A stretch of 64,000 nt of DNA from Advenella mandrilli (GTDB taxonomy: Bacteria; Pseudomonadota; Gammaproteobacteria; Burkholderiales; Burkholderiaceae_B): the NCBI RefSeq assembly GCF_016595155.1, contig NZ_JAENGP010000016.1, positions 1 to 64,000 of the forward strand. The letters are read 5' to 3'. A model generated the notes under the pieces. It ran no database searches, was not told the origin of the DNA, and saw nothing but the letters and a program-made list of their open reading frames with translations. This document shows positions 1 to 64,000 of the stretch, in pieces. The position numbers were made by a program, and so were the translations under genes. Positions within the stretch are counted from its first letter, which is position 1. Each line of letters opens with the position of its first letter.

Positions 1-2
1 CC

Positions 3-518
3 AGGGCCAAAATTCAGAAGCTACATACCGGTATTGCTAATGCCCGCAAGGACTTTCTGCATAAGGCTTCAAGCCAGATCAGCCAAAACCACGCCATGAT
101 CGTGATTGAAGATTTGCAGATACGGAATATGTCCCGTTCAGCGTCCGGCACCCGCGAGCAGCCCGGTAACAACGTGAAAGCCAAATCGGGTTTGAACAAA
201 TCCATTCTGGATCAGGGCTGGGGAGAATTCAGACGACAGCTTGAATACAAGACGGCATGGAATGGTGGCTGGCTGATTGCCGTACCACCGCATCATACCA
301 GCCAGACTTGCCCTTGTTGCGGTCATGTCTCCAAAGATAATCGCCAGACACAAGCCCAATTTCATTGCGTTGAGTGCGGATTTGAAAATCATGCCGATAT
401 AGTCGGTGCGATTAATGTTTTAAGGGCGGGACACGCCCGGTTCGCCTGTGAAGTGAGTGATGCAGTCAGGTCGCCAGCAGCAGGAACCCACCGAGGTGAG
501 TTGGCCTCTGTGGGCTGA
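3..518 (+). CDS. tnpB: IS200/IS605-family TnpB, 3' part (gene enters from left edge)
   Basis: The open frame runs from the window edge to TGA at 516-518 without an internal start being needed, so this is the C-terminal part of a longer protein. Visible landmarks are the RuvC-II glutamate in IVIEDLQIRNM, a four-cysteine zinc ribbon (CPCCGH ... CVECGF) and the RuvC-III aspartate in HADIVGAINVLRAG, all in TnpB order. TnpB proteins are RNA-guided DNA nucleases carried by IS200/IS605 elements; they are thought to help retain the element rather than carry out transposition. The visible part looks intact, with no frameshift and all three regions conserved. The N-terminus, any tnpA partner and the left end lie outside the window, so whether the element is complete cannot be judged. 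Confidence 0.9.
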   Translation, partial: RAKIQKLHTGIANARKDFLHKASSQISQNHAMIVIEDLQIRNMSRSASGTREQPGNNVKAKSGLNKSILDQGWGEFRRQLEYKTAWNGGWLIAVPPHHTSQTCPCCGHVSKDNRQTQAQFHCVECGFENHADIVGAINVLRAGHARFACEVSDAVRSPAAGTHRGELASVG

Positions 519-530
519 ACACGGTAGGAA

Positions 531-587
531 TCCCCTTCCTTGGCCTCTTGGGGCCGAGCGTTAGCGAGAGGGAGGGGAGGATGTCAA
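531..587 (+). mobile_element. Structured right end of the IS200/IS605 element / probable omega-RNA 3' end
   Basis: Immediately after tnpB, CCCCTTCC (from 532) can pair with GGGAGGGG (ending near 578), with one T-G wobble. The arm interior holds a smaller TTGGCC/GGCCGA hairpin. IS200/IS605 elements end in subterminal hairpins, and the TnpB guide RNA (omega-RNA) is read from this end with its guide just outside the element. The exact cleavage point is not determinable here; I place it near ATGTCAA at 581-587. Confidence 0.5.
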
Positions 588-648
588 GGCTGCTTTCCCA
601 TCTTGTTTCCCGCGATATAAGCTGTTATTGTTGCTTTTTTAACGAAGT

Positions 649-1335
649 ATGGTGGCAAGGCAAATGAACGCTTCCGGCAAGGCATTAGTCGTATCGTTGG
701 TAATGATTGCAGGTATTTTGACAGGCTGTGACCAGGGCGTGCCTGTTAACAGCCAACCGGTTACCGTTCATGGCGATATAGACCATTCTGAAGTGGAACT
801 GGCTCGCGCCAAACAGGCCGAAGCACAGGCCCGGGCTGCCGAGGCCAAGGCCCGCAAAGACGAAGCCAAAGCCATTGCCGACGAAGCCCGTTTGCGCCAA
901 AAAGAAGCCTTAAGCAAGGAAACTGAAGCAAAATCCTTGGCAGCCAAGGCTAAATCAGATGAAGAAGCTGCCCGGCTGAATGCCGAGGCCGCCAAAAACA
1001 ATGCCATAGAAGCGCAGGCCAATGTAGAGCTGGCCAAGCTGAAGACGGAAGAAGCACGTTTGAAAACCGAAGAAGCCAAAGCGCGTGCCGATGAGGCAAA
1101 AACCCGTGCAGATGAAGCCCGCTTGCTGGCTGAAGAGGCCCAGGCACGGCTGGAAACCGCCAAATTGCAGCTGGAAGAAGCGCGTTTGCAAATGCCTGTG
1201 GCAGCTGCTACGCAAAACCTGGCGCCCGGTGCCAGCCTGTCTGCACCTGAAAGTCCGAATCCAGAGCCAGGCTCGCCTGCCCCAGATAGTACAGGCCTAA
1301 CACCTGAGGCGGTTACGCCGGCTGAACCAGACTAG
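649..1335 (+). CDS. Alanine/glutamate-rich coiled-coil lipoprotein
   Basis: The 228-residue product has a lipoprotein signal ending in LTGC near residue 27, so it is probably anchored to a membrane through a lipidated cysteine. Residues about 45-185 are almost uninterrupted Ala/Glu/Lys/Arg-rich helix with quasi-repeats such as EAKARADEAKTRADEARL, predicting a long rod-like coiled coil. The tail is Pro/Ser/Glu-rich. No catalytic domain is visible. Two starts are possible: ATG 649, with no clear ribosome site, and ATG 664, with AAGG only three bases upstream. The signal peptide works from either. It may be a periplasmic spacer or envelope scaffold, but that is a guess from shape alone. It stands alone between the IS end and a reverse-strand dehydrogenase. 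Confidence 0.6.
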   Translation: MVARQMNASGKALVVSLVMIAGILTGCDQGVPVNSQPVTVHGDIDHSEVELARAKQAEAQARAAEAKARKDEAKAIADEARLRQKEALSKETEAKSLAAKAKSDEEAARLNAEAAKNNAIEAQANVELAKLKTEEARLKTEEAKARADEAKTRADEARLLAEEAQARLETAKLQLEEARLQMPVAAATQNLAPGASLSAPESPNPEPGSPAPDSTGLTPEAVTPAEPD

Positions 1336-1468
1336 CCGCTGGCACAAACACCTGGCCGACCTTGATCAGGCTGCTGTGAATGTCAAAGGGGCCACCGGCC
1401 GCGCTTAATAAATTGCCGCAGTTGCCACCACGCATATCAGTGGCGGGAATACCGGTTTGTGATGACAT
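1313..1468 (-). CDS. Possible 51-residue small ORF, unknown
   Basis: A reverse-strand frame starts with ATG at 1468 and reads 51 codons to TAA at 1313-1315, overlapping the 3' end of the lipoprotein gene by 23 bases. It begins MSSQTGIPATDMRGGNCG. No good Shine-Dalgarno is seen and I recognise no family. It may be a gene remnant or chance; it fills the otherwise empty 195 bases between the two neighbouring genes. Confidence 0.15.
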   Translation of the reverse strand: MSSQTGIPATDMRGGNCGNLLSAAGGPFDIHSSLIKVGQVFVPAASLVQPA

Positions 1469-1531
1469 AAAACAGGTAAAGGCCGGAAGCGTTATCGGTA
1501 TTTAAAAACGTTTAAAAGTGGATAAGAACAA

Positions 1532-2314
1532 TTAAAAAGCCACTGAAAGCCCGCCATCAACAGTTAGGACTTGGCCGTTAATATAGGAGGCGGCCGGAGA
1601 GGTCAGAAAAAGTACGGGGCCGATGATTTCCTCGGGTTTGCCCAAGCGTTGCAGAGGGTTGCGTTCCTGGATTTTACGCATGGTTTCCGGCTCTTTGATC
1701 AGGGATTCATTGTGTTCGGTATCAAAAATACCCGGGGCAACCGCATTGCATAAAATGCCTTCATGACCATATTCAACCGCGATGGAGCGGGTCATGGTAT
1801 TAAGGGCTTGTTTGGTAATGGGGTAAATAAAATCGCCATGGCGAATGACATGACCGGCAATGGAGCTGATGGTAACGATGCGGCCATGGCGGTTCTTGCG
1901 CATAAGGTCGATGGCCGAGCGGGAAATGCCGATATTGGCCAGGATATTGGTATTGACGATATGTTCGATTTCAACCGGTGTAAGGTCGTGCAGGGTTTTG
2001 CGAATACGAATGCTGGCATTGTTGACCAGGATATCCAGGCGTCCGTACTGCTCTTCTATCTGGGTGAACGCCTCGCGCCGGGATTGGAAGTCATTAATAT
2101 CAAAAGACAGCCAACTGGCCGACAGGCCCATGTTATTGAAAGCGCTGGCGGTATCTTTGGCGCGTTGCTCGTCACGGGCATGCACAAGAACGGTGGCGCC
2201 GGCATTGGCCAGACCATGGGCTATCTGGTAACCCAGACCTCTACAGGCGCCGGTCACCAGGGCAATCTGGTCTTTCAGGGAAAAAAGCTGGTTGGTGGTG
2301 CTTGTTGCATTCAT
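1532..2314 (-). CDS. SDR-family NAD(P)-dependent oxidoreductase (gluconate 5-dehydrogenase-like)
   Basis: A classical short-chain dehydrogenase of 260 residues. It shows the TGACRGLG dinucleotide-binding loop near residue 21, NNAS near 97, the catalytic serine in ISSIAG and the YPITK Tyr-x3-Lys pair near 165. A C-terminal LTVDGG segment is typical of the family. It most resembles the gluconate 5-dehydrogenase / 3-oxoacyl reductase branch, but substrate specificity in SDRs cannot be read from motifs. The start at 2314 is supported by AAGGAG seven bases upstream. It is divergent from the nitronate monooxygenase gene with about 170 bases between them. No sugar-acid genes sit nearby. Confidence 0.85.
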   Translation of the reverse strand: MNATSTTNQLFSLKDQIALVTGACRGLGYQIAHGLANAGATVLVHARDEQRAKDTASAFNNMGLSASWLSFDINDFQSRREAFTQIEEQYGRLDILVNNASIRIRKTLHDLTPVEIEHIVNTNILANIGISRSAIDLMRKNRHGRIVTISSIAGHVIRHGDFIYPITKQALNTMTRSIAVEYGHEGILCNAVAPGIFDTEHNESLIKEPETMRKIQERNPLQRLGKPEEIIGPVLFLTSPAASYINGQVLTVDGGLSVAF

Positions 2315-2485
2315 GAATTGGCTCCTTGGTCCCGCTACTGGTTGTTTTGTCCAAGTATAGTGCGTATTGACTGCTTTTTAAACAGGGTAAAAACCATACT
2401 GCAGGGATAGAATTAATTCTCTTTTCATCCGGTTATGGTATTTTAAAAAATAAAACAGCAAACCGTTTTCAGGAATATTAATAAC

Positions 2486-3544
2486 ATGGCAGACAAATCT
2501 TTTTTATTACCCGGTATCCAATATCCCATTATCCAGGCACCCATGGCGGGGGTTTCCACACCGGCCCTGGCTGCGGCGGTATCCAATGCCGGCGCTTTGG
2601 GTTCATTGGGGGTGGCAGCGGTCAATACGGTGGGTGCTCGCCAAATGATTGAACAAACCCTGGCTTTAACCCATAAACCGTTTAACGTGAATGTGTTTTG
2701 TCACCGGCGAACCCCACAAAACCCACAGCAGGAACAGGCTTGGCTGGTACATCTGAAACCCCTGTTTGAGGAATTCGGTGCCACACCGCCTGCACAGCTG
2801 AATGAAATTTATGACACTTTTGTGGATAACCGGCCCATGCTGGACATGCTGCTGGCGCTTAAACCTGCCTTTGTCAGCTTTCATTTTGGCCTGCCTTCCA
2901 CAGGCTATATACAGGCCCTGAAAACGGCTGGCATTACCTTGCTGGCTAGCGCCACCACCCTGGAAGAAGCCCGGCAAATAGAAGCGGCAGGCATTGATTT
3001 TATTGTGGCCCAGGGGTACGAGGCCGGTGGGCACCGGGGGGTATTTAACCCAGAGCAGGGTGATGCCTGCATGGGGACATTGGCATTGGTGCGACTGCTG
3101 GTTAAGCATTGCCGGTTACCCGTTATTGCCGCGGGGGGAATTATGGATGGCAGTGGCATTAAGGCCGTGTTAAAGCTGGGGGCTTGTGCTGCCCAGATGG
3201 GAACGGCCTTTGTGCTTTGCCCCGAGTCATCGGCCAATGCAGCTTACCGTGCCAACCTGAAGAGCGAACGGGCCTTGCATACGGCGGTTACCACCGTTAT
3301 TTCCGGCCGTGCCGCCCGAGGCATGGTGAATCGCATGATGACCGACCTTGAAACGAGCACCGCACCGGCTACACCGGGCTATCCCATGACCTATGATGCT
3401 GGCAAGGCATTGATCGCCGCGGCCAATGCCAAGGGCAATTTTGAATTTTCCGCCCAGTGGGCAGGGCAAGCGGCTTACCTAGCACGTGAAATGCCGGCGG
3501 CACAACTGGTAAAAACGCTGGTGGAAGAATGGCAAGAAACCTGA
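2486..3544 (+). CDS. Nitronate monooxygenase (NMO / 2-nitropropane dioxygenase family)
   Basis: The 352-residue product is an FMN-dependent TIM barrel that oxidises toxic alkyl nitronates such as propionate 3-nitronate. Sequence support comes from the N-terminal [14 protein letters not shown] motif, the [10 protein letters not shown] loop with the conserved histidine (residues about 172-181), and the AAGGIMDG / [11 protein letters not shown] phosphate-binding segments. AGGA lies about ten bases before ATG 2486. It is monocistronic and closed by a strong terminator. NMO paralogs are common in Burkholderiales and many have unproven substrates. Confidence 0.88.
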
Positions 3545-3579
3545 TTGGCAGTTCTTGACAATAGTCCAAAATCAGATTG

Positions 3580-3612
3580 CCCAAGTTTAACGTTAAACTT
3601 GGGTATTTTTTA
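3580..3612 (+). terminator. Intrinsic terminator after the nitronate monooxygenase gene
   Basis: A perfect 24-base palindrome (CCCAAGTTTAAC / GTTAAACTTGGG, 3580-3603) is followed by a T-rich tract at 3604-3612. It isolates the upstream gene from the nos promoter. Confidence 0.85.
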
Positions 3613-3684
3613 TTTAAAACAAAAATACTCTATAACAAATGTTTTTTGTGTTACGGAAAGTGAAATTTTGGCAAATACTTTTCC

Positions 3685-3698
3685 TTGATGTGGGTTAA
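3685..3698 (+). promoter_or_regulatory. Upstream FNR/DNR-like half-conserved site in the nosR promoter
   Basis: TTGAT-GTGG-GTTAA has a perfect left half of the TTGAT-N4-ATCAA motif and three of five matches in the right half. Its centre (3691.5) lies exactly 50 bp upstream of the stronger site at 3735-3748, so the two would lie on nearly the same helix face. It is a weaker candidate on its own. Confidence 0.35.
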
Positions 3699-3734
3699 GC
3701 ATATGATATAGACTATTGTGAAAAGAGTAGTGGC

Positions 3735-3776
3735 TTGCGAAATATCAATCGTTCTTTCAGCTGAATCACCTAGTAT
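3735..3776 (+). promoter_or_regulatory. Candidate class-II FNR/DNR-type promoter of the nos operon
   Basis: TTGCG-AAAT-ATCAA (3735-3748) matches 8 of 10 conserved positions of the FNR-family motif, and also fits the TTG...CAA core used by DNR/NnrR regulators. A -10-like TAGTAT lies at 3771-3776. A start about 7 bases downstream (near 3783) puts the site centre at -41.5, the classical class-II activator position. The inferred leader to ATG 3815 is about 32 nt. Which Crp/Fnr regulator binds cannot be told from the site. Confidence 0.55.
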
Positions 3777-3814
3777 GGGCTTAAATCTCATCTAACTGGA
3801 TAAGAGTTTTTCCT

Positions 3815-6139
3815 ATGTACTCTGAAAAAATACACCCGCATAACATCAAGTATTTTTTTTCAAGATTCTTAATATTGTTTGTCTTGCTTGCCGCATTGGG
3901 TGGAATGTCTGCGCCCATGGCCCAGGCTTTGCCCGAGTTTCTGGACACCCTGGTCCCTGAAGAAATTTTCCCTGGCGCTGATCGCTTTGGCCCGGCAGAA
4001 GGCAAACCCATGGTTGCCCGGGCTTATGCCAATAATAAGCAAATCGGCTATGTGTATCTTACGACGGATATTGTTAATACCAGGGGCTATTCAAGCAAGC
4101 CGATTGATGTGGTGGTTGGGTTGGATAGTAACGGTACGATTGTGGGTGCCAAACTGGTCAGGCACCATGAACCCATTGTTTTAATTGGGATTCCTCAGTC
4201 AAAAGTAGATAATTTTATCCAGGGTTATGTCGGGTTGAACATGATTACCACCCCGCGCCGGCCAAATGCCCCGCCACCGGTGGATATTATCAGTGGTGCA
4301 ACGGTTACCCTGATGGTTATTGGTGACAGTATTACCCGTTCGGTCATGGCGGTTGCCCGTCATTACAATATTGGCAAACCCCATCAGGAGGTGGCGCAGG
4401 CAATTGCTGAGCCGGTACAAAAAAGAATTATAGACATGTCCCTGGATGAAACGAAATCCTGGGATGCCCTGCTGGAAGAGGGAGCAGTCCGCAATCTTCA
4501 TATCTCGATTGATGACGTCAACAAGACATTCGAGCAGACCGGGCGTCAGGGAGCAATAGATAAACCTGAAAAAGGGGACCCTGACGATACTTTTATTAAT
4601 CTGTATGCCGCTGTGGTCAGTGTGCCGTCAATAGGGCGCAGCCTGCTGGGTGATGCCGAGTGGAACCATTTGCGTGACCGCCTGAAACCGGGGCAACAGG
4701 CTATTTTAGTGGCCGGTGAAGGGGTTTACTCTTTCAAGGGCTCAGGTTATGTACGTGGCGGTATTTTTGACCGTATTGAAGTGATACAGCAGGAAGGCAG
4801 TTTCCGTTTTACCGACCTGAATCACCAGCGGATTGCCGATCTGATGGCGGCAGGAGCCCCTACCATTAAAGAAATCGCCCTGTTTACGGTGCCCGAATCT
4901 GCCGGTTTCTTTGAGATTACCGAACCCTGGCGTTTGCAGTTAATGGTTCAGCGCGTTCTTAACGTAAGGGAAAAAGCATTCGTCACGTTTGACCTTGATT
5001 ATGAACTGCCACAGGCTTATACCATTGCCGATCCTGATGCGCCTGTCATGTCTGTCACTGCCGATAAAACGCAGCCGTCAACGACTTTGGCAACAAGCGC
5101 AACAACAGCGGCTGGTGCGCCCGCCACTGTTTCTGCCGAAGAAACCATCAGTCTGGAAGACGCCGAGGCGTATGAGCCCTTATGGAAACAAATCTGGAAA
5201 TCCAAAGTTGTCCAGATCACAATTGTCGTGATCGCGCTGGTACTACTGGCCGGTGTGTTTTTCTTCCAGGAAACGCTGGCCAAACACCCTGTTTTCTATG
5301 ACCGTTTCCGCCTGGTTTTCCTGACGTTCTCGCTCTTTTACATTGGCTGGTTTGCCCAGGCACAGCTGTCGGTGGTGAATGTCCTTACCTTTACCTCTTC
5401 TTTGCGCACCGATTTCCAATGGGAATACTTCCTGATGGATCCGATCGTGTTCATTTTATGGTGTGCAACGGCCATTTCCATGGTGTTCTGGAACCGGGGG
5501 GCATTTTGTGGCTGGCTTTGTCCGTTTGGATCCCTGCAAGAGTTATTGAACCGGATAGCCAAAAAAATCGGTATCAAACAGGTTAACGTCCCGCATGGCG
5601 TGCATAGCCGGATGGCTGCCATTAAATATGTCATTTTTGTGGTGTTGTTTGGGTTTTCCCTGTATGAACTTTCACTGGCCGAACAGCTGGCAGAGGTGGA
5701 GCCTTTTAAAACCGCCATTATCCTGAAATTCATCAGAACCTGGCCATTCGTGCTGTTTGCCGTGCTGTTGTTGTTGGCCGGTCTGTTTATCGAGCGCTTC
5801 TATTGTCGCTACCTGTGTCCTTTGGGGGCTGCCCTGGCCATTCCTGCCAAGATGCGCATTTTTGACTGGCTGCGTCGTTATAAAACCTGCGGTAACCCCT
5901 GCCAGCGGTGTGCCAACGAGTGTCCGGTCCAGGCCATTCATCCGGAAGGGGATATCAACCCTAATGAATGTATCCAGTGCCTGCATTGCCAAATGCTGTA
6001 TCACCACGAAGAGAAATGTCCTCACCTGATACAGAAAAATTCAAAAAGAAAGAGAACCAAAGCACCGCCTCCGCAGTCCTTGCCGCAAGAAACGGTCGTC
6101 AGGTTTATACCGAATGCAGGCAAGACAGGCAATCAATAG
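3815..6139 (+). CDS. nosR: NosR, membrane flavo-iron-sulfur protein of N2O respiration
   Basis: NosR is needed for nosZ expression and for in-vivo activity of N2O reductase, probably by passing electrons to it. The 774-residue protein begins with a signal/transmembrane segment (about 14-36). A periplasmic FMN-binding domain follows, with SGATVT at 160-165 where the flavin is linked to threonine. A block of transmembrane helices lies from about 470 to 690. Two polyferredoxin-like cysteine motifs (CGWLCPFG from 565, and CRYLCPLG) sit among the helices. The cytoplasmic tail holds two 4Fe-4S clusters (CGNPCQRCANECP and CIQCLHCQ). Length and order are those of full-size NosR. It is first in the nos operon, 104 bases before nosZ. 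Confidence 0.97.
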   Translation: MYSEKIHPHNIKYFFSRFLILFVLLAALGGMSAPMAQALPEFLDTLVPEEIFPGADRFGPAEGKPMVARAYANNKQIGYVYLTTDIVNTRGYSSKPIDVVVGLDSNGTIVGAKLVRHHEPIVLIGIPQSKVDNFIQGYVGLNMITTPRRPNAPPPVDIISGATVTLMVIGDSITRSVMAVARHYNIGKPHQEVAQAIAEPVQKRIIDMSLDETKSWDALLEEGAVRNLHISIDDVNKTFEQTGRQGAIDKPEKGDPDDTFINLYAAVVSVPSIGRSLLGDAEWNHLRDRLKPGQQAILVAGEGVYSFKGSGYVRGGIFDRIEVIQQEGSFRFTDLNHQRIADLMAAGAPTIKEIALFTVPESAGFFEITEPWRLQLMVQRVLNVREKAFVTFDLDYELPQAYTIADPDAPVMSVTADKTQPSTTLATSATTAAGAPATVSAEETISLEDAEAYEPLWKQIWKSKVVQITIVVIALVLLAGVFFFQETLAKHPVFYDRFRLVFLTFSLFYIGWFAQAQLSVVNVLTFTSSLRTDFQWEYFLMDPIVFILWCATAISMVFWNRGAFCGWLCPFGSLQELLNRIAKKIGIKQVNVPHGVHSRMAAIKYVIFVVLFGFSLYELSLAEQLAEVEPFKTAIILKFIRTWPFVLFAVLLLLAGLFIERFYCRYLCPLGAALAIPAKMRIFDWLRRYKTCGNPCQRCANECPVQAIHPEGDINPNECIQCLHCQMLYHHEEKCPHLIQKNSKRKRTKAPPPQSLPQETVVRFIPNAGKTGNQ

Positions 6140-6243
6140 CAAGTAATACCTGAAGCAGTAAATATGGTTTTTTAGCTGTAATGTGAAATGACACAGATAT
6201 CTGAGAGGGATTAACTCTGGCGTCAAATTAAAAAGGAGTTTTT

Positions 6244-8160
6244 ATGTCTGAGCAAAAATCGGATAAAGTGGGTCTGAGCCGTCGTTCCTTTCTGGGAACC
6301 GCTGCGCTGACAGGGGCAACGGGTCTGGTTGGTGGCGCACACCTGCCTTCTTTCGCTGCCAAAGATGACAAATCGGGAAAAGGTCTTAAATATGAAGTGG
6401 GTCCGGGTGAACTGGACGAGTATTATGCGTTTAACTCCAGTGGCCAATCAGGGGAAATACGTGTGCTGGGTTTACCTTCCATGCGTGAGCTGGTACGGAT
6501 TCCCGTTTTCAATATGTGCAGTGCAACAGGTTGGGGGCGGACTAATGAAAGTCGTAAAATCCTGAACGAAAACCTGACACCTGCAACCCGGGCATACCTG
6601 GAAAGCCAGAATATGCCGGTGCTGCCCAATGGTGACGCGCATCACCCGCATATGTCATTTACCGACCAGACCTATGATGGCCGGTATGTTTTTATTAATG
6701 ATAAAGCCAATAACCGTGTTGCCCGCATCCGTTGCGATGTGATGAAAACCGACAAGATTCTTGAGGTTCCAAACGTGTCGGGTGTGCACGGCTTGCGCCC
6801 GCAGCGTTACCCGCGTACGGGCTATGTGTTTGCCAATGGTGAGCATATTGTGCCCGTGCCTAATGAAGGCACCTTAATGGATGACCCCCAGAAAAACTTC
6901 TGGGCTGTTTATACCGCCATTGACGGGGACACCATGAAAGTGGCCTGGCAGGTATTGGTGGATGGCAACCTGGATAATGGTGATGCCGACTATCAGGGGA
7001 AATATTCTTTTTCTACCTGCTACAACTCCGAAAAGGGCCTGACCGTTCAGGATGCTTCGGCCAATGAACAGGACTGGTGCGTTGTTTTCAATATCAAGCG
7101 TATTGAAGAGGCCATTAAAAATGGTGACTACAAGGAAATTGGCGGGGTGCCAGTGGTTGATGGCCGTCATGGGTCCAAATACACCCGCTACATTCCCGTG
7201 CCCAACTCGCCGCACGGATGTAACGCGGCACCAGATGGTATGCATATTGTCCTGAACGGCAAGCTTTCCCCAACGGTTACCGTGCTGGATGTTAACAAGC
7301 TGGATGATTTGTTTGACGATAAAATCCAGCCCCGTGACTGCGTGGTTGCCGAGCCAGAACTGGGTCTTGGCCCGCTGCATACCGCGTTTGACGGTCGTGG
7401 CAATGCCTATACTACGCTGTTTATTGACAGCCAGATGGTGAAGTGGAATATTGACCTGGCCAAACGTGCTTTTGCCGGTGAGAAGGTTGATCCCATTATC
7501 CAGAAGCTGGATGTTCATTATCAGCCGGGCCATAACCACACTACCATGGGTGAAACCAAAGAGGCCGATGGCAAGTGGCTGGTTTCATTGAATAAATTTT
7601 CTAAAGACCGTTTCCTTAACGTGGGCCCGCTGAAGCCGGAAAATGACCAGCTGATTGATATTTCAGGCGATGAAATGAAGCTGGTACATGACGGCCCGAG
7701 TTTTGCCGAACCGCATGATATGTGTCTGGTCCATCGTTCCAAGGTGCATCCAAAACATATCTGGGACCGTAATGATCCCATGTGGGAAGACGCCCGTAAA
7801 ATGGCGGAAAAAGACGGAGTAGACCTGGACAAGGCCGCCGATATTATCCGTGATGGCAACAAGGTTCGTGTTTATATGGTTGCCATTGCCCCTGTGTTCA
7901 GTATTCCTTCTTTTGAAGTCAATGAGGGAGATGAAGTCACGGTGGTTGTTACCAATATGGAAACGATCGAGGACCTGACGCACGGCTTTACCCTGGAAGG
8001 TCATGGCATTGCCATGGAAATTGGCCCTCAGGCGACTTCTTCCATCACATTTGTGGCGGGTATTCCTGGTGTGCATTGGTATTATTGCCAGTGGTTCTGC
8101 CATGCCTTACACATGGAAATGGCTGGGCAGATGTATGTCCGTCCCAAGCAGTCGGCCTGA
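6244..8160 (+). CDS. nosZ: Nitrous oxide reductase, clade I (Tat-exported)
   Basis: This periplasmic enzyme reduces N2O to N2. The 638-residue precursor has a twin-arginine signal (SRRSFLG, residues 12-18), which marks the clade I / typical enzyme. CuZ histidines sit in [22 protein letters not shown] and PGHNHTTM across the beta-propeller. The C-terminal cupredoxin domain carries a complete CuA set: C615, W617, C619, H623 and M626. The start has AAGGAG six bases upstream. It is followed closely by nosD, whose first codon lies 13 bases past the stop. All expected copper ligands are present, so it should be functional. Confidence 0.98.
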
Positions 8161-8173
8161 TGTGTTTAATGGC

Positions 8174-9457
8174 ATGAAATTAAACACCAGGCACTTATTG
8201 CCAGCCGGCATTTTGCTGGCCGGCATAAGTTTTGCCCACGGCAGCCAGGCTGCCATCATTCAGCTTGTGCCCACCGATAGCCTGCAACAGGCTATTGAAC
8301 AGGCACAGGCGGGTGATGTGCTGCGTCTGGCAGCAGGAGAATACAGGGGTAATGTTGTTATTGACAAGCCCCTGACCCTGGAGGGGCCTGCCGACCGGAG
8401 CGCGGTGGTGGTGGGCGCAAGAAAGGGGCGTACCGTTTGGGTGCAATCACCCGATGTAGTGGTACGCAGCCTTACGGTCACGCAGTCAGGACTGAGCCTG
8501 CCTGATATGGATGCGGGCGTTTTTCTGGATAAAACCGCTACTAAAGCATTAATTGAAAATAATGATATTTTGAATAATTCGGTGGGTGTTTATGTATGGG
8601 GGGCGCATGAGGCGCTGGTACAGAACAACCGGATTGTTGGTACGACAGAATTGCGCGTGTCAGAACGGGGCAATGGTGTGACCTTATGGAATTCTCCCGG
8701 TGCCAAAATAATCGGCAATGATATTTCCCTGGGGCGTGACGGTATTTTTTCAAATACCAGCAAGCATAACGAGTTTCGAGGCAACCGTTTTAGTGAGCTG
8801 CGTTATGGGGTTCATTATATGTACACCAATGATAGCGAGGTTAGTGAAAACGTCTCAATCGGCAACGGCATTGGCTATGCCATCATGTTTTCCGAACGTT
8901 TGAAGGTTAAAGATAATATTGCCATTGACAGCCGGAGCCAGGGAATTATGATGAACTATGCGAATGGTTCGGATATTTCAGGAAACCTGGTGATCAATGC
9001 TGAAAAATGCGTGTATTTTTACAATGCCAATAATAATGTGATTAACAGTAATCACTTTGAAGAATGCCAGATCGGCATTCATTATACCGGTGCGGCACAG
9101 GGCAACAAAATAAGCAACAATGCCTTTGTCAGCAACCAGAACCAGGTTAAATATGTGGGTTCCCGTTATTACGACTGGTCGGTGGATGGCCGGGGTAACT
9201 TCTGGAGTGATAACAGTGCTTTCGACCTGGATGGTGATGGCATTGCCGATACCGCTTACCGTCCCAACGATGTGATTGACCAGGTGATCTGGCGGGCTCC
9301 CGTTGCCCGCTTACTGTTGAACAGTCCTGCGGTTGGCGTTGTAAGGTGGGCGCAATCACAATTCCCGGCCATTTTGCCCGGTGGGGTGATTGACAGTGCG
9401 CCTGTCATGAAAATGCCCATTACACCTGCGCTGAAAAAATACAGGGAAATGCAATGA
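8174..9457 (+). CDS. nosD: NosD, periplasmic copper-site maturation protein
   Basis: NosD works with the NosFY transporter to build the CuZ site of NosZ. The protein is a right-handed parallel beta-helix of the CASH/NosD type, seen as repeats such as NNVI/NDI/GNLV along residues 80-340. I choose ATG 8174 (427 residues) over the longer frame reaching back into nosZ, because it gives a clean signal peptide (MKLNTRHLLPAGILLAG ... A) and lies just after the nosZ stop. The ribosome site is weak, so coupling to nosZ is likely. Its last codons overlap nosF by four bases. Confidence 0.93.
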   Translation: MKLNTRHLLPAGILLAGISFAHGSQAAIIQLVPTDSLQQAIEQAQAGDVLRLAAGEYRGNVVIDKPLTLEGPADRSAVVVGARKGRTVWVQSPDVVVRSLTVTQSGLSLPDMDAGVFLDKTATKALIENNDILNNSVGVYVWGAHEALVQNNRIVGTTELRVSERGNGVTLWNSPGAKIIGNDISLGRDGIFSNTSKHNEFRGNRFSELRYGVHYMYTNDSEVSENVSIGNGIGYAIMFSERLKVKDNIAIDSRSQGIMMNYANGSDISGNLVINAEKCVYFYNANNNVINSNHFEECQIGIHYTGAAQGNKISNNAFVSNQNQVKYVGSRYYDWSVDGRGNFWSDNSAFDLDGDGIADTAYRPNDVIDQVIWRAPVARLLLNSPAVGVVRWAQSQFPAILPGGVIDSAPVMKMPITPALKKYREMQ

Positions 9458-10362
9458 GTAGCAAATATCATGTTGTCTTGTCAGGTGTCTCCAAGGCATA
9501 TGCAAAGCAGTTTGCCGTTAACAATGTAGATATACAGCTGAAAGCGGGCGAGTGTGTGGCCCTGGCCGGCCATAACGGTGCGGGTAAAAGCACCATTATC
9601 AAGTTGATCCTGGGTCTGATTCACCCTACACAGGGAAAAGTTCAGTTATTGGGACATGATGTATCAAGCCGTAGCGCGGCCCAGATCCGTGGGCAGATTG
9701 GTTATTTACCTGAAACCGTTGCCTTGCACCCCTCTTTGACCGGCGCTGAAACATTGGCTTTTTATGCCAAACTGAAAAAGCAGCCACTGGCGAATAATCC
9801 TGGCTTGTTGTCCCGTGTCGGGATAGCGCAGGCCGCCAAGCGCCGTGTAGGGACTTATTCCAAGGGAATGCGTCAGCGGCTGGCGCTTGCCCAGGCGTTG
9901 CTGGGCAATCCGCAGGTCTTGCTGTTTGATGAGCCCACCACGGGCCTGGACCCGGCCTCCCGGCAAATGTTTTATGAAATTGTGTCAGAGCTACGCAATC
10001 AGGGTTCAACCGTATTACTTAGTACGCATGCATTGGCAGAGCTTGATGGTCAGGCTGACCGTATTATTGTCATGAAAAATGGATCCAAGATTGCCGATGG
10101 CAGCATGTCTGAATTGCGTCAGCAAAGCGGGTTGCCCATCCGGATTCGTATAGCCTTAACACCCGGCTCTGAAAGTGCCGGGAAATTGCCGCCCGTATGG
10201 CGTAAACATAATGAATCTGCTTATGACCTTCATTGTTCCGAACAGGATAAAGTCCAGGCCATATGCAGTCTGGGCCATATCAATGGGATCAATAATATAG
10301 AAATACATACACCCAGCCTGGATGATATGTATGCGCACTTCCTGCGGAGGGAAGATGTATGA
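9454..10362 (+). CDS. nosF: NosF, ABC transporter ATPase
   Basis: The 302-residue ATPase carries Walker A GHNGAGKS near residue 40, the signature YSKGMRQRLALAQ near 134, Walker B VLLFDEPTTGLD near 155 and an H-loop histidine in LLSTHALAE. It pairs with NosY to energise NosD-dependent delivery, probably of a sulfur species, for CuZ assembly. The start overlaps the nosD stop as ATGA, which implies translational coupling. The C-terminal 90 residues are the usual variable regulatory region. Confidence 0.95.
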   Translation: MSSKYHVVLSGVSKAYAKQFAVNNVDIQLKAGECVALAGHNGAGKSTIIKLILGLIHPTQGKVQLLGHDVSSRSAAQIRGQIGYLPETVALHPSLTGAETLAFYAKLKKQPLANNPGLLSRVGIAQAAKRRVGTYSKGMRQRLALAQALLGNPQVLLFDEPTTGLDPASRQMFYEIVSELRNQGSTVLLSTHALAELDGQADRIIVMKNGSKIADGSMSELRQQSGLPIRIRIALTPGSESAGKLPPVWRKHNESAYDLHCSEQDKVQAICSLGHINGINNIEIHTPSLDDMYAHFLRREDV

Positions 10363-11189
10363 ACGCTGTTTTTATTATTACCGGTAAAGAAATCCGTGAT
10401 GGCATGCGCAATCGCTGGGTACTTGCCACTACCGTTTTATTGGCCATGCTGGCTTTGTCCCTGGGGTTTATGGGCAGCTCACCCACCGGGGCCGTTAAGG
10501 TGGACCCGTTAACCGTCACGGTTGTCAGCTTGTCCAGTCTGTCTATTTTCCTGATTCCCCTGATTGCCATGCTGCTGTCTTATGATGCCATTGTTGGAGA
10601 GATAGACAGGGGAACGATGGCATTGCTGCTGAGTTACCCGGTTGCCCGCTGGCAGGTGGTGATTGGCAAATTTCTGGGTCATCTGTTTATTTTGGCCCTG
10701 GCCACCATATTTGGTTACGGCCTGGCCGGTATTACCCTGCAGCTGGTGCATGGTACGGTTAATACCAGTGCCTGGGAACCGTTTGTATTTTTAATCATCG
10801 CCAGTATTTTGCTGGGAGCCAGTTTTCTGTCCATGGGATATTTAATCAGTACTCTGGTTCGTGAAAGAGCCACTGCGGCGGGTATTGCCATTGGGGTGTG
10901 GTTGTTTTTTGTGGTTATTTTTGATATGGCCCTGCTGGGCGCACTGGTTGCCGATACCCAACAAACGCTAACGGCATCCGTTGTGAATATGGTGCTTTTG
11001 TTTAATCCGGCTGATGTCTATCGTTTGCTGAACCTGACGGGCTATGAAAATATTTCGATGTATGCAGGCATGGCGGGCTTAAGCGAGCAGATTGACATGA
11101 GCAGGCATGTACTGATGGTGGTGCAGTTATTGTGGATTGTTATTCCCTTTGCGCTGGCCACTTTCTTTTTCAGGAAGAAACAGATATGA
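10359..11189 (+). CDS. nosY: NosY, ABC transporter permease
   Basis: A 276-residue integral membrane protein with six predicted helices, the first at about residues 19-38 and the last ending in VIPFALATFFF. It belongs to the ABC-2 permease type and is the membrane partner of NosF. Start and stop both overlap their neighbours by the four-base ATGA arrangement, so nosD-F-Y-L should be translated as a block. Confidence 0.93.
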   Translation: MNAVFIITGKEIRDGMRNRWVLATTVLLAMLALSLGFMGSSPTGAVKVDPLTVTVVSLSSLSIFLIPLIAMLLSYDAIVGEIDRGTMALLLSYPVARWQVVIGKFLGHLFILALATIFGYGLAGITLQLVHGTVNTSAWEPFVFLIIASILLGASFLSMGYLISTLVRERATAAGIAIGVWLFFVVIFDMALLGALVADTQQTLTASVVNMVLLFNPADVYRLLNLTGYENISMYAGMAGLSEQIDMSRHVLMVVQLLWIVIPFALATFFFRKKQI

Positions 11190-11749
11190 AGCGGTCTTTC
11201 TTGAATGCAATGGTACTGGCAGCTGTGTTGCTGGCAGGGTGCGGAAGCGAAGGCGGTCCGGCATCAGCACCACCTGCTCCAAAAATGGTTACCACAGATG
11301 TGGTTGGGCATTATTGTTCCATGAACCTGTTTGAACATCAGGGCCCCAAAGGCCAGATTCACGTTAATGGCGCTAGTGAGCCGGTTTGGTTTTCTACAAT
11401 CCAGCAAGTATTTGCGTATACGCTTTTACCCGAAGAACCCAAGGGCCTGAGTGCTATTTATGTGAATGATATGGGGGCGGTTAGCGATTGGTCTCAAAAA
11501 GGGGCCAATGATATCTGGATTGATGGTTATAAGGCATTTTATGTGATTGAGAGCCAGTTTGTGGGTGGCATGGGCGGCGAAGATGCCTTGCCTTTTGCCG
11601 ATGAAACCAAGGCAAAAGCGTTTACCAATGCCTATGGCGGTCGGGTGGTAACATTTGAGACCATGCCCGAAACCTATATCCTGAACTATGACGGCGTTAT
11701 ACAGACGCCTGTTATGGATGGCACTCTTTCACCAACCGGAGCAAACTGA
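11186..11749 (+). CDS. nosL: NosL, copper-binding lipoprotein
   Basis: NosL is a periplasm-facing Cu(I) chaperone that supplies NosZ. I choose ATG 11186 (187 residues) because it yields a lipoprotein signal with lipobox LLAGC, has AGGAAG upstream, and overlaps the nosY stop as ATGA. The conserved HYCSMNL motif, with its Cys and Met copper ligands, lies shortly after the mature N-terminus, and the GG-rich MGGEDALPF segment is typical. The longer upstream frame lacks a signal peptide and was rejected. Confidence 0.92.
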   Translation: MKRSFLNAMVLAAVLLAGCGSEGGPASAPPAPKMVTTDVVGHYCSMNLFEHQGPKGQIHVNGASEPVWFSTIQQVFAYTLLPEEPKGLSAIYVNDMGAVSDWSQKGANDIWIDGYKAFYVIESQFVGGMGGEDALPFADETKAKAFTNAYGGRVVTFETMPETYILNYDGVIQTPVMDGTLSPTGAN

Positions 11750-12762
11750 TGAAAACATTTACCCCGTCACGTCGTCGTTTTATTGGCATATTTGCCGCTT
11801 CAGCCGGTTTGGGCATGATGCCCTGGATGGTGCGCAAGGCATCGGCCCTAACACTTGAGCCGGCCGTTTGGCGTGGAATTGCATTGGGTGCGGATGCCGA
11901 GTTGCATATTTATCATGCCAGTGCAAAAAAAGCCCGGCAGCTAATAGAGCTGGCGGTGGCCGAGGTGCGCCGGCTGGAAAACATATTCAGTTTATATCAG
12001 GAAGACAGCGTTTTAAGCCAGCTTAACCGGGACGGGTTTATTGATAACCCACCGGCCGATTTTATACGTTTGCTTAGTGACAGCAAATATTTCAGCACAC
12101 TGACTTCGGGTGCGTTTGATCCTAGCGTACAGTCTTTATGGAAGCTGTATGCCGAGCATTTTACCCGGAATCCGGGCGCAACCCATGAACCCGATGCGGC
12201 AGAAATCAGGCGTGTGCTGAGCCTGGTTAATCATCGCCAGATTTATATTGAAGACCGGCGTGCCGGATTCCTGATGCCGGGAATGGCCTTGACCCTGAAT
12301 GGCATTGCACAGGGTTACATTACCGACCGTGTCACGCAACTGCTGCGCCAGGCCGGACTGGATCGGGCGCTGGTGGACATGGGGGAAATACGTGGGCTGG
12401 ATGTGAACGAGAGTGGGCCAGACTGGAAGGCCGGTATTCGTGACCCTGAACAGGCAGGGCGGATCCTGGCAACCATCCCCCTGAAAAATGAGGCGCTTTC
12501 TACCTCGGGGGGCTATGGCACAACGCTTGATGAAGCGGGTAAATTTACCCATCTGTTCAACCCGCTAAGCGGTGCCTGCCAGCCGGCATATCGCAGTGTT
12601 TCAGTACGGGCACCCAATGCGACAACGGCAGATGCTTTGTCAACCGCATTTTCTGTTATGTCATTGGATAATATTAAAGCCGTCGTGAACCAATTGCCGG
12701 GTGTTGGTGTTTGGTTGTTAATGCCAGATGGTACGCAAAACCGATTTGGTCAGACAGCCTGA
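11749..12762 (+). CDS. nosX: NosX, ApbE-family FAD:protein FMN transferase
   Basis: ApbE-like proteins attach FMN covalently to threonine, and NosX is thought to flavinylate NosR, whose SGATVT site is intact here. The 337-residue product starts with a twin-arginine-like signal (SRRRFIGIF), so it should act in the periplasm. Family motifs include the central LNGIAQGY segment and ALVDMGEIRGLD near residue 204, with the C-terminal NATTADALSTA motif. The start overlaps the nosL stop by one base (TGATG). It is last in the operon and followed by a hairpin. Confidence 0.93.
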   Translation: MKTFTPSRRRFIGIFAASAGLGMMPWMVRKASALTLEPAVWRGIALGADAELHIYHASAKKARQLIELAVAEVRRLENIFSLYQEDSVLSQLNRDGFIDNPPADFIRLLSDSKYFSTLTSGAFDPSVQSLWKLYAEHFTRNPGATHEPDAAEIRRVLSLVNHRQIYIEDRRAGFLMPGMALTLNGIAQGYITDRVTQLLRQAGLDRALVDMGEIRGLDVNESGPDWKAGIRDPEQAGRILATIPLKNEALSTSGGYGTTLDEAGKFTHLFNPLSGACQPAYRSVSVRAPNATTADALSTAFSVMSLDNIKAVVNQLPGVGVWLLMPDGTQNRFGQTA

Positions 12763-12765
12763 ATA

Positions 12766-12805
12766 ACAAACAAACTCCGTTTTTTAACGGAGGTTTGTTG
12801 TTGGT
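12766..12805 (+). terminator. Hairpin closing the nos operon
   Basis: AACAAACAAACTCCGTT pairs with AACGGAGGTTTGTTGTT, with one slip or wobble, across a four-T loop. The downstream T-run is poor, so it may terminate weakly or protect the mRNA 3' end. It also lies downstream of the convergent infA gene. Confidence 0.55.
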
Positions 12806-12852
12806 TTAAAAACCGGTTTAAAGACATGTGGGTTTGGCATGTTGAGCGGGTT

Positions 12853-13134
12853 TTAGCGACGGTTGCGTGGTTTGTTGTTATTGCGGGTTGCAGCGGCACC
12901 GTTTGCAGGGCGGCCAGGCAAGTGTCTAAAGGTAATACGGCCTTTATTCATGTCGTAAGGTGACATTTCAAGGGATACTTTGTCACCAGCCAGAATGCGG
13001 ATATGGTGTTTGCGCATTTTTCCACCGGTGTATGCAATTAGCGGGTGGCCGTTTTCCAGGGTGACGCGAAAACGGGAATCAGGTAGTACTTCGGTTACCA
13101 AGCCATTCATTTCTATTAATGCTTCTTTGGCCAT
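12853..13134 (-). CDS. infA: Translation initiation factor IF-1 with C-terminal extension
   Basis: IF-1 binds the ribosomal A site during initiation. The first 70 residues are a canonical S1-type OB fold ([19 protein letters not shown], then [15 protein letters not shown]). About 20 extra basic, Asn/Arg-rich residues follow (ending NNNKPRNRR), making 93 residues against the usual 72. Such long-tailed IF-1 copies are typical second copies in betaproteobacteria. AGGAG lies upstream of ATG 13134. It is monocistronic with its own strong promoter and a very long leader. Confidence 0.95.
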
Positions 13135-13440
13135 AGATTAATCTCCTGTGTGATTGAAAATAACATGCATATGCGGCCTTGGCCGTAAGCTTAAAAAAAA
13201 GCGGTATGCGTAGATAGGCGCTGTGGCGCTGGCGGATATCGGGATGTAGCGTTTTTCCGCAATGGGAAAAGAGGTATAGCGTATAGCTGCCTGGCGTTAA
13301 CCAGGTTCAGGGGTGAATTCTTTAAATATTAAACAATTAATATTTTTGAATAAACGGTTAGGTTAATGATACCCGTTGAATATTACGCCATCATAACGAC
13401 GACAATGCACTATTATATCATACTTGACGTTGTTTGTTAA
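13135..13440 (-). promoter_or_regulatory. Strong sigma-70 promoter and ~270-nt leader of infA
   Basis: On the reverse strand TTAACA (13440-13435), a 17-base spacer and a perfect TATAAT (13417-13412) form a near-consensus promoter that abuts the ftsH stop codon. A start near 13405 leaves about 270 nt of untranslated RNA before infA. The leader contains a T8 tract (13192-13199 region on the + strand as A8) and a CCTGG/CCAGG palindrome. No open frame in it looks real. Confidence 0.65.
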
Positions 13441-15423
13441 CTACAGCTTGGCCTGGTTAGGCAGGTCTTTCAGGGCAGGTGCAGGGGGCAGGCCGGTCAC
13501 ATCCAGGATTTCATGCTCATCCAGGGTTTCGCGCTCTAATAGTGCAGTGACCAGGGCATCCAGTTGGGGGCGATGATCGCGTAGCAATTGTTTGGCCTGT
13601 TCGTGGCTGTTATTGATGATTTTATGGACTTCTTCATCAACCAGGGCGGCGGTTTGTTCGCTGACGGCATCAAGCTGTCGCTGGCCCATCCCCAGGTATT
13701 GGTTCTGGCGGGCAGCCAGTTTTACCATGCCCAGTTTTTCGCTCATGCCCCAGCGGGTCACCATGTTGTGGGCCAGGTCGGTCGCCTGTTCAATGTCATT
13801 TTCAGCGCCGGTGGTTTTGGTGCCGTAAACGATTTCTTCGGCAGCCCGTCCGCCCAGCATGCCAATAATACGTGCCCGCAAGTAGGCTTCGGGGTAGTTG
13901 TAGCGGTCTGCCGGCGGGCGCTGGTAGGTAACACCCAGGGCTTGGCCGCGAGGCACGATGCTAACCCGGTTGACGGGATCGGCGCCGGGCACGACCAGGC
14001 CAAGAATGGCATGACCACTTTCATGATAGGCAATCCGCTCACGATCGGCCGGGCTCAGGATAATGGGGCGTTCGGGGCCCAGAATGATTTTTTCAAGAGA
14101 GTCAATAAAGTCTTTCAGGTGGATTTCATGCTGCCCGCGCTTGGCCGCCAGCAGGGCGGCTTCATTGCACAGGTTTTTAAGATCGGCCCCCGACAAGCCG
14201 GGTGTGGTGGCGGCGACTTCCATTAAGTCTGCATCTTGTGCCAGGGGTTTGTTACGGGTATGCACCTGCAAAATGGCTTCGCGACCGATTTTATCGGGCA
14301 GGTTCACCACCACCCGGCGATCAAAGCGGCCGGCTCTTAACAGGGCCTTGTCCAGAATTTCCGGCTGGTTGGTGGCGGCCAGCACAATGACTTCTTCCTT
14401 GCCGGAAAATCCATCCATTTCAGTCAGGATCTGGTTAAGTGTTTGTTCCTGTTCGCTGGCTCCGCCCATGACGGCCTGGCCCCGGGCACGGCCGATAGAG
14501 TCAATTTCGTCAATGAAAATGATGGATGGTGCATGTTCGCGGGCCTGCTTGAATAAATCCCGCACGCGGGCCGCGCCCACACCGACAATCATTTCAACAA
14601 ATTCAGAACCGCTCATGGAGAAAAAGGGAACCTGGGCCTCGCCGGCAACGGCTTTGGCCAGCAGTGTTTTACCGGTACCCGGTGCGCCCACCAGTAATAT
14701 ACCCCTTGGGGCAGTGGCACCCAACGCCGTGTATTTCTTGGGGTTTTTCAGGAAATCAACAATTTCAACCAGTTCGTTTTCGGCCTCATCAATACCGGCC
14801 ACATCTTCAAATGTGATTTTTTTATCCTGTTCGTGATCATAGCGGCGGGCCTTGCTTTTGCCCATGCCAAACATGCTGCCGCCCAATGCCCCGCCGGCCT
14901 GTTTTGAGGCGCGCCGGTAAAGCCATACGTAAAAGAAAATAATAAGCAGTACCGGCCCAAAGCCGAACAGCAGGCTGGTCAGGGAACTGCTGCCGTCCTG
15001 GATGGGGGTGGCGCTAATGTTGACATTATGGTTGGCCAGAAAGGAGGCAAGCCCCGGGTCGGTGAAGTCGGGTACAACGGTCGAGAACGCCGTGACATTA
15101 CGGGGCGGTTCTGAGGCTGCTTGCTGGGCAGTACCTTCGGCCAGAGGCAGGGTGACCGGATGGTTGAATTGCCCCTGGATGATTTGGCCCTGATTGTGAA
15201 TGGACAGGACATTGCCATTGGCAACCTGTTCTTTAAACGTGGTGTAAGGTACTGGCACTGCCTGGTTGGCATCCGGCAAAAACCATTGAGTGACCAGATA
15301 ATTGCCAACCAGAATCAGCAAAATAATGAGCCAGAAATTGCGTTGCGGCAGCCGGGGCGCGCCGGGGCGTCCCGGCGTATTGTTAAATGAGTTGCCTGAA
15401 GAAGAATTATTGCCGTTTTTCAT
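13441..15423 (-). CDS. ftsH: FtsH-family AAA+ zinc metalloprotease
   Basis: FtsH is a membrane-anchored hexameric protease that extracts and degrades membrane and regulatory proteins. The 660-residue chain has a Gly/Pro/Asn-rich N-terminus, a first transmembrane helix (about 32-48), a periplasmic domain of roughly 110 residues, and a second helix near 160. The AAA+ module shows Walker A GAPGTGKT near 245, Walker B IIFIDEID and the GRFDRR arginine-finger region. The protease site is HESGH near 466. It lacks the rlmE-folP-glmM context usual for the housekeeping betaproteobacterial ftsH and its N-terminus differs, so it may be a second, accessory copy. No obvious ribosome site precedes ATG 15423. 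Confidence 0.93.
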   Translation of the reverse strand: MKNGNNSSSGNSFNNTPGRPGAPRLPQRNFWLIILLILVGNYLVTQWFLPDANQAVPVPYTTFKEQVANGNVLSIHNQGQIIQGQFNHPVTLPLAEGTAQQAASEPPRNVTAFSTVVPDFTDPGLASFLANHNVNISATPIQDGSSSLTSLLFGFGPVLLIIFFYVWLYRRASKQAGGALGGSMFGMGKSKARRYDHEQDKKITFEDVAGIDEAENELVEIVDFLKNPKKYTALGATAPRGILLVGAPGTGKTLLAKAVAGEAQVPFFSMSGSEFVEMIVGVGAARVRDLFKQAREHAPSIIFIDEIDSIGRARGQAVMGGASEQEQTLNQILTEMDGFSGKEEVIVLAATNQPEILDKALLRAGRFDRRVVVNLPDKIGREAILQVHTRNKPLAQDADLMEVAATTPGLSGADLKNLCNEAALLAAKRGQHEIHLKDFIDSLEKIILGPERPIILSPADRERIAYHESGHAILGLVVPGADPVNRVSIVPRGQALGVTYQRPPADRYNYPEAYLRARIIGMLGGRAAEEIVYGTKTTGAENDIEQATDLAHNMVTRWGMSEKLGMVKLAARQNQYLGMGQRQLDAVSEQTAALVDEEVHKIINNSHEQAKQLLRDHRPQLDALVTALLERETLDEHEILDVTGLPPAPALKDLPNQAKL

Positions 15424-15660
15424 CGTGCGTTGATTGCTCTGGAATTGTTATGGGGCAGAGGCCTTGCGGCTTTGCCTGAAGGACTCTTTCAGTGAAATAA
15501 ACGGGGGAATCGTTTATGCCTATCATAGCATTGAAAATGTATCTTCATGCTACGATCAGGTTGGCGGGTTATTGGCCATCTGATTGACGAAACAATATAT
15601 TCAAAGTCAAAGGCTAATCCAGATCACAGGTTGTGAAAAAATGCAGGTTCTCCTGTTGCG

Positions 15661-16536
15661 TCAGGATGCGGCTTCAGCAAAATTGCCGTCACGGAAATCC
15701 TGCAGGGCCTGGTGCAGTTCTTCCTGGGTATTCATGACAAACGGTCCGTACTGGGCAATTGGCTCATTCAGGGGCTGACCGGCAATTAACAGTACCCGTG
15801 CATCGGCACCGGCCTGAATGACGACACCATCGGCCTGGTTATTGTTTTCCAGGATGGCCATGCGCTGGACCGGCACCGCTTTGCCTTCAATGGATACGTT
15901 GCCACGGTACACATAAACGAAAGCGTTATGGGTGGCGGGCAGGGACTGCACGAAACGGCTGCCCGCCGGCATATGCAGGTCCAGGTAAAGTGGCTCGGTG
16001 GTTTCACGCGTAACGGCACCGGCTACACCATGGCTGCTGCCAGCAATAACCGTTACGTCAACGCCTTCCGGTGTGCTGAATTTGGGCAGTTCTTCGGCTT
16101 TAATGTCCCGGTACCAGGGTTGGGTCATTTTGTTGCGGGCAGGCAGGTTCAGCCAAAGTTGAAAGCCTTCCATAAGCCCTTCTTCCTGTTGCGGGATTTC
16201 AGAATGAATGACGCCCTTGCCAGCCACCATCCACTGCACGCCGCCATTTTCCAGCAGGCCTTCGTTGCCGGCGCTGTCACGGTGTTGCATGCGTCCGGCA
16301 ATCATGTAGGTAATGGTTTCAAAACCACGGTGCGGGTGGTCGGGGAAACCGGCAATGTAGTCGTCGGCTTTATCGCTGCCAAAATTGTCCAGCATCAGGA
16401 ACGGGTCAAGCCGGCGTTGCAGGTTTTGGGTAAGCACCCGGGTCAGCTTGACGCCGGCGCCATCAGAGGTGGCCTGGCCGGCAACAATATGTTCTACCTT
16501 GCGAGGGTAGGTAACGGTGCTGTGGTTGGTGTTCAT
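15661..16536 (-). CDS. Pirin family protein
   Basis: A 291-residue bicupin. The N-terminal cupin has the metal ligands in FPDHPHRGFET (about 75-85) and GVIHSE, and the C-terminal cupin is degenerate, as usual for pirins. Some bacterial pirins act as quercetinases or redox sensors; the role here is unknown. I place the start at 16536 (MNTNHS...) because AAGGAG lies six bases upstream; the nine extra codons upstream have no such signal. It stands alone between ftsH and the TerC-type gene, both on the same strand but well separated. Confidence 0.88.
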   Translation of the reverse strand: MNTNHSTVTYPRKVEHIVAGQATSDGAGVKLTRVLTQNLQRRLDPFLMLDNFGSDKADDYIAGFPDHPHRGFETITYMIAGRMQHRDSAGNEGLLENGGVQWMVAGKGVIHSEIPQQEEGLMEGFQLWLNLPARNKMTQPWYRDIKAEELPKFSTPEGVDVTVIAGSSHGVAGAVTRETTEPLYLDLHMPAGSRFVQSLPATHNAFVYVYRGNVSIEGKAVPVQRMAILENNNQADGVVIQAGADARVLLIAGQPLNEPIAQYGPFVMNTQEELHQALQDFRDGNFAEAAS

Positions 16537-16662
16537 GTTGTACTCCTTGCCGGTATATTGCACTTGCAGGGTGCTGCTTGCAATGCCGGAAATTGGGGGA
16601 TTAATCGTATTATTCCACTATACACAAGACATCAGTATTGAAAAACCACCAAAATGGACCAG

Positions 16663-16684
16663 ATTGTTTCACAAGAGGAACAAT
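16663..16684. promoter_or_regulatory. Inverted repeat upstream of the pirin gene
   Basis: ATTGTTTC-N6-GGAACAAT (7 of 8 pairs) lies about 127 bp upstream of the pirin start. It has the size of a dimeric repressor operator and no T-run, so it does not look like a terminator. No regulator is assigned. Confidence 0.3.
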
Positions 16685-16775
16685 GGGTGCCAGCAAAGTG
16701 GTTAATAAAAATTACCTTGCAACATCTGCTTTCAGTGACCCACTAGCAGGGTGACCCGGAAGAGCGTTTGCGGCA

Positions 16776-18341
16776 TCAGGAGTCAATCGAATCGGGCTGG
16801 TCCAGTTTGCGTATGTGAACGGTTGCAATGCGTTGTTCTTCAAGACTTGCAATACGGAACTCGAACTGCTCATGGGTCAGGGTTTCACCTTCCAGGGGCA
16901 GGCGGCCGAAGCGGTTAATCACATAACCGCCCAAAGAGGCATAGTCACCTTCTGCGCTAACCAGCCCTTCTGTCTGCAAGGCGATTTCCAGCTGATGCAG
17001 GTCAGCACTGCCTGCCACCGTCCATTGCCCGGGTCCGGTCGCCTGGATTTCCATGGTTTCGTCTTCATCGGGGAATTCACCGGCAATTGCCTCAAGAATG
17101 TCGATGGGTGAAACCACGCCTATGAGTTCGCCAAACTCATCACTGACCAGGACGATTTGTCCGCTGGCGCTACGCAAAGTTTCGATCAGGTTGATGGCCG
17201 TGATGGATTCAGGCACGTAGACTGGGGTGCGCAGACTGTTTCTCTCATTGATTTTGCCATCACGGATCAGGTCGCCAAGCAGGTCTTTTACACGCGCTAC
17301 ACCAATGACGTTGTCAAGCGAACCGCGGCAGACCGGGAAGTAGCCATGGGGCACTTCAAGCAGTCTTTCACGGATTTTTTCAGGTTCTTCATCCAGATTC
17401 ACCCAGGAAATATCCGAGCGGTGCGTCATGATGGAGCGTACGTTGCGTTCGGCCAGCGTCAGGACACCACTGACCATGCTGCGCTCTTCCGGGGCAAAGG
17501 CGGCGGGTAGCATGATGTCGGGCGTATTGGCCAGTTCACCGGTGTGTTCCTCTTGTGACTGGCGCCCACCCAGCAGGCGCAGAACCGCCTTTGAGGTGCG
17601 CTCACGCATGGGAAAACGGGCCTGTTCCTTGACCGTATTGCGTTGGGCTACCTGATTCAGGGCCTCTATCATGATAGAAAAGCCAATGGCCGCATACAGA
17701 TAGCCTTTGGGCAGATGAAAGCCCAGGCCTTCGGCGAACAGGCTTAAGCCAATCATCAGCAGGAAGCTCAGGCACAGTACGACAACCGTTGGATGTGCGT
17801 TCACGAAACGGGTTAACGGTTTGGAGGCAACCAGCATGACACCGATGGAGATAATTACCGCGGCCATCATGACCGGTAACTGGTCTACCATGCCAACGGC
17901 GGTGATGACAGCATCCAGGGAGAATACGGCATCCAGTACCACAATCTGTGTGACGACCACGCCAAAGCTGGCGTAGCCGCCGGAAGCCGGCCCCTTATGG
18001 GAGACCCCTTCAAGACGCTCATGAAGTTCTGTTGTTGCCTTGAAAAGCAGGAACAGGCCACCTACCAGCAGGATTAGGCTGCGGCCTGAAAACCCCTGAC
18101 CGAAGAGGCTGAACAGCGGGGTGGTTAGTGTAACGATCCATGAAATGACCGAAAGCAGGCCCAGGCGCATGATGAGTGCCAGGCTAAGGCCAATGACCCG
18201 GGCCCTGTCCCGCTGGTGTGGCGGCAGTTTTTCTACCAGGATGGCGATGAAAATAAGGTTGTCTATGCCAAGGACGATCTCTAGCACGACCAGCGTGGCA
18301 AGACCGATCCAGATGGCTGGATCCATGAGTAGTTCAATCAT
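16776..18341 (-). CDS. TerC-family membrane protein with CBS and CorC/HlyC domains
   Basis: The first 240 residues are a TerC-type domain with seven or so helices and the family signatures [12 protein letters not shown] (about 21-32) and [14 protein letters not shown] (about 137-150), whose acidic residues line a metal path. Residues about 300-430 contain paired CBS domains, and the C-terminus (about 440-510) is a CorC_HlyC transporter-associated domain. This architecture matches the YegH/YoaE group. TerC relatives export manganese or assist metal loading of exported proteins; specificity here is inferred only. I looked for a manganese riboswitch in the leader and saw none. Confidence 0.88.
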
Positions 18342-18475
18342 TGTAAAAGACTATTGAGGTTTGGCTGGCGTGGGCCAGCGCCGTACTGGGAGGTTCTAGG
18401 TCAGAAGCCATGGGGCATGTTCAAATGAAATACGAAGTGGATAAATGGTTGAAAAGAATCATTGTTTTATTGTTA

Positions 18476-18498
18476 CATAATCCTAGCACGCGATTATG
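18476..18498. promoter_or_regulatory. 7-9-7 inverted repeat between the TerC and DUF2946 genes
   Basis: CATAATC-ctagcacgc-GATTATG is a perfect inverted repeat, extended outward by ATTGT/ACAAT with a two-base offset. It lies in the 262-base divergent intergenic region, 106 bp upstream of the DUF2946 start, where an operator for the metal-uptake genes could sit. It does not match the usual Zur or Fur consensus. Confidence 0.3.
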
Positions 18499-18603
18499 AC
18501 AATTACAAGATACAAACATGACGGGGCTGGTGAGGACGGCTTGGTCGGTATTTTTTAATTTCCTCTTTTGGAGGAGCCGGTGAATATGCTATAGTCACGC
18601 CCT

Positions 18604-19029
18604 ATGCGAAGCCTTCAACGCCCTCTTCGACATAAAGTTACCGATGCCTGGCAAATTTTATTTTTCCTGGCGGCGCTGTCGTTTTTGTGCCGGGCGCTGA
18701 TTCCTGCCGGATACATGCCCGATTTTTCAGGTGCGCGTGAGGGCAAGTTTTCCATTACCATTTGTACCGCTACCGGCACCAACACCATACTGGTGGACGC
18801 AAACGGGGAGCTTGTTGAGCCATCATCGGGTGACTATCCCGACAATCAGGATTGTGCATTTTGCCTTGTAGCATCGCAAACATTAATGCCTGCCCCGGAA
18901 ATGCCCGCGTTGGCGGTTTTCCTAACATCCCGTCCTGTCTCTTTGCCGCATGCCAATCATGCGCTCCCCCCGCTTCCTGCCCAGGGTCCGCCACTGGGCT
19001 CGCGCGCTCCTCCTTTAAACCTCGGTTAA
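18604..19029 (+). CDS. DUF2946 family protein
   Basis: A 141-residue protein with one N-terminal hydrophobic helix (about 17-33) followed by RALIPAGYMPDF and the SITICTATG motif. A central CAFC pair and a His/Pro-rich tail complete the DUF2946 pattern. The family is uncharacterised but often found beside TonB-dependent receptors and metal-uptake genes. The Cys and His residues suggest metal binding in the periplasm; that is inference. It is separated from the downstream receptor by a terminator-like structure. Confidence 0.7.
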   Translation: MRSLQRPLRHKVTDAWQILFFLAALSFLCRALIPAGYMPDFSGAREGKFSITICTATGTNTILVDANGELVEPSSGDYPDNQDCAFCLVASQTLMPAPEMPALAVFLTSRPVSLPHANHALPPLPAQGPPLGSRAPPLNLG

Positions 19030-19093
19030 GTCTTCGTCTGTGATTGTGTCCGTATCAATCACGCTTTAACGGTAGTTTTTCCGAGGTTTTTTT
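19017..19093 (+). terminator. Nested terminator-like structure between DUF2946 and the TonB receptor
   Basis: AAACCTCGG (19017-19025, within the last DUF2946 codons) pairs perfectly with CCGAGGTTT (19081-19089), which runs into T7. Inside the 55-base loop a second perfect stem, GTGATTG (19040-19046) / CAATCAC (19056-19062), can form. It can act as a terminator, or as an attenuator if the interior responds to a signal. Confidence 0.6.
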
Positions 19094-19189
19094 ATGTTTA
19101 TTTTTCATTCCGGTGCCTGTCTCAGGCGGGCCGTGTCATTGCTTTCTTTTGCGTCTTATTCCCAGGTCATGTTTACGCCTGGACAGTAA
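19094..19189 (+). CDS. Possible 31-residue leader ORF before the TonB receptor
   Basis: ATG 19094 follows GAGG by about eight bases, directly after the T-run of the terminator-like structure. It reads MFIFHSGACLRRAVSLLSF... to TAA at 19187-19189. It could be a regulatory leader peptide, or chance. The rest of the 296-base gap before the receptor holds no other ORF or riboswitch that I can recognise. Confidence 0.15.
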   Translation: MFIFHSGACLRRAVSLLSFASYSQVMFTPGQ

Positions 19190-19325
19190 GCCTTTGCAGG
19201 GGCTGGTGAACCTGTAAGTACATCGCAACAGGCATTCAGTCAGATTTCGTCAAGATCCGGCATCATCCTTGAGTTGCGCCCGGTTTGCGTTACTTATAAA
19301 CATAAATAGATATAAAAATTAACAA

Positions 19326-21284
19326 ATGACAAATTTTAAACCAGTTTTCTTATCACGCTATCGCCTGCCCGTGCAGGCATTTCCTGCGTTGGCAGGTGTC
19401 ATATTGGGTACCGTCTGGGCCAATACCAGCGCAGCCAGTGTTACGCAGCTGGCGCCCATTGTGGTAACGGCATCTGCAAGCGAGCGCTTGTTGGAAGATG
19501 CGCCAGCCAGTGTCACGGTGCTAAGTAGCGAAGAATTGAGCCGTCGGCCAATTTATAATGTGGCCCAGGCGGTAGAAGGAACGCCCGGTGTGAACTTGAG
19601 CAGCGTTGGCATTAATGGCAAGGGTATTTCAATCCGTGGCATGAAAACAGACCATACCCTGGTTCTGTATGATGGCATGCGCATCAACCAGTCGGGGCCG
19701 CTTATTTACGGTTCGGATTTTGAGCACGGATGGATGCCCGCAGAAGCCATTGAGCGTATTGAAATTGTTCGTGGCCCCATGTCTTCGTTATATGGCTCCG
19801 AGGCGCTTGGTGGTGTGGTTAACGTTATATCACGGCGCGCCACCGATGAATGGGTTAACGTCTTTTCTGCCGATGGCGTTTTCCCCCGCAACAGCCGGGG
19901 CGGTGACCGGCACCGTATGGGGGCCTATATTTCAGGCCCCTTGATACAGGACGTGCTTGGCTTGACGGTCTCCGGGCAATATCAACACACACAAGCCCTG
20001 TACGCCCCCGAAAGTGCGACGCCTACGGCCTTTCATGAAACTTCCATGGGGTACCGGAAAGACCTGCTGGGTACGGTGGGTTTAACTTGGACGCCCGATG
20101 ACAGGCAACGCCTGGATGCCACGATGAGTGTCGGTAAAGAAGACCGCTGGCGTCACAGTACCACTTACCGTTCAGACGACAATATCCGCCGGCAGCGCCT
20201 TTCTCTGTCACACACCGGAGACTGGGACTGGGGGAAAAGCGAAATCAAGCTGTACCGTTCCAACCTTAAGCGTGTTAATGACCGGACAGATGGTGGTAGC
20301 ACCGGCCCGCACCAGTTTACCGATAAGGTTGCCAGTGGCATGGTCAGCTTTGAACCTTTGCATGGGCACACGGTGACGTTGGGTGGCGAATTGCGCAAGG
20401 AAATCCTGGAAGATCCTACCGTGAATGCATCCGGCCGGGAAAGTGCCACCCACAAGGCTTTTTTCCTGCAGGATGAAATGATGCTGGGCGAAAACTGGGA
20501 GTTGTTGCTGGGCAGTCGTTTCGACCATCATCCCAATTATGGCTGGCAGACCAGCCCGCGTGCTTATGTGCTGTATCACTTCAATGATGAACTTGTTTTC
20601 AAGGGTGGTGTGGGCAAGGGGTTTCGGGCGCCTACGCTTAAACAGCTGTCGCCAGGTTATCGCGGCTCATGGGGGCGGGGCTCGGAGATATTCGGTAACC
20701 CCGACCTGAAGCCCGAAACCTCGGTGTCGTATGAAGCGGGTTTTGATTATACCGGTGACCGCTGGCAAGCTAATGCCATGCTGTTCCTGAACCAGGTGGA
20801 AGACCTGATTGATACCAACTGTGTTGCCGGGTGTGCCGACCGGAGCAAAACCTATGAGTACGTCAATATAAACAAGGCCCGTATTAGCGGCCTGGAAGTG
20901 GGTTTTGGAGTGGAGCTGCCCTGGCAGCTTCAGCTGAATGCCAACTATACCTATCTGGATGCCGTAGACCGAAGCAGCAAAACGCGTCTGACTGACCGTC
21001 CGCGCCATGTCGCCAATGCCACCCTGAACTGGCAGCCGGCCGATGACTGGGATGCCAGCCTCAGGTGGCAGTATGTCGGTTCCCAGCGCACGACAAGCGC
21101 ATCAGGCTATCAGCCGGCTTATTCAATCCTTTCCCTGTACGGCAGTTACGATGTCAACCGGCATGTGACCCTGCATGCAGGCATCGAAAACCTTACCGAC
21201 AAGCGTCTGGCCGATGAGTCTGCAGACTATGTGCTCAGTGATGAAGGACGTCGCCTGTTTGTTGGCGTGGAAATGAGGTTCTGA
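19326..21284 (+). CDS. TonB-dependent outer-membrane receptor (CirA/FepA-like)
   Basis: A 652-residue receptor. After a long signal sequence, the plug domain starts near residue 40 with APIVVTASASER, a TonB-box-like stretch. It continues with GVNLSSVGINGKGISIRGM and IERIEIVRGPMSSLYGSEALGG. The beta-barrel carries GKGFRAPTLKQLSPGY and NPDLKPETS, and ends in the aromatic terminus VEMRF required for outer-membrane insertion. It resembles catecholate-siderophore/colicin receptors, but the substrate is not known. Only one base separates its stop from the CobN-like gene, so the pair is one transcription unit. There is no clear ribosome site before ATG 19326. Confidence 0.92.
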   Translation: MTNFKPVFLSRYRLPVQAFPALAGVILGTVWANTSAASVTQLAPIVVTASASERLLEDAPASVTVLSSEELSRRPIYNVAQAVEGTPGVNLSSVGINGKGISIRGMKTDHTLVLYDGMRINQSGPLIYGSDFEHGWMPAEAIERIEIVRGPMSSLYGSEALGGVVNVISRRATDEWVNVFSADGVFPRNSRGGDRHRMGAYISGPLIQDVLGLTVSGQYQHTQALYAPESATPTAFHETSMGYRKDLLGTVGLTWTPDDRQRLDATMSVGKEDRWRHSTTYRSDDNIRRQRLSLSHTGDWDWGKSEIKLYRSNLKRVNDRTDGGSTGPHQFTDKVASGMVSFEPLHGHTVTLGGELRKEILEDPTVNASGRESATHKAFFLQDEMMLGENWELLLGSRFDHHPNYGWQTSPRAYVLYHFNDELVFKGGVGKGFRAPTLKQLSPGYRGSWGRGSEIFGNPDLKPETSVSYEAGFDYTGDRWQANAMLFLNQVEDLIDTNCVAGCADRSKTYEYVNINKARISGLEVGFGVELPWQLQLNANYTYLDAVDRSSKTRLTDRPRHVANATLNWQPADDWDASLRWQYVGSQRTTSASGYQPAYSILSLYGSYDVNRHVTLHAGIENLTDKRLADESADYVLSDEGRRLFVGVEMRF

Positions 21285-21285
21285 C

Positions 21286-24200
21286 ATGATGCGTAAACTG
21301 ACTCTTCTTAATCTATGGATATGGTGGTGTGTGGGTGTTGCCGGGCTGGTACCGGCACAGGCTGCGGCCGAAGTTTCTGCTCCGCTTGTCAAGGTGGTCA
21401 CCAACCGGTCGGTGCTGCCGGCCAAGTTTCAGGTGCTGGCACCAATCGCCAAGCGTGCCGGCGTCCGGCTTGAGCATGTGGACGTTGGCACGGCAGGTGC
21501 CCCTGCCGGACAATGGTTGCCGGGCGCCAGTTTGGTTGTCCTGGATACGCCGCGCCCCAGTGCCCGTGCCGAAGTGGACGGTGCGATTGGTCAAAGCCTG
21601 CAAACGGGTGATGTCCCCTGGCTCAGGGTTGGCGGCCGTGTTGAAGACTTTGGCGGCATGACGGCCGAACAGGCCCGGCAATTGTCAGCTTATTACACCA
21701 ACGGCGGGGCCGGTAATTTCAGGCTGTTTTTCCAGGCTGCCAAAGACCTGGCCCAAGGCCGTTCCATTGCGTCGTTGCCAGCTGCCGAACAAGTGCCCGA
21801 GACCGGTTTTTATCATCCGGCCGCCCCGCAAGTATTCGAGTCGCCTGAGCCTTATTTGGCCTGGGCCCGGGCACGCATGCCCCAGGCTGTTGGCCAGCTT
21901 GCTTTCCTGATTCACAATGGGGTGGTTAGTGATATGCAGACGCAGCTTATTGATGCCCTGATTGCCGCATCTGAAGCCAGAAACATCTTGCCTGTTGCCT
22001 TCTGGTATGACAGTAACGACCCCAAGGCATTGACGAAGGTTATCAAGCCGGCCGGTGCCGATGCGATGGTTAATATGCGCATGACGCAAAACAGCGCCGA
22101 GCGGGCTGCCGAACTGGCGCAACTGGACATCCCTGCCATCCAGACCTTGACCTATCGTGAGGGTGATCAGGCGCAATGGCTGGCAGCGCCCAGCGGTGTG
22201 GCACAAAGAGTGGTGCCGATTTTTATGGCCATTCCCGAAACCTGGGGCATGAGCGATCCCATGGTACTGTCTGCCCTGCAGGACGGGGCGGCAGTTCCCA
22301 TGGCCGAACAGGTGGATGGTTTGCTGGATAAACTGCGCAAGTTAATTGAGTTACGCCGCAAGCCTGCCAGCGACAAGCAGCTGGCGCTGATGTTCTGGAA
22401 TTATCCGGCCGGAGAGCGCAATTTTGGCGCCTCACACCTGAATGTCCCGCTTAGTATTGAAAATATTACCCAGGCGCTGAATCAGGCCGGCTATGATGTT
22501 GATCCGGTGGATGAAGCCGGCATGATTGAAAAGGGTCAGGCCATGCTTTCCATGCTGTATCGAAGCAGCCAGCCAGAAGATTTGCTGGCCCGTGACTTGG
22601 CGGCAGTGTTGCCGGTTGCGCAATACCAGGCATGGCTGGACAAACTGCCAGCCGGGCCACGCGAGGGTATGGCGGTCTGGGGGAATCCGGCAGACCATTG
22701 GGCGGTTCGCACGGTAAATGGCGTGCCCGCGTTTGTGATTCCCAGAATGAAGTTGGGCAAGCTGGTTATCATGCCACAAATGCCAAGAGCTGCGCAAATG
22801 GGCAGCCATTATCACGATGAGTCGATGGCGCCCGATCATTTGTATATGGCCGCCTACCTGTGGCTGCAAGCGTCTTTCAGTGCGGATGCCCTGATCCACC
22901 TGGGCACGCATGGCACCCAGGAATGGTTGCCAGGCAAAGACCGGGGGCTTTCCATGCGCGATTATCCCTTTCTGGCGCTGGGGAGTTTGCCTGTTTTTTA
23001 TCCCTATATCCAGGATAACGTGGGTGAGGCGCTGCAAACGCGACGCCGGGGCAGGGCGGTGTCCATCAGTCACCAAACACCACCTTTCGCGCCCGCAGGG
23101 CTTTACGATGAATTGCGTGATATGCACAATCTGGTTGAAGAGTATGAGCAGCTGGACGAAGGGGCCGTGCAGCAGACGGTCATGGAAAAAATCCTGGCCG
23201 CAGCCCGGGATTCCAGCATGATTCAGGATTTGGACTGGGAAGAACGCCAGGCCCGTGACGATTTTTCCGGGTTTTTGCAGGTCTTGCATAACCATTTGCA
23301 TGCGCTGGCCCAAACTGCCATGCCGCTGGGGCTGCACCGTTTTGGCCAACCTGCCTCAGCGGAACACCGGCTGGCCGTGGTCATGCAGCAATTGGGCCAG
23401 CCATTTTATGATGCACTGGGCTTGTCGGACGAACTGTTTGTGGAAGATTTCACGCAGCTGCAGGCCAGTGTGCCGTACCAAACCCTGAACCGTTACCTGC
23501 GTGAGGGGGAAGACATGGCAACGGCCGCACCCGGGCTTCAGGAACATTTATTACGCGCCCTGGAACTGGACGCGGGCCTGGCTGATACCGGTGAAATGGA
23601 AGCATTATTAAGCGGGTTGTCGGGTGGCTTTGTGCTACCCGGGCCGGGTGGTGACCCCATACGCCGTCCGGGTTTGGCCAGCGGCCGTAACCTGTATGCG
23701 CTGGAACCCGATAAATTGCCCACGCCGTCCGCTTATGAAAGCGGGGGTGTGGCACTGATGCAATTGGCAGACACGTATCGCAACGAGAACCAGGGGGCCT
23801 GGCCCAAGCGTCTGGCATTCAGCCTGTGGGCAGGCGAAGCGGTACGCCATCAAGGCATTACCGAAGGGCAGATTTTGCATGCATTGGGCTTAAAACCGGT
23901 GTGGGCGCGCAATGGCCGGATTTCCCGCCTGGACATTATTCCCGCCGCTACCCTGGGCCGGCCGCGTATAGACGTTGTTATCCAGGCAACGGGGGTTTAC
24001 CGGGACCAGTTTGACGGCTTTATGCGCTTGCTTGCCGAGGCCATGAACCAGCTTGCGGAACTGGATGAGCCCGATAACCCGATTGCGGCCAATACACAGC
24101 GGATTACGGACGAGCTGCTGGCAGCAGGCATGCCGGCAGACGAGGCCGTACAGGCTGCCCGTTACCGGATATTCAGCAGTGCACCTGGCAATTACGGCAC

Positions 24201-25176
24201 AGGCCTGCCTGGCATGATGCAGCAATCCACCCAATGGAAAGGGGATGATGAACTGGCCGGGCAGTTCCTGAACCGCATGCAATATGCTTATGGCAGCGAG
24301 GGTTGGGCCATCAAGCCCTCTTCAACCAACCTGCTGGCGGCCCAGTTGCGGGGCACCGATGCGGCGGTCATGTCGCGCACGTCAAATATACATGGCGTGC
24401 TTTCCACCGACCATCCCTTCGAGTTCCTGGGCGGGCTGTCGGTGGCGATTCGCCATCTGGATGGCAAAAGCCCGCCGCTGTATATTTCCGATTTGCGCAA
24501 AAAAGAACCTAAAACCACTTCCATGCAAGCCTTTCTTGCCAATGAAATGCGGGTCAGATACCTGAACCCGCACTGGATAGAAAGCATGCGAAATGAAGGC
24601 TATGCCGGCACGCTGGAGGTGGTGGATACGGTTAATAACCTGTTTGGCTGGCAGGCCGTAGACCCTGCCACGGTGCGACCCGACCAGTGGCAGGCAATCT
24701 TCGATACCTATATTGAAGATACGCGCGAACTGGGCACAAACGAATGGTTTGAGCAGCACAATCCCACTGCCCAGGCACAGGTGCTGGAACGCATGGCCGA
24801 AGCCATTCGCAAGGGTTATTGGGATGCGCCCGAAGCCACCCGGCAGGCGCTGGCCGAGCGCTGGAACGAACTGGAGCAACAGTTTAATGCCACGGCGGGT
24901 GACCCGCTGACACGGACATTCGTGGCGGACATGGCCCAGGGGTTTGGCCTGGCGCAAGCGGCTGCTGAGGCGGATGCCGCAACGCCTGATGCCGCTTCTG
25001 CGGCCGATGCCCAGGCGCAGTCAGCGGTCAGTGGCCAGCTTATGCAGCCAGTGGAAACGGCACCGCCTTTGTTTCCCTGGATGCTGGTTTTTTCACTTGC
25101 CCTGTTGGGGGCGGCCACCTTGTATGGCGGCCTGCGCCAATGGCGTGGGGCCCATACAAGGTCTGCACACGCATAA
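21286..25176 (+). CDS. Exported, membrane-anchored CobN/HmuS-like chelatase-family protein
   Basis: A 1296-residue member of the CobN / magnesium-chelatase H family. Family landmarks are HLGTHGTQEWLPGKD (about residues 539-553), PIRRPGLASGRNLY, the LAFSLW and RIDVVIQATGVYRDQF regions, APGNYGTGLPGMM and NPHWIESMRNEGYAG. Classical CobN is a cytoplasmic cobaltochelatase subunit. This one instead has an N-terminal signal peptide (about 1-28, ending AQAAAE) and a C-terminal transmembrane helix (about 1262-1283) followed by basic residues. The large domain should therefore sit in the periplasm. No CobS/CobT-type ATPase is encoded nearby; an ExbB-like channel and DUF2149 follow instead. Inserting or removing a metal from an imported tetrapyrrole or metallophore is the likely role, by analogy with HmuS-type proteins. 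Confidence 0.85.
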   Translation: MMRKLTLLNLWIWWCVGVAGLVPAQAAAEVSAPLVKVVTNRSVLPAKFQVLAPIAKRAGVRLEHVDVGTAGAPAGQWLPGASLVVLDTPRPSARAEVDGAIGQSLQTGDVPWLRVGGRVEDFGGMTAEQARQLSAYYTNGGAGNFRLFFQAAKDLAQGRSIASLPAAEQVPETGFYHPAAPQVFESPEPYLAWARARMPQAVGQLAFLIHNGVVSDMQTQLIDALIAASEARNILPVAFWYDSNDPKALTKVIKPAGADAMVNMRMTQNSAERAAELAQLDIPAIQTLTYREGDQAQWLAAPSGVAQRVVPIFMAIPETWGMSDPMVLSALQDGAAVPMAEQVDGLLDKLRKLIELRRKPASDKQLALMFWNYPAGERNFGASHLNVPLSIENITQALNQAGYDVDPVDEAGMIEKGQAMLSMLYRSSQPEDLLARDLAAVLPVAQYQAWLDKLPAGPREGMAVWGNPADHWAVRTVNGVPAFVIPRMKLGKLVIMPQMPRAAQMGSHYHDESMAPDHLYMAAYLWLQASFSADALIHLGTHGTQEWLPGKDRGLSMRDYPFLALGSLPVFYPYIQDNVGEALQTRRRGRAVSISHQTPPFAPAGLYDELRDMHNLVEEYEQLDEGAVQQTVMEKILAAARDSSMIQDLDWEERQARDDFSGFLQVLHNHLHALAQTAMPLGLHRFGQPASAEHRLAVVMQQLGQPFYDALGLSDELFVEDFTQLQASVPYQTLNRYLREGEDMATAAPGLQEHLLRALELDAGLADTGEMEALLSGLSGGFVLPGPGGDPIRRPGLASGRNLYALEPDKLPTPSAYESGGVALMQLADTYRNENQGAWPKRLAFSLWAGEAVRHQGITEGQILHALGLKPVWARNGRISRLDIIPAATLGRPRIDVVIQATGVYRDQFDGFMRLLAEAMNQLAELDEPDNPIAANTQRITDELLAAGMPADEAVQAARYRIFSSAPGNYGTGLPGMMQQSTQWKGDDELAGQFLNRMQYAYGSEGWAIKPSSTNLLAAQLRGTDAAVMSRTSNIHGVLSTDHPFEFLGGLSVAIRHLDGKSPPLYISDLRKKEPKTTSMQAFLANEMRVRYLNPHWIESMRNEGYAGTLEVVDTVNNLFGWQAVDPATVRPDQWQAIFDTYIEDTRELGTNEWFEQHNPTAQAQVLERMAEAIRKGYWDAPEATRQALAERWNELEQQFNATAGDPLTRTFVADMAQGFGLAQAAAEADAATPDAASAADAQAQSAVSGQLMQPVETAPPLFPWMLVFSLALLGAATLYGGLRQWRGAHTRSAHA

Positions 25177-25193
25177 TTTTTTTGGAGTATTAA

Positions 25194-25682
25194 ATGAACT
25201 TTCTTGAATCGGGCCTGTATGAACTTGCCGGGCTTTTCCTTGCACCCGTACTTGTAATGATTTTGCTTTGCCTGTTGTATTCCTTTGCCTCGCTGGGCGG
25301 TTTTGCCGTTGAGTGGTGGCAACGGCGCCAGCAACGCGCGCAATCGGTGCTGCACCAGCAGCATGCCAGGCATGGCGGCACTGCCGATGACTTGGAACTA
25401 TGGATTATGCACCGCCTGGAGCTGTTGCGTATTGTATCGCGCACGGCACCCATGCTGGGTTTGATTGCCACCATGATACCCATGGGCCCGGCCTTGCTGG
25501 CGCTTGGCGGGGGCAATGCGGCTGGTGTGGGCGAGAACCTGGTCACGGCTTTTTCAGCGGTTATTCTGGCATTGATTGCGGCCAGCGTTACGTTTTCCAT
25601 CTTGACGGTACGGCGACGCTGGCTGTTGCAGGAACTGCGTGAGCTGGAACGCCAGGGCTTGCTTGTGGCACAGGAGGCCTGA
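25194..25682 (+). CDS. MotA/TolQ/ExbB-type proton channel protein
   Basis: The 162-residue protein has three predicted helices: about 12-35, a central one in the segment starting TAPMLGLIATMIPMGPALLAL, and about 115-135. The APMLGL...MIPMG and AFSAVILALIAASVTF segments match the TolQ/ExbB pore helices. Such channels convert proton flow into mechanical work on a partner. It is about 80 residues shorter than typical ExbB and lacks a nearby ExbD or TonB. TTGGAG precedes ATG 25194, 17 bases after the CobN-like stop, so it is co-transcribed and probably powers that protein. Confidence 0.82.
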   Translation: MNFLESGLYELAGLFLAPVLVMILLCLLYSFASLGGFAVEWWQRRQQRAQSVLHQQHARHGGTADDLELWIMHRLELLRIVSRTAPMLGLIATMIPMGPALLALGGGNAAGVGENLVTAFSAVILALIAASVTFSILTVRRRWLLQELRELERQGLLVAQEA

Positions 25683-25684
25683 AC

Positions 25685-26005
25685 ATGCGATTTCTGGAAT
25701 CTGATGATGCAGATGATCCCATCCTTTCGGTGGTTAACATGATTGACCTGTTTCTGGTGGTGATAGGGATTTTAATGGTGGTGGTTGCCCTTAACCCGCT
25801 TAATCCGTACGCCGCCCAGGATGTGATTGTGATTGAAAACCCCGGCAAGGCCAATATGACCATGACCATTAAAGAGGGTGAAGAGCTGACCCGTTATGAG
25901 TCTAATGGTGAAATCGGGCAGGGGCAGGGCATCAAGGCCGGCATTACCTACCGGCTGGATGACGGGCGCATGATTTATGTGCCCGAAACGGCTGTTGCCC
26001 AGTAA
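25685..26005 (+). CDS. DUF2149 family protein
   Basis: A 106-residue protein with a conserved acidic N-terminus (LESDDADDPILSVVNMIDLF), one transmembrane helix (about 20-40) and a small C-terminal domain ending in DDGRMIYVPE. The topology, a short N-terminus plus one helix plus a periplasmic domain, is that of ExbD/TolR, so it may be the ExbD-like partner of the preceding channel. DUF2149 genes are recurrent neighbours of CobN-like and ExbB-like genes. A strong AGGAGG overlaps the end of the ExbB-like gene. Confidence 0.8.
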   Translation: MRFLESDDADDPILSVVNMIDLFLVVIGILMVVVALNPLNPYAAQDVIVIENPGKANMTMTIKEGEELTRYESNGEIGQGQGIKAGITYRLDDGRMIYVPETAVAQ

Positions 26006-26023
26006 GGGCACCTTGTTGTTGGA

Positions 26024-26059
26024 AAGCATTGCTTGCCCGTTACCGGGCAAGCAATGCTT
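26024..26059. terminator. Bidirectional hairpin between convergent operons
   Basis: A perfect 16-bp stem (AAGCATTGCTTGCCCG / CGGGCAAGCAATGCTT) with a TTAC loop lies between the DUF2149 gene and the convergent SDR gene. T-runs are short on both sides, but the stem is very stable. Confidence 0.8.
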
Positions 26060-26072
26060 ATAAAACAGGCCG

Positions 26073-26828
26073 TTAAACGGCGGTGTAGCCGCCATCAACC
26101 AGCAGGCTGGTGCCGGTAATGAAAGAGGCATCGTCACTGGCCAGGAACAAAACGGCGGCAGACACTTCTTTGGGTTCACCCATGCGGCCAATCGGGTGCA
26201 GGGCGGCAATACCGGCACGGATTTCCGGTGTAATGGTTTCGGTTAAGGGGGTGTTGATATACCCGGGGCAAACCATGTTGCAGCGGATACCTTCCTTGGC
26301 ATGAGAGGTGCCTACCATTTGGGTGAGCATTTTGACGCCCCCTTTAGCGGCAGAGTAGGCGGTTAGTTTGTCGCGGGCTACCATGCTGTGGATAGACCCA
26401 TTGTTGACAATGGCACCGCCCGTGCCCTGTTTTTTAAATTGCTGGACGGCATATTTATCGCAGTAAAAAACACCATTCAGGTTGATGTCGATAATTCTCT
26501 GCCAGTCTTTGCTGTCCAGTTCATCGACATTGGCTTCGATATTGATGCCGGCATTGGCAAAAATGACATCCACCTTGCCGTATTGTTCCACCGCTTGCTC
26601 AAACAGGTTCTTGACTTCCTCTTCATTGGAAACATCGGCCTTGACAAAAAAAGCCTGCCCACCCTGGGCGGTGATTTTGTTAACCACGGCCTGCCCTTGT
26701 TCGATGGAAATATCGGAAACAATCACTTTTGCACCTTCAGCCGCAAAAGCCATGGCGGCAGATTCGCCCAGGCCACTGGCTGCACCGGTAACAATGACTG
26801 CTTTATTGGTGAAACGGTTATAACTCAT
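26073..26828 (-). CDS. SDR-family oxidoreductase
   Basis: A 251-residue classical short-chain dehydrogenase: TGAASGLG cofactor loop near residue 15, NAGI near 91, catalytic Ser in NNGSIHSM and YSAAKGG near 157, and the PGYINTPL and LLVDGGYTAV segments. An acidic residue at the end of beta-2 (SDIS) points to NAD preference. GGAG lies nine bases upstream of ATG 26828. The substrate is unknown. It is divergent from the siderophore-interacting protein gene and shares its intergenic region. Confidence 0.85.
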   Translation of the reverse strand: MSYNRFTNKAVIVTGAASGLGESAAMAFAAEGAKVIVSDISIEQGQAVVNKITAQGGQAFFVKADVSNEEEVKNLFEQAVEQYGKVDVIFANAGINIEANVDELDSKDWQRIIDINLNGVFYCDKYAVQQFKKQGTGGAIVNNGSIHSMVARDKLTAYSAAKGGVKMLTQMVGTSHAKEGIRCNMVCPGYINTPLTETITPEIRAGIAALHPIGRMGEPKEVSAAVLFLASDDASFITGTSLLVDGGYTAV

Positions 26829-26978
26829 TGCAAATCTCCATTAAATGAAAGAACTGTCTGGTTGACAGTATTATTTAAGTATAAACGATGCGTTTTTCAG
26901 GAAGAAAAATAGCCTTCGGTATTTGGCAGGCAAGCGTGAAGGTACTTTTTAACACCTTGTTTTTTCAAGGGATTAATT

Positions 26979-26997
26979 AATAATGATTCTCATTTGT
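26979..26997. promoter_or_regulatory. Fur box upstream of the siderophore-interacting protein gene
   Basis: AATAATGATTCTCATTTGT matches 13 of 19 positions of the GATAATGAT-A-ATCATTATC Fur consensus, with the core AATGATtcTCATT best kept. A -10-like TATTAT lies at 27002-27007, so bound Fur would cover the promoter. The site is 61 bp upstream of ATG 27058. Confidence 0.65.
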
Positions 26998-27057
26998 GAT
27001 ATATTATCAGTTGACAATAGTAAATAACCCTATACGGGCTACTGAATGAGATTGTAA

Positions 27058-27876
27058 ATGACAGAAATTACCCTTGATACACAGAAGCAGCAACACCCCA
27101 TTAAAATGCGTTTGCTGCAAGTTAAACGAATTACTTCGTTAAGCCCGTCAATACGTCGCATCACCTTAAGTGGTGATGACTTGAACGGTTTTCTTTCCGC
27201 CTCTTTTGAGGATCATATTAAATTATTTTTGCCCGACTCCCCCGGTGAAAAGCCCCATATGCCGGTGTTGGGGGAAAAAGGGATGGAATTTGCGCCAAAT
27301 CGCCCCAAGCCGCTTACCCGCGACTATACACCACGCCGCTATAATCCCGACACCAACGAATTGGATATTGACTTCGTGTTAAACCATGAAGGGCCGGCCA
27401 CCCGCTGGGCAAGCCAGGCAGAGGAGGGGCATTACCTGGGCGTGGCCGGGCCGCGCGGTTCATTTGTGATTCCTGCCGGTTTTGACTGGCACTTGCTGAT
27501 GGGTGATGAAACCGCCATTCCGGCGATTGCGCGCAGGCTTGAAGAATTGCCGGCGTCGTGCAAGGCGATGGTTATTATCAAGATTGCCAGTGAGGACAGT
27601 AAAATACCGTTGCAGGGCCAATGCGATTTTGAGGTTCGCTGGGTACAGCAAGACAGTGATTTTGCCAATAAAAATGAAGCTGAACTGCTGGCTGCCTGTT
27701 TGGGCGATATTGTTTTGCCTGCCGGAGAAGGCTATGTATGGGCGGCAGGCGAGTACAGCGATATTAAGGCCTTGCGTGAATACATGATTGATCAGTTCAA
27801 AATTGATAAAAAGCGTATTCGTGCCAGTAGTTACTGGCGTAAATCACAGGTTGCCACGCATACGAATTTTGAGTGA
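27058..27876 (+). CDS. Siderophore-interacting protein (NAD(P)H-dependent ferric-chelate reductase, ViuB/YqjH type)
   Basis: These cytoplasmic flavoproteins release iron from imported ferric siderophores by reduction. The 272-residue chain has an N-terminal FAD-binding barrel with RDYTPRRYN near residue 87 and the FVLNHEGPATRWA and GVAGPRGSF segments. A C-terminal pyridine-nucleotide domain includes GDETAIPAI and VWAAGEYSDI and ends in RASSYWR, all diagnostic of the family. The gene is preceded by a Fur box and followed by a hairpin, so it is an iron-regulated single-gene unit. No siderophore synthesis genes are present in the window. Confidence 0.92.
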   Translation: MTEITLDTQKQQHPIKMRLLQVKRITSLSPSIRRITLSGDDLNGFLSASFEDHIKLFLPDSPGEKPHMPVLGEKGMEFAPNRPKPLTRDYTPRRYNPDTNELDIDFVLNHEGPATRWASQAEEGHYLGVAGPRGSFVIPAGFDWHLLMGDETAIPAIARRLEELPASCKAMVIIKIASEDSKIPLQGQCDFEVRWVQQDSDFANKNEAELLAACLGDIVLPAGEGYVWAAGEYSDIKALREYMIDQFKIDKKRIRASSYWRKSQVATHTNFE

Positions 27877-27884
27877 CATAAAAG

Positions 27885-27915
27885 CGGCTGGGGGAATCAA
27901 ATCCAGCCGTGTTTG
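27885..27915 (+). terminator. Hairpin after the siderophore-interacting protein gene
   Basis: CGGCTGG (27885-27891) and CCAGCCG (27903-27909) form a 7-bp stem with an 11-base loop, followed by a moderately T-rich stretch. Confidence 0.55.
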
Positions 27916-27960
27916 TATAAAATCATTAATAGTGTAAGGGTCTTGTCTTACAGACTGCAG

Positions 27961-28263
27961 TTAAAGCGGTGCATTGTCAATTCTGGACAAATCATCATTC
28001 ACAGCGAATATTTTTCCGTTCACATGGGGAATGCCAAATCCTTTTAAACGAGCGGTGTGCATGTCCAGATAGGCTTGGGCACTGGGTTTGTCCTGAAACA
28101 GGTAAATGCCGCCGGCCTCATTGGCACTTTCATTTTCTGTCCATATTTTCCAGATCAGACCGGGTTCTTGCGCAATGGACTGGGCCAGGTCATTCATTAT
28201 TTTGCTCATTTCCTGGCCCCAGGGGCCGGTGTAGGGGAAGTCAACTTGAAGCAGGTGTCTCAT
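27961..28263 (-). CDS. YdhR-family putative mono-oxygenase
   Basis: A 100-residue protein matching the YdhR dimeric ferredoxin-like fold: it begins MRHLLQVDFPYTGPWG, has PGLIWKIWTEN in the middle and GGIYLFQDKPSAQAYLDMH near residue 53. The family is structurally related to ActVA/ABM monooxygenases, but no substrate is proven. It stands alone and is divergent from the aldehyde dehydrogenase cluster. Confidence 0.82.
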   Translation of the reverse strand: MRHLLQVDFPYTGPWGQEMSKIMNDLAQSIAQEPGLIWKIWTENESANEAGGIYLFQDKPSAQAYLDMHTARLKGFGIPHVNGKIFAVNDDLSRIDNAPL

Positions 28264-28453
28264 GGTTTCATGATTCCGTAGTGAGTGGTGGAAAGCAATA
28301 GTGTACTACCTGAAACCGCTTCCTCCAATGGGATGCAAAGCTGGTATGTAGCAGATGCATGGGTGGATTCATTGGCATGCCATATACTGCAAAACCATAA
28401 GGCTGCGGTGGCATTTTTTCACCCGTAGTCCGGTTTCAAATTATCGGATCCAT

Positions 28454-29896
28454 ATGCGTACACAATTATTCAAGAATTACATCGGTGGTCAGTGGGTGAG
28501 CGCCGAATCAGTCAGTACTAACCGTAATCCCTCCAATATTAACGACATCGTCGGCGAATTCAGCCAGGCGGATCTGGGGCAGACGAAAGCTGCCATCCAG
28601 GCTGCCAGGGATGCCTTTCCCGCCTGGGCCATGTTCCCCATGCAGGAACGTTCCAATATTCTTGCCCGTGCATCAGCAGAAATTCTGGCGCGCAAGGATG
28701 AGCTGGGGCAATTGCTGGCACGCGAAGAAGGTAAAACATTACCCGAAGCCATTGGCGAAGTTGCTCGAGCCGGGCAAATATTCGGCTTTTTTGCCGGAGA
28801 GGTTTTGCGCATGGCAGGTGAGAAACTGCCTTCGGTACGAGCGGGTGTAGACGTCGAAATTACCCGTGAGCCGCTGGGGGTTATTGGCATTATCACGCCA
28901 TGGAATTTTCCCATTGCCATACCGGCATGGAAGATTGCGCCTGCCCTGGCATACGGCAATACGGTGGTGTTCAAACCGGCCGAGCTGGTGCCAGCGAGTG
29001 CATGGGCTTTGGTGGATATTCTGGTAAGGGCGGGTTTGCCTGCCGGGGTGCTTAATCTGGTAATGGGGCGCGGCTCGGTCGTTGGCGAGGAAATCGTGAC
29101 TAGCCGGGAGGTTGATGGGGTGTCCTTTACCGGGTCGGTTGCAACAGGGCAATCTATTGCTGCCAAGGTCGTGGCGCGCATGGGTAAAGTGCAGCTGGAA
29201 ATGGGAGGGAAGAACCCATTGGTGATTACTGACGATGCCGATCTGGATGTTGCCGTTGAGTGCGCGATCCAGGGTTCCTATTTCTCTACCGGCCAGCGTT
29301 GTACGGCTTCTTCACGGCTGATTGTCACGCCCGGTATTCATGACCGTTTTGTTCAGGCCATGCAGGCACGCTTGTCTGCCGTGAAAGTGGGCGATGCCCT
29401 GGCCACAGGCACCGATATTGGCCCTGTAGTCGATCAGAATCAACTGGAAACCGATCTGTCTTATATCAATATTGGCGTGGAAGAAGGAGCGCGATTGCTC
29501 CATGGCGGCGAGCGTTTGCAACGCCAGCATGATGGTTTCTACCTGTCACCCGCCTTGTTTGTGGATGCGGACAACACTATGCGCATTGCGCGGGAAGAAA
29601 TCTTCGGGCCGGTTGCTGCGGTGATTCGTGCCAATGATTATGAACACGCACTGGAACTGGCTAACGATACCCAGTTTGGGCTGTGTGCCGGGATCGTTAC
29701 CACTTCACTGAAATTGGCAACGCATTTCAAACGTCACGCACAGGCCGGTATGGTCATGGTGAATCTGGCTACGGCAGGGGTGGATTATCACGTTCCTTTT
29801 GGCGGCCGCAAGGGCTCCAGCTATGGGCCACGTGAACAGGGCAGGTATGCCGCCGAGTTCTACACCACCGTGAAAACCGCCTATGTGAATGCCTGA
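28454..29896 (+). CDS. NAD(P)-dependent aldehyde dehydrogenase (2-oxoglutarate semialdehyde dehydrogenase-like)
   Basis: The 480-residue enzyme has the ALDH signature PWNFPIAIPAWKIAPAL, the catalytic glutamate in LEMGGKNP near residue 255 and the nucleophilic cysteine in GQRCTASSR near 287. The C-terminus (SYGPREQGRYAAEFYTTVKT) is typical of the 2-oxoglutarate semialdehyde dehydrogenase branch. I take ATG 28454 rather than the upstream ATG because the extra 33 residues do not look like an ALDH N-terminus. It is first in a cluster with a Bug solute-binding protein and a ThDP enzyme, suggesting that it oxidises the aldehyde made by the latter. Confidence 0.9.
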   Translation: MRTQLFKNYIGGQWVSAESVSTNRNPSNINDIVGEFSQADLGQTKAAIQAARDAFPAWAMFPMQERSNILARASAEILARKDELGQLLAREEGKTLPEAIGEVARAGQIFGFFAGEVLRMAGEKLPSVRAGVDVEITREPLGVIGIITPWNFPIAIPAWKIAPALAYGNTVVFKPAELVPASAWALVDILVRAGLPAGVLNLVMGRGSVVGEEIVTSREVDGVSFTGSVATGQSIAAKVVARMGKVQLEMGGKNPLVITDDADLDVAVECAIQGSYFSTGQRCTASSRLIVTPGIHDRFVQAMQARLSAVKVGDALATGTDIGPVVDQNQLETDLSYINIGVEEGARLLHGGERLQRQHDGFYLSPALFVDADNTMRIAREEIFGPVAAVIRANDYEHALELANDTQFGLCAGIVTTSLKLATHFKRHAQAGMVMVNLATAGVDYHVPFGGRKGSSYGPREQGRYAAEFYTTVKTAYVNA

Positions 29897-29935
29897 TTGG
29901 CATGCTTTATAAAAATTTGATTCAAGGAGAAGACA

Positions 29936-30913
29936 ATGCATAAAAAATGGAAAATTTTATTGGCGGCAACTTGCATGGCAGGTGCCGTTTTAAGCAATAC
30001 CGCCAGCGCCGATACGTACCCCTCTCATGCCGTAACGATGGTTGTGCCATGGCCGCCCGGTGGTCCTTCGGATATTGGTGCCCGTCCTTTGGCCGCGCAT
30101 TTGCAGAAGATGCTGGGCCAGTCTGTGGTCATTGACAACCGTGCCGGTGCGGGCGGCAATATCGGCAGTAATATGGTTGCCAAGGCCAAACCGGATGGAC
30201 ATACTTTACTGCTGTCATCCAGCGGGCCTTTTGTGATTAATCCCTATATTTACGCAAAAATGCCCTATGACGCGGAAAAGGACTTCACGCCAATCAGCAA
30301 TCTGCTGCAGGTACCGCTGGTGCTGGTGGTGAATCCTTCCGTTCCGGTGAATAACCTGCAGGAGTTGCTGGCATACATTAAAGAAAAGAAAGGTGATTTT
30401 CAATGGGCATCTGCGGGCAATGGTACGACCCAGCACCTGACCGGCGAGCTTTTCAGAATGACGGCCAAACTGGATATGGTGCATGTGCCTTACAAGGGTA
30501 CCGCACCGGCGATTACCGATCTGCTGGGCGGACACGTGCCAATGATGTTTGACAGCACCATTGCTATCGTGCCACACATTAAAGCTGGCAAGGTACGGCC
30601 TATCGCGATTTCCAGCCCCGAACGCTCGCCATTATTGCCTGAGGTTCCTACCTTTGCCGAAGCCGGTTTGCCGGGTGTGGAAGCATCGGCCTGGTATGGC
30701 CTGTTCGCTCCTGCCAATACGCCTGCCGAGGTTGTGAACACGCTTAACAAGGCCACGCTTGATTTCATGCAAACCAGTGAGTATAAGCGCATTCTTGATG
30801 AAACCGGTTCCCGGCCGGTAGGTGATACGCCAGAAAATTTTGCGGCTTTTGTGAAACAGGAAGCCATTAAATGGAAAGACCTTGTGCAAGCCACCAACAC
30901 CAGACTCGATTGA
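29936..30913 (+). CDS. Bug-family (tripartite tricarboxylate transporter type) solute-binding protein
   Basis: A 325-residue periplasmic binding protein: signal peptide to about residue 25 (SNTASA), then YPSHAVTMVVPWPPGGPSD, the first ligand-binding loop of the Bug family, and HVPYKGTAPAITDLLGGHV near 180. Bug proteins bind small carboxylates or aromatics and are greatly expanded in Alcaligenaceae, usually as orphans without TctA/TctB; none are present here either. AAGGAGA precedes the start. Its position between ALDH and a ThDP enzyme suggests that its ligand is the pathway substrate. Confidence 0.93.
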   Translation: MHKKWKILLAATCMAGAVLSNTASADTYPSHAVTMVVPWPPGGPSDIGARPLAAHLQKMLGQSVVIDNRAGAGGNIGSNMVAKAKPDGHTLLLSSSGPFVINPYIYAKMPYDAEKDFTPISNLLQVPLVLVVNPSVPVNNLQELLAYIKEKKGDFQWASAGNGTTQHLTGELFRMTAKLDMVHVPYKGTAPAITDLLGGHVPMMFDSTIAIVPHIKAGKVRPIAISSPERSPLLPEVPTFAEAGLPGVEASAWYGLFAPANTPAEVVNTLNKATLDFMQTSEYKRILDETGSRPVGDTPENFAAFVKQEAIKWKDLVQATNTRLD

Positions 30914-30949
30914 CGAGTTTCCCGTAAATGATTGAAGTAGATAAATAAA

Positions 30950-32626
30950 ATGACGACTGCCCAAACACTTGATACCGCTTCCCGCAATGGCGGCCAGATT
31001 CTGGTTGATGCACTGCGCCACAACCAGGTTGATACCGTGTACTGTGTGCCCGGAGAAAGTTTCCTGCCGGTACTTGATGCCCTGCATGATGCCACGCAAA
31101 TCCGCACCATCGTGACCCGCCATGAAGGTGCCGCTTCCAATATGGCCGATGCCTATGGCAAATTAACCGGCAGGCCAGGCATTGCTTTTGTGACCCGTGG
31201 GCCGGGTGCGACCCATGCCAGTAATGGTGTGCATACCGCCAAACAGGACTCGACCCCCATGATTCTGTTCGTGGGACAGGTTGAAACCACCATGAAAGAG
31301 CGTGAGGGTTTTCAGGAAGTAGATTACCGCCAGGTGTTTGGCAGCCTGGCAAAATGGGCTACCGAGATTGAAGATATTGAACGCATTCCCGAAGTAGTGT
31401 CGCGTGCTTTCAGTGTTGCCATGTCCGGTCGGCCCGGGCCGGTGGTGGTGGCCTTGCCGGAAGACATTCTTTTCAATGCCGCTGCCGTGGCAGATGCCCC
31501 TCCTGTGCGTATCAGCCAGGCGGCACCTGCACAACACGACCTTGACGAACTGGCCCGTTTATTGGAACAGGCAAAGAAACCCTTGCTGGTGGTGGGTGGT
31601 ACGGGCTGGACGGAAAATGCCACCCGTGATCTTGCCCGTTTTGTTCATACTTATAATTTACCGGTTACAGCTTCGTTTCGCCGGCAGGATCTGTTTGATA
31701 ACCGTGATGCGCATTATGTGGGGCAGTTGGGCTTGGGCACATCGCCACAGCTGGCTGAATGCGTAAAGCAGGCCGATCTGTTGCTGGTGCTGGGTTCTCG
31801 CCTGACGGATACACCTACTGCCGGGTATAGCCTGGTGACATCGCCCGGCCCCGGTCAGACATTGGTTCATTTGCATGTTGATCCGGCAGAGCTTAACCGT
31901 GTCTTTGTGGCCCATTTGCCTATCAATACCAGCATGCCTGCCGCTGCTGCGGCGTTAGCCGGTTTGAAACCGCAGGCTGAACCCGCCTGGCGTGCCTGGA
32001 CAGAGGCAGCCCGTGCCGATTACATCGCGCACTCTACTCCGCTGGCACCCGTAGCGGATTACAAGGGGGTGGATATGGGGGCAGTGGTAGCGCATTTGAA
32101 TAATGTGCTGCCCGATGATGCGATTATCGCCAATGGCGCAGGCAACTATACCGTCTGGGTGCACCGCTTTTTCCGTTACCGCCAGCCCGCCACGGAACTG
32201 GCACCCACCAATGGGGCCATGGGCTACGGTTTGCCGGCAGCGATTGCGGCCAAGCTGCATGCACCGGAAAAAACCGTGGTCTGTTTTGCCGGTGATGGCT
32301 GCTTCATGATGTATCCGCAAGAACTGGCCACTGCCATGCAGTTTGGCGCGCCAGTGGTGGTGATTGTGGTAAATAATGGCATGTTCGGCACTATACGCAT
32401 GCACCAGGAGAGGGAGTATCCTGGCCGGGTATCTGGTACAGCGCTGTCTAATCCGGATTTCGTGACGTTTGCCCATGCTTTTGGGGCCTATGCCGAACGG
32501 GTACAGGAAACCACAGACTTCCCGGCCGCTTTTGAACGTGCCCTGGCTTCAGGCAAGCCCGCCTTGCTGGAACTGTGTACTGACCCGGCACAGATTAACC
32601 CGCAGTTGCGCCTGGCGTCTGTTTAA
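30950..32626 (+). CDS. Acetolactate synthase-like thiamine-diphosphate enzyme
   Basis: A 558-residue ThDP-dependent enzyme of the acetolactate synthase / benzoylformate decarboxylase superfamily. The cofactor-activating glutamate is in RHEGAASNMADAYG near residue 49. The GDG...NN ThDP/Mg motif is GDGCFMMYPQELATAM...VVNNGMFG near 450-485. The central domain includes the VVGGTGW segment. ALS-like RGPGATHASNGVHTA is present, yet no regulatory subunit gene follows and the context is catabolic. Decarboxylation of a 2-oxoacid to an aldehyde, then oxidised by the upstream ALDH, is my inference. It ends overlapping the convergent LysR gene by four bases. Confidence 0.85.
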   Translation: MTTAQTLDTASRNGGQILVDALRHNQVDTVYCVPGESFLPVLDALHDATQIRTIVTRHEGAASNMADAYGKLTGRPGIAFVTRGPGATHASNGVHTAKQDSTPMILFVGQVETTMKEREGFQEVDYRQVFGSLAKWATEIEDIERIPEVVSRAFSVAMSGRPGPVVVALPEDILFNAAAVADAPPVRISQAAPAQHDLDELARLLEQAKKPLLVVGGTGWTENATRDLARFVHTYNLPVTASFRRQDLFDNRDAHYVGQLGLGTSPQLAECVKQADLLLVLGSRLTDTPTAGYSLVTSPGPGQTLVHLHVDPAELNRVFVAHLPINTSMPAAAAALAGLKPQAEPAWRAWTEAARADYIAHSTPLAPVADYKGVDMGAVVAHLNNVLPDDAIIANGAGNYTVWVHRFFRYRQPATELAPTNGAMGYGLPAAIAAKLHAPEKTVVCFAGDGCFMMYPQELATAMQFGAPVVVIVVNNGMFGTIRMHQEREYPGRVSGTALSNPDFVTFAHAFGAYAERVQETTDFPAAFERALASGKPALLELCTDPAQINPQLRLASV

Positions 32627-33597
32627 ATGGAGGGCGGTACGCCGGGTTGATGCCCGGATTGTAAAGCGGCATCAAGCTCTGTGTCCGGCCAAAGTCTATT
32701 CTGAACCAGATCAATCACGGTTTCCTTGATGATCTGGTTGATTTGCCAGGTTTCTGACGACTCTCTTGGGGTTTTACCCATTAACAGCGCCACGCAACGG
32801 CTGATGCCCGGTTCGGTAAGACGGTAGGTTTTCAGCCGGCCGGCATTCACATCCTCAATCACCGCTGCCAGTGGCAGGATGGTGCATCCACAGCCATCCA
32901 TCACCAGTTGTTTGGTCATGGTGGTGGAGCCATCGCATTCCAGGGCCAGTTTCAGGCTGAAACCATGTCGTGCCGCTACGGTTTCGGCCATGAGACGTAT
33001 GCCATGATGGGTGCTGGGCAGGATAAGGGGGATGTCAGCCAGCTGGCTGACCGGGATGCTATTGGCGACAGGAATCGTGAAATCAGGCGGGGTGATCAGC
33101 CAGATGCCTTCATGCAGCAAAGGGTCATAAGACAAGGCACCGGCGTGTTCAGGACGATACAGTAACAGCAGGTCAATCTCGCCATCATTCAGGTTGCTTA
33201 ACAGCTGGTTGGCCAACCCTTCTATGAAACGAATTTGGGTATTGGGATAACGGCCCCTGAAAGCATGGTAAAGCTTGCCGAATGTCATCCTGGCAATCGT
33301 CGGCTGGGCACCTATGCGCAGCCTGGCGGGCCCGGTTGCCGTACCTTTTTGCATGGCCCGCATGGCAGTTTCAAGGGTGCTGGAAATGGTTTGCGCATAA
33401 ACCATTAATTGCTGCCCGCGTTCAGTGAGCATCACACCACGGCCACTGCGATGGAACAGGCGGCCTCCTACCTCGGATTCCAGCAGGCTTACCCGCCGGC
33501 TCACGGTAGACTGGTCCATCCCTTTTTCAATGGCTGCTCGGGAGATGCTGCCTGCGTGCACAACCGCTGCAAATAGTGCCAAATCATCGGAGTTCAT
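32623..33597 (-). CDS. LysR-family transcriptional regulator
   Basis: A 324-residue LTTR: the N-terminal winged helix reads MNSDDLALFAAVVHAGSISR with the recognition helix in DQSTVSRRVSLLESEVG, followed by an effector-binding domain (about 90-300). It converges on the ThDP-enzyme gene and is likely to regulate the ALDH-Bug-ThDP cluster, although LTTRs more often lie divergent from their targets. It starts only nine bases after the universal stress protein gene on the same strand, so readthrough from the SulP operon is possible. The last 25 residues extend past the usual LTTR end. Confidence 0.9.
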   Translation of the reverse strand: MNSDDLALFAAVVHAGSISRAAIEKGMDQSTVSRRVSLLESEVGGRLFHRSGRGVMLTERGQQLMVYAQTISSTLETAMRAMQKGTATGPARLRIGAQPTIARMTFGKLYHAFRGRYPNTQIRFIEGLANQLLSNLNDGEIDLLLLYRPEHAGALSYDPLLHEGIWLITPPDFTIPVANSIPVSQLADIPLILPSTHHGIRLMAETVAARHGFSLKLALECDGSTTMTKQLVMDGCGCTILPLAAVIEDVNAGRLKTYRLTEPGISRCVALLMGKTPRESSETWQINQIIKETVIDLVQNRLWPDTELDAALQSGHQPGVPPSI

Positions 33598-33606
33598 AAG
33601 GAGATT

Positions 33607-34458
33607 TTAACGCAGTAACAGGACCGGTTTTGTTGAGCGGGTAATGAGCCTGGTGGTGGTGCTGCCAATAAAAAACTGGCGTATTTTTGAGTGGCCATAG
33701 GCTCCCACCACGACCAGGTCTATCTGATGCAATGCGGCATAACTCATGATTGATTTATCCACTTCACCGTCCAGCGTGTTTGTGGTGACGGTAAAATCTT
33801 GTGATTCCAGTTGTTCTTTGGCCCAGGACAGCTGGTTTTGTATTTCCTGGCTGGGCTGGCCCACATAAACCAAATAGGCGGTCAGCCCCTTAAGAAGCGG
33901 GCTTGATGCAATTTGTTCAATACATTTTCTTGCCGTCGGGCTGCCATCAAAAGCCACCAGAAAAGATTGGGGCGTCTGGAATGGAGAAGTGGCGATCAAT
34001 ACCGGTTTATAAATCGCACGGACAACATTTTCAATTTGCGTCCCGATTTTGTCGGAACGCAATTCGGTTTGCGTGCCGTGTTTCCCCATTACCAGTACAC
34101 GGATATCTTCTTCCAGTACAACCACTGTTTCCAACAGGCTACCATGGCGCTGGAAACCATGAGTTTTAAGATTAAATTTATGTAGCAGGTATTTGCCGGC
34201 TTCTTCAAGCAAGACCTTGCCATGCTTGATTTCAATTTTTCCCTTGCGCTCTTCCAGTTCAACCAGTTCCTGCAACAGCGTTTCCCGGCTGCCAAAACCA
34301 ATGGCGCCACTTAAATCTTGCGGGGCCTGGGCCTTGGGGGAATCAATAACATGCAAAAGTTCAAGGGGTGCATTCAGTTTATGGCTGAACCAGGCGGCGT
34401 AATCACAAACGGTATGGGTACCGGGTGAGCCATCAATACATGCAATAATTTTTGACAC
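33607..34458 (-). CDS. Tandem-domain universal stress protein
   Basis: The 283 residues form two Usp domains. The C-terminal one keeps the ATP-binding signature GAYGHSKIRQFFIGSTTTRL. The N-terminal one has a degenerate equivalent near MGKHGTQTELRSDKIG. The start is GTG at 34458 with AAGGAG nine bases upstream. It follows the SulP gene by 14 bases and is probably co-transcribed with it; Usp-SulP pairs are common and suggest regulation of, or response to, anion transport. Confidence 0.9.
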   Translation of the reverse strand: MSKIIACIDGSPGTHTVCDYAAWFSHKLNAPLELLHVIDSPKAQAPQDLSGAIGFGSRETLLQELVELEERKGKIEIKHGKVLLEEAGKYLLHKFNLKTHGFQRHGSLLETVVVLEEDIRVLVMGKHGTQTELRSDKIGTQIENVVRAIYKPVLIATSPFQTPQSFLVAFDGSPTARKCIEQIASSPLLKGLTAYLVYVGQPSQEIQNQLSWAKEQLESQDFTVTTNTLDGEVDKSIMSYAALHQIDLVVVGAYGHSKIRQFFIGSTTTRLITRSTKPVLLLR

Positions 34459-34472
34459 GGTTTAAGCTCCTT

Positions 34473-35996
34473 TTAGTGCTTGCCCAATTGATCCAGGGCA
34501 TCCGGTTTAAGGTGAACGCCGAATTTTTCAATCATGGTCTGGCTTGCTTCATTCATGCCAATCACGTTTACTTGCGTACCTTCACGCTTGAACTTGATGA
34601 CCACTTTATCAACGGCTGCCACCGCGGAAACATCCCAGAAATGAGCCTGGCTGATATCAATCACGACGTGTGAAAGCGCTTCCCTGAAATCAAATGCCGC
34701 TGTGAATTTTTCGGCAGAACTGAAGAAAACTTGCCCCTTAACCACGTAAGTACGCGTGTTTCCCGTGTCATCCAGGGTTGATTGGACAGACATGTAGCGT
34801 TCAATTTTATTGGCAAAAAACAAAGCCGACAGCAATACGCCAATCAGCACACCATAAGCCAGATTATGGGTGGCAACCACAACAGCCACCGTTGCAATCA
34901 TAACAATATTGCTTGAGAGCGGGTAGGTGCGAATATTTTTAAGTGAATCCCAGTTAAACGTGCCAATTGATACCATGATCATGACAGCTACCAATGCCGC
35001 CATGGGGATGACCTTTAACCAGTCACTAAGAAAAACCACCAGAATTAACAGGAAAATACCGGCACAGAACGTTGATAAACGGGTGCGGCCTCCCGATTTC
35101 ACGTTAATCACCGACTGGCCAATCATGGCACAACCGGCCATGCCACCCATGAATCCGGCGGCAATATTGGCCACCCCCTGGCCCTTGCATTCGCGGTTTT
35201 TATCACTGGAGGTGTCTGTCAGGTCATCAACAATCGTGGCGGTTATCATTGACTCAAGCAAACCCACGGCCGCCAAGGCAATGGCATAAGGAAAAATAAT
35301 GTTGAAGGTTTCAAGGTTTAAGGGAATGTCGGGAAGCAGGAAGACCGGCAGCGTGTCGGGTAACTGCCCCATATCACCAACGGTACGGATATCCAGTCCC
35401 AGGATGATCGCCACCAATGTCAGCACCAAAATTGTGACCAAGGGTGAAGGAATTAAGGAGCCAATTTTAGGAACCAGCGGGAATAAATAAATAATGGCCA
35501 GCCCTGCTGCCGTCATGGCATAAACAGGCCAGGTCACATTCGTCAGCTCGGGCAACTGCGCCATGAAAATAAGGATGGCCAGTGCATTGACGAATCCAAT
35601 CACGACCGATTTGGAGACAAACCGCATCAGCTCAGCTAATTTAAGGTAACCCGCGATAATTTGAATGACACCGGTCAGGATTGTGGCTGCCAGCAAATAT
35701 TCCAGGCCATGTTCTTTGACCAAGGTGGTCATTAATAAAGCCATGGCTGCTGTGGCGGCGGAAATCATGCCTGGCCTTCCACCAAAAAAAGAGATGACAA
35801 CAGCGATACAGAACGAGGCGTATAAGCCGATTTTGGGGTCTACCCCGGCAATAATGGAAAAGGCGATGGCTTCAGGTATTAAAGCCAACGCAACCACCAT
35901 ACCCGACAGCACATCGCCACGGATATTCGAGAACCATTGTTCTTTGACATTGGAAAACATAGGAATAGGAATCCGTAATGAAGTTTGGCCCCGCAT
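34473..35996 (-). CDS. SulP-family anion transporter with STAS domain
   Basis: A membrane transporter of up to 507 residues (ten or more helices) with the SulP signature region starting [19 protein letters not shown] near residue 31 and a cytoplasmic C-terminal STAS domain (about 395-500; [20 protein letters not shown]). SulP proteins carry sulfate, bicarbonate or C4-dicarboxylates. This sequence resembles the bicarbonate-type branch, but that is not provable by eye. Two starts are possible, 35996 and 35960 (MFSNVKEQW); neither has a convincing ribosome site and the shorter fits the family better. Confidence 0.88.
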
Positions 35997-36042
35997 TATA
36001 GACCGGGTTGAACGGGACCGCGCTGTTTTATGGCATAAGCGC

Positions 36043-36780
36043 TTATTGCTGCAGGCTTAAGGCCGAATTCTCCAAATGGGTTTTCAGGCTTTCTTCCAGA
36101 CCCAGCTGGCGTGCCAGTTCGTCTAAATAGGCTCGCTCCATGAAACTGTCGGCACCGTTAACCAGCACGCTGGCCATATACGCTTCGGCAGCCTGCTCGG
36201 GGGTTTCCACCAGTTTGGCGATGGCAGCCGGGTCGGCTGGGCTATTGATTTGGGCACGAATCCAGGCATGCTCATCGGGTGAGGCATTCAATCGATCAAA
36301 TTCGGCTTCCAGCAAACGCTGTTCGTCGGCATTGATATGGCCGTCAGCCTTGGCAGCGGCAATCATTGCCATCAGAACCAGTTTGCTGTGCTGCTCCAGT
36401 TCGGTGGCAGGTAGCTGGTTGAATGCCTGGGTTTGATAGGTGATTTGTGCAGGAGCTGGTGCGGCAACCGGCTGGCTGGATGCTTGCGGTGCCTGGGCTT
36501 TGTTTTCTTTCCACTGGCCATAAGCATGGTAAGCCGCCGCCCCTAAAGCGGCTACGCCGCCATAAGTGGCCACCTTGCCACCGATTTTCCTGAACTTTTT
36601 GTTACCCATTAATAATGCCAGTGCTCCACCGGTAAGGGCGCCACCGGCAAAACCCTTAAGGCCGGACGAGCCGTTTGAGTTGGATGCGGTAGAGGCAGGG
36701 TTGGCCTGGGATGTGTTTTGACCAGAGACCAGGCCCTGTGCCGATTGCATCAATTGCTGTAAAACGTTCTGTATTGACAT
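36043..36780 (-). CDS. DUF533 / TerB-like inner-membrane-associated protein (YebE type)
   Basis: The 245-residue protein has a Ser/Asn/Gln-rich start, a Gly-rich hydrophobic stretch ([18 protein letters not shown], about 46-63) and a Pro/Ala/Gln linker. The C-terminal acidic helical TerB-like domain has [18 protein letters not shown] near residue 137. This matches DUF533/YebE proteins, which are often stress-induced; the molecular role is unknown. It is divergent from the AraC gene. Confidence 0.85.
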
Positions 36781-36962
36781 GTGTCACTCTTTATTTGAAA
36801 AAAACGGTTTGGATTAGATGCCAACCTGCATAATTAGTTCATGGTTTCTCGTGATTGAAGATGATTCGCTCTTGGGCCAGGAGTTTCAGGATATATGGAA
36901 TCAAGCTTGTAAATAGTTTTTTTATGGATATTGCAGGCTATATTGAAAATTTGGATGGCTAA

Positions 36963-37766
36963 ATGAAAGCAGCAAAGGACTGGACAAAGGTTTCGCACCC
37001 AACTGAAAAAATAGAAAGGATGGAGGCTTTCTTTTCCGGTTATGGATTTGCGCCTCACAGACACGATACATACGCCCTTGGCATTACCCTTAATGGTGTA
37101 CATAACTTTAACTATCAGAAGTCCATGCGACATAGTATGCCGGGCAATGCAATTGTGATACATCCAGATGAGCCCCATGATGGAGAGGCAGGAACTGAAG
37201 CGGGCTTTCATTATAAAATTCTCTACATTCAGCCTGAGATAATCCAGCAAGTACTCGGGGGTAAGCCTTTGCCATTTATTTCCGGGGGGATTTCAACAGA
37301 CCAGCGCGTTATCTCTGCTATTGCCAGGATGCTTTCCAATCTTGATTTTCAGTTAGATAGTCTGGAAGAAGATGATGGCATATATGATATCGCGCAGGCT
37401 CTTAATGATGTATCGTGTAAAAAGAAACAGCGCAAAAAATTAAATTATAAAGCTGCCGATTTGGCCAGACAGTTCATGCTTGATACCCTCAATGAGGCCG
37501 TTACCATGGATCGCCTTGAACAAGTCTCCGGCGCTGATCGCTGGAGCTTGTCGAGAGATTTTCGTGCTTTGTTCGGAACAAGTCCTTATCGGTATTTGAA
37601 CATGCGCCGTCTTGATAAGGCCAAAAGTATGATCATTACCGGGATGGCGTTGGTTGATGTCGCTGCAGCTTGTGGCTTCACAGATCAAAGTCATATGACA
37701 CACCATTTTTCCAAGGTTTATGGATTGCCTCCTGGTCGATGGGCTACTCTCATGCTTCGCAATTAG
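36963..37766 (+). CDS. AraC-family regulator (AraC ligand domain plus HTH)
   Basis: Residues about 15-140 form a cupin-like AraC-type sensor (FAPHRHDTYALGITLNG; IHPDEPHDGEAG). Residues about 160-265 are the double helix-turn-helix domain, with DRWSLSRDFRALFGTSPYRY and VDVAAACGFTDQSHMTHHF. It lies directly upstream of azlC-azlD on the same strand. AraC regulators of this type commonly control AzlCD/LysE-like exporters, so it probably senses the exported amino acid. Base composition is clearly more AT-rich than in the flanking genes. Confidence 0.9.
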   Translation: MKAAKDWTKVSHPTEKIERMEAFFSGYGFAPHRHDTYALGITLNGVHNFNYQKSMRHSMPGNAIVIHPDEPHDGEAGTEAGFHYKILYIQPEIIQQVLGGKPLPFISGGISTDQRVISAIARMLSNLDFQLDSLEEDDGIYDIAQALNDVSCKKKQRKKLNYKAADLARQFMLDTLNEAVTMDRLEQVSGADRWSLSRDFRALFGTSPYRYLNMRRLDKAKSMIITGMALVDVAAACGFTDQSHMTHHFSKVYGLPPGRWATLMLRN

Positions 37767-37955
37767 CTTCAAGTTTGCACGATCATACAAGACGCTTTGG
37801 TTTTTTTATCATTAGAATGACTCTGGATTCTAAAAAAATACCGAGTGTTTGTTTTGCACATTTCGATTTATTTTTTGGGGTCAGGATGGGATCTTTTTGT
37901 CCATGTAAAGGGGTAAAGATCTCCTGCTTCTGTCAAGTTAGTTGGAACATAAATC

Positions 37956-38624
37956 ATGCCGTCTTTTCGCAGGGTGCTCCCATCCGCTATTGCCATTATT
38001 CCAGTGAGTATGCTTTTTGGTATTCTGGCGTATCGGGCAGACTGGAGTTATCTTGAAATTCTGGTCGCCGGGTTTCTTGGTTTTACGGGTAGTGGCCAGT
38101 TTGCCTTGTTGCCGCTGGCAGAGGCTAATGCCGGCTTCCTGACAATGCTGGTTATTTGCGCATCTATTAACAGTCGATACTTTCCAATTGCATTCACCAC
38201 AACTAAAAGGTTGCCAAAGACATTTTTTGCCAGAATGTTTGTTGCTCACATACTTGGTGATGAGGCTTACGCCACGGAAAAAAATAGCGATACGGTTAAA
38301 GAGACAGTCTGCATTCGATTGACTATTTTCGTATTCTGGGTGGTTTCTGGCGTAATAGGAGCCATGATTGCGAAGGCCATTCCCAATGCTTGGCTAAGCA
38401 CAGATATCCACTTGGGGTTCCCGGCCAGCGTTGTGTTGGTTCACCTGTCTGTCTCACAGATAAAGATGCGGGTATCTGGTATTTTTCATATGCAGTTGGT
38501 GATGGTAATTGCTTGCCTGTTATCGGGCACTGCCTTCTACTTGTTGTTAGGATCAACTTATTTTTGGATGCCGGGCATAATCATTGTGGCTCTTATTTTG
38601 GATAAATGGAAAAAGTATGAATGA
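37956..38624 (+). CDS. azlC: AzlC-family amino-acid exporter large subunit
   Basis: AzlC and AzlD form a branched-chain amino acid (and analogue) exporter. The 222-residue protein has about six helices and the family region GILAYRADWSYLEILVAGF...TGSGQFALL, with an NSRYFPIAF motif near residue 75. The start at 37956 is preceded by only a weak GGAA. It overlaps azlD by eight bases. The upstream 189-base gap is AT-rich and holds no other gene. Confidence 0.88.
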   Translation: MPSFRRVLPSAIAIIPVSMLFGILAYRADWSYLEILVAGFLGFTGSGQFALLPLAEANAGFLTMLVICASINSRYFPIAFTTTKRLPKTFFARMFVAHILGDEAYATEKNSDTVKETVCIRLTIFVFWVVSGVIGAMIAKAIPNAWLSTDIHLGFPASVVLVHLSVSQIKMRVSGIFHMQLVMVIACLLSGTAFYLLLGSTYFWMPGIIIVALILDKWKKYE

Positions 38625-38928
38625 GGGCATAATCACGGCCATCTGGGCACTTTTTTTTACGAGTTTGCTCGTCCGGGTGTTACCGGTGCTCTTCGACTTT
38701 CAATTTCCTGAGAAGCTAATAAAGTGGATGGAGAGGATTCTACCCTCAGCCGTTTTTCTAAATTTTATCGTATATATTTTTTTGCAGGAAATGCAGGTTT
38801 CAATGATTCCTGCAATGGTATCTCTAGGCATTACAGCTATTCTGGCCTGTTTAAATCGCGGCGGGCTATTTACGGGTGTATTGGGCGGTTGTGTATCGTA
38901 TTACTTATTGAGCGCTGTTTTGGCCTGA
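38617..38928 (+). CDS. azlD: AzlD-family exporter small subunit
   Basis: A 103-residue protein with four predicted helices and the AzlD-type LLVRVLPVLF and RILPSAVFLNFIVY segments. I choose ATG 38617, inside the azlC 3' end; a second ATG at 38621 is out of frame with this product. The overlap implies translational coupling and equimolar subunits. Confidence 0.85.
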   Translation: MNEGIITAIWALFFTSLLVRVLPVLFDFQFPEKLIKWMERILPSAVFLNFIVYIFLQEMQVSMIPAMVSLGITAILACLNRGGLFTGVLGGCVSYYLLSAVLA

Positions 38929-39032
38929 TGCAAAGGGTGGCTGGCAGGATTTTTCTACTTAATGATTAGTTATTTGCACTGTTTGGCGCCGAGGTGGTAT
39001 ACATTCCCATGCGGAATACATATTCTCGTAAA

Positions 39033-40019
39033 TCAACTGGGCGATAAGACCGCCAGTGAGTCGATGATGGGAGCGTCCAGTAAAGGGGAAATCAGGCAAT
39101 CCTGTTCATTACGATGAAGCGACTCTGTGCCTGTCGTGGTAGTAAGGTCTTTTGCAGTCTCGTTATTACCGGAGCTGGTCACAGAGACAAACACCTGTTC
39201 TGGTGAAACCGGGGCAGAACCAGATAGGTAATATACCTTGTCACGGGATCTGCCTTGAGATTGCAACATGCCTCTTAATGTATTCAGTACAGATTCGGGT
39301 AGTAAATCGAGCATGTGTAATTTCAGCAAGGTCTGCTCGGGTAAGTCTTTCTCTCGCAATAATGGTTGACGCCAATGTTGGCTCTGCCAGCCACTGAAAA
39401 TCTTGGGTATCCCTGAGCCCCCACGCTCTCCCAAACCTATTAGCAGGAACATTTGGTGCAAAGTGCGGTTGCGGCAGTCACTTTCACCACCGCGAATAAC
39501 TTGCTCTACGGGTAGACGCAGACCACCGGGGTTGCGAAATCCAAACATATTGGGGCGCTTCACGACAAGAACAGATAATCTCCCTGTGTAGTCAGCATGT
39601 ACTAATGTATTAACCAGTGCTTCACGCAAGGCGACATGAACTGGCGTATCCTCTTTGCGTTGGCCGTTTTTTATACTGAATGGAACTTTAAGTTCCGCTA
39701 TTAGTTTGCGGTATACACGCCGATAAAAATCAAACAGGTTGCCAGACCAGGTGCCATCAGGCACCAAGCGATCGACCCAGCACAATTCCGTTTTCGCTTC
39801 TGGCTGTTCCTGATAATCCAGGAAATAATATGGAAACGCTTCCTGAATAGATGACCAGCGGCCAAACATCAGTAGTCCAGCCAGTGTCAGTCCTTCTTTA
39901 CCGGTGGTGCGATCACGGCGCCAGCCGCGCAGACTCTGTAAAAAAGCAAAATCATCCTGCTCAAGGTAGGGGTGTCCGGGTTTTTCATCCTTAAGCATTT
40001 GACGGTAAATGCGCCCCCT
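39033..40019 (-). pseudogene. 5'-truncated AAA_4 (AlbA_2)-type ATP-binding regulator, cut by the IS3 element
   Basis: The readable frame (321 residues from ATG 39998) begins mid-domain: codons continue upstream as RIYRQ up to base 40019, where the IS3-family element begins. It holds the C-terminal half of the 'divergent AAA-4 / ATP-dependent DNA helicase-like' regulators, with VALREALVNTLVHADYTG, RNPGGLRLPVEQVIRGGES and GERGGSGIPKI. The N-terminal AlbA_2/Schlafen-like DNA-binding domain (typically about 150 residues) is missing and is not found on the other side of the IS. The C-terminal tail is Ser/Thr-rich. It is probably non-functional. Confidence 0.75.
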
Positions 40020-40079
40020 GTGTCAGGATAGTTGTCACCCTCCCATTTCAACTAAAACAGGCGGTAAAGGACACTCATC

Positions 40080-40586
40080 ATGGCCCGTTATTCCCATGAA
40101 CGTAAACAAGCGGTACTTAATAAATTACTCCCCCCTTACAACCTGACGGTTGCCGAACTGGCCCGTCAGGAAGGCATTAGTGAAGCAACCCTTTATAATT
40201 GGCGTAAACAAGCCAAATCAGAAGGACGCCCTGTGCCAGGATCTAAACCCAAATCAGAACAATGGTCAGCCCAAGCCAAGCTGGCGACCGTCATTGAAAC
40301 CGCTACACTGTCTGAGGCGCAGCTCAGTGCGTATTGCCGTGAAAAAGGGCTTTATCCTGATCAGGTCAAACGCTGGAAAGAAGAGTCCTTACAAGGCTTT
40401 GAGCGCAGTGCCGAGCAAGAGAAGGCTTTGCGTAAGCAGGCACAGAATGACCGTCAGGAGATTAAAAAACTGCAGCGTGAATTACGGCGTAAGGACAAGG
40501 CCTTGGCTGAAGCGGCTGCCTTGCTGGTGCTGCGAAACAAGCTCAATGCGCTCTGGGACAACAGCGACAGCAACGAGGAAGAATGA
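40080..40586 (+). CDS. IS3-family transposase OrfA (helix-turn-helix)
   Basis: The 168-residue DNA-binding half of the transposase has a helix-turn-helix in NLTVAELARQEGISEATLYN (about 22-41) and a C-terminal charged coiled coil (about 110-150) for multimerisation. AAAGGA precedes the start. Its stop overlaps the orfB start as ATGA (40583-40586), so the halves may be made by coupling rather than by the programmed -1 frameshift of classical IS3 elements. Confidence 0.9.
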   Translation: MARYSHERKQAVLNKLLPPYNLTVAELARQEGISEATLYNWRKQAKSEGRPVPGSKPKSEQWSAQAKLATVIETATLSEAQLSAYCREKGLYPDQVKRWKEESLQGFERSAEQEKALRKQAQNDRQEIKKLQRELRRKDKALAEAAALLVLRNKLNALWDNSDSNEEE

Positions 40587-41638
40587 CCTCAACCCCAGAG
40601 CGCCAAGCCATCATCACGCTGATCCAACAGGCCAATGCCGATGGTGCCCGCCTGGTCCGGGCCTGCTCAGAGGCAGATATCTGTCTGCGCACCTATCGAC
40701 GCTGGGTCCAAGCCGGTGCCGTGCAGCACGACAAACGCCCTACAGCCGTCAAACCGGCACCGGCTAACAAGCTCTCACCGCAAGAGCGTGCAGACATCGT
40801 CGACATCTGCAACCGCTCGGCATACAGCCAGTTGCCACCCAGCCAGATCGTACCTGACCTGCTGGACAAAGGCATTTATATGGCCTCGGAATCCACCTTC
40901 TATCGTGTGCTCAGCGAGGTTGGGCAACTGCATCACCGTGGCCAAAGCCTGATACCCCAGCGTCGGCACGAACCGACCACCCACCAGGCCAATGGGCCCT
41001 GTGAAGTCTGGTGCTGGGATATTACTTACTGTCCTTCAAGGGTACGGGGGCAGTTTTACTATCTCTATCTGTTTGAAGACCTGTACAGCCGCAAGATCGT
41101 GGGGTATGAAGTCCATGAGGCTGAGAGCGGTGAATATGCTGCTCAACTGCTTCAACGTTGTCTGTTGCGTGAGCAATGCCTGCATCAACCCCTGATTCTG
41201 CATTCAGACAATGGGGCGCCGATGAAAGCACAAACCATGAAGGCCAAACTCGAAGAATTAGGCGTCTTGCCTTCCTACAGTCGTCCCCGGGTCAGTAATG
41301 ACAATGCATTTGTGGAGTCCCTGTTCAGGGTGCTGAAATACCGTCCACAGTGGCCATCATCTGGGTTTGCTTCGCTGCATGAGGCACGGCAATGGGTTGA
41401 GCGCTTTGTCAGCTGGTACAACACCGAGCATCGTCATAGCAAACTCAACTTCGTGACGCCCCAGCAACGGCATAACGGTAAAGACACTGCATTACTGGCT
41501 CAACGCCAGGCAATACTGGAGCAGGCCAAGCTGCGTAACCCCTCACGCTGGGGAACACGCCCAGTCAGAAATTGTGAGCCGATTGGACCTGTCACGTTGA
41601 ACCCTGAAAAAGAGATGAAGATGCAACAAGCTGCTTAA
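40583..41638 (+). CDS. IS3-family transposase OrfB (DDE integrase)
   Basis: A 351-residue integrase-type transposase. The DDE triad is visible as D in CWDITYCP (about residue 142), D in LHSDNGAPM (about 209) and E in NDNAFVESLFRVLKY (about 248), followed by the SWYNTEHRHSKLNFVTP motif near the C-terminus. The ORF is intact, so the element may still move. The N-terminal 100 residues are a second helix-turn-helix region. Confidence 0.92.
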   Translation: MTSTPERQAIITLIQQANADGARLVRACSEADICLRTYRRWVQAGAVQHDKRPTAVKPAPANKLSPQERADIVDICNRSAYSQLPPSQIVPDLLDKGIYMASESTFYRVLSEVGQLHHRGQSLIPQRRHEPTTHQANGPCEVWCWDITYCPSRVRGQFYYLYLFEDLYSRKIVGYEVHEAESGEYAAQLLQRCLLREQCLHQPLILHSDNGAPMKAQTMKAKLEELGVLPSYSRPRVSNDNAFVESLFRVLKYRPQWPSSGFASLHEARQWVERFVSWYNTEHRHSKLNFVTPQQRHNGKDTALLAQRQAILEQAKLRNPSRWGTRPVRNCEPIGPVTLNPEKEMKMQQAA

Positions 41639-41668
41639 GACAAAAAACAGTGACAACTACCTTGACAA

Positions 41669-42319
41669 ACACCGCATCCGCAAACCCACCTTAAAAACTT
41701 CGAAGGTATTTTACAGGCCGATGTCTATGCTGGTTACAACGAGGTATACCGAACCGGCAAGGTTATTCAAGCGGGTTGTTGGGCCCATGCCCGACGCAAG
41801 TTCCATGATATTCATGTCCATCGGCCCTCAGACATCACCCATCATGTGCTCACTCAAATTGGCCGTCTGTATGAAATTGAGGCCGGTATCCGGGGCAGTC
41901 CACCACAAACTCGTCAGGCCGAGCGCCAGAGCAAGTCATGGCCAATTGTGCTTGCCTTGCATGAGTGGTTCATGCAGCAGTTGCCGACCCTATCACGTAA
42001 ATCCGTAACGACCGATGCCATCCAGTATGCCCTTAACCAGTGGCAGGCCTTGACACGCTATCTGGATGATGGGGAAATCGAAATCGATAATAACGCTGCA
42101 GAACGAGCCTTGCGCGGCGTGTCTGTTGGACGCAAGAATTACTTATTCCTGGGTTCGGATGCGGGTGGTGAGCGGGCGGCAACGCTTTACAGTTTGCTGG
42201 GCACGGCCAAACTGAACGGGATCAATCCCGAGGCGTACCTGTGTCATGTGCTGTCGGTGATTGCTGACTATCCGGTTAATCGCATCGACGAGTTATTGCC
42301 CTGGCGAGTGCAGCTGTAA
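41669..42319 (+). pseudogene. IS66-family transposase (TnpC), 3' fragment
   Basis: One frame is open from the IS3 right end to TAA at 42317-42319. It reads HLKNFEGILQADVYAGY, CWAHARRKFHDIH, IDNNAAERALRGVSVGRKNY and a C-terminus beginning LLGTAKLNGINPEAY, all from the C-terminal catalytic half of IS66 transposases. The N-terminal zinc-finger and HTH half and the accessory tnpA/tnpB genes are absent. A GTG at 41846 would allow a 157-residue product, but nothing suggests it is used. Confidence 0.85.
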
Positions 42320-42364
42320 AAAACAAGTTTTAAGCTGTCAATACGGTATGGGGCGGAGCGTTAC
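42320..42364 (+). mobile_element. Right end of the IS66-family element
   Basis: Downstream of the tnpC fragment the sequence ends in GGGGCGGAGCGTTAC (to 42364). Its complement, GTAACGCTCCGCCCC, resembles the GTAAGCG-type terminal repeats of IS66 elements. The left end is lost, so this element is immobile on its own. Confidence 0.5.
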
Positions 42365-42489
42365 TTTAGGAGGGAGGTTAAGCTGATATGTTCATGAGAG
42401 GGAAATGGCCAGCAGGGGATAGGGTGGTACTAGGCTAAGTGGCAGGTCGGCTACGGTTATTAACCCGATAAATGAATTTTAGTTTCTAA

Positions 42490-42620
42490 CTATTTTGTCA
42501 TTTTTGATTTTCGTACTAACTTATGACGCCACACCTAGTTCCCATCTATTTTGTCACTTTTACCTAAACAGCCCTCAAAAACAGCCATTTTCACCCCTCC
42601 CAGTTCCCAACTATTTTGTC
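42490..42620 (+). repeat. Three direct copies of CTATTTTGTC in the glmS downstream gap
   Basis: CTATTTTGTC occurs at 42490-42499, 42546-42555 and 42611-42620. The last two copies share a longer context (AGTTCCCAxCTATTTTGTC). The 289-base gap 42365-42653 has no gene. Repeated short sites of this sort are seen at IS21-like ends as transposase-binding sites, so an old IS end is the likeliest source; that is inference. Confidence 0.5.
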
Positions 42621-42653
42621 CGCCCACAAGCACAATTAGTTCACCGCCCCGCC

Positions 42654-44486
42654 TTACTCCACCGTCACACTCTTGGCCAGATTCCGGGGTTTATCCACAT
42701 CGGTCCCCCTTACGCAAGCGGCATGGTACGACAGCAACTGCAACGGAATGGTATGCAGTATGGGTGACAGCTTTCCATAATGTTCCGGCATGCGAATCAC
42801 ATGCATGCCTTCGCTGTTCACAATCTTTGAATCGTTATCGGCAAACACATACAGCTCGCCACCCCGGGCGCGTACTTCCTGCATGTTGGATTTGAGCTTT
42901 TCAATCAGTTCGTCGTTGGGGGCGATGGTTACCACCGGCATGTGTTCGGTGACCAGGGCCAGCGGGCCGTGCTTCAGTTCACCGGCGGGGTAGGCTTCGG
43001 CGTGGATATAGCTAATTTCTTTTAATTTTAAAGCACCTTCCAGGGCAATCGGGTAATGCATGCCACGGCCCAGGAAGAGGGCGTTTTCTTTGCTGGCGAA
43101 GCGGTCGGCCCAGGCCATGATTTGTGGCTCCAGTGCCAGGACGGCACTGATGGCGGTGGGCAGGTGGCGCAGCTGTTTCAGGTAATCGGCTTCTTTTTCT
43201 TCGCTAATGCGGCCTTTCACCTGAGCCAGGGCCAGCGTAAGCAGGAACAGGCCCACCAGCTGGGTGGTAAAGGCTTTGGTAGAGGCGACGCCAATTTCCA
43301 CGCCGGCCCGGGTAATGAAGTTCAGCTTGCATTCGCGTACCATGGCGCTGGTTTGCACGTTGCAAATGGTCAGGGTGTGTTCCATGCCCAGTGAACGGGC
43401 GTGCTTCAGGGCGGCCAGGGTGTCGGCGGTTTCGCCTGATTGGGAAATGGTCACGACTAATGATTTGGGGTTGGGTACGCTGTCGCGGTAGCGATATTCG
43501 CTGGCAATTTCCACATTGACGGGGATTCTGGCGATGGATTCAATCCAGTATTTGGCGGTCAGGCCGGCATAAAAGCTGGTGCCGCAGGCCAAAATCAGGA
43601 TGTTATCAATGTCTTTAAAAATCTTGTAGGCATCGTCGCCGAACAGGTCGGGTGTGATGTTGTCAATATCTTGCAGGGTATCGCCCACGGCACGGGGTTG
43701 TTCAAAAATTTCTTTTTGCATGTAGTGGCGGTACGGGCCCAGGTCGGCTGCAGCCGTATGGGCGTGAACGGTGTGAACCCGGCGTTCTACCGGTTTGCCA
43801 TGGCTGTCAATAATCCATACCTTGGACAGTTGCAGGTCTATCACGTCGCCATCTTCAAGATAAATGATCTGGTCGGTAGTGCCGGCCAATGCCAGGGCGT
43901 CAGAGGCCAGGAAGTTCTCGTTGTTGCCCAGGCCTACTACCAGGGGAGAACCCTGGCGGGCACCCACCACGCGGTGCGGTTCATCGCGGCAGAAAACCGC
44001 CAGGGCATAGGCCCCTTCCAGGCGACGCACGGCCTGCTGCAGGGTTTCAAAAAGGTCGCCGTTATATAGGTGGTTAATCAGGTGGGCAATTACTTCGGTA
44101 TCGGTCTGGCTTTCAAAGGCATAGCCAAGGGCTTTGAGCTCATCACGTAGCTCATCGTGGTTTTCAATAATGCCGTTGTGCACCAGGGCAATGCGGGGTT
44201 CACCCTTGTCCTGGCCCGAGAAATGCGGGTGGGCGTTGTGGGTGGCAGGCGCGCCGTGAGTGGCCCAGCGGGTGTGGGCAATGCCGGTAAAGCCGCTGAA
44301 GTTGTCTTCCTTGATCAAGGCTTCCAGTTCTGCCACGCGCTGCGTGCTGCGGGTGCGTTTAAGCTGCCCGTTTATATACAGGGCAACACCGCATGAGTCA
44401 TAGCCACGGTATTCCAGACGCTTAAGCCCTTCTACCAGGATAGGGGTAATATCTCTTTGCGCAACAGCACCAACGATTCCACACAT
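42654..44486 (-). CDS. glmS: Glutamine--fructose-6-phosphate aminotransferase
   Basis: GlmS makes glucosamine-6-phosphate from fructose-6-phosphate and glutamine, the first step towards UDP-GlcNAc for peptidoglycan and LPS. The 610-residue protein begins [10 protein letters not shown], so Cys2 becomes the catalytic N-terminal nucleophile. Its amidotransferase domain has HTRWATHG and its two SIS domains have [10 protein letters not shown] and [13 protein letters not shown], and it ends [18 protein letters not shown] lies eight bases before the start. No glmS ribozyme is expected in this phylum and none was seen. glmU lies about 4 kb upstream on the same strand, separated by other genes. Confidence 0.98.
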
Positions 44487-44654
44487 GAGAAAACTCCGTT
44501 CGGATAAGTAAAGATTGTATTTTGCACTGTATTGGAAGAAATTAAATTTCTAAATTAATAGATTAATAACGGAATATTTCATATAAACCATTGTTATTAA
44601 TATAATTTCATTTATTATTTAAATATGTAATTTAATTTCAAATGGCAGGAAGTC

Positions 44655-45119
44655 ATGCTTGAATTGGATGAGTTAGATAAGCGCATATTGCAGCAGTTGC
44701 AAAAAGACAGTTCTTTAACGAACCAGGAATTGGCAGAAAAAGTGCATGCCTCTGCCCCTACCTGTTTGAGACGGGTGCGCCGTTTGCAGGAAAGCGGGGT
44801 GATCCAGAAACAGGTGGCCATTGTAGACCCGCAAAAAACCGGGAGTACGCTAACGGCGATTGTTGAAGTGACCCTGGATGTGCAGACGGCGGAAGCCAAT
44901 ACGGCGTTTGAGCAAGAGGTGAATGGGGAAACGGCGGTTTTACAATGCTATCGCGTTTCAACGGGGCCGGATTTTATCCTGGTGATCCAGGTGGCAGATA
45001 TGCCGGCCTACCATGAGCTGGTGCACCGTTTGTTTACAGCCCGCAAAAATGTTCGTAATGTGCGCACGTTTTTTTCAGTCCACCGCAGCAAGTTTGAAAC
45101 CTATATTACTGATTTTTAG
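44655..45119 (+). CDS. Lrp/AsnC-family transcriptional regulator
   Basis: A 154-residue regulator: N-terminal winged helix (LDELDKRILQQLQKDSSLTNQELAEKV..., with recognition helix SAPTCLRRVRRLQ) and C-terminal RAM ligand-binding domain (about 70-150). AGGAAG precedes the start. It is divergent from glmS across a 168-base AT-rich gap that may carry both promoters. Its last 14 bases overlap the convergent glycosyltransferase gene. The ligand is probably an amino acid, by family. Confidence 0.92.
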   Translation: MLELDELDKRILQQLQKDSSLTNQELAEKVHASAPTCLRRVRRLQESGVIQKQVAIVDPQKTGSTLTAIVEVTLDVQTAEANTAFEQEVNGETAVLQCYRVSTGPDFILVIQVADMPAYHELVHRLFTARKNVRNVRTFFSVHRSKFETYITDF

Positions 45120-46173
45120 CCAGCAATTGCGTATACGCCTGCAGGTAACGTTGCCCCATTTTTTCTACATTATGTTCGTCAATGACGTAGGTGTAGGCTT
45201 TTTCAGCCATGCTGGCAGCGTCTTCAGGGTGGTCCAGCGTGGTATTGATGCCTTCGGCCAGCGCCTGGCTGTCACCCACGTCACAAAGAATGCCCCGGCC
45301 ATCGGCCAACACTTCTTTCAGGCCACCCGCGTTGGTGGAAACAACCGGTACGTGCTGCAGGAAGGCGTCAAAGACACTGCCGCCCACCCCTTCAAATTTG
45401 CTGCTCATGACAAAGACATCAAGGGCACTGTAATAGTCTTCTACCTGTTTGCGAAAGCCAGCCAATAAGTAAACGTTTTCAAGGGACAACTCTTTGATCA
45501 GGGCTTTGCAGGCCTCAGATTGATCGCCATCGGCCCCAAAATGCAGGAAAACAAAGTCTTGCCTGATGCGGTTCAAATGGCCAATCGCCCGTATCAGGGT
45601 TAAAGGGTCTTTTTCCGAGGTTAGCGCGGCTGCGGTGGCCAGGATTTTTTTATCTTTCAGGTTAAATTCCTGTATAAGTGCCCCGGCTCTTTCCTCATTG
45701 GCGGTGTAGGTCGCCGGGATGGCACTGGGAATCACAATCGAGTCTACGCCCAGTCGCTTGGGCTCTTCTGTGGAGGCTTTGCAAACCGAGACGAACAGGT
45801 CCACCCGTTTCCATTTCAGGGCGGTGATTTTTTCTTTGTTTGGGGCGATATTGAAAGCGGTGCGGCGGGTATAGACTGCTTTGGTGTGGTGAAACAGCTT
45901 GCTCAGCACCAGCCAGGTAAGCGTATTGGCCGTTTGCGAATGAATGATATCGAAATGCTTTGCATGACGGATTAAAAATGGTAGCTGTTGCCAGGCTTTT
46001 GACAGGGTGTATATGGTGAATCCTTCAGCCATTGCCTGTTGCGAGAGCGCATTGTTTGCCCGTGTCAGTAAGGCTACTTCATGCCCGGCCTTGCGAAATT
46101 CCTGCATGCTGAACAAGGTCTGGCGTTCACCGCCACGCCAGCCTTTTTCAAAATTCATTTGCAATATTTTCAT
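45106..46173 (-). CDS. GT4-family glycosyltransferase
   Basis: A 355-residue GT-B fold enzyme: N-terminal RGGERQTLFSMQEF acceptor-domain start, and a C-terminal Rossmann domain with SEKDPLTLIRAIGHL and the nucleotide-sugar motif SKFEGVGGSVFDAFLQHVPV near residue 255-275 (EX7E-like region). It probably adds a sugar to LPS core or a surface glycan, together with the adjacent GT2 enzyme. AGGAG precedes ATG 46173. Confidence 0.88.
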   Translation of the reverse strand: MKILQMNFEKGWRGGERQTLFSMQEFRKAGHEVALLTRANNALSQQAMAEGFTIYTLSKAWQQLPFLIRHAKHFDIIHSQTANTLTWLVLSKLFHHTKAVYTRRTAFNIAPNKEKITALKWKRVDLFVSVCKASTEEPKRLGVDSIVIPSAIPATYTANEERAGALIQEFNLKDKKILATAAALTSEKDPLTLIRAIGHLNRIRQDFVFLHFGADGDQSEACKALIKELSLENVYLLAGFRKQVEDYYSALDVFVMSSKFEGVGGSVFDAFLQHVPVVSTNAGGLKEVLADGRGILCDVGDSQALAEGINTTLDHPEDAASMAEKAYTYVIDEHNVEKMGQRYLQAYTQLLAKNQ

Positions 46174-46288
46174 GAGTACTCCTGAGCGATCACCGTCAAA
46201 CCATCTTTGCGGAAATCGTAAAATGTATTTTTTTATTGTGCCGCAAATGTGTTGTGCATTCCTGGCAGCCAGGGTTAATGCAGGGATT

Positions 46289-47080
46289 TTATGGCCTGTT
46301 TTCTTTTTTCTTTTCCCTGTTTTTCAGCCAGAGAATGGCATGTTTGTTAAAAACGGATTGTACCGAGAGCACCGCCAGCAGCAGTCCGGCCTTGCCATCC
46401 AGAAAACCGCGCTTGATAAAGTAGGTCCTGAAAAACCGGCCAATCGTGTGAATCATGACCGAGGTCAGGCTGTTTTTCTTGCCCTTGCGAAAACGCTGTT
46501 CGGCCCAGGCTTCGGCATAGTTGGCTGATTTAAGCAGGTATTCGTGCAGATTGTTGTAGGTGTAATGCAGCAGGTCGCCTTTAAGCTGCTTTACTTTTGC
46601 GCCAGCCGGAATAATAACGTTTTCATGAACCAGCGCGTCATCAAAACGGGTCAGGGTGGTGGGGTAAAAACGCTCGACATAGCCAGGATACCAGCCGCTG
46701 TGATGAATGAACTGGCCAAAGGCCCAGCTTAGGCGGGCCACTTCAAAAATGGTGTTTTCAGGCGGGTTGGCCAACACTTCCCTAAGGCTGGCAGCCAGCT
46801 CGGGCGTGAGCTGTTCATCGGCATCGATCCACAATAGCCAGTCTGCCGTCACGTACTGCTGGGCAATCTGGCGCTGGCGGCCAAAGCCGGGCCATTCCTG
46901 GTTCACATAAAACTTATCGGTGTAACGGCGGGCAATGGCTTCGGTCTCATCGGTGCTGCCTGAATCAAGAATAATGATTTCATCGGCAATGTCCTTGACC
47001 GAGTCCAGGCAGGCAGCCAGCATGCGGGCTTCGTTCTTGACAATCAGGGCAACAGCCAAGGTGGTTTTTTGAGTGGTCAT
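46289..47080 (-). CDS. GT2-family glycosyltransferase (WaaE/KdtX-like)
   Basis: A GT-A fold enzyme of 263 residues starting at 47080 (MTTQKTTLAVAL); the longer upstream frame overlaps the MFS gene and looks spurious. Motifs are VALIVKNEARMLAACLDSV, LDSGSTDETEAIA and the metal-binding DxD in WIDADEQLTPEL near residue 93. HENVIIPAG and HYTYNNLHEYL are typical of the LPS core beta-glucosyltransferase group. It follows the MFS gene by eight bases and precedes the GT4 gene by 115. Confidence 0.87.
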   Translation of the reverse strand: MTTQKTTLAVALIVKNEARMLAACLDSVKDIADEIIILDSGSTDETEAIARRYTDKFYVNQEWPGFGRQRQIAQQYVTADWLLWIDADEQLTPELAASLREVLANPPENTIFEVARLSWAFGQFIHHSGWYPGYVERFYPTTLTRFDDALVHENVIIPAGAKVKQLKGDLLHYTYNNLHEYLLKSANYAEAWAEQRFRKGKKNSLTSVMIHTIGRFFRTYFIKRGFLDGKAGLLLAVLSVQSVFNKHAILWLKNREKKKENRP

Positions 47081-47088
47081 GGTGGAGT

Positions 47089-48486
47089 TTAAATAACTGC
47101 TGTATCCAGTTTTTTGATAAAGCGCAGCAGGTTGATGACAACGGCAATAATAATAATGCCTGCCGCAATGACAAGCGCATAGATGGGCCCCTGGCTTTCG
47201 CTGAAAGTAAAGCACAGGGCAACAATACCAGCACCAACACCCTGGCCAAACAGACGGGTGGTGGCCTGCACGCCGCCGGTGGCACTGCTGCGGTGATGGG
47301 GGGTGGAAAGCAGCATGGCCTTGTTGTTGGGCGTTTGGAAAAAGCCAAAACCCATGCCGGTCAGGAACATATAAAAGCTGATGAGCGTAAGGGGAGCCGG
47401 AACCGGCAGGAATAACAGGCCTAATATGCCAATGGCCATGATGAGGGCACCTGTGCCAGCCAGCAAAGAAGCCGGAAAACGGGCGGAAAGCCGTGCGGCC
47501 AGCGGGGCGATGACAATGCTGCCAATAGGCCAGGTGCTGAACAGGATGCCAACGGTTGTCAGGGACAATTCAAGCGAGCGCTGAAAATAAAAAGGCAGTA
47601 CCAGCATGGCGGTGGTGGAAGCGGCAAAAGTGAGGGCCGAAACCATGACGGCATACCTGAAAACAGGAATGCGGAACAGGTCGACCGGTACCAGCGGGGC
47701 CTGTTGTGGCGCCGAACGGCGGACCAGTAAAATGGCGCAAACGGCGGAGCAGAGTAGGGCTAGGCTTGCCGCCCAGGGCATGTTTCCGGCTTCATCAAGA
47801 CCCCAGATAAACAGGCCGAAAACCAGCATGTTAAGCAAGGCGCTAATGTAATCGAAGGGAGCCTTGATGGTTGGAATGAGGGGCAGGAAACGGGCAGCAT
47901 AAAGCGCCAGCAGGCAAAATGGAATCGTGAAAACGAAAATCCAGCGCCATGGGGCAATGGCAATGATGAATGCGCCAATGGATGGGCTAAGAACCGCCAT
48001 CAGCCCCACAATCATGGCATTCAGGCTGATGCCGGTGGCCAGTTTGTGGGGCGGGTAAATATTGCGTACCAGGCCGCCAAACAGGCACATGACCGAAGAA
48101 GAGCCCAGACCCTGTATGACCCGGGCCACAATCAGGGTTTCCAGGCTTTGGGCGATCCAGCATAATACGGCACCCGCCATGAAGACGGCAATGCCAATCC
48201 GGAACATCCGGGTAATGCCAATGCGCTCGGAGATTGCTGAAAACGGCAATAGCGTGGAGATAATGGCAATGGTGTAGGCATTGACAATCCAGACCGACGA
48301 TGACGGGAGAATGCCCAGCTCTTGGGTAATGGTGGGCAGGGCAATATTGGCGATGCCCGCGTCAAGGACAGTAATGCTGATGGCAATGAGCAATGCCATG
48401 GCGGCCCAGTACCGGGCCGGGGTGGGCAGTCCGGCTAGTTTTTTGGGTGCCGGTGATGGGGGAGGCGCTACAGATGGGGTGCTCAT
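47089..48486 (-). CDS. MFS transporter, DHA2 (14-TMS) drug-efflux type
   Basis: A 465-residue major facilitator with about 14 helices. The TMS1 motif is [16 protein letters not shown], the motif A-like loop is [13 protein letters not shown] and the motif C-like region is [21 protein letters not shown]. This pattern fits DHA2 efflux pumps of the SmvA/QacA sort; the substrate is unknown. Its start overlaps the glmU stop (ATGA), which is an odd partner for glmU and suggests co-transcription by opportunity. Confidence 0.88.
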
Positions 48487-49859
48487 GCTTTTTTATCGGG
48501 GCGTTTCCAGTTTAGTTTGCTTTCCTGTTTCTTGGGGCTCAATGTCAGGGCATCTGCGGGTGCGGCCTTGACCAGTGTGGTGCCTGCGGCCAGGGTTGCG
48601 CCCTTATGGACGGTTACCGGTGCCACCAGCTGGGTGTCAGAACCAATGAAAACGTCATCTTCGATAATGGTCTGGAATTTATTGACGCCATCGTAGTTGC
48701 AGGTAATGGTGCCGGCACCAATGTTAACGCGCTGCCCAATTTGGGCATCGCCCAGATAGCTCAGGTGGTTGGCCTTGCTGTTGGCGCCCAGGGTGGTTTT
48801 TTTCAGCTCAACAAAATTGCCGACATGCGAGTGTGCGCCCAGTTGGGTGCCAGGACGCAAGCGGGCATAAGGGCCAATAACAGCCTGTTCTGCCGCTTCG
48901 GCTTCTTGCAGGTGGCTGAAAGCCTCAACCCGGGTGCCAGTGCCCAGTTTGACATCACGCAATACGCAGTGCGGGCCAATCCGTACGCCATCGGCCAGCG
49001 TTACATTGCCTTCAAAGACACAGCCCACGTCAATAAAAACATCCCGGCCGCATGTCAGGTTGCCGCGCAGGTCAAAGCGGGCCGGATCAGCCAGGGTTAC
49101 ACCGGCTTCCAGCAGGCGTTTGGCCTGTTCGGCCTGCCAGGCGCGTTCCAGCTGGGCTTGTTGAATGCGGCTGTTGACGCCTAGCGTTTCCCAGGGAAAA
49201 TCGGGTTGGGCGGCACCAACGGTTACACCATCCTGGACGGACAGGGCAATGACATCGGTAAGGTAGTACTCACCCTGGGCATTGTTGTTGTTAATGCGGC
49301 CCAGCCAGTTTTTGAGTAGTCCGGTGGGAGCGGCAAGAATGCCGGTATTGACTTCAGTCACGGCGCGTTCTGCTTCGCTGGCATCCTTGTGTTCAACAAT
49401 ACGGATAACATTGCCCGCTTCGTTACGAATAATGCGGCCGTAACCGCTTGGGTCAGGCAGGGTTTCTGTTAAGACCGCTACCCCTTGCTCACGGGCTTGC
49501 AGCAGGCGTTGCAGGGTTTGTGCCTGAACCAGCGGCACATCGCCATAAAGCACTAGCGTGGTGTCTTCAGGGGCCTGGCCGCCTGTCAGGAAAGGCACGG
49601 CCTGCTGAACTGCGTGGCCGGTACCCTGCTGGGGTTGCTGAAGTGCAAATTCAATGCCCGGTATATGGGCAAAATCGGCTTTCACTGTTTCGGCGCCATG
49701 ACCCACCACAACGGTAATGCGGGTGGGGTCCAGCTGCATGGCACTCTCTATGACATGCGCCAGCATGGGTTTGCCGGCTAGTGTATGTAAAACTTTGGGT
49801 AAGTCCGACTGCATGCGTTTGCCCATGCCGGCGGCAAGAATGACGATATTGAGTGACAT
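48483..49859 (-). CDS. glmU: Bifunctional UDP-GlcNAc pyrophosphorylase / GlcN-1-P acetyltransferase
   Basis: GlmU makes UDP-GlcNAc from glucosamine-1-phosphate in two steps. I start at 49859 ([19 protein letters not shown]), giving 458 residues; the upstream 34-codon extension is not GlmU-like. The N-terminal uridyltransferase has LAAGMGKRM and YGDVPLV, and the C-terminal left-handed beta-helix has repeated hexapeptides and the acetyl-CoA region [20 protein letters not shown]. The gene is downstream of phaM and the Nudix gene on the same strand. Confidence 0.96.
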
Positions 49860-49915
49860 AATATTGTGTAGTGAGGCGTTATAAATAATGAGTAGCGAAT
49901 TATTGCTTACTTTAA

Positions 49916-49948
49916 CCGGAAACCGCACTTTACAGCCGCGGTTTCCGG
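49916..49948 (-). terminator. Stable hairpin between phaM and glmU
   Basis: CCGGAAACCGC (49916-49926) and GCGGTTTCCGG (49938-49948) form a perfect 11-bp stem ten bases past the phaM stop. On the reverse strand it is followed by TTAAAGT, a poor T-run, so it may be a partial terminator or processing site. Confidence 0.5.
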
Positions 49949-49957
49949 TATGCCGGA

Positions 49958-50593
49958 TCATTTTTTTGCAGGTGTTGTGGTTTTCTTGGCGGTGGTTTTT
50001 CTGGCGCTGGTTTTTGCCGGGGCGGCAGCGGGTTTGGTGCTTTCCCCCGATTCAGCTTCAGGAGTGGCTTCGGTGCTGGCTTGCATGGTGGCGGCAGTTG
50101 CCTGGGCCAGCTGGTTGAACTGGTTTTGCAGCATGTTCCACCAGACGTTGGCAGCAGCGCCCATGGCGTCACTGCCGCTAGCGGTCGTGTCCGGCTCGTT
50201 GGACGAAGCGGTTTCGGCAGCCTTGGGCTTTATGCCAAGCACTTCATCAAGGGTAGCCTGGCCTTTATGTTGCTCGGCCACCGCGCTAACAAAGGAATTC
50301 ATGGTGGCAATGCTGGCACGCTGGATTTCCATACCCTGAATAGTGCTGGAAAGCATTGAAAGGTTAAGCTTCAACCAATTTTCAACGGTTTTCAATTCCT
50401 GGATGCGTTTGTCCAGGTCTTCGGGGTTAAGCGAGGTGCTGGCCATGGGAAATGAGGAAGGCGTGCCGGTTTGGGCAAATGACTGCCATGCCTTGCCCAT
50501 CATTTCCATGCTGCTGATAAGTGGGTTGCCTGCCGTGATGCCATCCTGCCCAAAACCGGGAAGAACAAAAGGGTTGGTGTTTTGTGAACTCAT
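49958..50593 (-). CDS. phaM: PhaM-family polyhydroxybutyrate granule-associated protein
   Basis: PhaM-type proteins activate PHB synthase and tether granules to the nucleoid. The 211-residue protein starts with [10 protein letters not shown], has the helical [20 protein letters not shown] region near residue 62, and ends in an Ala/Lys/Thr/Pro-rich, histone-like basic tail ([13 protein letters not shown]) expected to bind DNA. AAGGAG precedes the start. Its presence indicates that the organism makes PHB, although no phaC is in the window. Confidence 0.88.
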
Positions 50594-50612
50594 GAGGAAT
50601 CTCCTTGGTGAA

Positions 50613-51428
50613 TTAAGGCAGCTGGTGCAATAATTGTCTGGCGGGCTGGTTTAGTAGCCCTTCAAGAATAACGACGGCCGCTTCTATGGTAATTACCCTG
50701 CGGGTAATCATATCAAGCACTTCTTCCTGCTCAAATATCCTGATTTCCGAGACTTCACCGTCACGGTTGGCAGGCTGGGTTTCTGGCAGGATAATGCAGT
50801 CACTAACCATAATATCCTCAACCTGATAGCCTTCGGGCAAGCGACGGTGCATTTGTAAAATAGTACGTAATGGCGTGCGGATTTGCAAATCGGGCTCATC
50901 CAGTCCGGCTTCTTCGTCACTTTCGCGTAAAAGCGCCTGTTCCAGGTCCTCAATTCCGTTGGCAAGACCGCCAACCAGTGTATCCCACATGCCAGGATCG
51001 GTGGATTTGGTAGCGGCCCGTTTGGCCAGGTAAAGCTTCAGGTCGGGGGTCCAGGCATTTAAATGCACGGCACGGGTCAACAGGCCAAGCGGGCGCATGG
51101 CGGCTCGTTCTATGACACCAATAACCTGTCCTTCGGCATACACATTTAGCAACTCATTACGCCAGGCCCTGGCGCAGTTGGCCTGGTGCAGGCAAGTGGC
51201 AATACTGGCCAAAAGAGGATCCAGTTCAGCCCTGGAAATGCCCGGGCTGGCAATATGGAATTTGGTGGCTGTCTGGCAAACCTGCGGATGATGACGCAAG
51301 GCTTGCTGTGCTTGGGCGGTAATGAAACCGGCAGATTTTCCGGCAATGAGCAAAGGAAGGGAATGTCTATGAGGGAATTCCTGTATTTCCTGCTGTAGCC
51401 CTTGATAAAGTTCAGTTAATTGCTTCAA
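50613..51428 (-). CDS. Nudix hydrolase with DUF4743-type N-terminus
   Basis: The 271-residue protein carries a complete Nudix box (GLANGIEDLEQALLRESDEE plus AGL, about residues 156-178), preceded by a helical domain of the thiamine-pyrophosphokinase-related type seen in the Tnr3-like group. Those enzymes hydrolyse oxidised thiamine diphosphates or related nucleotides; the true substrate is not known. It is first in a same-strand run with phaM and glmU, with short spacers, and divergent from the cytochrome oxidase operon. Confidence 0.85.
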   Translation of the reverse strand: MKQLTELYQGLQQEIQEFPHRHSLPLLIAGKSAGFITAQAQQALRHHPQVCQTATKFHIASPGISRAELDPLLASIATCLHQANCARAWRNELLNVYAEGQVIGVIERAAMRPLGLLTRAVHLNAWTPDLKLYLAKRAATKSTDPGMWDTLVGGLANGIEDLEQALLRESDEEAGLDEPDLQIRTPLRTILQMHRRLPEGYQVEDIMVSDCIILPETQPANRDGEVSEIRIFEQEEVLDMITRRVITIEAAVVILEGLLNQPARQLLHQLP

Positions 51429-51649
51429 ATTGGTATGCGGTACGTATCAAACATGCAACGATTGTAGCCTTTATGCTTTTGATACAGTAACTTTAATCTG
51501 TGTTTATATGGTTAAATGAATGTACTATGATGTAAATCAATGCGTTGTAGATAAAGTTTGTGCCACTAAATAATAAATCTGTACCTGAATAGTCAGTGTT
51601 GTAGATAGTAATAAAAAATGATATTTGGGTGCAACAGCCAGAGGTCAAC

Positions 51650-52468
51650 ATGAAAAAGTTGAGAGGGTTGCCAGGCATTGCCGCATTCATTGGTAGCACG
51701 GCGGTATTTGCCCAAACAGGAGACATGCCAGGAGGGCCCAGGGTTGCGCAGGTTAACCTGACCCCCGGGGTAACTGAAATTGCCGCAGATATCTATTGGT
51801 TGCACTGGATGATGCTCATCATCTGTACCGTTATTTTTGTTGGTGTATTCGGGGTCATGTTCTATTCGATCTGGGCCCACCGCAAATCAAAGGGCCACAA
51901 GGCGTCCGTCTTCCATGAGCACTTGGGTGTTGAAGTCGCATGGACTGTTATTCCTTTTATTATTGTGATTGCCATGGCATTGCCGGCCACCAAAACGGTG
52001 GTGGCCATGAAAGACACCTCCAGTGCCGATCTGACCATCAAGGCCACGGGTTATCAGTGGAAATGGGGTTATGAGTACCTGGATGGCCCGGCCAAAGGGG
52101 TCAGTTTCCTGTCGAATCTGGCAACACCTCTGGATCAGATCATGGGTGATGCTGAAAAATCAAATACTTACCTGATGGAAGTGGACCAGGAAATGGTGGT
52201 GCCGGTTGGCAAGAAGATACGCGTGGTCGTGACGGCCGCTGATGTTATCCATTCCTGGTATGTGCCCGACCTGGGTGTCAAGCAGGATGCCATTCCAGGG
52301 TTTCTGCGCGATACGTGGTTCCGGGCCGACAAGACCGGAACGTTTCGGGGGCAGTGTGCTGAATTGTGTGGACAAAACCATGCCTTCATGCCGATCGTTG
52401 TGCGCGTTGTGTCCGAAGAAGATTTTGCAACCTGGTCAAAAGAGCGTAAAACGCTGGCCGCAAAATAA
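51650..52468 (+). CDS. ctaC: Cytochrome c oxidase subunit II
   Basis: Subunit II accepts electrons from cytochrome c at its CuA site. The 272-residue precursor has a signal peptide, two helices (about 49-72 and 92-110) and a periplasmic cupredoxin domain with CuA ligands in HSWYVPDLGVKQDAIPG and GQCAELCGQNHAFM (two Cys, Glu carbonyl, His, Met all present). I use ATG 51650, which has AGAGG five bases upstream, rather than GTG 51629. No C-terminal cytochrome c domain is present, so it is a caa3-lacking, aa3-type subunit. Confidence 0.95.
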   Translation: MKKLRGLPGIAAFIGSTAVFAQTGDMPGGPRVAQVNLTPGVTEIAADIYWLHWMMLIICTVIFVGVFGVMFYSIWAHRKSKGHKASVFHEHLGVEVAWTVIPFIIVIAMALPATKTVVAMKDTSSADLTIKATGYQWKWGYEYLDGPAKGVSFLSNLATPLDQIMGDAEKSNTYLMEVDQEMVVPVGKKIRVVVTAADVIHSWYVPDLGVKQDAIPGFLRDTWFRADKTGTFRGQCAELCGQNHAFMPIVVRVVSEEDFATWSKERKTLAAK

Positions 52469-52549
52469 CAGCACCAGGCTTAATTCAGAGACTTAGTTTA
52501 ACCGGTCGCCAGTTATAGACGGGGACTATGCAGGTAAGGAGGACAACAC

Positions 52550-54145
52550 ATGACTAGCGTCGCAGTCGGTCACGCCCAGGATCACGTTCACGATGATCAC
52601 GATGCCAAACCCAAGGGTTGGCGACGATGGCTTTTTGCCACCAACCATAAAGATATCGGGTTGATGTACCTGATCTTCTCGTTTATTGCCTTGCTGGAAG
52701 GCGGCACCCTGGCGCTGTTGATACGGATTGAGCTTTTTGAGCCGGGTGTGCAGTTCTTTCAGCCGGACCTGTTCAACCAGTTTACAACCATGCATGGCCT
52801 GATCATGATTTTTGGGGCAATCATGCCGGCGTTGGTGGGGTTTGCCAACTACATGATTCCTTTGCAGATTGGTGCATCGGATATGGCTTTTGCCCGCATG
52901 AACAACTTCAGTTTCTGGCTGTTGCCGGTGGGTGGCATTTTGTTAACCGCTTCTTTCTTTGTGCCGGGCGGTGCCAATGCGGCAGGCTGGACCATGTATG
53001 CGCCCCTGTCCCTGCAAATGGGGCCGGGTATGGATATGGCCATTTTTGCCATTCATATCCTGGGTGCGTCTTCAATCATGGGGGCGATTAATATTATTGT
53101 GACCGTGCTAAATATGCGGGCACCGGGCATGACTTTGATGAAAATGCCGCTGTTTTGCTGGACTTGGCTGATTACCGCTTACCTGCTGATTGCCGTGATG
53201 CCTGTTCTGGCGGCGGCGGTGACCATGTTGTTAACCGACCGTCATTTCGGTACCGGGTTTTTCAATGCGGCCGCGGGGGGAGATCCGGTGTTGTACCAGC
53301 ACGTGTTCTGGTTCTTTGGACACCCTGAAGTTTATATCATGATTTTGCCGGCATTTGGTATTGTATCTGCGGTTATTCCGACTTTCTCGCGCAAAAAACT
53401 GTTTGGTTATGCGTCTATGGTGTATGCCACCTCAGCGATTGCGATCCTGTCATTTATTGTGTGGGCGCACCATATGTTCGCAACGGGCATGCCGGTAACC
53501 GGGCAGTTGTATTTCATGTATGCCACCATGCTGATTTCCATTCCAACCGGGGTGAAAGTGTTTAACTGGGTGGCTACCATGTGGCGCGGCTCATTAAGTT
53601 TTGAAACACCCATGCTGTTTTCAATCGGTTTTATTTTCGTGTTTACCATTGGTGGTTTTACCGGACTGATTGTGGCGGTGGCGCCTATTGATATTGCCGT
53701 GCACGATACCTATTACGTGGTGGCGCACTTCCATTATGTGCTGGTTGCCGGCTCTTTGTTTGCCCTGTTTTCAGGCACCTATTACTGGCTGCCAAAGTGG
53801 ACCGGATACATGTATGACGAGAAGCTGGGCAAGATTCACTTCTGGTCAACCATGCTGTCTTTTAACCTGACCTTTTTTCCGATGCACTTTTTGGGCCTGG
53901 CTGGCATGCCGCGCCGTTATGTGGATTATGCAACGCAGTTTACCGACTTCCACCAGATCGCCACGATTGGGGCTTTCTGGTTCGGGTTTTCACAGTTGCT
54001 GTTTCTGTATATTGTGATTAAGGCGTTTCGTGGCAAAGGGCAGAAAGCAACCGCGCAGGTATGGGACGGCGCCGAGGGCCTTGAATGGACGCTGCCATCG
54101 CCTTTGCCGTTCCATACTTTCGAGACCCCGCCAGAAGTGAAGTAA
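52550..54145 (+). CDS. ctaD: Cytochrome c oxidase subunit I
   Basis: The 531-residue catalytic subunit binds heme a, heme a3 and CuB. It has 12 helices and the invariant motifs [10 protein letters not shown], the CuB/Tyr cross-link region [15 protein letters not shown] (near residue 255), WAHHMF and AHFHYVL. The K-channel segment ([16 protein letters not shown]) is present. The start has a near-perfect AAGGAGG. It lies 81 bases after ctaC, in the canonical order. Confidence 0.98.
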
Positions 54146-54180
54146 ACAGTAAACCGTTTTTTCATTAACAGGTAGAAACA

Positions 54181-54288
54181 ATGACACCCGAGCAACGTCG
54201 TAAAAACAGAAGGGCAGGCCTCATATTGGCAGTTGTGGTAGTGGCCCTGTTCCTTTGGACAATAGGCAAAGGCCTTAAGATTGTCTAA
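54181..54288 (+). CDS. Cytochrome oxidase small assembly protein (35 residues)
   Basis: ATG 54181 to TAA 54288 encodes a 35-residue single-helix protein: a basic N-terminus (MTPEQRRKNRRAG), one hydrophobic helix (about 13-27) and GKGLKIV. This size, topology and position directly after ctaD are those of the small assembly protein found in betaproteobacterial cox operons. AGGT lies upstream. It normally precedes ctaG, which is missing here. Confidence 0.75.
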   Translation: MTPEQRRKNRRAGLILAVVVVALFLWTIGKGLKIV

Positions 54289-54304
54289 TTAAAAGGGCAA
54301 GTGA

Positions 54305-54529
54305 ATGAGTGATGATATTAAAGAGCTGGCGCAGCGAAAACTGAATTTTTTCCAGACCCTGAAGGCTATCTTATGGGCTTTTCTGGGTATTCGCAAAGGC
54401 GCCAGTTATCAGGAAGATATTTCAAGGCTCAATCCTGTTCATATTATTCTTGCTGGCATTATCGGGGTGCTGGTTTTTGTTTTTATATTGGTGATGCTTG
54501 CTCGGTGGGCTATTTCAGGGCTGGCCTGA
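54305..54529 (+). CDS. DUF2970 family small membrane protein
   Basis: A 74-residue protein with a charged N-terminus, the conserved TLKAILWAFLGIRKG segment and one C-terminal helix (about 48-68), matching DUF2970. These genes are typical of betaproteobacterial cox operons between ctaG and ctaE. The function is unknown; a structural or assembly role is likely from position. It follows the small assembly protein by only 16 bases, leaving no room for ctaG. Confidence 0.85.
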   Translation: MSDDIKELAQRKLNFFQTLKAILWAFLGIRKGASYQEDISRLNPVHIILAGIIGVLVFVFILVMLARWAISGLA

Positions 54530-54565
54530 TTCCAAGTAAACGTATTTGTACCAAAGGAGAAAGCT

Positions 54566-55441
54566 ATGGGTGCAAGTCATTCCGTCAATGGCAAAGAGGC
54601 GCCATATTATTATGTGCCTGCATTTTCGGCTCATCCGGTCAGAACCAGTTTTGCCATTTTAATCATGCTGATTGGGGCCGTCACCTGGATTAACCGTGTT
54701 CCCTATGGAAACTGGATTTTTCTGGTTGGGTTGCTGTCATTGTTTATTATGCTTTTTTTCTGGTTTCGTGATGCCATCCGGGAATCCGAGAGCGGGCTTA
54801 ACAGCAAGCGCATTGATGATTCCTATCGTTGGGGGATGGGCTGGTTTATTTTTTCCGAGGTCATGTTCTTTGCAGCTTTTTTTGGCTCGCTTTGGTATGC
54901 CCGTGAAATAACCACCCCCTGGTTGAGTAATCTGGATCACCAGTTAATGCTGTGGCCGGGGTTTTCAGGCCAATGGCCCAATTTCGGACCGGCCGGGATT
55001 GTTCCGCATTTTGAAACGATCGGACCTTTCTGGCTGCCCACCATTAATACGATTTTACTGTTAACGTCCGGGTTGACGCTAACCTTTTCGCATCATGCCT
55101 TGCGGGCCAGCAAGCGGGGCAGCAGTATTTTCTGGCTGTTGCTGACCGTGGTCCTGGGCTTTACCTTCCTGTATTTTCAGGCGGTTGAATATGGCCATGC
55201 CTATTCCGACCTGAACCTGCGTTTTGATTCTGGAATTTATGGCTCGCTGTTTTACATGTTAACCGGATTTCACGGTTTTCACGTATTGCTGGGCGCCACT
55301 ATCCTGACCATTATTTTGTTGCGCCTGGTCAGTGGGCATTTTACGGCAGAGCACCACTTTGGCTTTGAAGGGGCGGCCTGGTATTGGCACTTTGTTGATG
55401 TGGTCTGGTTGGGGCTTTATTTGTTTGTATATTGGTTTTAA
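54566..55441 (+). CDS. ctaE: Cytochrome c oxidase subunit III
   Basis: A 291-residue protein with seven helices and subunit III signatures: YYYVPAFSAHPV at the N-terminus, RWGMGWFIFSEVMFFAAFF near residue 93, the conserved acidic helix FLYFQAVEYGHAY, and GFHGFHVLLGA with AWYWHFVDVVWLGLYLFVYW at the end. AAGGAG precedes the start. A terminator follows within 21 bases, ending the subunit operon. Confidence 0.97.
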   Translation: MGASHSVNGKEAPYYYVPAFSAHPVRTSFAILIMLIGAVTWINRVPYGNWIFLVGLLSLFIMLFFWFRDAIRESESGLNSKRIDDSYRWGMGWFIFSEVMFFAAFFGSLWYAREITTPWLSNLDHQLMLWPGFSGQWPNFGPAGIVPHFETIGPFWLPTINTILLLTSGLTLTFSHHALRASKRGSSIFWLLLTVVLGFTFLYFQAVEYGHAYSDLNLRFDSGIYGSLFYMLTGFHGFHVLLGATILTIILLRLVSGHFTAEHHFGFEGAAWYWHFVDVVWLGLYLFVYWF

Positions 55442-55461
55442 GGTGCTGGCCACCCTGCAGG

Positions 55462-55483
55462 GGCCGGTTTGATCCGGCCTTTT
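55462..55483 (+). terminator. Intrinsic terminator after ctaE
   Basis: GGCCGG-tttgat-CCGGCC (55462-55479) is followed by TTTTGTTGTT. It separates the oxidase subunit genes from the assembly-gene operon downstream. Confidence 0.75.
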
Positions 55484-55503
55484 GTTGTTGGTCGGCGGGG
55501 GGC

Positions 55504-55707
55504 TTATGGCCTGAAACCGCTGCTGTGGATCCAGCCCATGTAGTTGGCAAACAGCACAAAGGCCAGCAGGGCAATCGAAAGACCAACACGCAAGGTCAGG
55601 GCGTTGACGGTTTTGTTGCTGGTCCCTTTGTCCCGCATTAAATAGAAAAAGGCAACTGCCAGGCTGACAATAATGGCCAGGAAAGCTAACCCGATGAATA
55701 CATGCAT
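55504..55707 (-). CDS. DUF2909 twin-transmembrane protein
   Basis: A 67-residue protein of two helices (about 3-22 and 42-62) with a short basic loop. I use ATG 55707, which has GGGGAG seven bases upstream. It is encoded on the strand opposite the oxidase genes, between ctaE and the SURF1 gene. This antisense placement recurs in related cox loci, so a link with oxidase assembly is plausible but unproven. Confidence 0.8.
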   Translation of the reverse strand: MHVFIGLAFLAIIVSLAVAFFYLMRDKGTSNKTVNALTLRVGLSIALLAFVLFANYMGWIHSSGFRP

Positions 55708-55735
55708 GATGGACTCCCCCAATGGGCAAAAACGA

Positions 55736-56518
55736 ATGAAAAACAGTCAACCCTTAAAGATAAAGTACTGGCTTGCCTTACTGCTTTTGGCAATGCTGGT
55801 GGTGCTTTTTATTTTTCTGGGTCGATGGCAATTGCAGCGTGCCGATGAGCGACGGGCCATTCAGGCCGATATCGAACACGGGCAACAGCTTTCCTCTTTA
55901 TTACTTCAAAATGATACACCTGAAAGTGAATGGCGGGAATGGAGAAAGGTTAGCGTGACCGGTATATGGCAACCGCAGTTCAGTGTGTTGCTAAACCGCA
56001 ATCACCATGGCCGTCCGGGTTATTGGCTGGCAACCCCCCTGTTGCTGGACGGGAGTCCTGATAAAGCCGTTTTGGTTTTGCGTGGCTGGTTTGAGCGGCG
56101 TATTGCGCCAGATTCCCTTCCCGATTTTCCGGTAACCGCAGAAACGGTCACCCTTGACGGGCAGTTGCTGGGGCATGTGCCACGCCTGTTTGAGCTTTGG
56201 TCTTTATCGGGTGAAAAACAGGCGCAATTGCCGGCTCGCCTGCCATTGCCAGGGCCAGATTTGCCACAGGTGCAAAATCTTGATTTGAAGGAATTGGCCC
56301 AGGCAAGCAGACTGGTTTATTTACCCGTCGTGGTTCAGCAAACCGGTGTGGATAATGACGGGCTGGCCCGGGACTGGGTAACACCGCCGGTTGATGATCA
56401 CAAGAATACGGGTTATGCCCTGCAATGGTTTGGGTTTGCCCTGATAGCGCTGCTGGCCCTGCTATTTGTAGGATACAGGATGGGTCGTTATGGGAAATCA
56501 AGGAGCAAAAATGAGTAG
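55736..56518 (+). CDS. SURF1 family cytochrome oxidase assembly protein
   Basis: SURF1 (Shy1) proteins help insert heme a into subunit I. The 260-residue protein has a helix at each end (about 13-29 and 227-246), the FLGRWQLQRADER motif after the first helix, and LLNRNHHGRPGYWLATPLLL and VLVLRGWF in the periplasmic domain. I choose ATG 55736; in-frame codons further upstream overlap the divergent DUF2909 gene. Only 28 bases separate the two starts, so the SURF1 promoter must lie inside DUF2909. The end overlaps the next gene by eight bases. Confidence 0.88.
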   Translation: MKNSQPLKIKYWLALLLLAMLVVLFIFLGRWQLQRADERRAIQADIEHGQQLSSLLLQNDTPESEWREWRKVSVTGIWQPQFSVLLNRNHHGRPGYWLATPLLLDGSPDKAVLVLRGWFERRIAPDSLPDFPVTAETVTLDGQLLGHVPRLFELWSLSGEKQAQLPARLPLPGPDLPQVQNLDLKELAQASRLVYLPVVVQQTGVDNDGLARDWVTPPVDDHKNTGYALQWFGFALIALLALLFVGYRMGRYGKSRSKNE

Positions 56519-57146
56519 TGATGTGTTGGAGATGAAAAAGCGGTCCCTGGTGCCTTTGTATCTGATTCTGCTAAGTTGCATTATTCCTGTGGTGGCGGCA
56601 GCCCTGCTTTACTTCGTGCCGGGTTTAAGACCCGAGGGGGCGACCAATTATGGCTCTTTCGTGATGCCACAACGCAGTATGCCATCGTCTGCCCAGTTGC
56701 CATTACGCACCCTTGATGGCAATTTGTTTGACCTGAACTCCCTGAAAGGGCGCTGGGTACTGGTTAGTGCCGATGGTGGAGCCTGTCCTGATTCTTGCGC
56801 CACCAAGTTGCATTACACCCGTAATGCCCATGCCAGCCAGGGCAAGAATGTAGAGCGACTGGTGCGCGTGTGGTTTGTGACCGACAACGAAACCATCCCG
56901 CAGAAGGTGCTGGATGCGTATAAAGGCACCTTGATGTTACGGGTTGACCCGGTTGCACTGGGTACTTTTTTATTAGGCCAGGATGTTCGTGCAGGAGCGG
57001 ATGAACTGGAGCGGGAAATGGATAAATATTTGTGGATTATTGATCCGCTTGGCAATTTGATCATGTATTACCCCGGCCAGGAAACCGATCCTGTCCGGTT
57101 CCGTAATGATATTGCCAAGTTGTTGCATGTTTCGGTAATTGGGTAA
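56511..57146 (+). CDS. SCO-like thioredoxin-fold membrane protein of the cox locus
   Basis: A 211-residue protein with one N-terminal helix (about 13-37) and a periplasmic thioredoxin-like domain. It has a CPDSC pair in place of SCO's CxxxC site and WVLVSADGGACP and YLWIIDPLGNLIMYY segments. Such proteins sit between the SURF1 gene and ctaA in betaproteobacteria. A role in reducing or metallating CuA or CuB is inferred. AAGGAG lies five bases before ATG 56511, inside the SURF1 3' end. Confidence 0.75.
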   Translation: MSSDVLEMKKRSLVPLYLILLSCIIPVVAAALLYFVPGLRPEGATNYGSFVMPQRSMPSSAQLPLRTLDGNLFDLNSLKGRWVLVSADGGACPDSCATKLHYTRNAHASQGKNVERLVRVWFVTDNETIPQKVLDAYKGTLMLRVDPVALGTFLLGQDVRAGADELEREMDKYLWIIDPLGNLIMYYPGQETDPVRFRNDIAKLLHVSVIG

Positions 57147-57149
57147 GCC

Positions 57150-58166
57150 ATGGCAACCCGGGTTCATTCTGTTTATCGCCGGCTTGTTTTCCTGACCTGG
57201 TTTTTTACCCTCGACCTGATCATGTTTGGCGCTTTTGTGCGTCTTACCGATTCAGGCCTGGGCTGCCCCGACTGGCCGGGCTGTTATGGCAAACTCACGC
57301 CGTTTGGCGCATCGGGGCAGATTGCCGATGCACTGGTGCAACAGCCATATGGGCCGGTGTCCATGTCAAAGGCCTGGATTGAAATGATTCACCGGTATTG
57401 GGGTAGTGTACTGGGCATGCTGATTATTGCCATTGTGTTCATGGCATGGCGTTACCGGAAGCAGATTGGCCGCCCGGCGGGGCTGGCGACCTTTTGCCTG
57501 GTTGCAGTTTGCCTGCAGGGTGCTTTCGGCGCCTGGACCGTTACGCATAAATTAATGCCGGTGATCGTGACCGCCCATTTGTTGGGCGGCATGTTGTTAC
57601 TGGCGCTGATGAGCTGGCTGGCCGCCCGTGAAAAAACGCATGCCCCGGTTTCTGTTGAGGTGGCATTTGCGCGACCATGGATGTTGTTTGGCCTGCTGAT
57701 ATTATTTGTGCAAATTGTGCTCGGCGGCTGGGTCAGTACCAATTATGCCGCCCTGGCCTGCATGGATTTTCCAACCTGTCACGGACAATGGGTACCCGAG
57801 ATGGATTTTGCCGGTGGTTATTCAATTTTTCGTGAGTTGGGTGTATTACCCAATGGGGAGATCATCTCGCAACAGGCCCTGACTGCCATTCACTGGGTGC
57901 ACCGGAATTTTGCGGTTTTTGTTTTCGTGTATCTGTTTGCCATTGCCTTGCGCCTGCGTCAAGAGCAGGGTTTACGCGCTCCCGCACAATGGCTGGTTTT
58001 GCTATTATTGATGCAGGTATTAACCGGACTAAGCACAATATTTTTCCAATGGCCATTACTCATTGCCGTTTTGCATAATGGTGGGGCCGCAGGGCTGGTG
58101 ATTGCGGCGGTAACAATGCTTGTACGATTGAATCGTGCAGGATCTGACTATAAGGTATTGCCATGA
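57150..58166 (+). CDS. ctaA: Heme A synthase (CtaA/Cox15)
   Basis: CtaA oxidises heme O to heme A for the aa3 oxidase. The 338-residue membrane protein has about eight helices with the family motifs [21 protein letters not shown] (shown here at residue 27 onward in shorter form, [10 protein letters not shown]), EMIHRYWGS and [11 protein letters not shown]; their histidines are the heme ligands. The conserved loop Cys pairs ([16 protein letters not shown]) are present. It overlaps ctaB by four bases. Confidence 0.95.
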
Positions 58167-59056
58167 CGATAGCCTTGACTGCGCAAACAAAATTTTTTCA
58201 ACAGTATTGGGTGCTAACCAAACCCCGGGTAACCCAGCTGGCGGTTTTTTGTGCCGTGATTGGCATGTTTCTGGCGTCAAACGGGTTGCCCCCGGTTAGT
58301 GTGGTGGTGGCAGGCACCATCGGGATCTGGCTGCTGGCTGCGGCCGCATTTGCCATTAATTGCCTGATCGAGCAGGAAATTGATGCCCGCATGTTAAGAA
58401 CCCGACGCCGGGCAACGGCACAGGGCACGATTACCTCTTTGCAGGTGGTGCTTATGTCGGGCATGGTGGGTGGGCTGGGCATGCTGGTGCTGTACTGGTT
58501 TGTGAATGCCCTGACCATGTGGCTAACGTTTGCGACATTTATTGGCTATGCCTTGATCTATACCATTGTATTAAAACCGCGCACCCCCCAGAATATCGTT
58601 ATTGGCGGTTTGTCGGGTGCGATGCCGCCAGCGTTGGGCTGGGCGGCCGTGGCAGGCTCGGTACCGGCAGAAGCGTGGTTGCTGGTGCTTATTATTTTTG
58701 CCTGGACACCTCCGCATTTCTGGGCGCTGGCCCTGTATCGCAGCCATGATTACCAAAAATCCGGTTTGCCCATGTTGCCAATAACGCATGGCAATGCTTT
58801 TACCCGCTTGCATATTTTGTTATATACCTTCATGCTTGTGGTCATAACGCTAATGCCATTTATTATCCGCATGAGCGGCCTGTTTTATCTGGCCGCGGCA
58901 CTGTTTTTAGGGGGTTGGTTTATCAAGTACGCATTAAGCCTGTATAAGGTTTACAGCGATGAACTGGCCCGAAAAATATTCCGGTTTTCGATTCTCTATC
59001 TTGCCTTGCTGTTTGGGGCATTGCTGGTGGATCACTGGATCATGATTTTGATGTGA
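58163..59056 (+). CDS. ctaB: Protoheme IX farnesyltransferase (heme O synthase)
   Basis: CtaB adds a farnesyl group to heme B to give heme O, the substrate of CtaA. The 297-residue UbiA-type membrane enzyme has about nine helices, the first aspartate-rich motif in [18 protein letters not shown] (about 73-90) and the second region [15 protein letters not shown] (about 193-207). The start is ATGA-coupled to ctaA. Together the two genes supply heme A to CtaD. Confidence 0.96.
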
Positions 59057-59069
59057 TGGTAGGTATTTA

Positions 59070-59696
59070 ATGAATAAATCATATAAAGCCAGAAAGCTGG
59101 CAATCAGTATGGGCCTGGTTTTTTCCATGCTCTTTGGCTTGTCAGCCTGCAAACAGGAAGTACTTGAAGGGGCCTCTGCGCAATCGTTGGCCTTTATCGG
59201 CTCGGATATTACCGGTACCGGTTTTGGTAAAAATGTCAGTGGCATTAACCAGAATGGCCAAGCGGTTTCTTTCAACGATTACAAAGACAAGGTGGTGGTT
59301 GTTTTCTTCGGTTTTACCCAATGTCCCGATGTCTGCCCCACGGCCATGGCTGAATTGTCGCAGCTCATGACAAAATTCACCCCTGAAGAAGCGGCACAGG
59401 TGCAGGTGGTCATGGTTAGCATAGACCCCGAGCGTGATACCCCAGAAATGCTTAAGGCTTATGTATCCGCTTTCGATGATCGTTTCAATGGTATTACTGG
59501 TACACCCGAACAAATTGCCCAGTTGGCCAAGTCCTTCAAGGCCTTTTATAAGAAAGTGGCCCATACCAATGGTACTTATTCAATGGAGCACAGTTCCAGT
59601 TTATATGTGCTGGATAAAAATGGTGAATCCCGCATTCTTTTCAAGCCGGGTACACTCATAGAAGATATGGAAAAGGATATTAGAAGCCTGTTTTGA
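59070..59696 (+). CDS. SCO1/SenC family copper chaperone lipoprotein
   Basis: SCO proteins load copper into the CuA site of subunit II. The 208-residue precursor has a lipoprotein signal with lipobox LSAC (Cys about residue 27). A thioredoxin fold follows with the copper-binding CPDVCP motif near 87 and the distal histidine in MEHSSS near 171. It is last in the assembly operon, followed by a strong terminator. It complements the more divergent SCO-like protein three genes upstream. Confidence 0.92.
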   Translation: MNKSYKARKLAISMGLVFSMLFGLSACKQEVLEGASAQSLAFIGSDITGTGFGKNVSGINQNGQAVSFNDYKDKVVVVFFGFTQCPDVCPTAMAELSQLMTKFTPEEAAQVQVVMVSIDPERDTPEMLKAYVSAFDDRFNGITGTPEQIAQLAKSFKAFYKKVAHTNGTYSMEHSSSLYVLDKNGESRILFKPGTLIEDMEKDIRSLF

Positions 59697-59724
59697 GTTT
59701 TTCGTTGTAGTGCGTCATTATCTG

Positions 59725-59755
59725 CATCCGGCTTTCAGGCCGGATGTTTATTTTT
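59725..59755 (+). terminator. Intrinsic terminator of the cox assembly operon
   Basis: CATCCGGC (59725-59732) pairs with GCCGGATG (59739-59746) and is followed by TTTATTTTT. Confidence 0.85.
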
Positions 59756-60094
59756 GGGATAAAAAAATGTGGAGCCCGAGGGGGCAAGGTCCGGTGCTAA
59801 AAATAAGCGTGTAAGCCATTACATAATTCTTGTTTTGTATCTTAATGTTTTTATTTGTTATCTAAACATTATTTATTAAGATCTATGTTGTGTGATTGAA
59901 ACAATAATTTACGATTAATGATTAAAATGCATGCAATTTAATTGAGTCATTGGCTTTCTGTCTTGGCTGGCCTGCCTGCGTTTTATTTAATAATTGTTGG
60001 CAAGAGTTTGGTCGTTCATGACAAAAAATTTCTATAAATATAGTATACGAATTCTTGGTCTGGATTTGTTTTGGACAAAATTGGTTGGAGTAAA
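59756..60094. other. AT-rich gene-free stretch upstream of the BamE-OmpA gene
   Basis: These 339 bases hold no credible ORF on either strand. The right third is strongly AT-rich and includes TATAAATATAGTATAC (about 60032-60049), which offers -10 sequences for the downstream gene. No operator that I recognise is visible. Confidence 0.5.
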
Positions 60095-60919
60095 ATGAAT
60101 TTCCCCAGAGTAATTGTGACAGCACTGGCAGGTGTTTCCCTGGCTGCTTGTGGTTCACTTAGCAATGTCATGCCCGACGGCACAAGTGATAATCCGGTTT
60201 TCCCAGAGATCCACAATATTACCTATGATAATGGCAGGGGCGTCGCCCCCAATCCAGAAAATCTTAAACTGGTACGTTCGGGTGTCACCAAAGACCAGCT
60301 TTATTACTTGCTGGGCCGTCCTCATTTTTCAGAAGGTTTTGCACCCCGCGAATGGGATTTCCTGTTTTACCTGAATACGCCGGGTAAAGGTACGAACAAT
60401 GTGTCTTCCTGCCAATACAAAATTCTGTTCGACAAGGATATGCTGGCCCGCAGTTTTTACTGGAAACCGGTAGGCCCGAATGACATTTGCGAACCTGAAT
60501 CCCTTGAGAAAGTGGCGGAACAAGCCAGAAAAGTCACCCTTGAAGCAGACGGCCTGTTTGCATTTAATGGTGCCGGCATTAATGATTTGCAGCAGCGCGG
60601 CAAATTGCGTCTTGAAGCCTTAAGCCAGGAAATCCGCAACCAGCCCAGTGTCAAATCCGTGGTTATTATCGGCCATACCGATCGTCTGGGCCCCAAGGCC
60701 TATAACCAGGCTTTGTCTGAAAGACGGGCAAGCAGTGTTGCCGGGTATTTAATATCCAAAGGCGTGTCTTCTTCCCTTATTACGGTGCAAGGACAAGGTG
60801 AATTGCAGCCGCTGGTTCAGTGCGAGAATACCGGTAATCGCCAGGAACTGATCAGTTGTCTGGCACCCAACCGCAGGGTTGAAGTACTGGTCAATCTTGA
60901 AGAGAATCAGGACAAATAA
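60095..60919 (+). CDS. BamE-domain / OmpA-domain fusion lipoprotein
   Basis: The 274-residue precursor has a lipoprotein signal (lipobox LAAC, Cys about 19). The next 90 residues are a SmpA/OmlA (BamE)-type domain (LVRSGVTKDQLYYLLGRPHF and EWDFLFYLNTPG). Residues about 150-270 are an OmpA C-like peptidoglycan-binding domain (LFAFNGAGINDL, IIGHTDRLGPKAYNQALSER, NRRVEVLVN). It would link the outer membrane or BAM machinery to peptidoglycan. I use ATG 60095, preceded by TTGGAG. BamE itself is usually a single domain, so whether this replaces or supplements it is unknown. Confidence 0.85.
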   Translation: MNFPRVIVTALAGVSLAACGSLSNVMPDGTSDNPVFPEIHNITYDNGRGVAPNPENLKLVRSGVTKDQLYYLLGRPHFSEGFAPREWDFLFYLNTPGKGTNNVSSCQYKILFDKDMLARSFYWKPVGPNDICEPESLEKVAEQARKVTLEADGLFAFNGAGINDLQQRGKLRLEALSQEIRNQPSVKSVVIIGHTDRLGPKAYNQALSERRASSVAGYLISKGVSSSLITVQGQGELQPLVQCENTGNRQELISCLAPNRRVEVLVNLEENQDK

Positions 60920-60924
60920 ACAGC

Positions 60925-61010
60925 AAAAAAAAAGCACTTCATCTACTGAAGTGCCTGAATCATCCGTTTCAAAAGGGAGGGGAAAGAGGAGGAGCAGAAA
61001 CGGATGTTAA
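60925..61010 (-). ncRNA. Candidate small RNA with C/U-rich anti-Shine-Dalgarno loop, downstream of rpoH
   Basis: Read on the reverse strand, a perfect 10-bp stem (CATCCGTTTC / GAAACGGATG, 61006-60961) closes a 26-base loop made mostly of C and T, containing CTCCTCC and CCCTCCC. Six bases later GGCACTTCA-loop-TGAAGTGC is followed by T9 (60933-60925), a textbook terminator. The layout, a CCUCC-rich loop and then a terminator, is that of CcsR/cuckoo-type regulatory RNAs. A -10-like TATAAG lies at 61049-61044, or the RNA may be cut from the rpoH 3' UTR. Confidence 0.5.
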
Positions 61011-61196
61011 ACCCAAGCCTGCATTGCACAGATATTGCCGGGGCTTATAGTGTTTAGGCTTGCTGTTCCTACAATAGTTCAATAAGTTTCCCGTCCAGTT
61101 GTTTTAATATGTTACTGCAATATATAAACCCGGCGCGGTAAAAAAACGTCATCCCCTTATGTCAGGAATGACGTTAAATGTTTGAATCCAGAAAAA

Positions 61197-62078
61197 CTAT
61201 TCGCTTAATGCCTTGCGCATTTTTTTCAGGGAGGCGGCTTCAATTTGCCGGATCCGTTCGGCCGACACGCCAAATTCGGCAGCCAGTTCATGCAAGGTGG
61301 CGCCGCCACCTTCATCTTGTAGCCAGCGGGCTTCAATAATGCGGCGGGAGCGCTCATCAAGCAGCGAAAGTGCCTGGGAAATACCCGAGCTTTGCAGGGT
61401 ATCGTAAGCCTGTTTTTCAATCACGGAGGTGGGTTCGTGATCGCCGTCGTCTGACAGGTAAGAAATGGGGGCGAACTCGTCATCATCATTGGTTTGTGAT
61501 TCAAACGACATATCGCGGCCTGAAAGACGGACTTCCATTTCACTGACATCTTCGGGGCGGACATTCAGTTTGGCGGCAATGCCTTCAATATGTTCCGGAT
61601 TAAGGGTTTGGCCATCGGGACGCATGCTGCGCAAATTGAAGAACAGCTTGCGCTGGGCTTTGGTGGTGGCAATTTTTACCATACGCCAATTGCGAATGAC
61701 ATATTCATGAATTTCGGCCTTGATCCAATGAACGGCAAAAGAAACCAGGCGGACACCACGGGACACGTCAAAACGCTTGACCGCTTTCATCAGGCCAATA
61801 TTGCCTTCCTGGATAAGGTCGGCGTGTGGCAGGCCATAGCCCAGATACTGGCGGGAAATGGACACCACCAGACGCAGGTGCGACATGATAAGGTCACGGG
61901 CCGCATCCAGATTGCCTTCTTTTTGCAATTGTTCAGCCAAATTCTTCTCCTGTTCTGCCGACAGGAGCGGTAAACGGTTCACTGCGCTAATGTATGCCTC
62001 TATGGTGCCTAATGCTCCCGGGTTGGAGATGGCCATGGCTACATTGGAATTTGACAGTGCAAGCGCTTGATTTGACAT
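61197..62078 (-). CDS. rpoH: Heat-shock sigma factor sigma-32
   Basis: RpoH directs RNA polymerase to heat-shock promoters. The 293-residue protein has region 2 (DLIQEGNIGLMKAVKRFD near residue 86), the RpoH box QRKLFFNLR near 142 that distinguishes it from other sigma-70 members, and a region 4.2 HTH (TLHELAAEFGVSAERIRQIE). A GGAG sits rather far (about 14 bases) from ATG 62078. Its promoter is overlapped by a perfect CIRCE, and its 3' region contains a candidate sRNA with a terminator about 245 bases past the stop. Confidence 0.97.
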   Translation of the reverse strand: MSNQALALSNSNVAMAISNPGALGTIEAYISAVNRLPLLSAEQEKNLAEQLQKEGNLDAARDLIMSHLRLVVSISRQYLGYGLPHADLIQEGNIGLMKAVKRFDVSRGVRLVSFAVHWIKAEIHEYVIRNWRMVKIATTKAQRKLFFNLRSMRPDGQTLNPEHIEGIAAKLNVRPEDVSEMEVRLSGRDMSFESQTNDDDEFAPISYLSDDGDHEPTSVIEKQAYDTLQSSGISQALSLLDERSRRIIEARWLQDEGGGATLHELAAEFGVSAERIRQIEAASLKKMRKALSE

Positions 62079-62101
62079 AGATTTTGTTTGACTCCGTTGA
62101 A

Positions 62102-62149
62102 ATTATATCTTCGTTGTATATATTAGCACTCAATAACAAAGAGTGCTAA
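62102..62149 (-). promoter_or_regulatory. rpoH promoter with perfect CIRCE (HrcA operator)
   Basis: TTAGCACTC-aataacaaa-GAGTGCTAA (62123-62149) is an exact match to the CIRCE consensus with its 9-base spacer. On the rpoH strand a perfect TATAAT lies at 62107-62102; a -35 placed 17 bases away would fall inside the CIRCE half-site. Binding of HrcA would therefore block transcription of rpoH. Confidence 0.9.
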
Positions 62150-62221
62150 TAAGATATTGAAATCAGGAAAAAGTTCCTGTTTCAATCTATTTATGGCTTT
62201 TTTCCGGCGTTATGACCCACT

Positions 62222-63061
62222 TTAAAGGCGTTCGGCATGAAAACGGATATGGTCTTCCATGAAGGTTGAAATGAAATAATAACCGTGGTCATAATGCTCG
62301 TGGTGACGCAGGACCAACGGCTGGTTGGCTTGTTCACATGCCGCTTCGAACACCTCGGGATACAGCTGTTCTTGCAGGAAGCTGTCTTTCAGACCCTGGT
62401 CGACCAGGATGCCCTGGGGAAAAGGGTTGTGCAGGGTTTGCATCAGGCAGGAGGCATCATAAGCTTCCCATTGGGTTTTATCGTTGCCTAAATAACGGGA
62501 AAAGGCCTTTTGTCCCCATGGACATTTGACTGGGGCGGCAACCGGAGCAAAAGCAGAGACGGATTTGAACAGTTGGGGGTTTTTCAGGGCCAGTACCAGT
62601 GCGCCGTGGCCGCCCATCGAGTGGCCGAAAATACCCATCCGGTCTTTGGCTGCACCCAGTGTTTCGGCTATCGCATAAAGCTCTTTAGTAATGTAGCTGT
62701 ACATCCGGTAGTTTTTATTCCAGCCGGGTTCGGTGGCATCCAGATAAAAACCGGCACCGGTGCCAAAGTCCCAGTGTTCGTCTTCTCCTTCTATGCCTGC
62801 CCCTCTTGGGCTGGTGTCCGGGGCAATTAGCATCATGCCGTGTTCGGCCGCGTAACGCTGGGCGGCTCCTTTGGTCATGAAGGTTTCTTCGGTGCACGTC
62901 AGGCCGGCCAGGTAAAACAAGGCGGGCAGGGCACCATTTTCGGCCTGGCGGGGTATAAATACGGAAAAACGCATGGGCAGGCCGATTTCACTGGACTGGT
63001 GTCGGTAAAAACGCTGTATCCCGTCAAAACAGGCATGTTCGCTGATAATTTCAAGATTCAT
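62222..63061 (-). CDS. fghA: S-formylglutathione hydrolase
   Basis: This esterase-D-family enzyme hydrolyses S-formylglutathione to formate and glutathione, the second step of glutathione-dependent formaldehyde detoxification. The 279-residue alpha/beta hydrolase has the oxyanion region FYLAGLTCTEE, the nucleophile elbow GHSMGGHGAL near residue 147, and the triad Asp and His in KDSFLQEQ and HEHYDHGYYFI. The partner formaldehyde dehydrogenase (adhC/frmA) is not in the window. Confidence 0.96.
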   Translation of the reverse strand: MNLEIISEHACFDGIQRFYRHQSSEIGLPMRFSVFIPRQAENGALPALFYLAGLTCTEETFMTKGAAQRYAAEHGMMLIAPDTSPRGAGIEGEDEHWDFGTGAGFYLDATEPGWNKNYRMYSYITKELYAIAETLGAAKDRMGIFGHSMGGHGALVLALKNPQLFKSVSAFAPVAAPVKCPWGQKAFSRYLGNDKTQWEAYDASCLMQTLHNPFPQGILVDQGLKDSFLQEQLYPEVFEAACEQANQPLVLRHHEHYDHGYYFISTFMEDHIRFHAERL

Positions 63062-63179
63062 GTTGTTGACCTAAGAATAGAAGGAAGAAAAACAAGTTGG
63101 CGTAAACACAAAGATTGTACCTGTAGATGGCTATGTTTTTCGCTACAATTTGTCTTGTCTATTCTTTGATTGAATTATC

Positions 63180-63881
63180 ATGGCCCGACTTCCCCGTCTG
63201 TATGCGCCACACACCGCACAATTGGTGCATGCAAAGCTTGTCCATTCTTTTGATGCGGCCCCTGATGCGGGGCAACTTATGAATCAGGTTCTGGCCTGGC
63301 TCGCAGACCTGGTGCGCATGCATAACGTTGCCTTGCATGGCTGGACGCTGGTTGATGACAGCATTCTGCTTCTGGCCACCCCTGAAAACGAGCAGGGCAT
63401 TTCCCGTGTCATGCAGTCGCTGGGCCGGAACCTGGCCGCTTCATTGCGGTCTGGTCCCGTTTTTTTAGGCCGTTATCATTCAACCTTGCTTGAACCCGGG
63501 CAATGGGTGCTGCCAGTGATGGTCTGGCTGGAGTCTTTTACCAGTCGCGAGAAAGGCATGGATGCACCCGAATTATGGCCTTGGTCATCGGTGGGCATTC
63601 ATACCGGGGCCGGTTTGGGGGCCGTACCCTGGCTAACTGATCATGAAGACTACTGGCTTACCGGCAATACGCCGTTTGACCGTCAGGTCCGCTACAGAGA
63701 GATTTTTCATCATGGCTTGTCCATGAACGAGAGCGCCCGGATTGCTACCGCTTTGGCAGGGCAATGGGCGCTGGGTAGCGAAGCGTTCCTGCAGTCGCTG
63801 TCCAGCAGTGCCAGCAGGCGTGTCAGCCCCGGTAAGCGTGGCCGCCCAAGAAAAATCCAGCCTGAGTCCGACATGAAGTAA
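63180..63881 (+). CDS. RAYT/Y1-transposase-like protein without catalytic motifs
   Basis: The 233-residue protein follows the REP-associated tyrosine transposase plan: MARLPRL start, a central LLATPENEQGISRVMQSLGR, then GRYHSTLLEPGQWVLP, WPWSS, and YWLTGNTPFDRQVRYRE with a basic GKRGRPRK tail. The metal-binding HUH motif, normally in MPNHVHLL, is replaced by VDDSILLL (residues 58-65), and the segment that should hold the nucleophilic Tyr (RYIELNPVRA) reads VWLESFTSREKG. It is therefore probably a domesticated DNA-binding protein rather than a transposase. No REP hairpins surround it. Confidence 0.75.
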   Translation: MARLPRLYAPHTAQLVHAKLVHSFDAAPDAGQLMNQVLAWLADLVRMHNVALHGWTLVDDSILLLATPENEQGISRVMQSLGRNLAASLRSGPVFLGRYHSTLLEPGQWVLPVMVWLESFTSREKGMDAPELWPWSSVGIHTGAGLGAVPWLTDHEDYWLTGNTPFDRQVRYREIFHHGLSMNESARIATALAGQWALGSEAFLQSLSSSASRRVSPGKRGRPRKIQPESDMK

Positions 63882-63975
63882 ATGCTTGTTCATGGCTTGC
63901 TCTTATTTGTCGTCCTGTTTAAGCGTAATATTGGAACCGATATACTGTTCAGACATAAAAACGAAAAGGATGGGT

Positions 63976-64000
63976 ATGGACTATTTACTGGCCCTTGATC
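63976..64000 (+). CDS. Start of a gene cut by the window edge, possibly glycerol kinase
   Basis: ATG 63976, preceded by AAAAGG, begins MDYLLALD before the edge. Glycerol kinases commonly start with a similar YLLALDQGTT segment, so GlpK is a reasonable guess from eight residues only. Confidence 0.3.

Follow-up and report, generated by a model that had tools for sequence, protein, structure and literature searches.

A putative copper-regulated dechelatase operon in Advenella mandrilli that joins an exported CobN-like protein to an ExbB-like/DUF2149 pair

Class I chelatases such as CobNST and ChlHID are cytosolic, depend on AAA+ ATPase partners, and insert metal into their substrates. In the window analyzed here, the first 64,000 nucleotides of contig NZ_JAENGP010000016.1 of Advenella mandrilli, a CobN-like protein is predicted to lie outside the cytoplasm. 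The operon comprises five open genes on the forward strand, encoding a DUF2946 protein, a TonB-dependent receptor, the CobN-like protein, an ExbB-like protein, and a DUF2149 protein (Table 1). The DUF2946 and receptor genes are 296 bases apart, and the last four genes are nearly contiguous, with gaps of 1, 17, and 2 bases. This arrangement had been given in a preliminary description of the DNA, and both the reading frames and, by Pfam, their families agreed with it. The best NCBIfam match of the receptor was CirA (423.3 bits, under the cut-off of 745). No Rfam element, including the cobalamin riboswitch, reached the gathering score within the window.

Table 1. Features of the operon, with positions in the window.
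Feature	Position	Strand	Evidence
DUF2946 protein, CruR-type copper-responsive leader ORF (candidate)	18604..19029	+	Pfam PF11162 32.9 bits, cut-off 23.7
Hairpin with T-run, terminator/attenuator candidate	19017..19093	+	fold -24.3 kcal/mol, z -5.25
TonB-dependent outer-membrane receptor, CirA-like	19326..21284	+	Pfam TonB_dep_Rec 214 bits, Plug 96.2 bits
CobN-like protein, predicted exported and membrane-anchored (proposed metal dechelatase)	21286..25176	+	Pfam CobN 982.9 bits, cut-off 24.5
Met266, aligned with HmuS heme ligand His254	22081..22083	+	alignment
His542, equivalent of HmuS catalytic His538 (GTHG)	22909..22911	+	alignment to HmuS
His1043 to Glu1046, equivalents of HmuS His1209 and Glu1212 (LSTDHPFEFLGG)	24412..24423	+	alignments
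Predicted C-terminal membrane anchor, residues 1262-1280, R/H-rich tail after	25069..25125	+	hydropathy
ExbB-like/MotA-family channel subunit, three membrane segments (hydropathy)	25194..25682	+	Pfam PF01618 28.9 bits, cut-off 22.9
DUF2149 protein, one membrane helix (16-34), then small outer domain; ExbD-like layout	25685..26005	+	Pfam PF09919 89.7 bits, cut-off 27.1

The neighborhood survey suggested in the preliminary description revealed a tight linkage of the CobN, ExbB-like, and DUF2149 genes and a co-occurrence beyond chance. Among 151 genomes of the family, 26 had both CobN and DUF2149, two had DUF2149 only, one had CobN only, and 122 had neither (Fisher p = 9e-26, with genomes treated as independent). 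At the genus level, each of the two was found in 17 of 43 genera, 16 of which were shared (p = 1e-9). The CobN and ExbB-like genes adjoined DUF2149 in 44 of 47 places in Pseudomonadota, and among the matches listed in a profile search of genome contigs, CobN lay within 2 kb of an ExbB-like gene in 76 of 80 loci. The taxa among those matches (at least 80 loci) were Bacteroidota, Burkholderiales, one Omnitrophota, and one further bacterium, with no archaea. Fusions within the trio were sought in the loci scanned, where no open reading frame matched two of the four profiles. A second full copy of the operon is encoded elsewhere in the Advenella genome.

By hydropathy, the CobN-like protein begins with a hydrophobic stretch (residues 5-23) followed by ...AQAAAE and is predicted to be exported, anchored, and periplasmic, in line with the signal peptide and C-terminal anchor described earlier. 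Among 114 CobN-like proteins of the surveyed loci, 97 had a hydrophobic stretch starting within the first 60 residues (105 had one within the first 300), and 110 had one near the C-terminus. A profile search of the genome returned no match to CobS or CobT, which extends the reported absence of a CobST motor to the whole genome.

The best sequence match in the PDB was HmuS of Bacteroidota (E 1.6e-125), a published heme dechelatase; the available text of PMC12583661 links its activity to NADH and to the membrane. A predicted model of residues 28-1215 (pTM 0.78, with a head region of low confidence) matched CobN over 1054 residues and HmuS over 1123 structurally aligned residues, the latter at 24% identity. 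The HLGTHG motif of the window protein differs from HFG(T/A)HG of HmuS by Leu for Phe and retains the His. Similarly, LSTDHPFEFLGG retains the His/Glu of LSLDHxxEFMGG in HmuS, while two other positions differ. In contrast, the solved cobaltochelatases have Asp/Gln at this second pair (LDSDDYYQFEGG). As judged from the alignments, the active site is therefore HmuS-like (His/His/Glu) and not cobaltochelatase-like, and because this site is kept, metal removal appears likelier than insertion, as had been proposed.

The active-site pair varied among relatives. Asp/Gln or Asp/Asp was found in those of most cobalamin clusters (L083, L185, L092-L095), and His/Glu was found in a group of Bacteroides loci with adjacent CbiK and CbiC (L128, L145, L149) and in an Azospirillum locus with adjacent nikR (L186). 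Locus L052, which has a Zur-type box, encodes Asp/Gln. A clean tracking of the metal by the active site was rejected in favor of a trend, to which the Bacteroides and Azospirillum loci and L052 are exceptions.

The wider hmuYRSTUV locus resembles the operon in several respects: HmuS (PDB 9d26, 9p4s) is a CobN-fold protein that is exported and anchored and has the catalytic His/His/Glu, and the locus also encodes a receptor and ExbB-like and DUF2149 partners. The matching parts described in PMC10434189 agree with the earlier mention of hmu as a related heme locus. However, the operon includes no HmuY or HmuT gene, and its leader points to copper and not iron. The window protein also lacks the Met79/His254 pair and the Met-rich domain IV insertion of HmuS, with 131 residues between the matched blocks (638-768) against 298 in HmuS (635-932). 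The position of the heme ligand His254 is Met in the window protein and its three sisters (4/4), compared with His in 18/18 of the surrounding subgroup. The Met79 equivalent is Pro in the same four proteins, at a place where the alignment is uncertain and confidence in the head model is low.

The DUF2946 leader offers the sign of copper. According to the text available in PMC9426467, a CruR leader is a first gene that encodes DUF2946 with a CXXC and a C-terminal RAPP about 45 residues apart, followed by a long intergenic region. The window leader shares the domain, the position as first gene with its 296-base intergenic region, and both motifs, with CAFC (codons 18853-18864) and RAPP (codons 19003-19014) 46 residues apart. 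The candidate hairpin follows directly 3' of the RAPP codons, and its 5' arm overlaps the last DUF2946 codons. None of 200 shuffles was as stable, and the hairpin sequence is kept in three related genomes; covariation among the four sequences was not above shuffles, and the support for the structure therefore comes from its stability and conservation. A terminator scan with a loop limit of 8 did not list the hairpin. Three other DUF2946 leaders in the genome precede cytochrome bd, a TonB copper receptor (786.8 bits, cut-off 472.45), and SCO1 with two PCuAC-domain genes, respectively. These sequence features point to a CruR-type copper leader and to copper for the window copy; this copper-type evidence comes from a single four-member clade, and within the operon only the leader indicates copper. 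The outlier of that clade, L069, has CTFG for CXXC, with the second Cys lost, and its CobN-like protein contains 34 Met and 42 His, with no drop in His. A comparable leader with CXXC and RAPP precedes a TonB receptor in the cruR-bfrG/crtA-bp2921 locus of Bordetella pertussis, as far as that locus is described in the source. There, a PepSY_TM protein comes next and termination is Rho-dependent, whereas the window has CobN/ExbB-like/DUF2149 and a terminator-like hairpin.

Polar pore residues in helices 2 and 3 are a mark of the ExbB/TolQ/MotA family. The ExbB-like protein has a Thr93 that is invariant in 114/114 aligned sequences, but Ala122/Val123 in its helix 3 stand at the place of a Thr-Thr shared by about three quarters of its relatives. 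In the DUF2149 helix, Asn18 is present in 97% and Asp21 in 98% of 112 sequences, with the Asp near the helix start as in ExbD/TolR. The ExbD profile PF02472 had no match listed for 19 DUF2149 members, and the window DUF2149 was not among the two ExbD matches of the genome. A profile comparison by hhalign paired the DUF2149 and ExbD helices weakly (probability 17%, E 0.0014, 20 columns), and more weakly with fewer sequences (probability 0.9). The predicted DUF2149 model was poor (pLDDT 64), and a profile search against solved structures gave nothing convincing (best E 0.21, not ExbD).

The favored reading, held at slightly less than even probability, is that the operon belongs to a widespread class of CobN-like dechelatase systems of the periplasm, is regulated by copper, and includes an ion-driven ExbB-like/DUF2149 pair dedicated to the dechelatase, a copper-controlled cousin of HmuS. 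By analogy with CruR, a ribosome would stall on the leader RAPP and mask the hairpin when copper is scarce, allowing the operon to be read through, and copper would release the stall and shut the operon off. The receptor would bring a metal chelate into the periplasm; a copper complex is the likeliest cargo, and a metallated tetrapyrrole is possible. A search of the open-access literature for a tetrapyrrole zincophore or chalkophore gave nothing decisive. The anchored CobN-like protein would bind the chelate, with Met266 in place of the heme-ligating His, and His542, His1043, and Glu1046 would remove the metal in the body cavity, as in heme demetallation by HmuS. The ExbB-like/DUF2149 pair would act as a small inner-membrane motor or stator that cycles the CobN-like protein, in the place held by ATP-driven CobST or ChlID in the cytosolic relatives, and the freed copper may then be used in the periplasm. 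We infer the energy (proton) coupling, the copper substrate, the direction, the metal, and the tetrapyrrole ligand. The class of system is already partly known from HmuS and the Pseudomonas gene order, while the copper-leader operon, the second copy with a Zur-type box, the HmuS-like active site of the window protein, and the cases that tie the pair to the CobN-like protein more than to the receptor are new here.

The pair might instead energize the receptor, with the CobN-like protein working free of energy coupling, which is judged possible but unlikely. A figure legend in PMC12583661 assigns HmuU/HmuV to the receptor and not to HmuS, and a similar role has been suggested for PA1924 in the literature. 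Against the favored reading, the purified HmuS of the same source is active with NADH when no HmuU/HmuV is added. The earlier statement that a periplasmic proton-powered chelatase machine is not an established system is outdated in that a dechelatase of this kind has been published, although HmuS activity is linked to NADH and the membrane. In 38 of 47 loci, a receptor gene was also located no more than 1.5 kb from the ExbB-like gene or the CobN gene. However, no TonB is encoded among the five genes, the genome already contains two ExbD and three further MotA_ExbB genes, and only two trios are present for seven Plug receptors. Trios at L050, L051, and L094 had no receptor match within roughly 15-18 kb. 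Separate ExbB, ExbD, and TonB genes occur in the same gene run as the pair on a T. lovleyi plasmid and at L083 (Pfam-checked), and M. acetivorans has the CobN, DUF2149, and MotA_ExbB families with no ExbD or receptor Plug by genome-wide family presence; these cases make the pair more likely a partner of the CobN-like protein than of the receptor. By the same measure, DUF2149 and MotA_ExbB are both missing from the two other control archaea that have CobN. In its available part, a paper on Methanosarcina barkeri lists two BtuS and not ExbB, DUF2149, or DUF2162. No energy-coupling experiment on such systems was found in the open-access literature.

The metal could also be zinc, with the leader a remnant or a different sensor, a reading considered improbable. 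The genes of PA1922-PA1925 are of the same types and order (by literature annotation and not sequence comparison) and respond to zinc limitation and Zur in the text available (PMC4542158, PMC8531726), as the preliminary description had stated. The role of such operons is left open in the accessible parts of the zinc studies, and the terms PA1922 and CobN had 0 occurrences in the zinc paper PMC11481552. The paralogue operon has a Zur-type box, TGATACGTTATAACA (p 0.035), and in the tree the window copy is nested within a subgroup with such a box (p <= 0.02) in 10 of 17 tested loci; the p values come from an approximate dinucleotide shuffle, and among the 22 loci at p <= 0.02, L088 and L091 have weak sites. 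The lost Cys of L069 also suits zinc. In contrast, the window copy was at chance level upstream of both DUF2946 (p 0.17) and the receptor (p 0.815), its leader is intact, and its CobN-like protein has the Met266 swap as well as more Met and less His than the paralogue (42 and 25 against 27 and 51, Fisher p 0.0009), counts that vary in other members. Met enrichment as a copper sign was set aside as suggestive only, as L069 keeps many His and L090 and L091 have 30-31 Met. It is similarly improbable that the CobN-like protein lacks catalysis and serves as a chaperone that binds the chelate or as part of a transporter. In the text available, the authors of the P. gingivalis study leave room for a chaperone role. 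BtuS, the third CobN type (Rodionov 2003, cited in PMC6460266), is likewise periplasmic and predicted for metalloporphyrin salvage, and a B. fragilis strain mutated in both btuS1 and btuS2 continues to release protoporphyrin; the available part of PMC6460266 gives BtuS neither a motor nor a copper link. Against this, the catalytic residues are kept in the window protein, and His538Ala abolishes the conversion by HmuS (PMC12583661, available text). Least probable by far is a cobaltochelatase for vitamin B12, as annotated: the NCBIfam equivalog NF004644 (CobN) scored 1717.5 bits against a cut-off of 1248 and some relatives sit in cobalamin clusters, but the predicted export, the missing CobS/CobT, and the His/Glu pair, which most of those relatives lack outside the Bacteroides loci, argue against it.

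More broadly, and tentatively, the proposed copper-regulated dechelatase may belong to a general class of periplasmic metal (de)chelatases powered by the membrane potential. In this class, exported CobN-like proteins would have the ExbB-like/DUF2149 pair as their own stator, in place of the AAA+ motors of CobNST and ChlHID. Its subclasses would handle iron (hmu), zinc (Zur clusters), copper (the window operon), and cobalt/corrinoid or nickel (clusters for cobalamin and hydrogenase), with the copper and the zinc version both present in the Advenella genome. Whether the active site is His/Glu or Asp/Gln may depend on the metal, with exceptions. Should the pair indeed drive the CobN-like protein, a further job would fall to the ExbB/MotA stator family, powering metal removal from a chelate. 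This would account for large CobN-like proteins that work outside the ATP-containing cytoplasm, give a role to DUF2149, a family mentioned by five papers in the open-access literature searched, and explain the PA1922-PA1925-type operons. The Advenella genome, with a copper-leader and a Zur-box version, provides a natural experiment on metal selectivity, as the CobN-like proteins of the two copies share 40% identity and differ at the known heme-ligand position.

All five genes of the operon named in the preliminary description (DUF2946, TonB-dependent receptor, CobN-like, ExbB-like, and DUF2149) were present as described, according to gene coordinates and Pfam matches. The nearest characterized system is HmuS, the Bacteroidota heme dechelatase and the published iron member of this class (PMC12583661), while the nearest described operon is PA1922-PA1925, reported to respond to zinc limitation and Zur (PMC4542158, PMC8531726). 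The claim that the CobN-like protein is exported and anchored at its C-terminus was borne out by hydropathy, which revealed an N-terminal hydrophobic stretch, a C-terminal membrane segment, and then a basic tail; because of these features, the main part of the protein, about 1200 residues long, is expected on the periplasmic side. This predicted topology fits that of its class: among the 114 CobN-like proteins at these loci that exceed 1200 residues, 97 had a hydrophobic stretch starting within the first 60 residues and 110 had one near the C-terminus. Porphyromonas gingivalis HmuS expressed in E. coli was reported as possibly inner-membrane and periplasm-facing (PMC13227078). Just downstream of the operon are genes for a short-chain dehydrogenase and a siderophore-interacting FAD protein, with no evident operon tie.

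The CobN and DUF2149 families were searched in the same 151 genomes of the window's family, and were found in 27 and 28 genomes, respectively. Both were present in 26 genomes and neither in 122; DUF2149 occurred alone in two (G129 and G138) and CobN in one (G114, an assembly in 250 contigs that is 85% complete). The co-occurrence on which the preliminary description had staked its reading was thus beyond chance (Fisher p 9e-26 by genome and 1e-9 by genus). Similarly, a survey of DUF2149 neighborhoods, proposed there, located CobN and ExbB-like genes adjoining 44 of 47 places in other Pseudomonadota genomes, the remainder being L079, L081, and L082. With the ExbB-like gene as the starting point, DUF2149 was adjacent in 78 and CobN within 2 kb in 76 of the best 80 loci among at least 587 confirmed candidates; these loci are mostly from Bacteroidota, and some exceptions were cut by contig ends. 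The order of genes differed among loci, with CobN first in some and last in others; this variation speaks for a link through function among the three genes, beyond mere inheritance.

The ExbB-like protein scored above the MotA_ExbB cut-off of Pfam. Its helix 2 Thr was invariant in all 114 aligned sequences, and its helix 3 carries Ala-Val in the window, where about three quarters of the relatives have Thr-Thr. DUF2149 consists of a single helix with near-invariant Asn (97%) and Asp (98% of 112 sequences) and a small outer domain, the same layout as in ExbD and TolR. Its helix was paired with that of ExbD by hhalign (E 0.0014, probability 17%, 20 columns; probability 0.9 with two ExbD sequences only), yet no family profile assigns DUF2149 to ExbD and its structure model was poor. 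Hence, DUF2149 is said here to work like ExbD, as judged from sequence, and not to be ExbD.

Two clients of the ExbB-like/DUF2149 pair were considered. The pair may power the outer-membrane receptor, a role ascribed by the HmuS authors to the counterparts HmuU and HmuV (PMC12583661) and also suggested for PA1924. However, a Trichlorobacter lovleyi plasmid carries a run of receptor, DUF2162, ExbB-like, DUF2149, CobN, ExbB, ExbD, TonB, and a second receptor, and the same doubling was observed at locus L083, with a separate ExbB-ExbD-TonB set beside the three genes; as receptor power, the pair would be redundant in both. Additionally, Methanosarcina acetivorans has the CobN, DUF2149, and MotA_ExbB families while ExbD and the receptor Plug are absent (by family presence), and the window's genome encodes, besides this pair, two ExbD proteins and three more members of the MotA_ExbB family. 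The two other CobN-bearing archaea of the control set had neither DUF2149 nor MotA_ExbB.

The separate TonB sets, the archaeal families, and the spare genes favor the CobN-like protein as the probable client, with energy coupling a further, putative element. The proton-powered periplasmic chelatase or dechelatase of the preliminary description is plausible and better supported than receptor power. The T. lovleyi authors found neither CobS nor CobT and assigned no role to this CobN (PMC3403914). The P. gingivalis authors said no more than that HmuT, HmuU, and HmuV may influence activity (PMC13227078). No proposal of the pair as the motor of CobN-like proteins was found in the open-access literature searched.

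The window copy sets itself apart from related clusters by the lack of a Zur box in an upstream search and by a first gene, DUF2946, that shows the sequence hallmarks of CruR. This leader peptide uses its CXXC to sense copper, and ribosomes stalled at its RAPP keep downstream genes on under copper scarcity (PMC9426467). The window leader has CAFC, 46 residues, RAPP, and then four residues to its end, while CruR of B. pertussis has a spacing of 45 and three residues after RAPP. These motifs are followed by a stable hairpin and T-run (z -5.25 against shuffles), with equivalents in the three sister loci L069, L070, and L071. The 5' arm starts two bases past the second Pro codon of RAPP and would be covered by a ribosome stalled there. 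This arrangement suggests a possible version of CruR control, with attenuation by an intrinsic terminator instead of Rho. An extended -10-like element, TGCTATAGT, lies eight bases 5' of the DUF2946 ATG, with similar elements in L070 and L071; it was read by eye and is absent from the promoter scan listing. The leader mRNA could be leaderless. No CobN-like protein tied to a copper leader was found in the same open-access literature, and CobN is not mentioned in two CruR-related papers, one of them PMC9426467.

Coordinates of features in the window and in related loci
Feature	Sequence	Position	Strand
Five-gene operon, DUF2946 to DUF2149	window	18604-26005	+
Extended -10-like element	window	18587-18595	
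Hairpin and T-run overlapping DUF2946 leader end	window	19017-19093	
Hairpin and T-run overlapping DUF2946 leader end	L069	2493-2582	
Hairpin and T-run overlapping DUF2946 leader end	L070	15905-15994	
Hairpin and T-run overlapping DUF2946 leader end	L071	15907-15996	
Short-chain dehydrogenase; siderophore-interacting FAD protein	window	26073-27876	-; +
DUF2946 leader and cytochrome bd oxidase genes	L222 (same genome)	892-4105	
CbiZ fused to periplasmic-binding domain	L083	7993-10065	

The sharper finding is that a single genome combines two versions of the system, one with a copper leader and one with a Zur box. Contig 3 encodes a complete receptor-CobN-ExbB-like-DUF2149 operon without a DUF2946 gene in front, sharing identities of 36, 40, 58, and 69% with the window proteins, respectively. 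A Zur-type box, TGATACGTTATAACA, lies 59 bases 5' of its receptor gene (two mismatches to the palindrome, p 0.035). At the position of the HmuS heme ligand His254, the window protein and its three sisters have Met; the contig 3 paralogue has His, like the 17 further members of the subgroup that lie outside the clade of the window. Over the compared part of the CobN-like protein, the window copy has 42 Met to 25 His, and the paralogue 27 Met to 51 His. The Met-for-His change, one evolutionary event in one clade, would be consistent with a softer metal ion like Cu(I).

Four DUF2946 leaders were identified in this genome, including one on contig 11 just below the family cut-off. Of the remaining three, one stands ahead of cytochrome bd genes, another ahead of a TonB copper receptor, and the third ahead of SCO1 and two PCuAC-domain genes, all of which make sense when copper is short. 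These leaders match the CruR motifs less well (CLFC with SQAPP in place of RAPP; CPYG and CPFS with RAPP), so imperfect CXXC motifs occur ahead of copper genes too. At L222, the CLFC leader is directly 5' of the genes for cytochrome bd, an oxidase without copper, which apparently stands under a copper-sensing leader.

Related clusters also lie in metal contexts. Zur-type boxes (p <= 0.02) were found at 22 of 47 tested loci, and a Zur-like gene scoring below the cut-off is directly 3' of DUF2149 in L054. Other clusters included ZnuA, NicO, and DUF1007 (L075), nearby FeoB (an Omnitrophota locus), nikR (Azospirillum), hypABCDEF (Runella), or CbiZ, CbiK, and cobalamin genes. On the Runella slithyformis plasmid (L188), a receptor, a weakly NicO-like membrane protein, ExbB-like, DUF2149, and CobN lie within a hypABF...hypCDE run, a hydrogenase-maturation setting that suggests a nickel version. 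L083, which has its own ExbB-ExbD-TonB, encodes a fusion of CbiZ (adenosylcobinamide amidohydrolase) with a periplasmic-binding domain, located between DUF2149 and CobN; this cluster may be read as a corrinoid-salvage version. In the CobN-like proteins of L072-L078 and L089, the catalytic His, His, and Glu are replaced by Gln/Asn, Met, and Ala, respectively; these proteins may serve in binding or perform other chemistry. A Zur-type box at p <= 0.005 was found at six of these eight loci, and several have ZnuA-like, DUF1007, and NicO genes close by (Pfam-checked in L075). The Burkholderiales-type clusters L053, L098, L099, and L100 (and L055, L096) group within the HmuS branch of Bacteroidota, as judged from the four that the tree included. 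They keep His/His/Glu with Arg at the Met79 position, L098 includes ZnuA, ABC-3, CobW, and FUR-family genes, and a heme-to-zinc switch is possible in these clusters.
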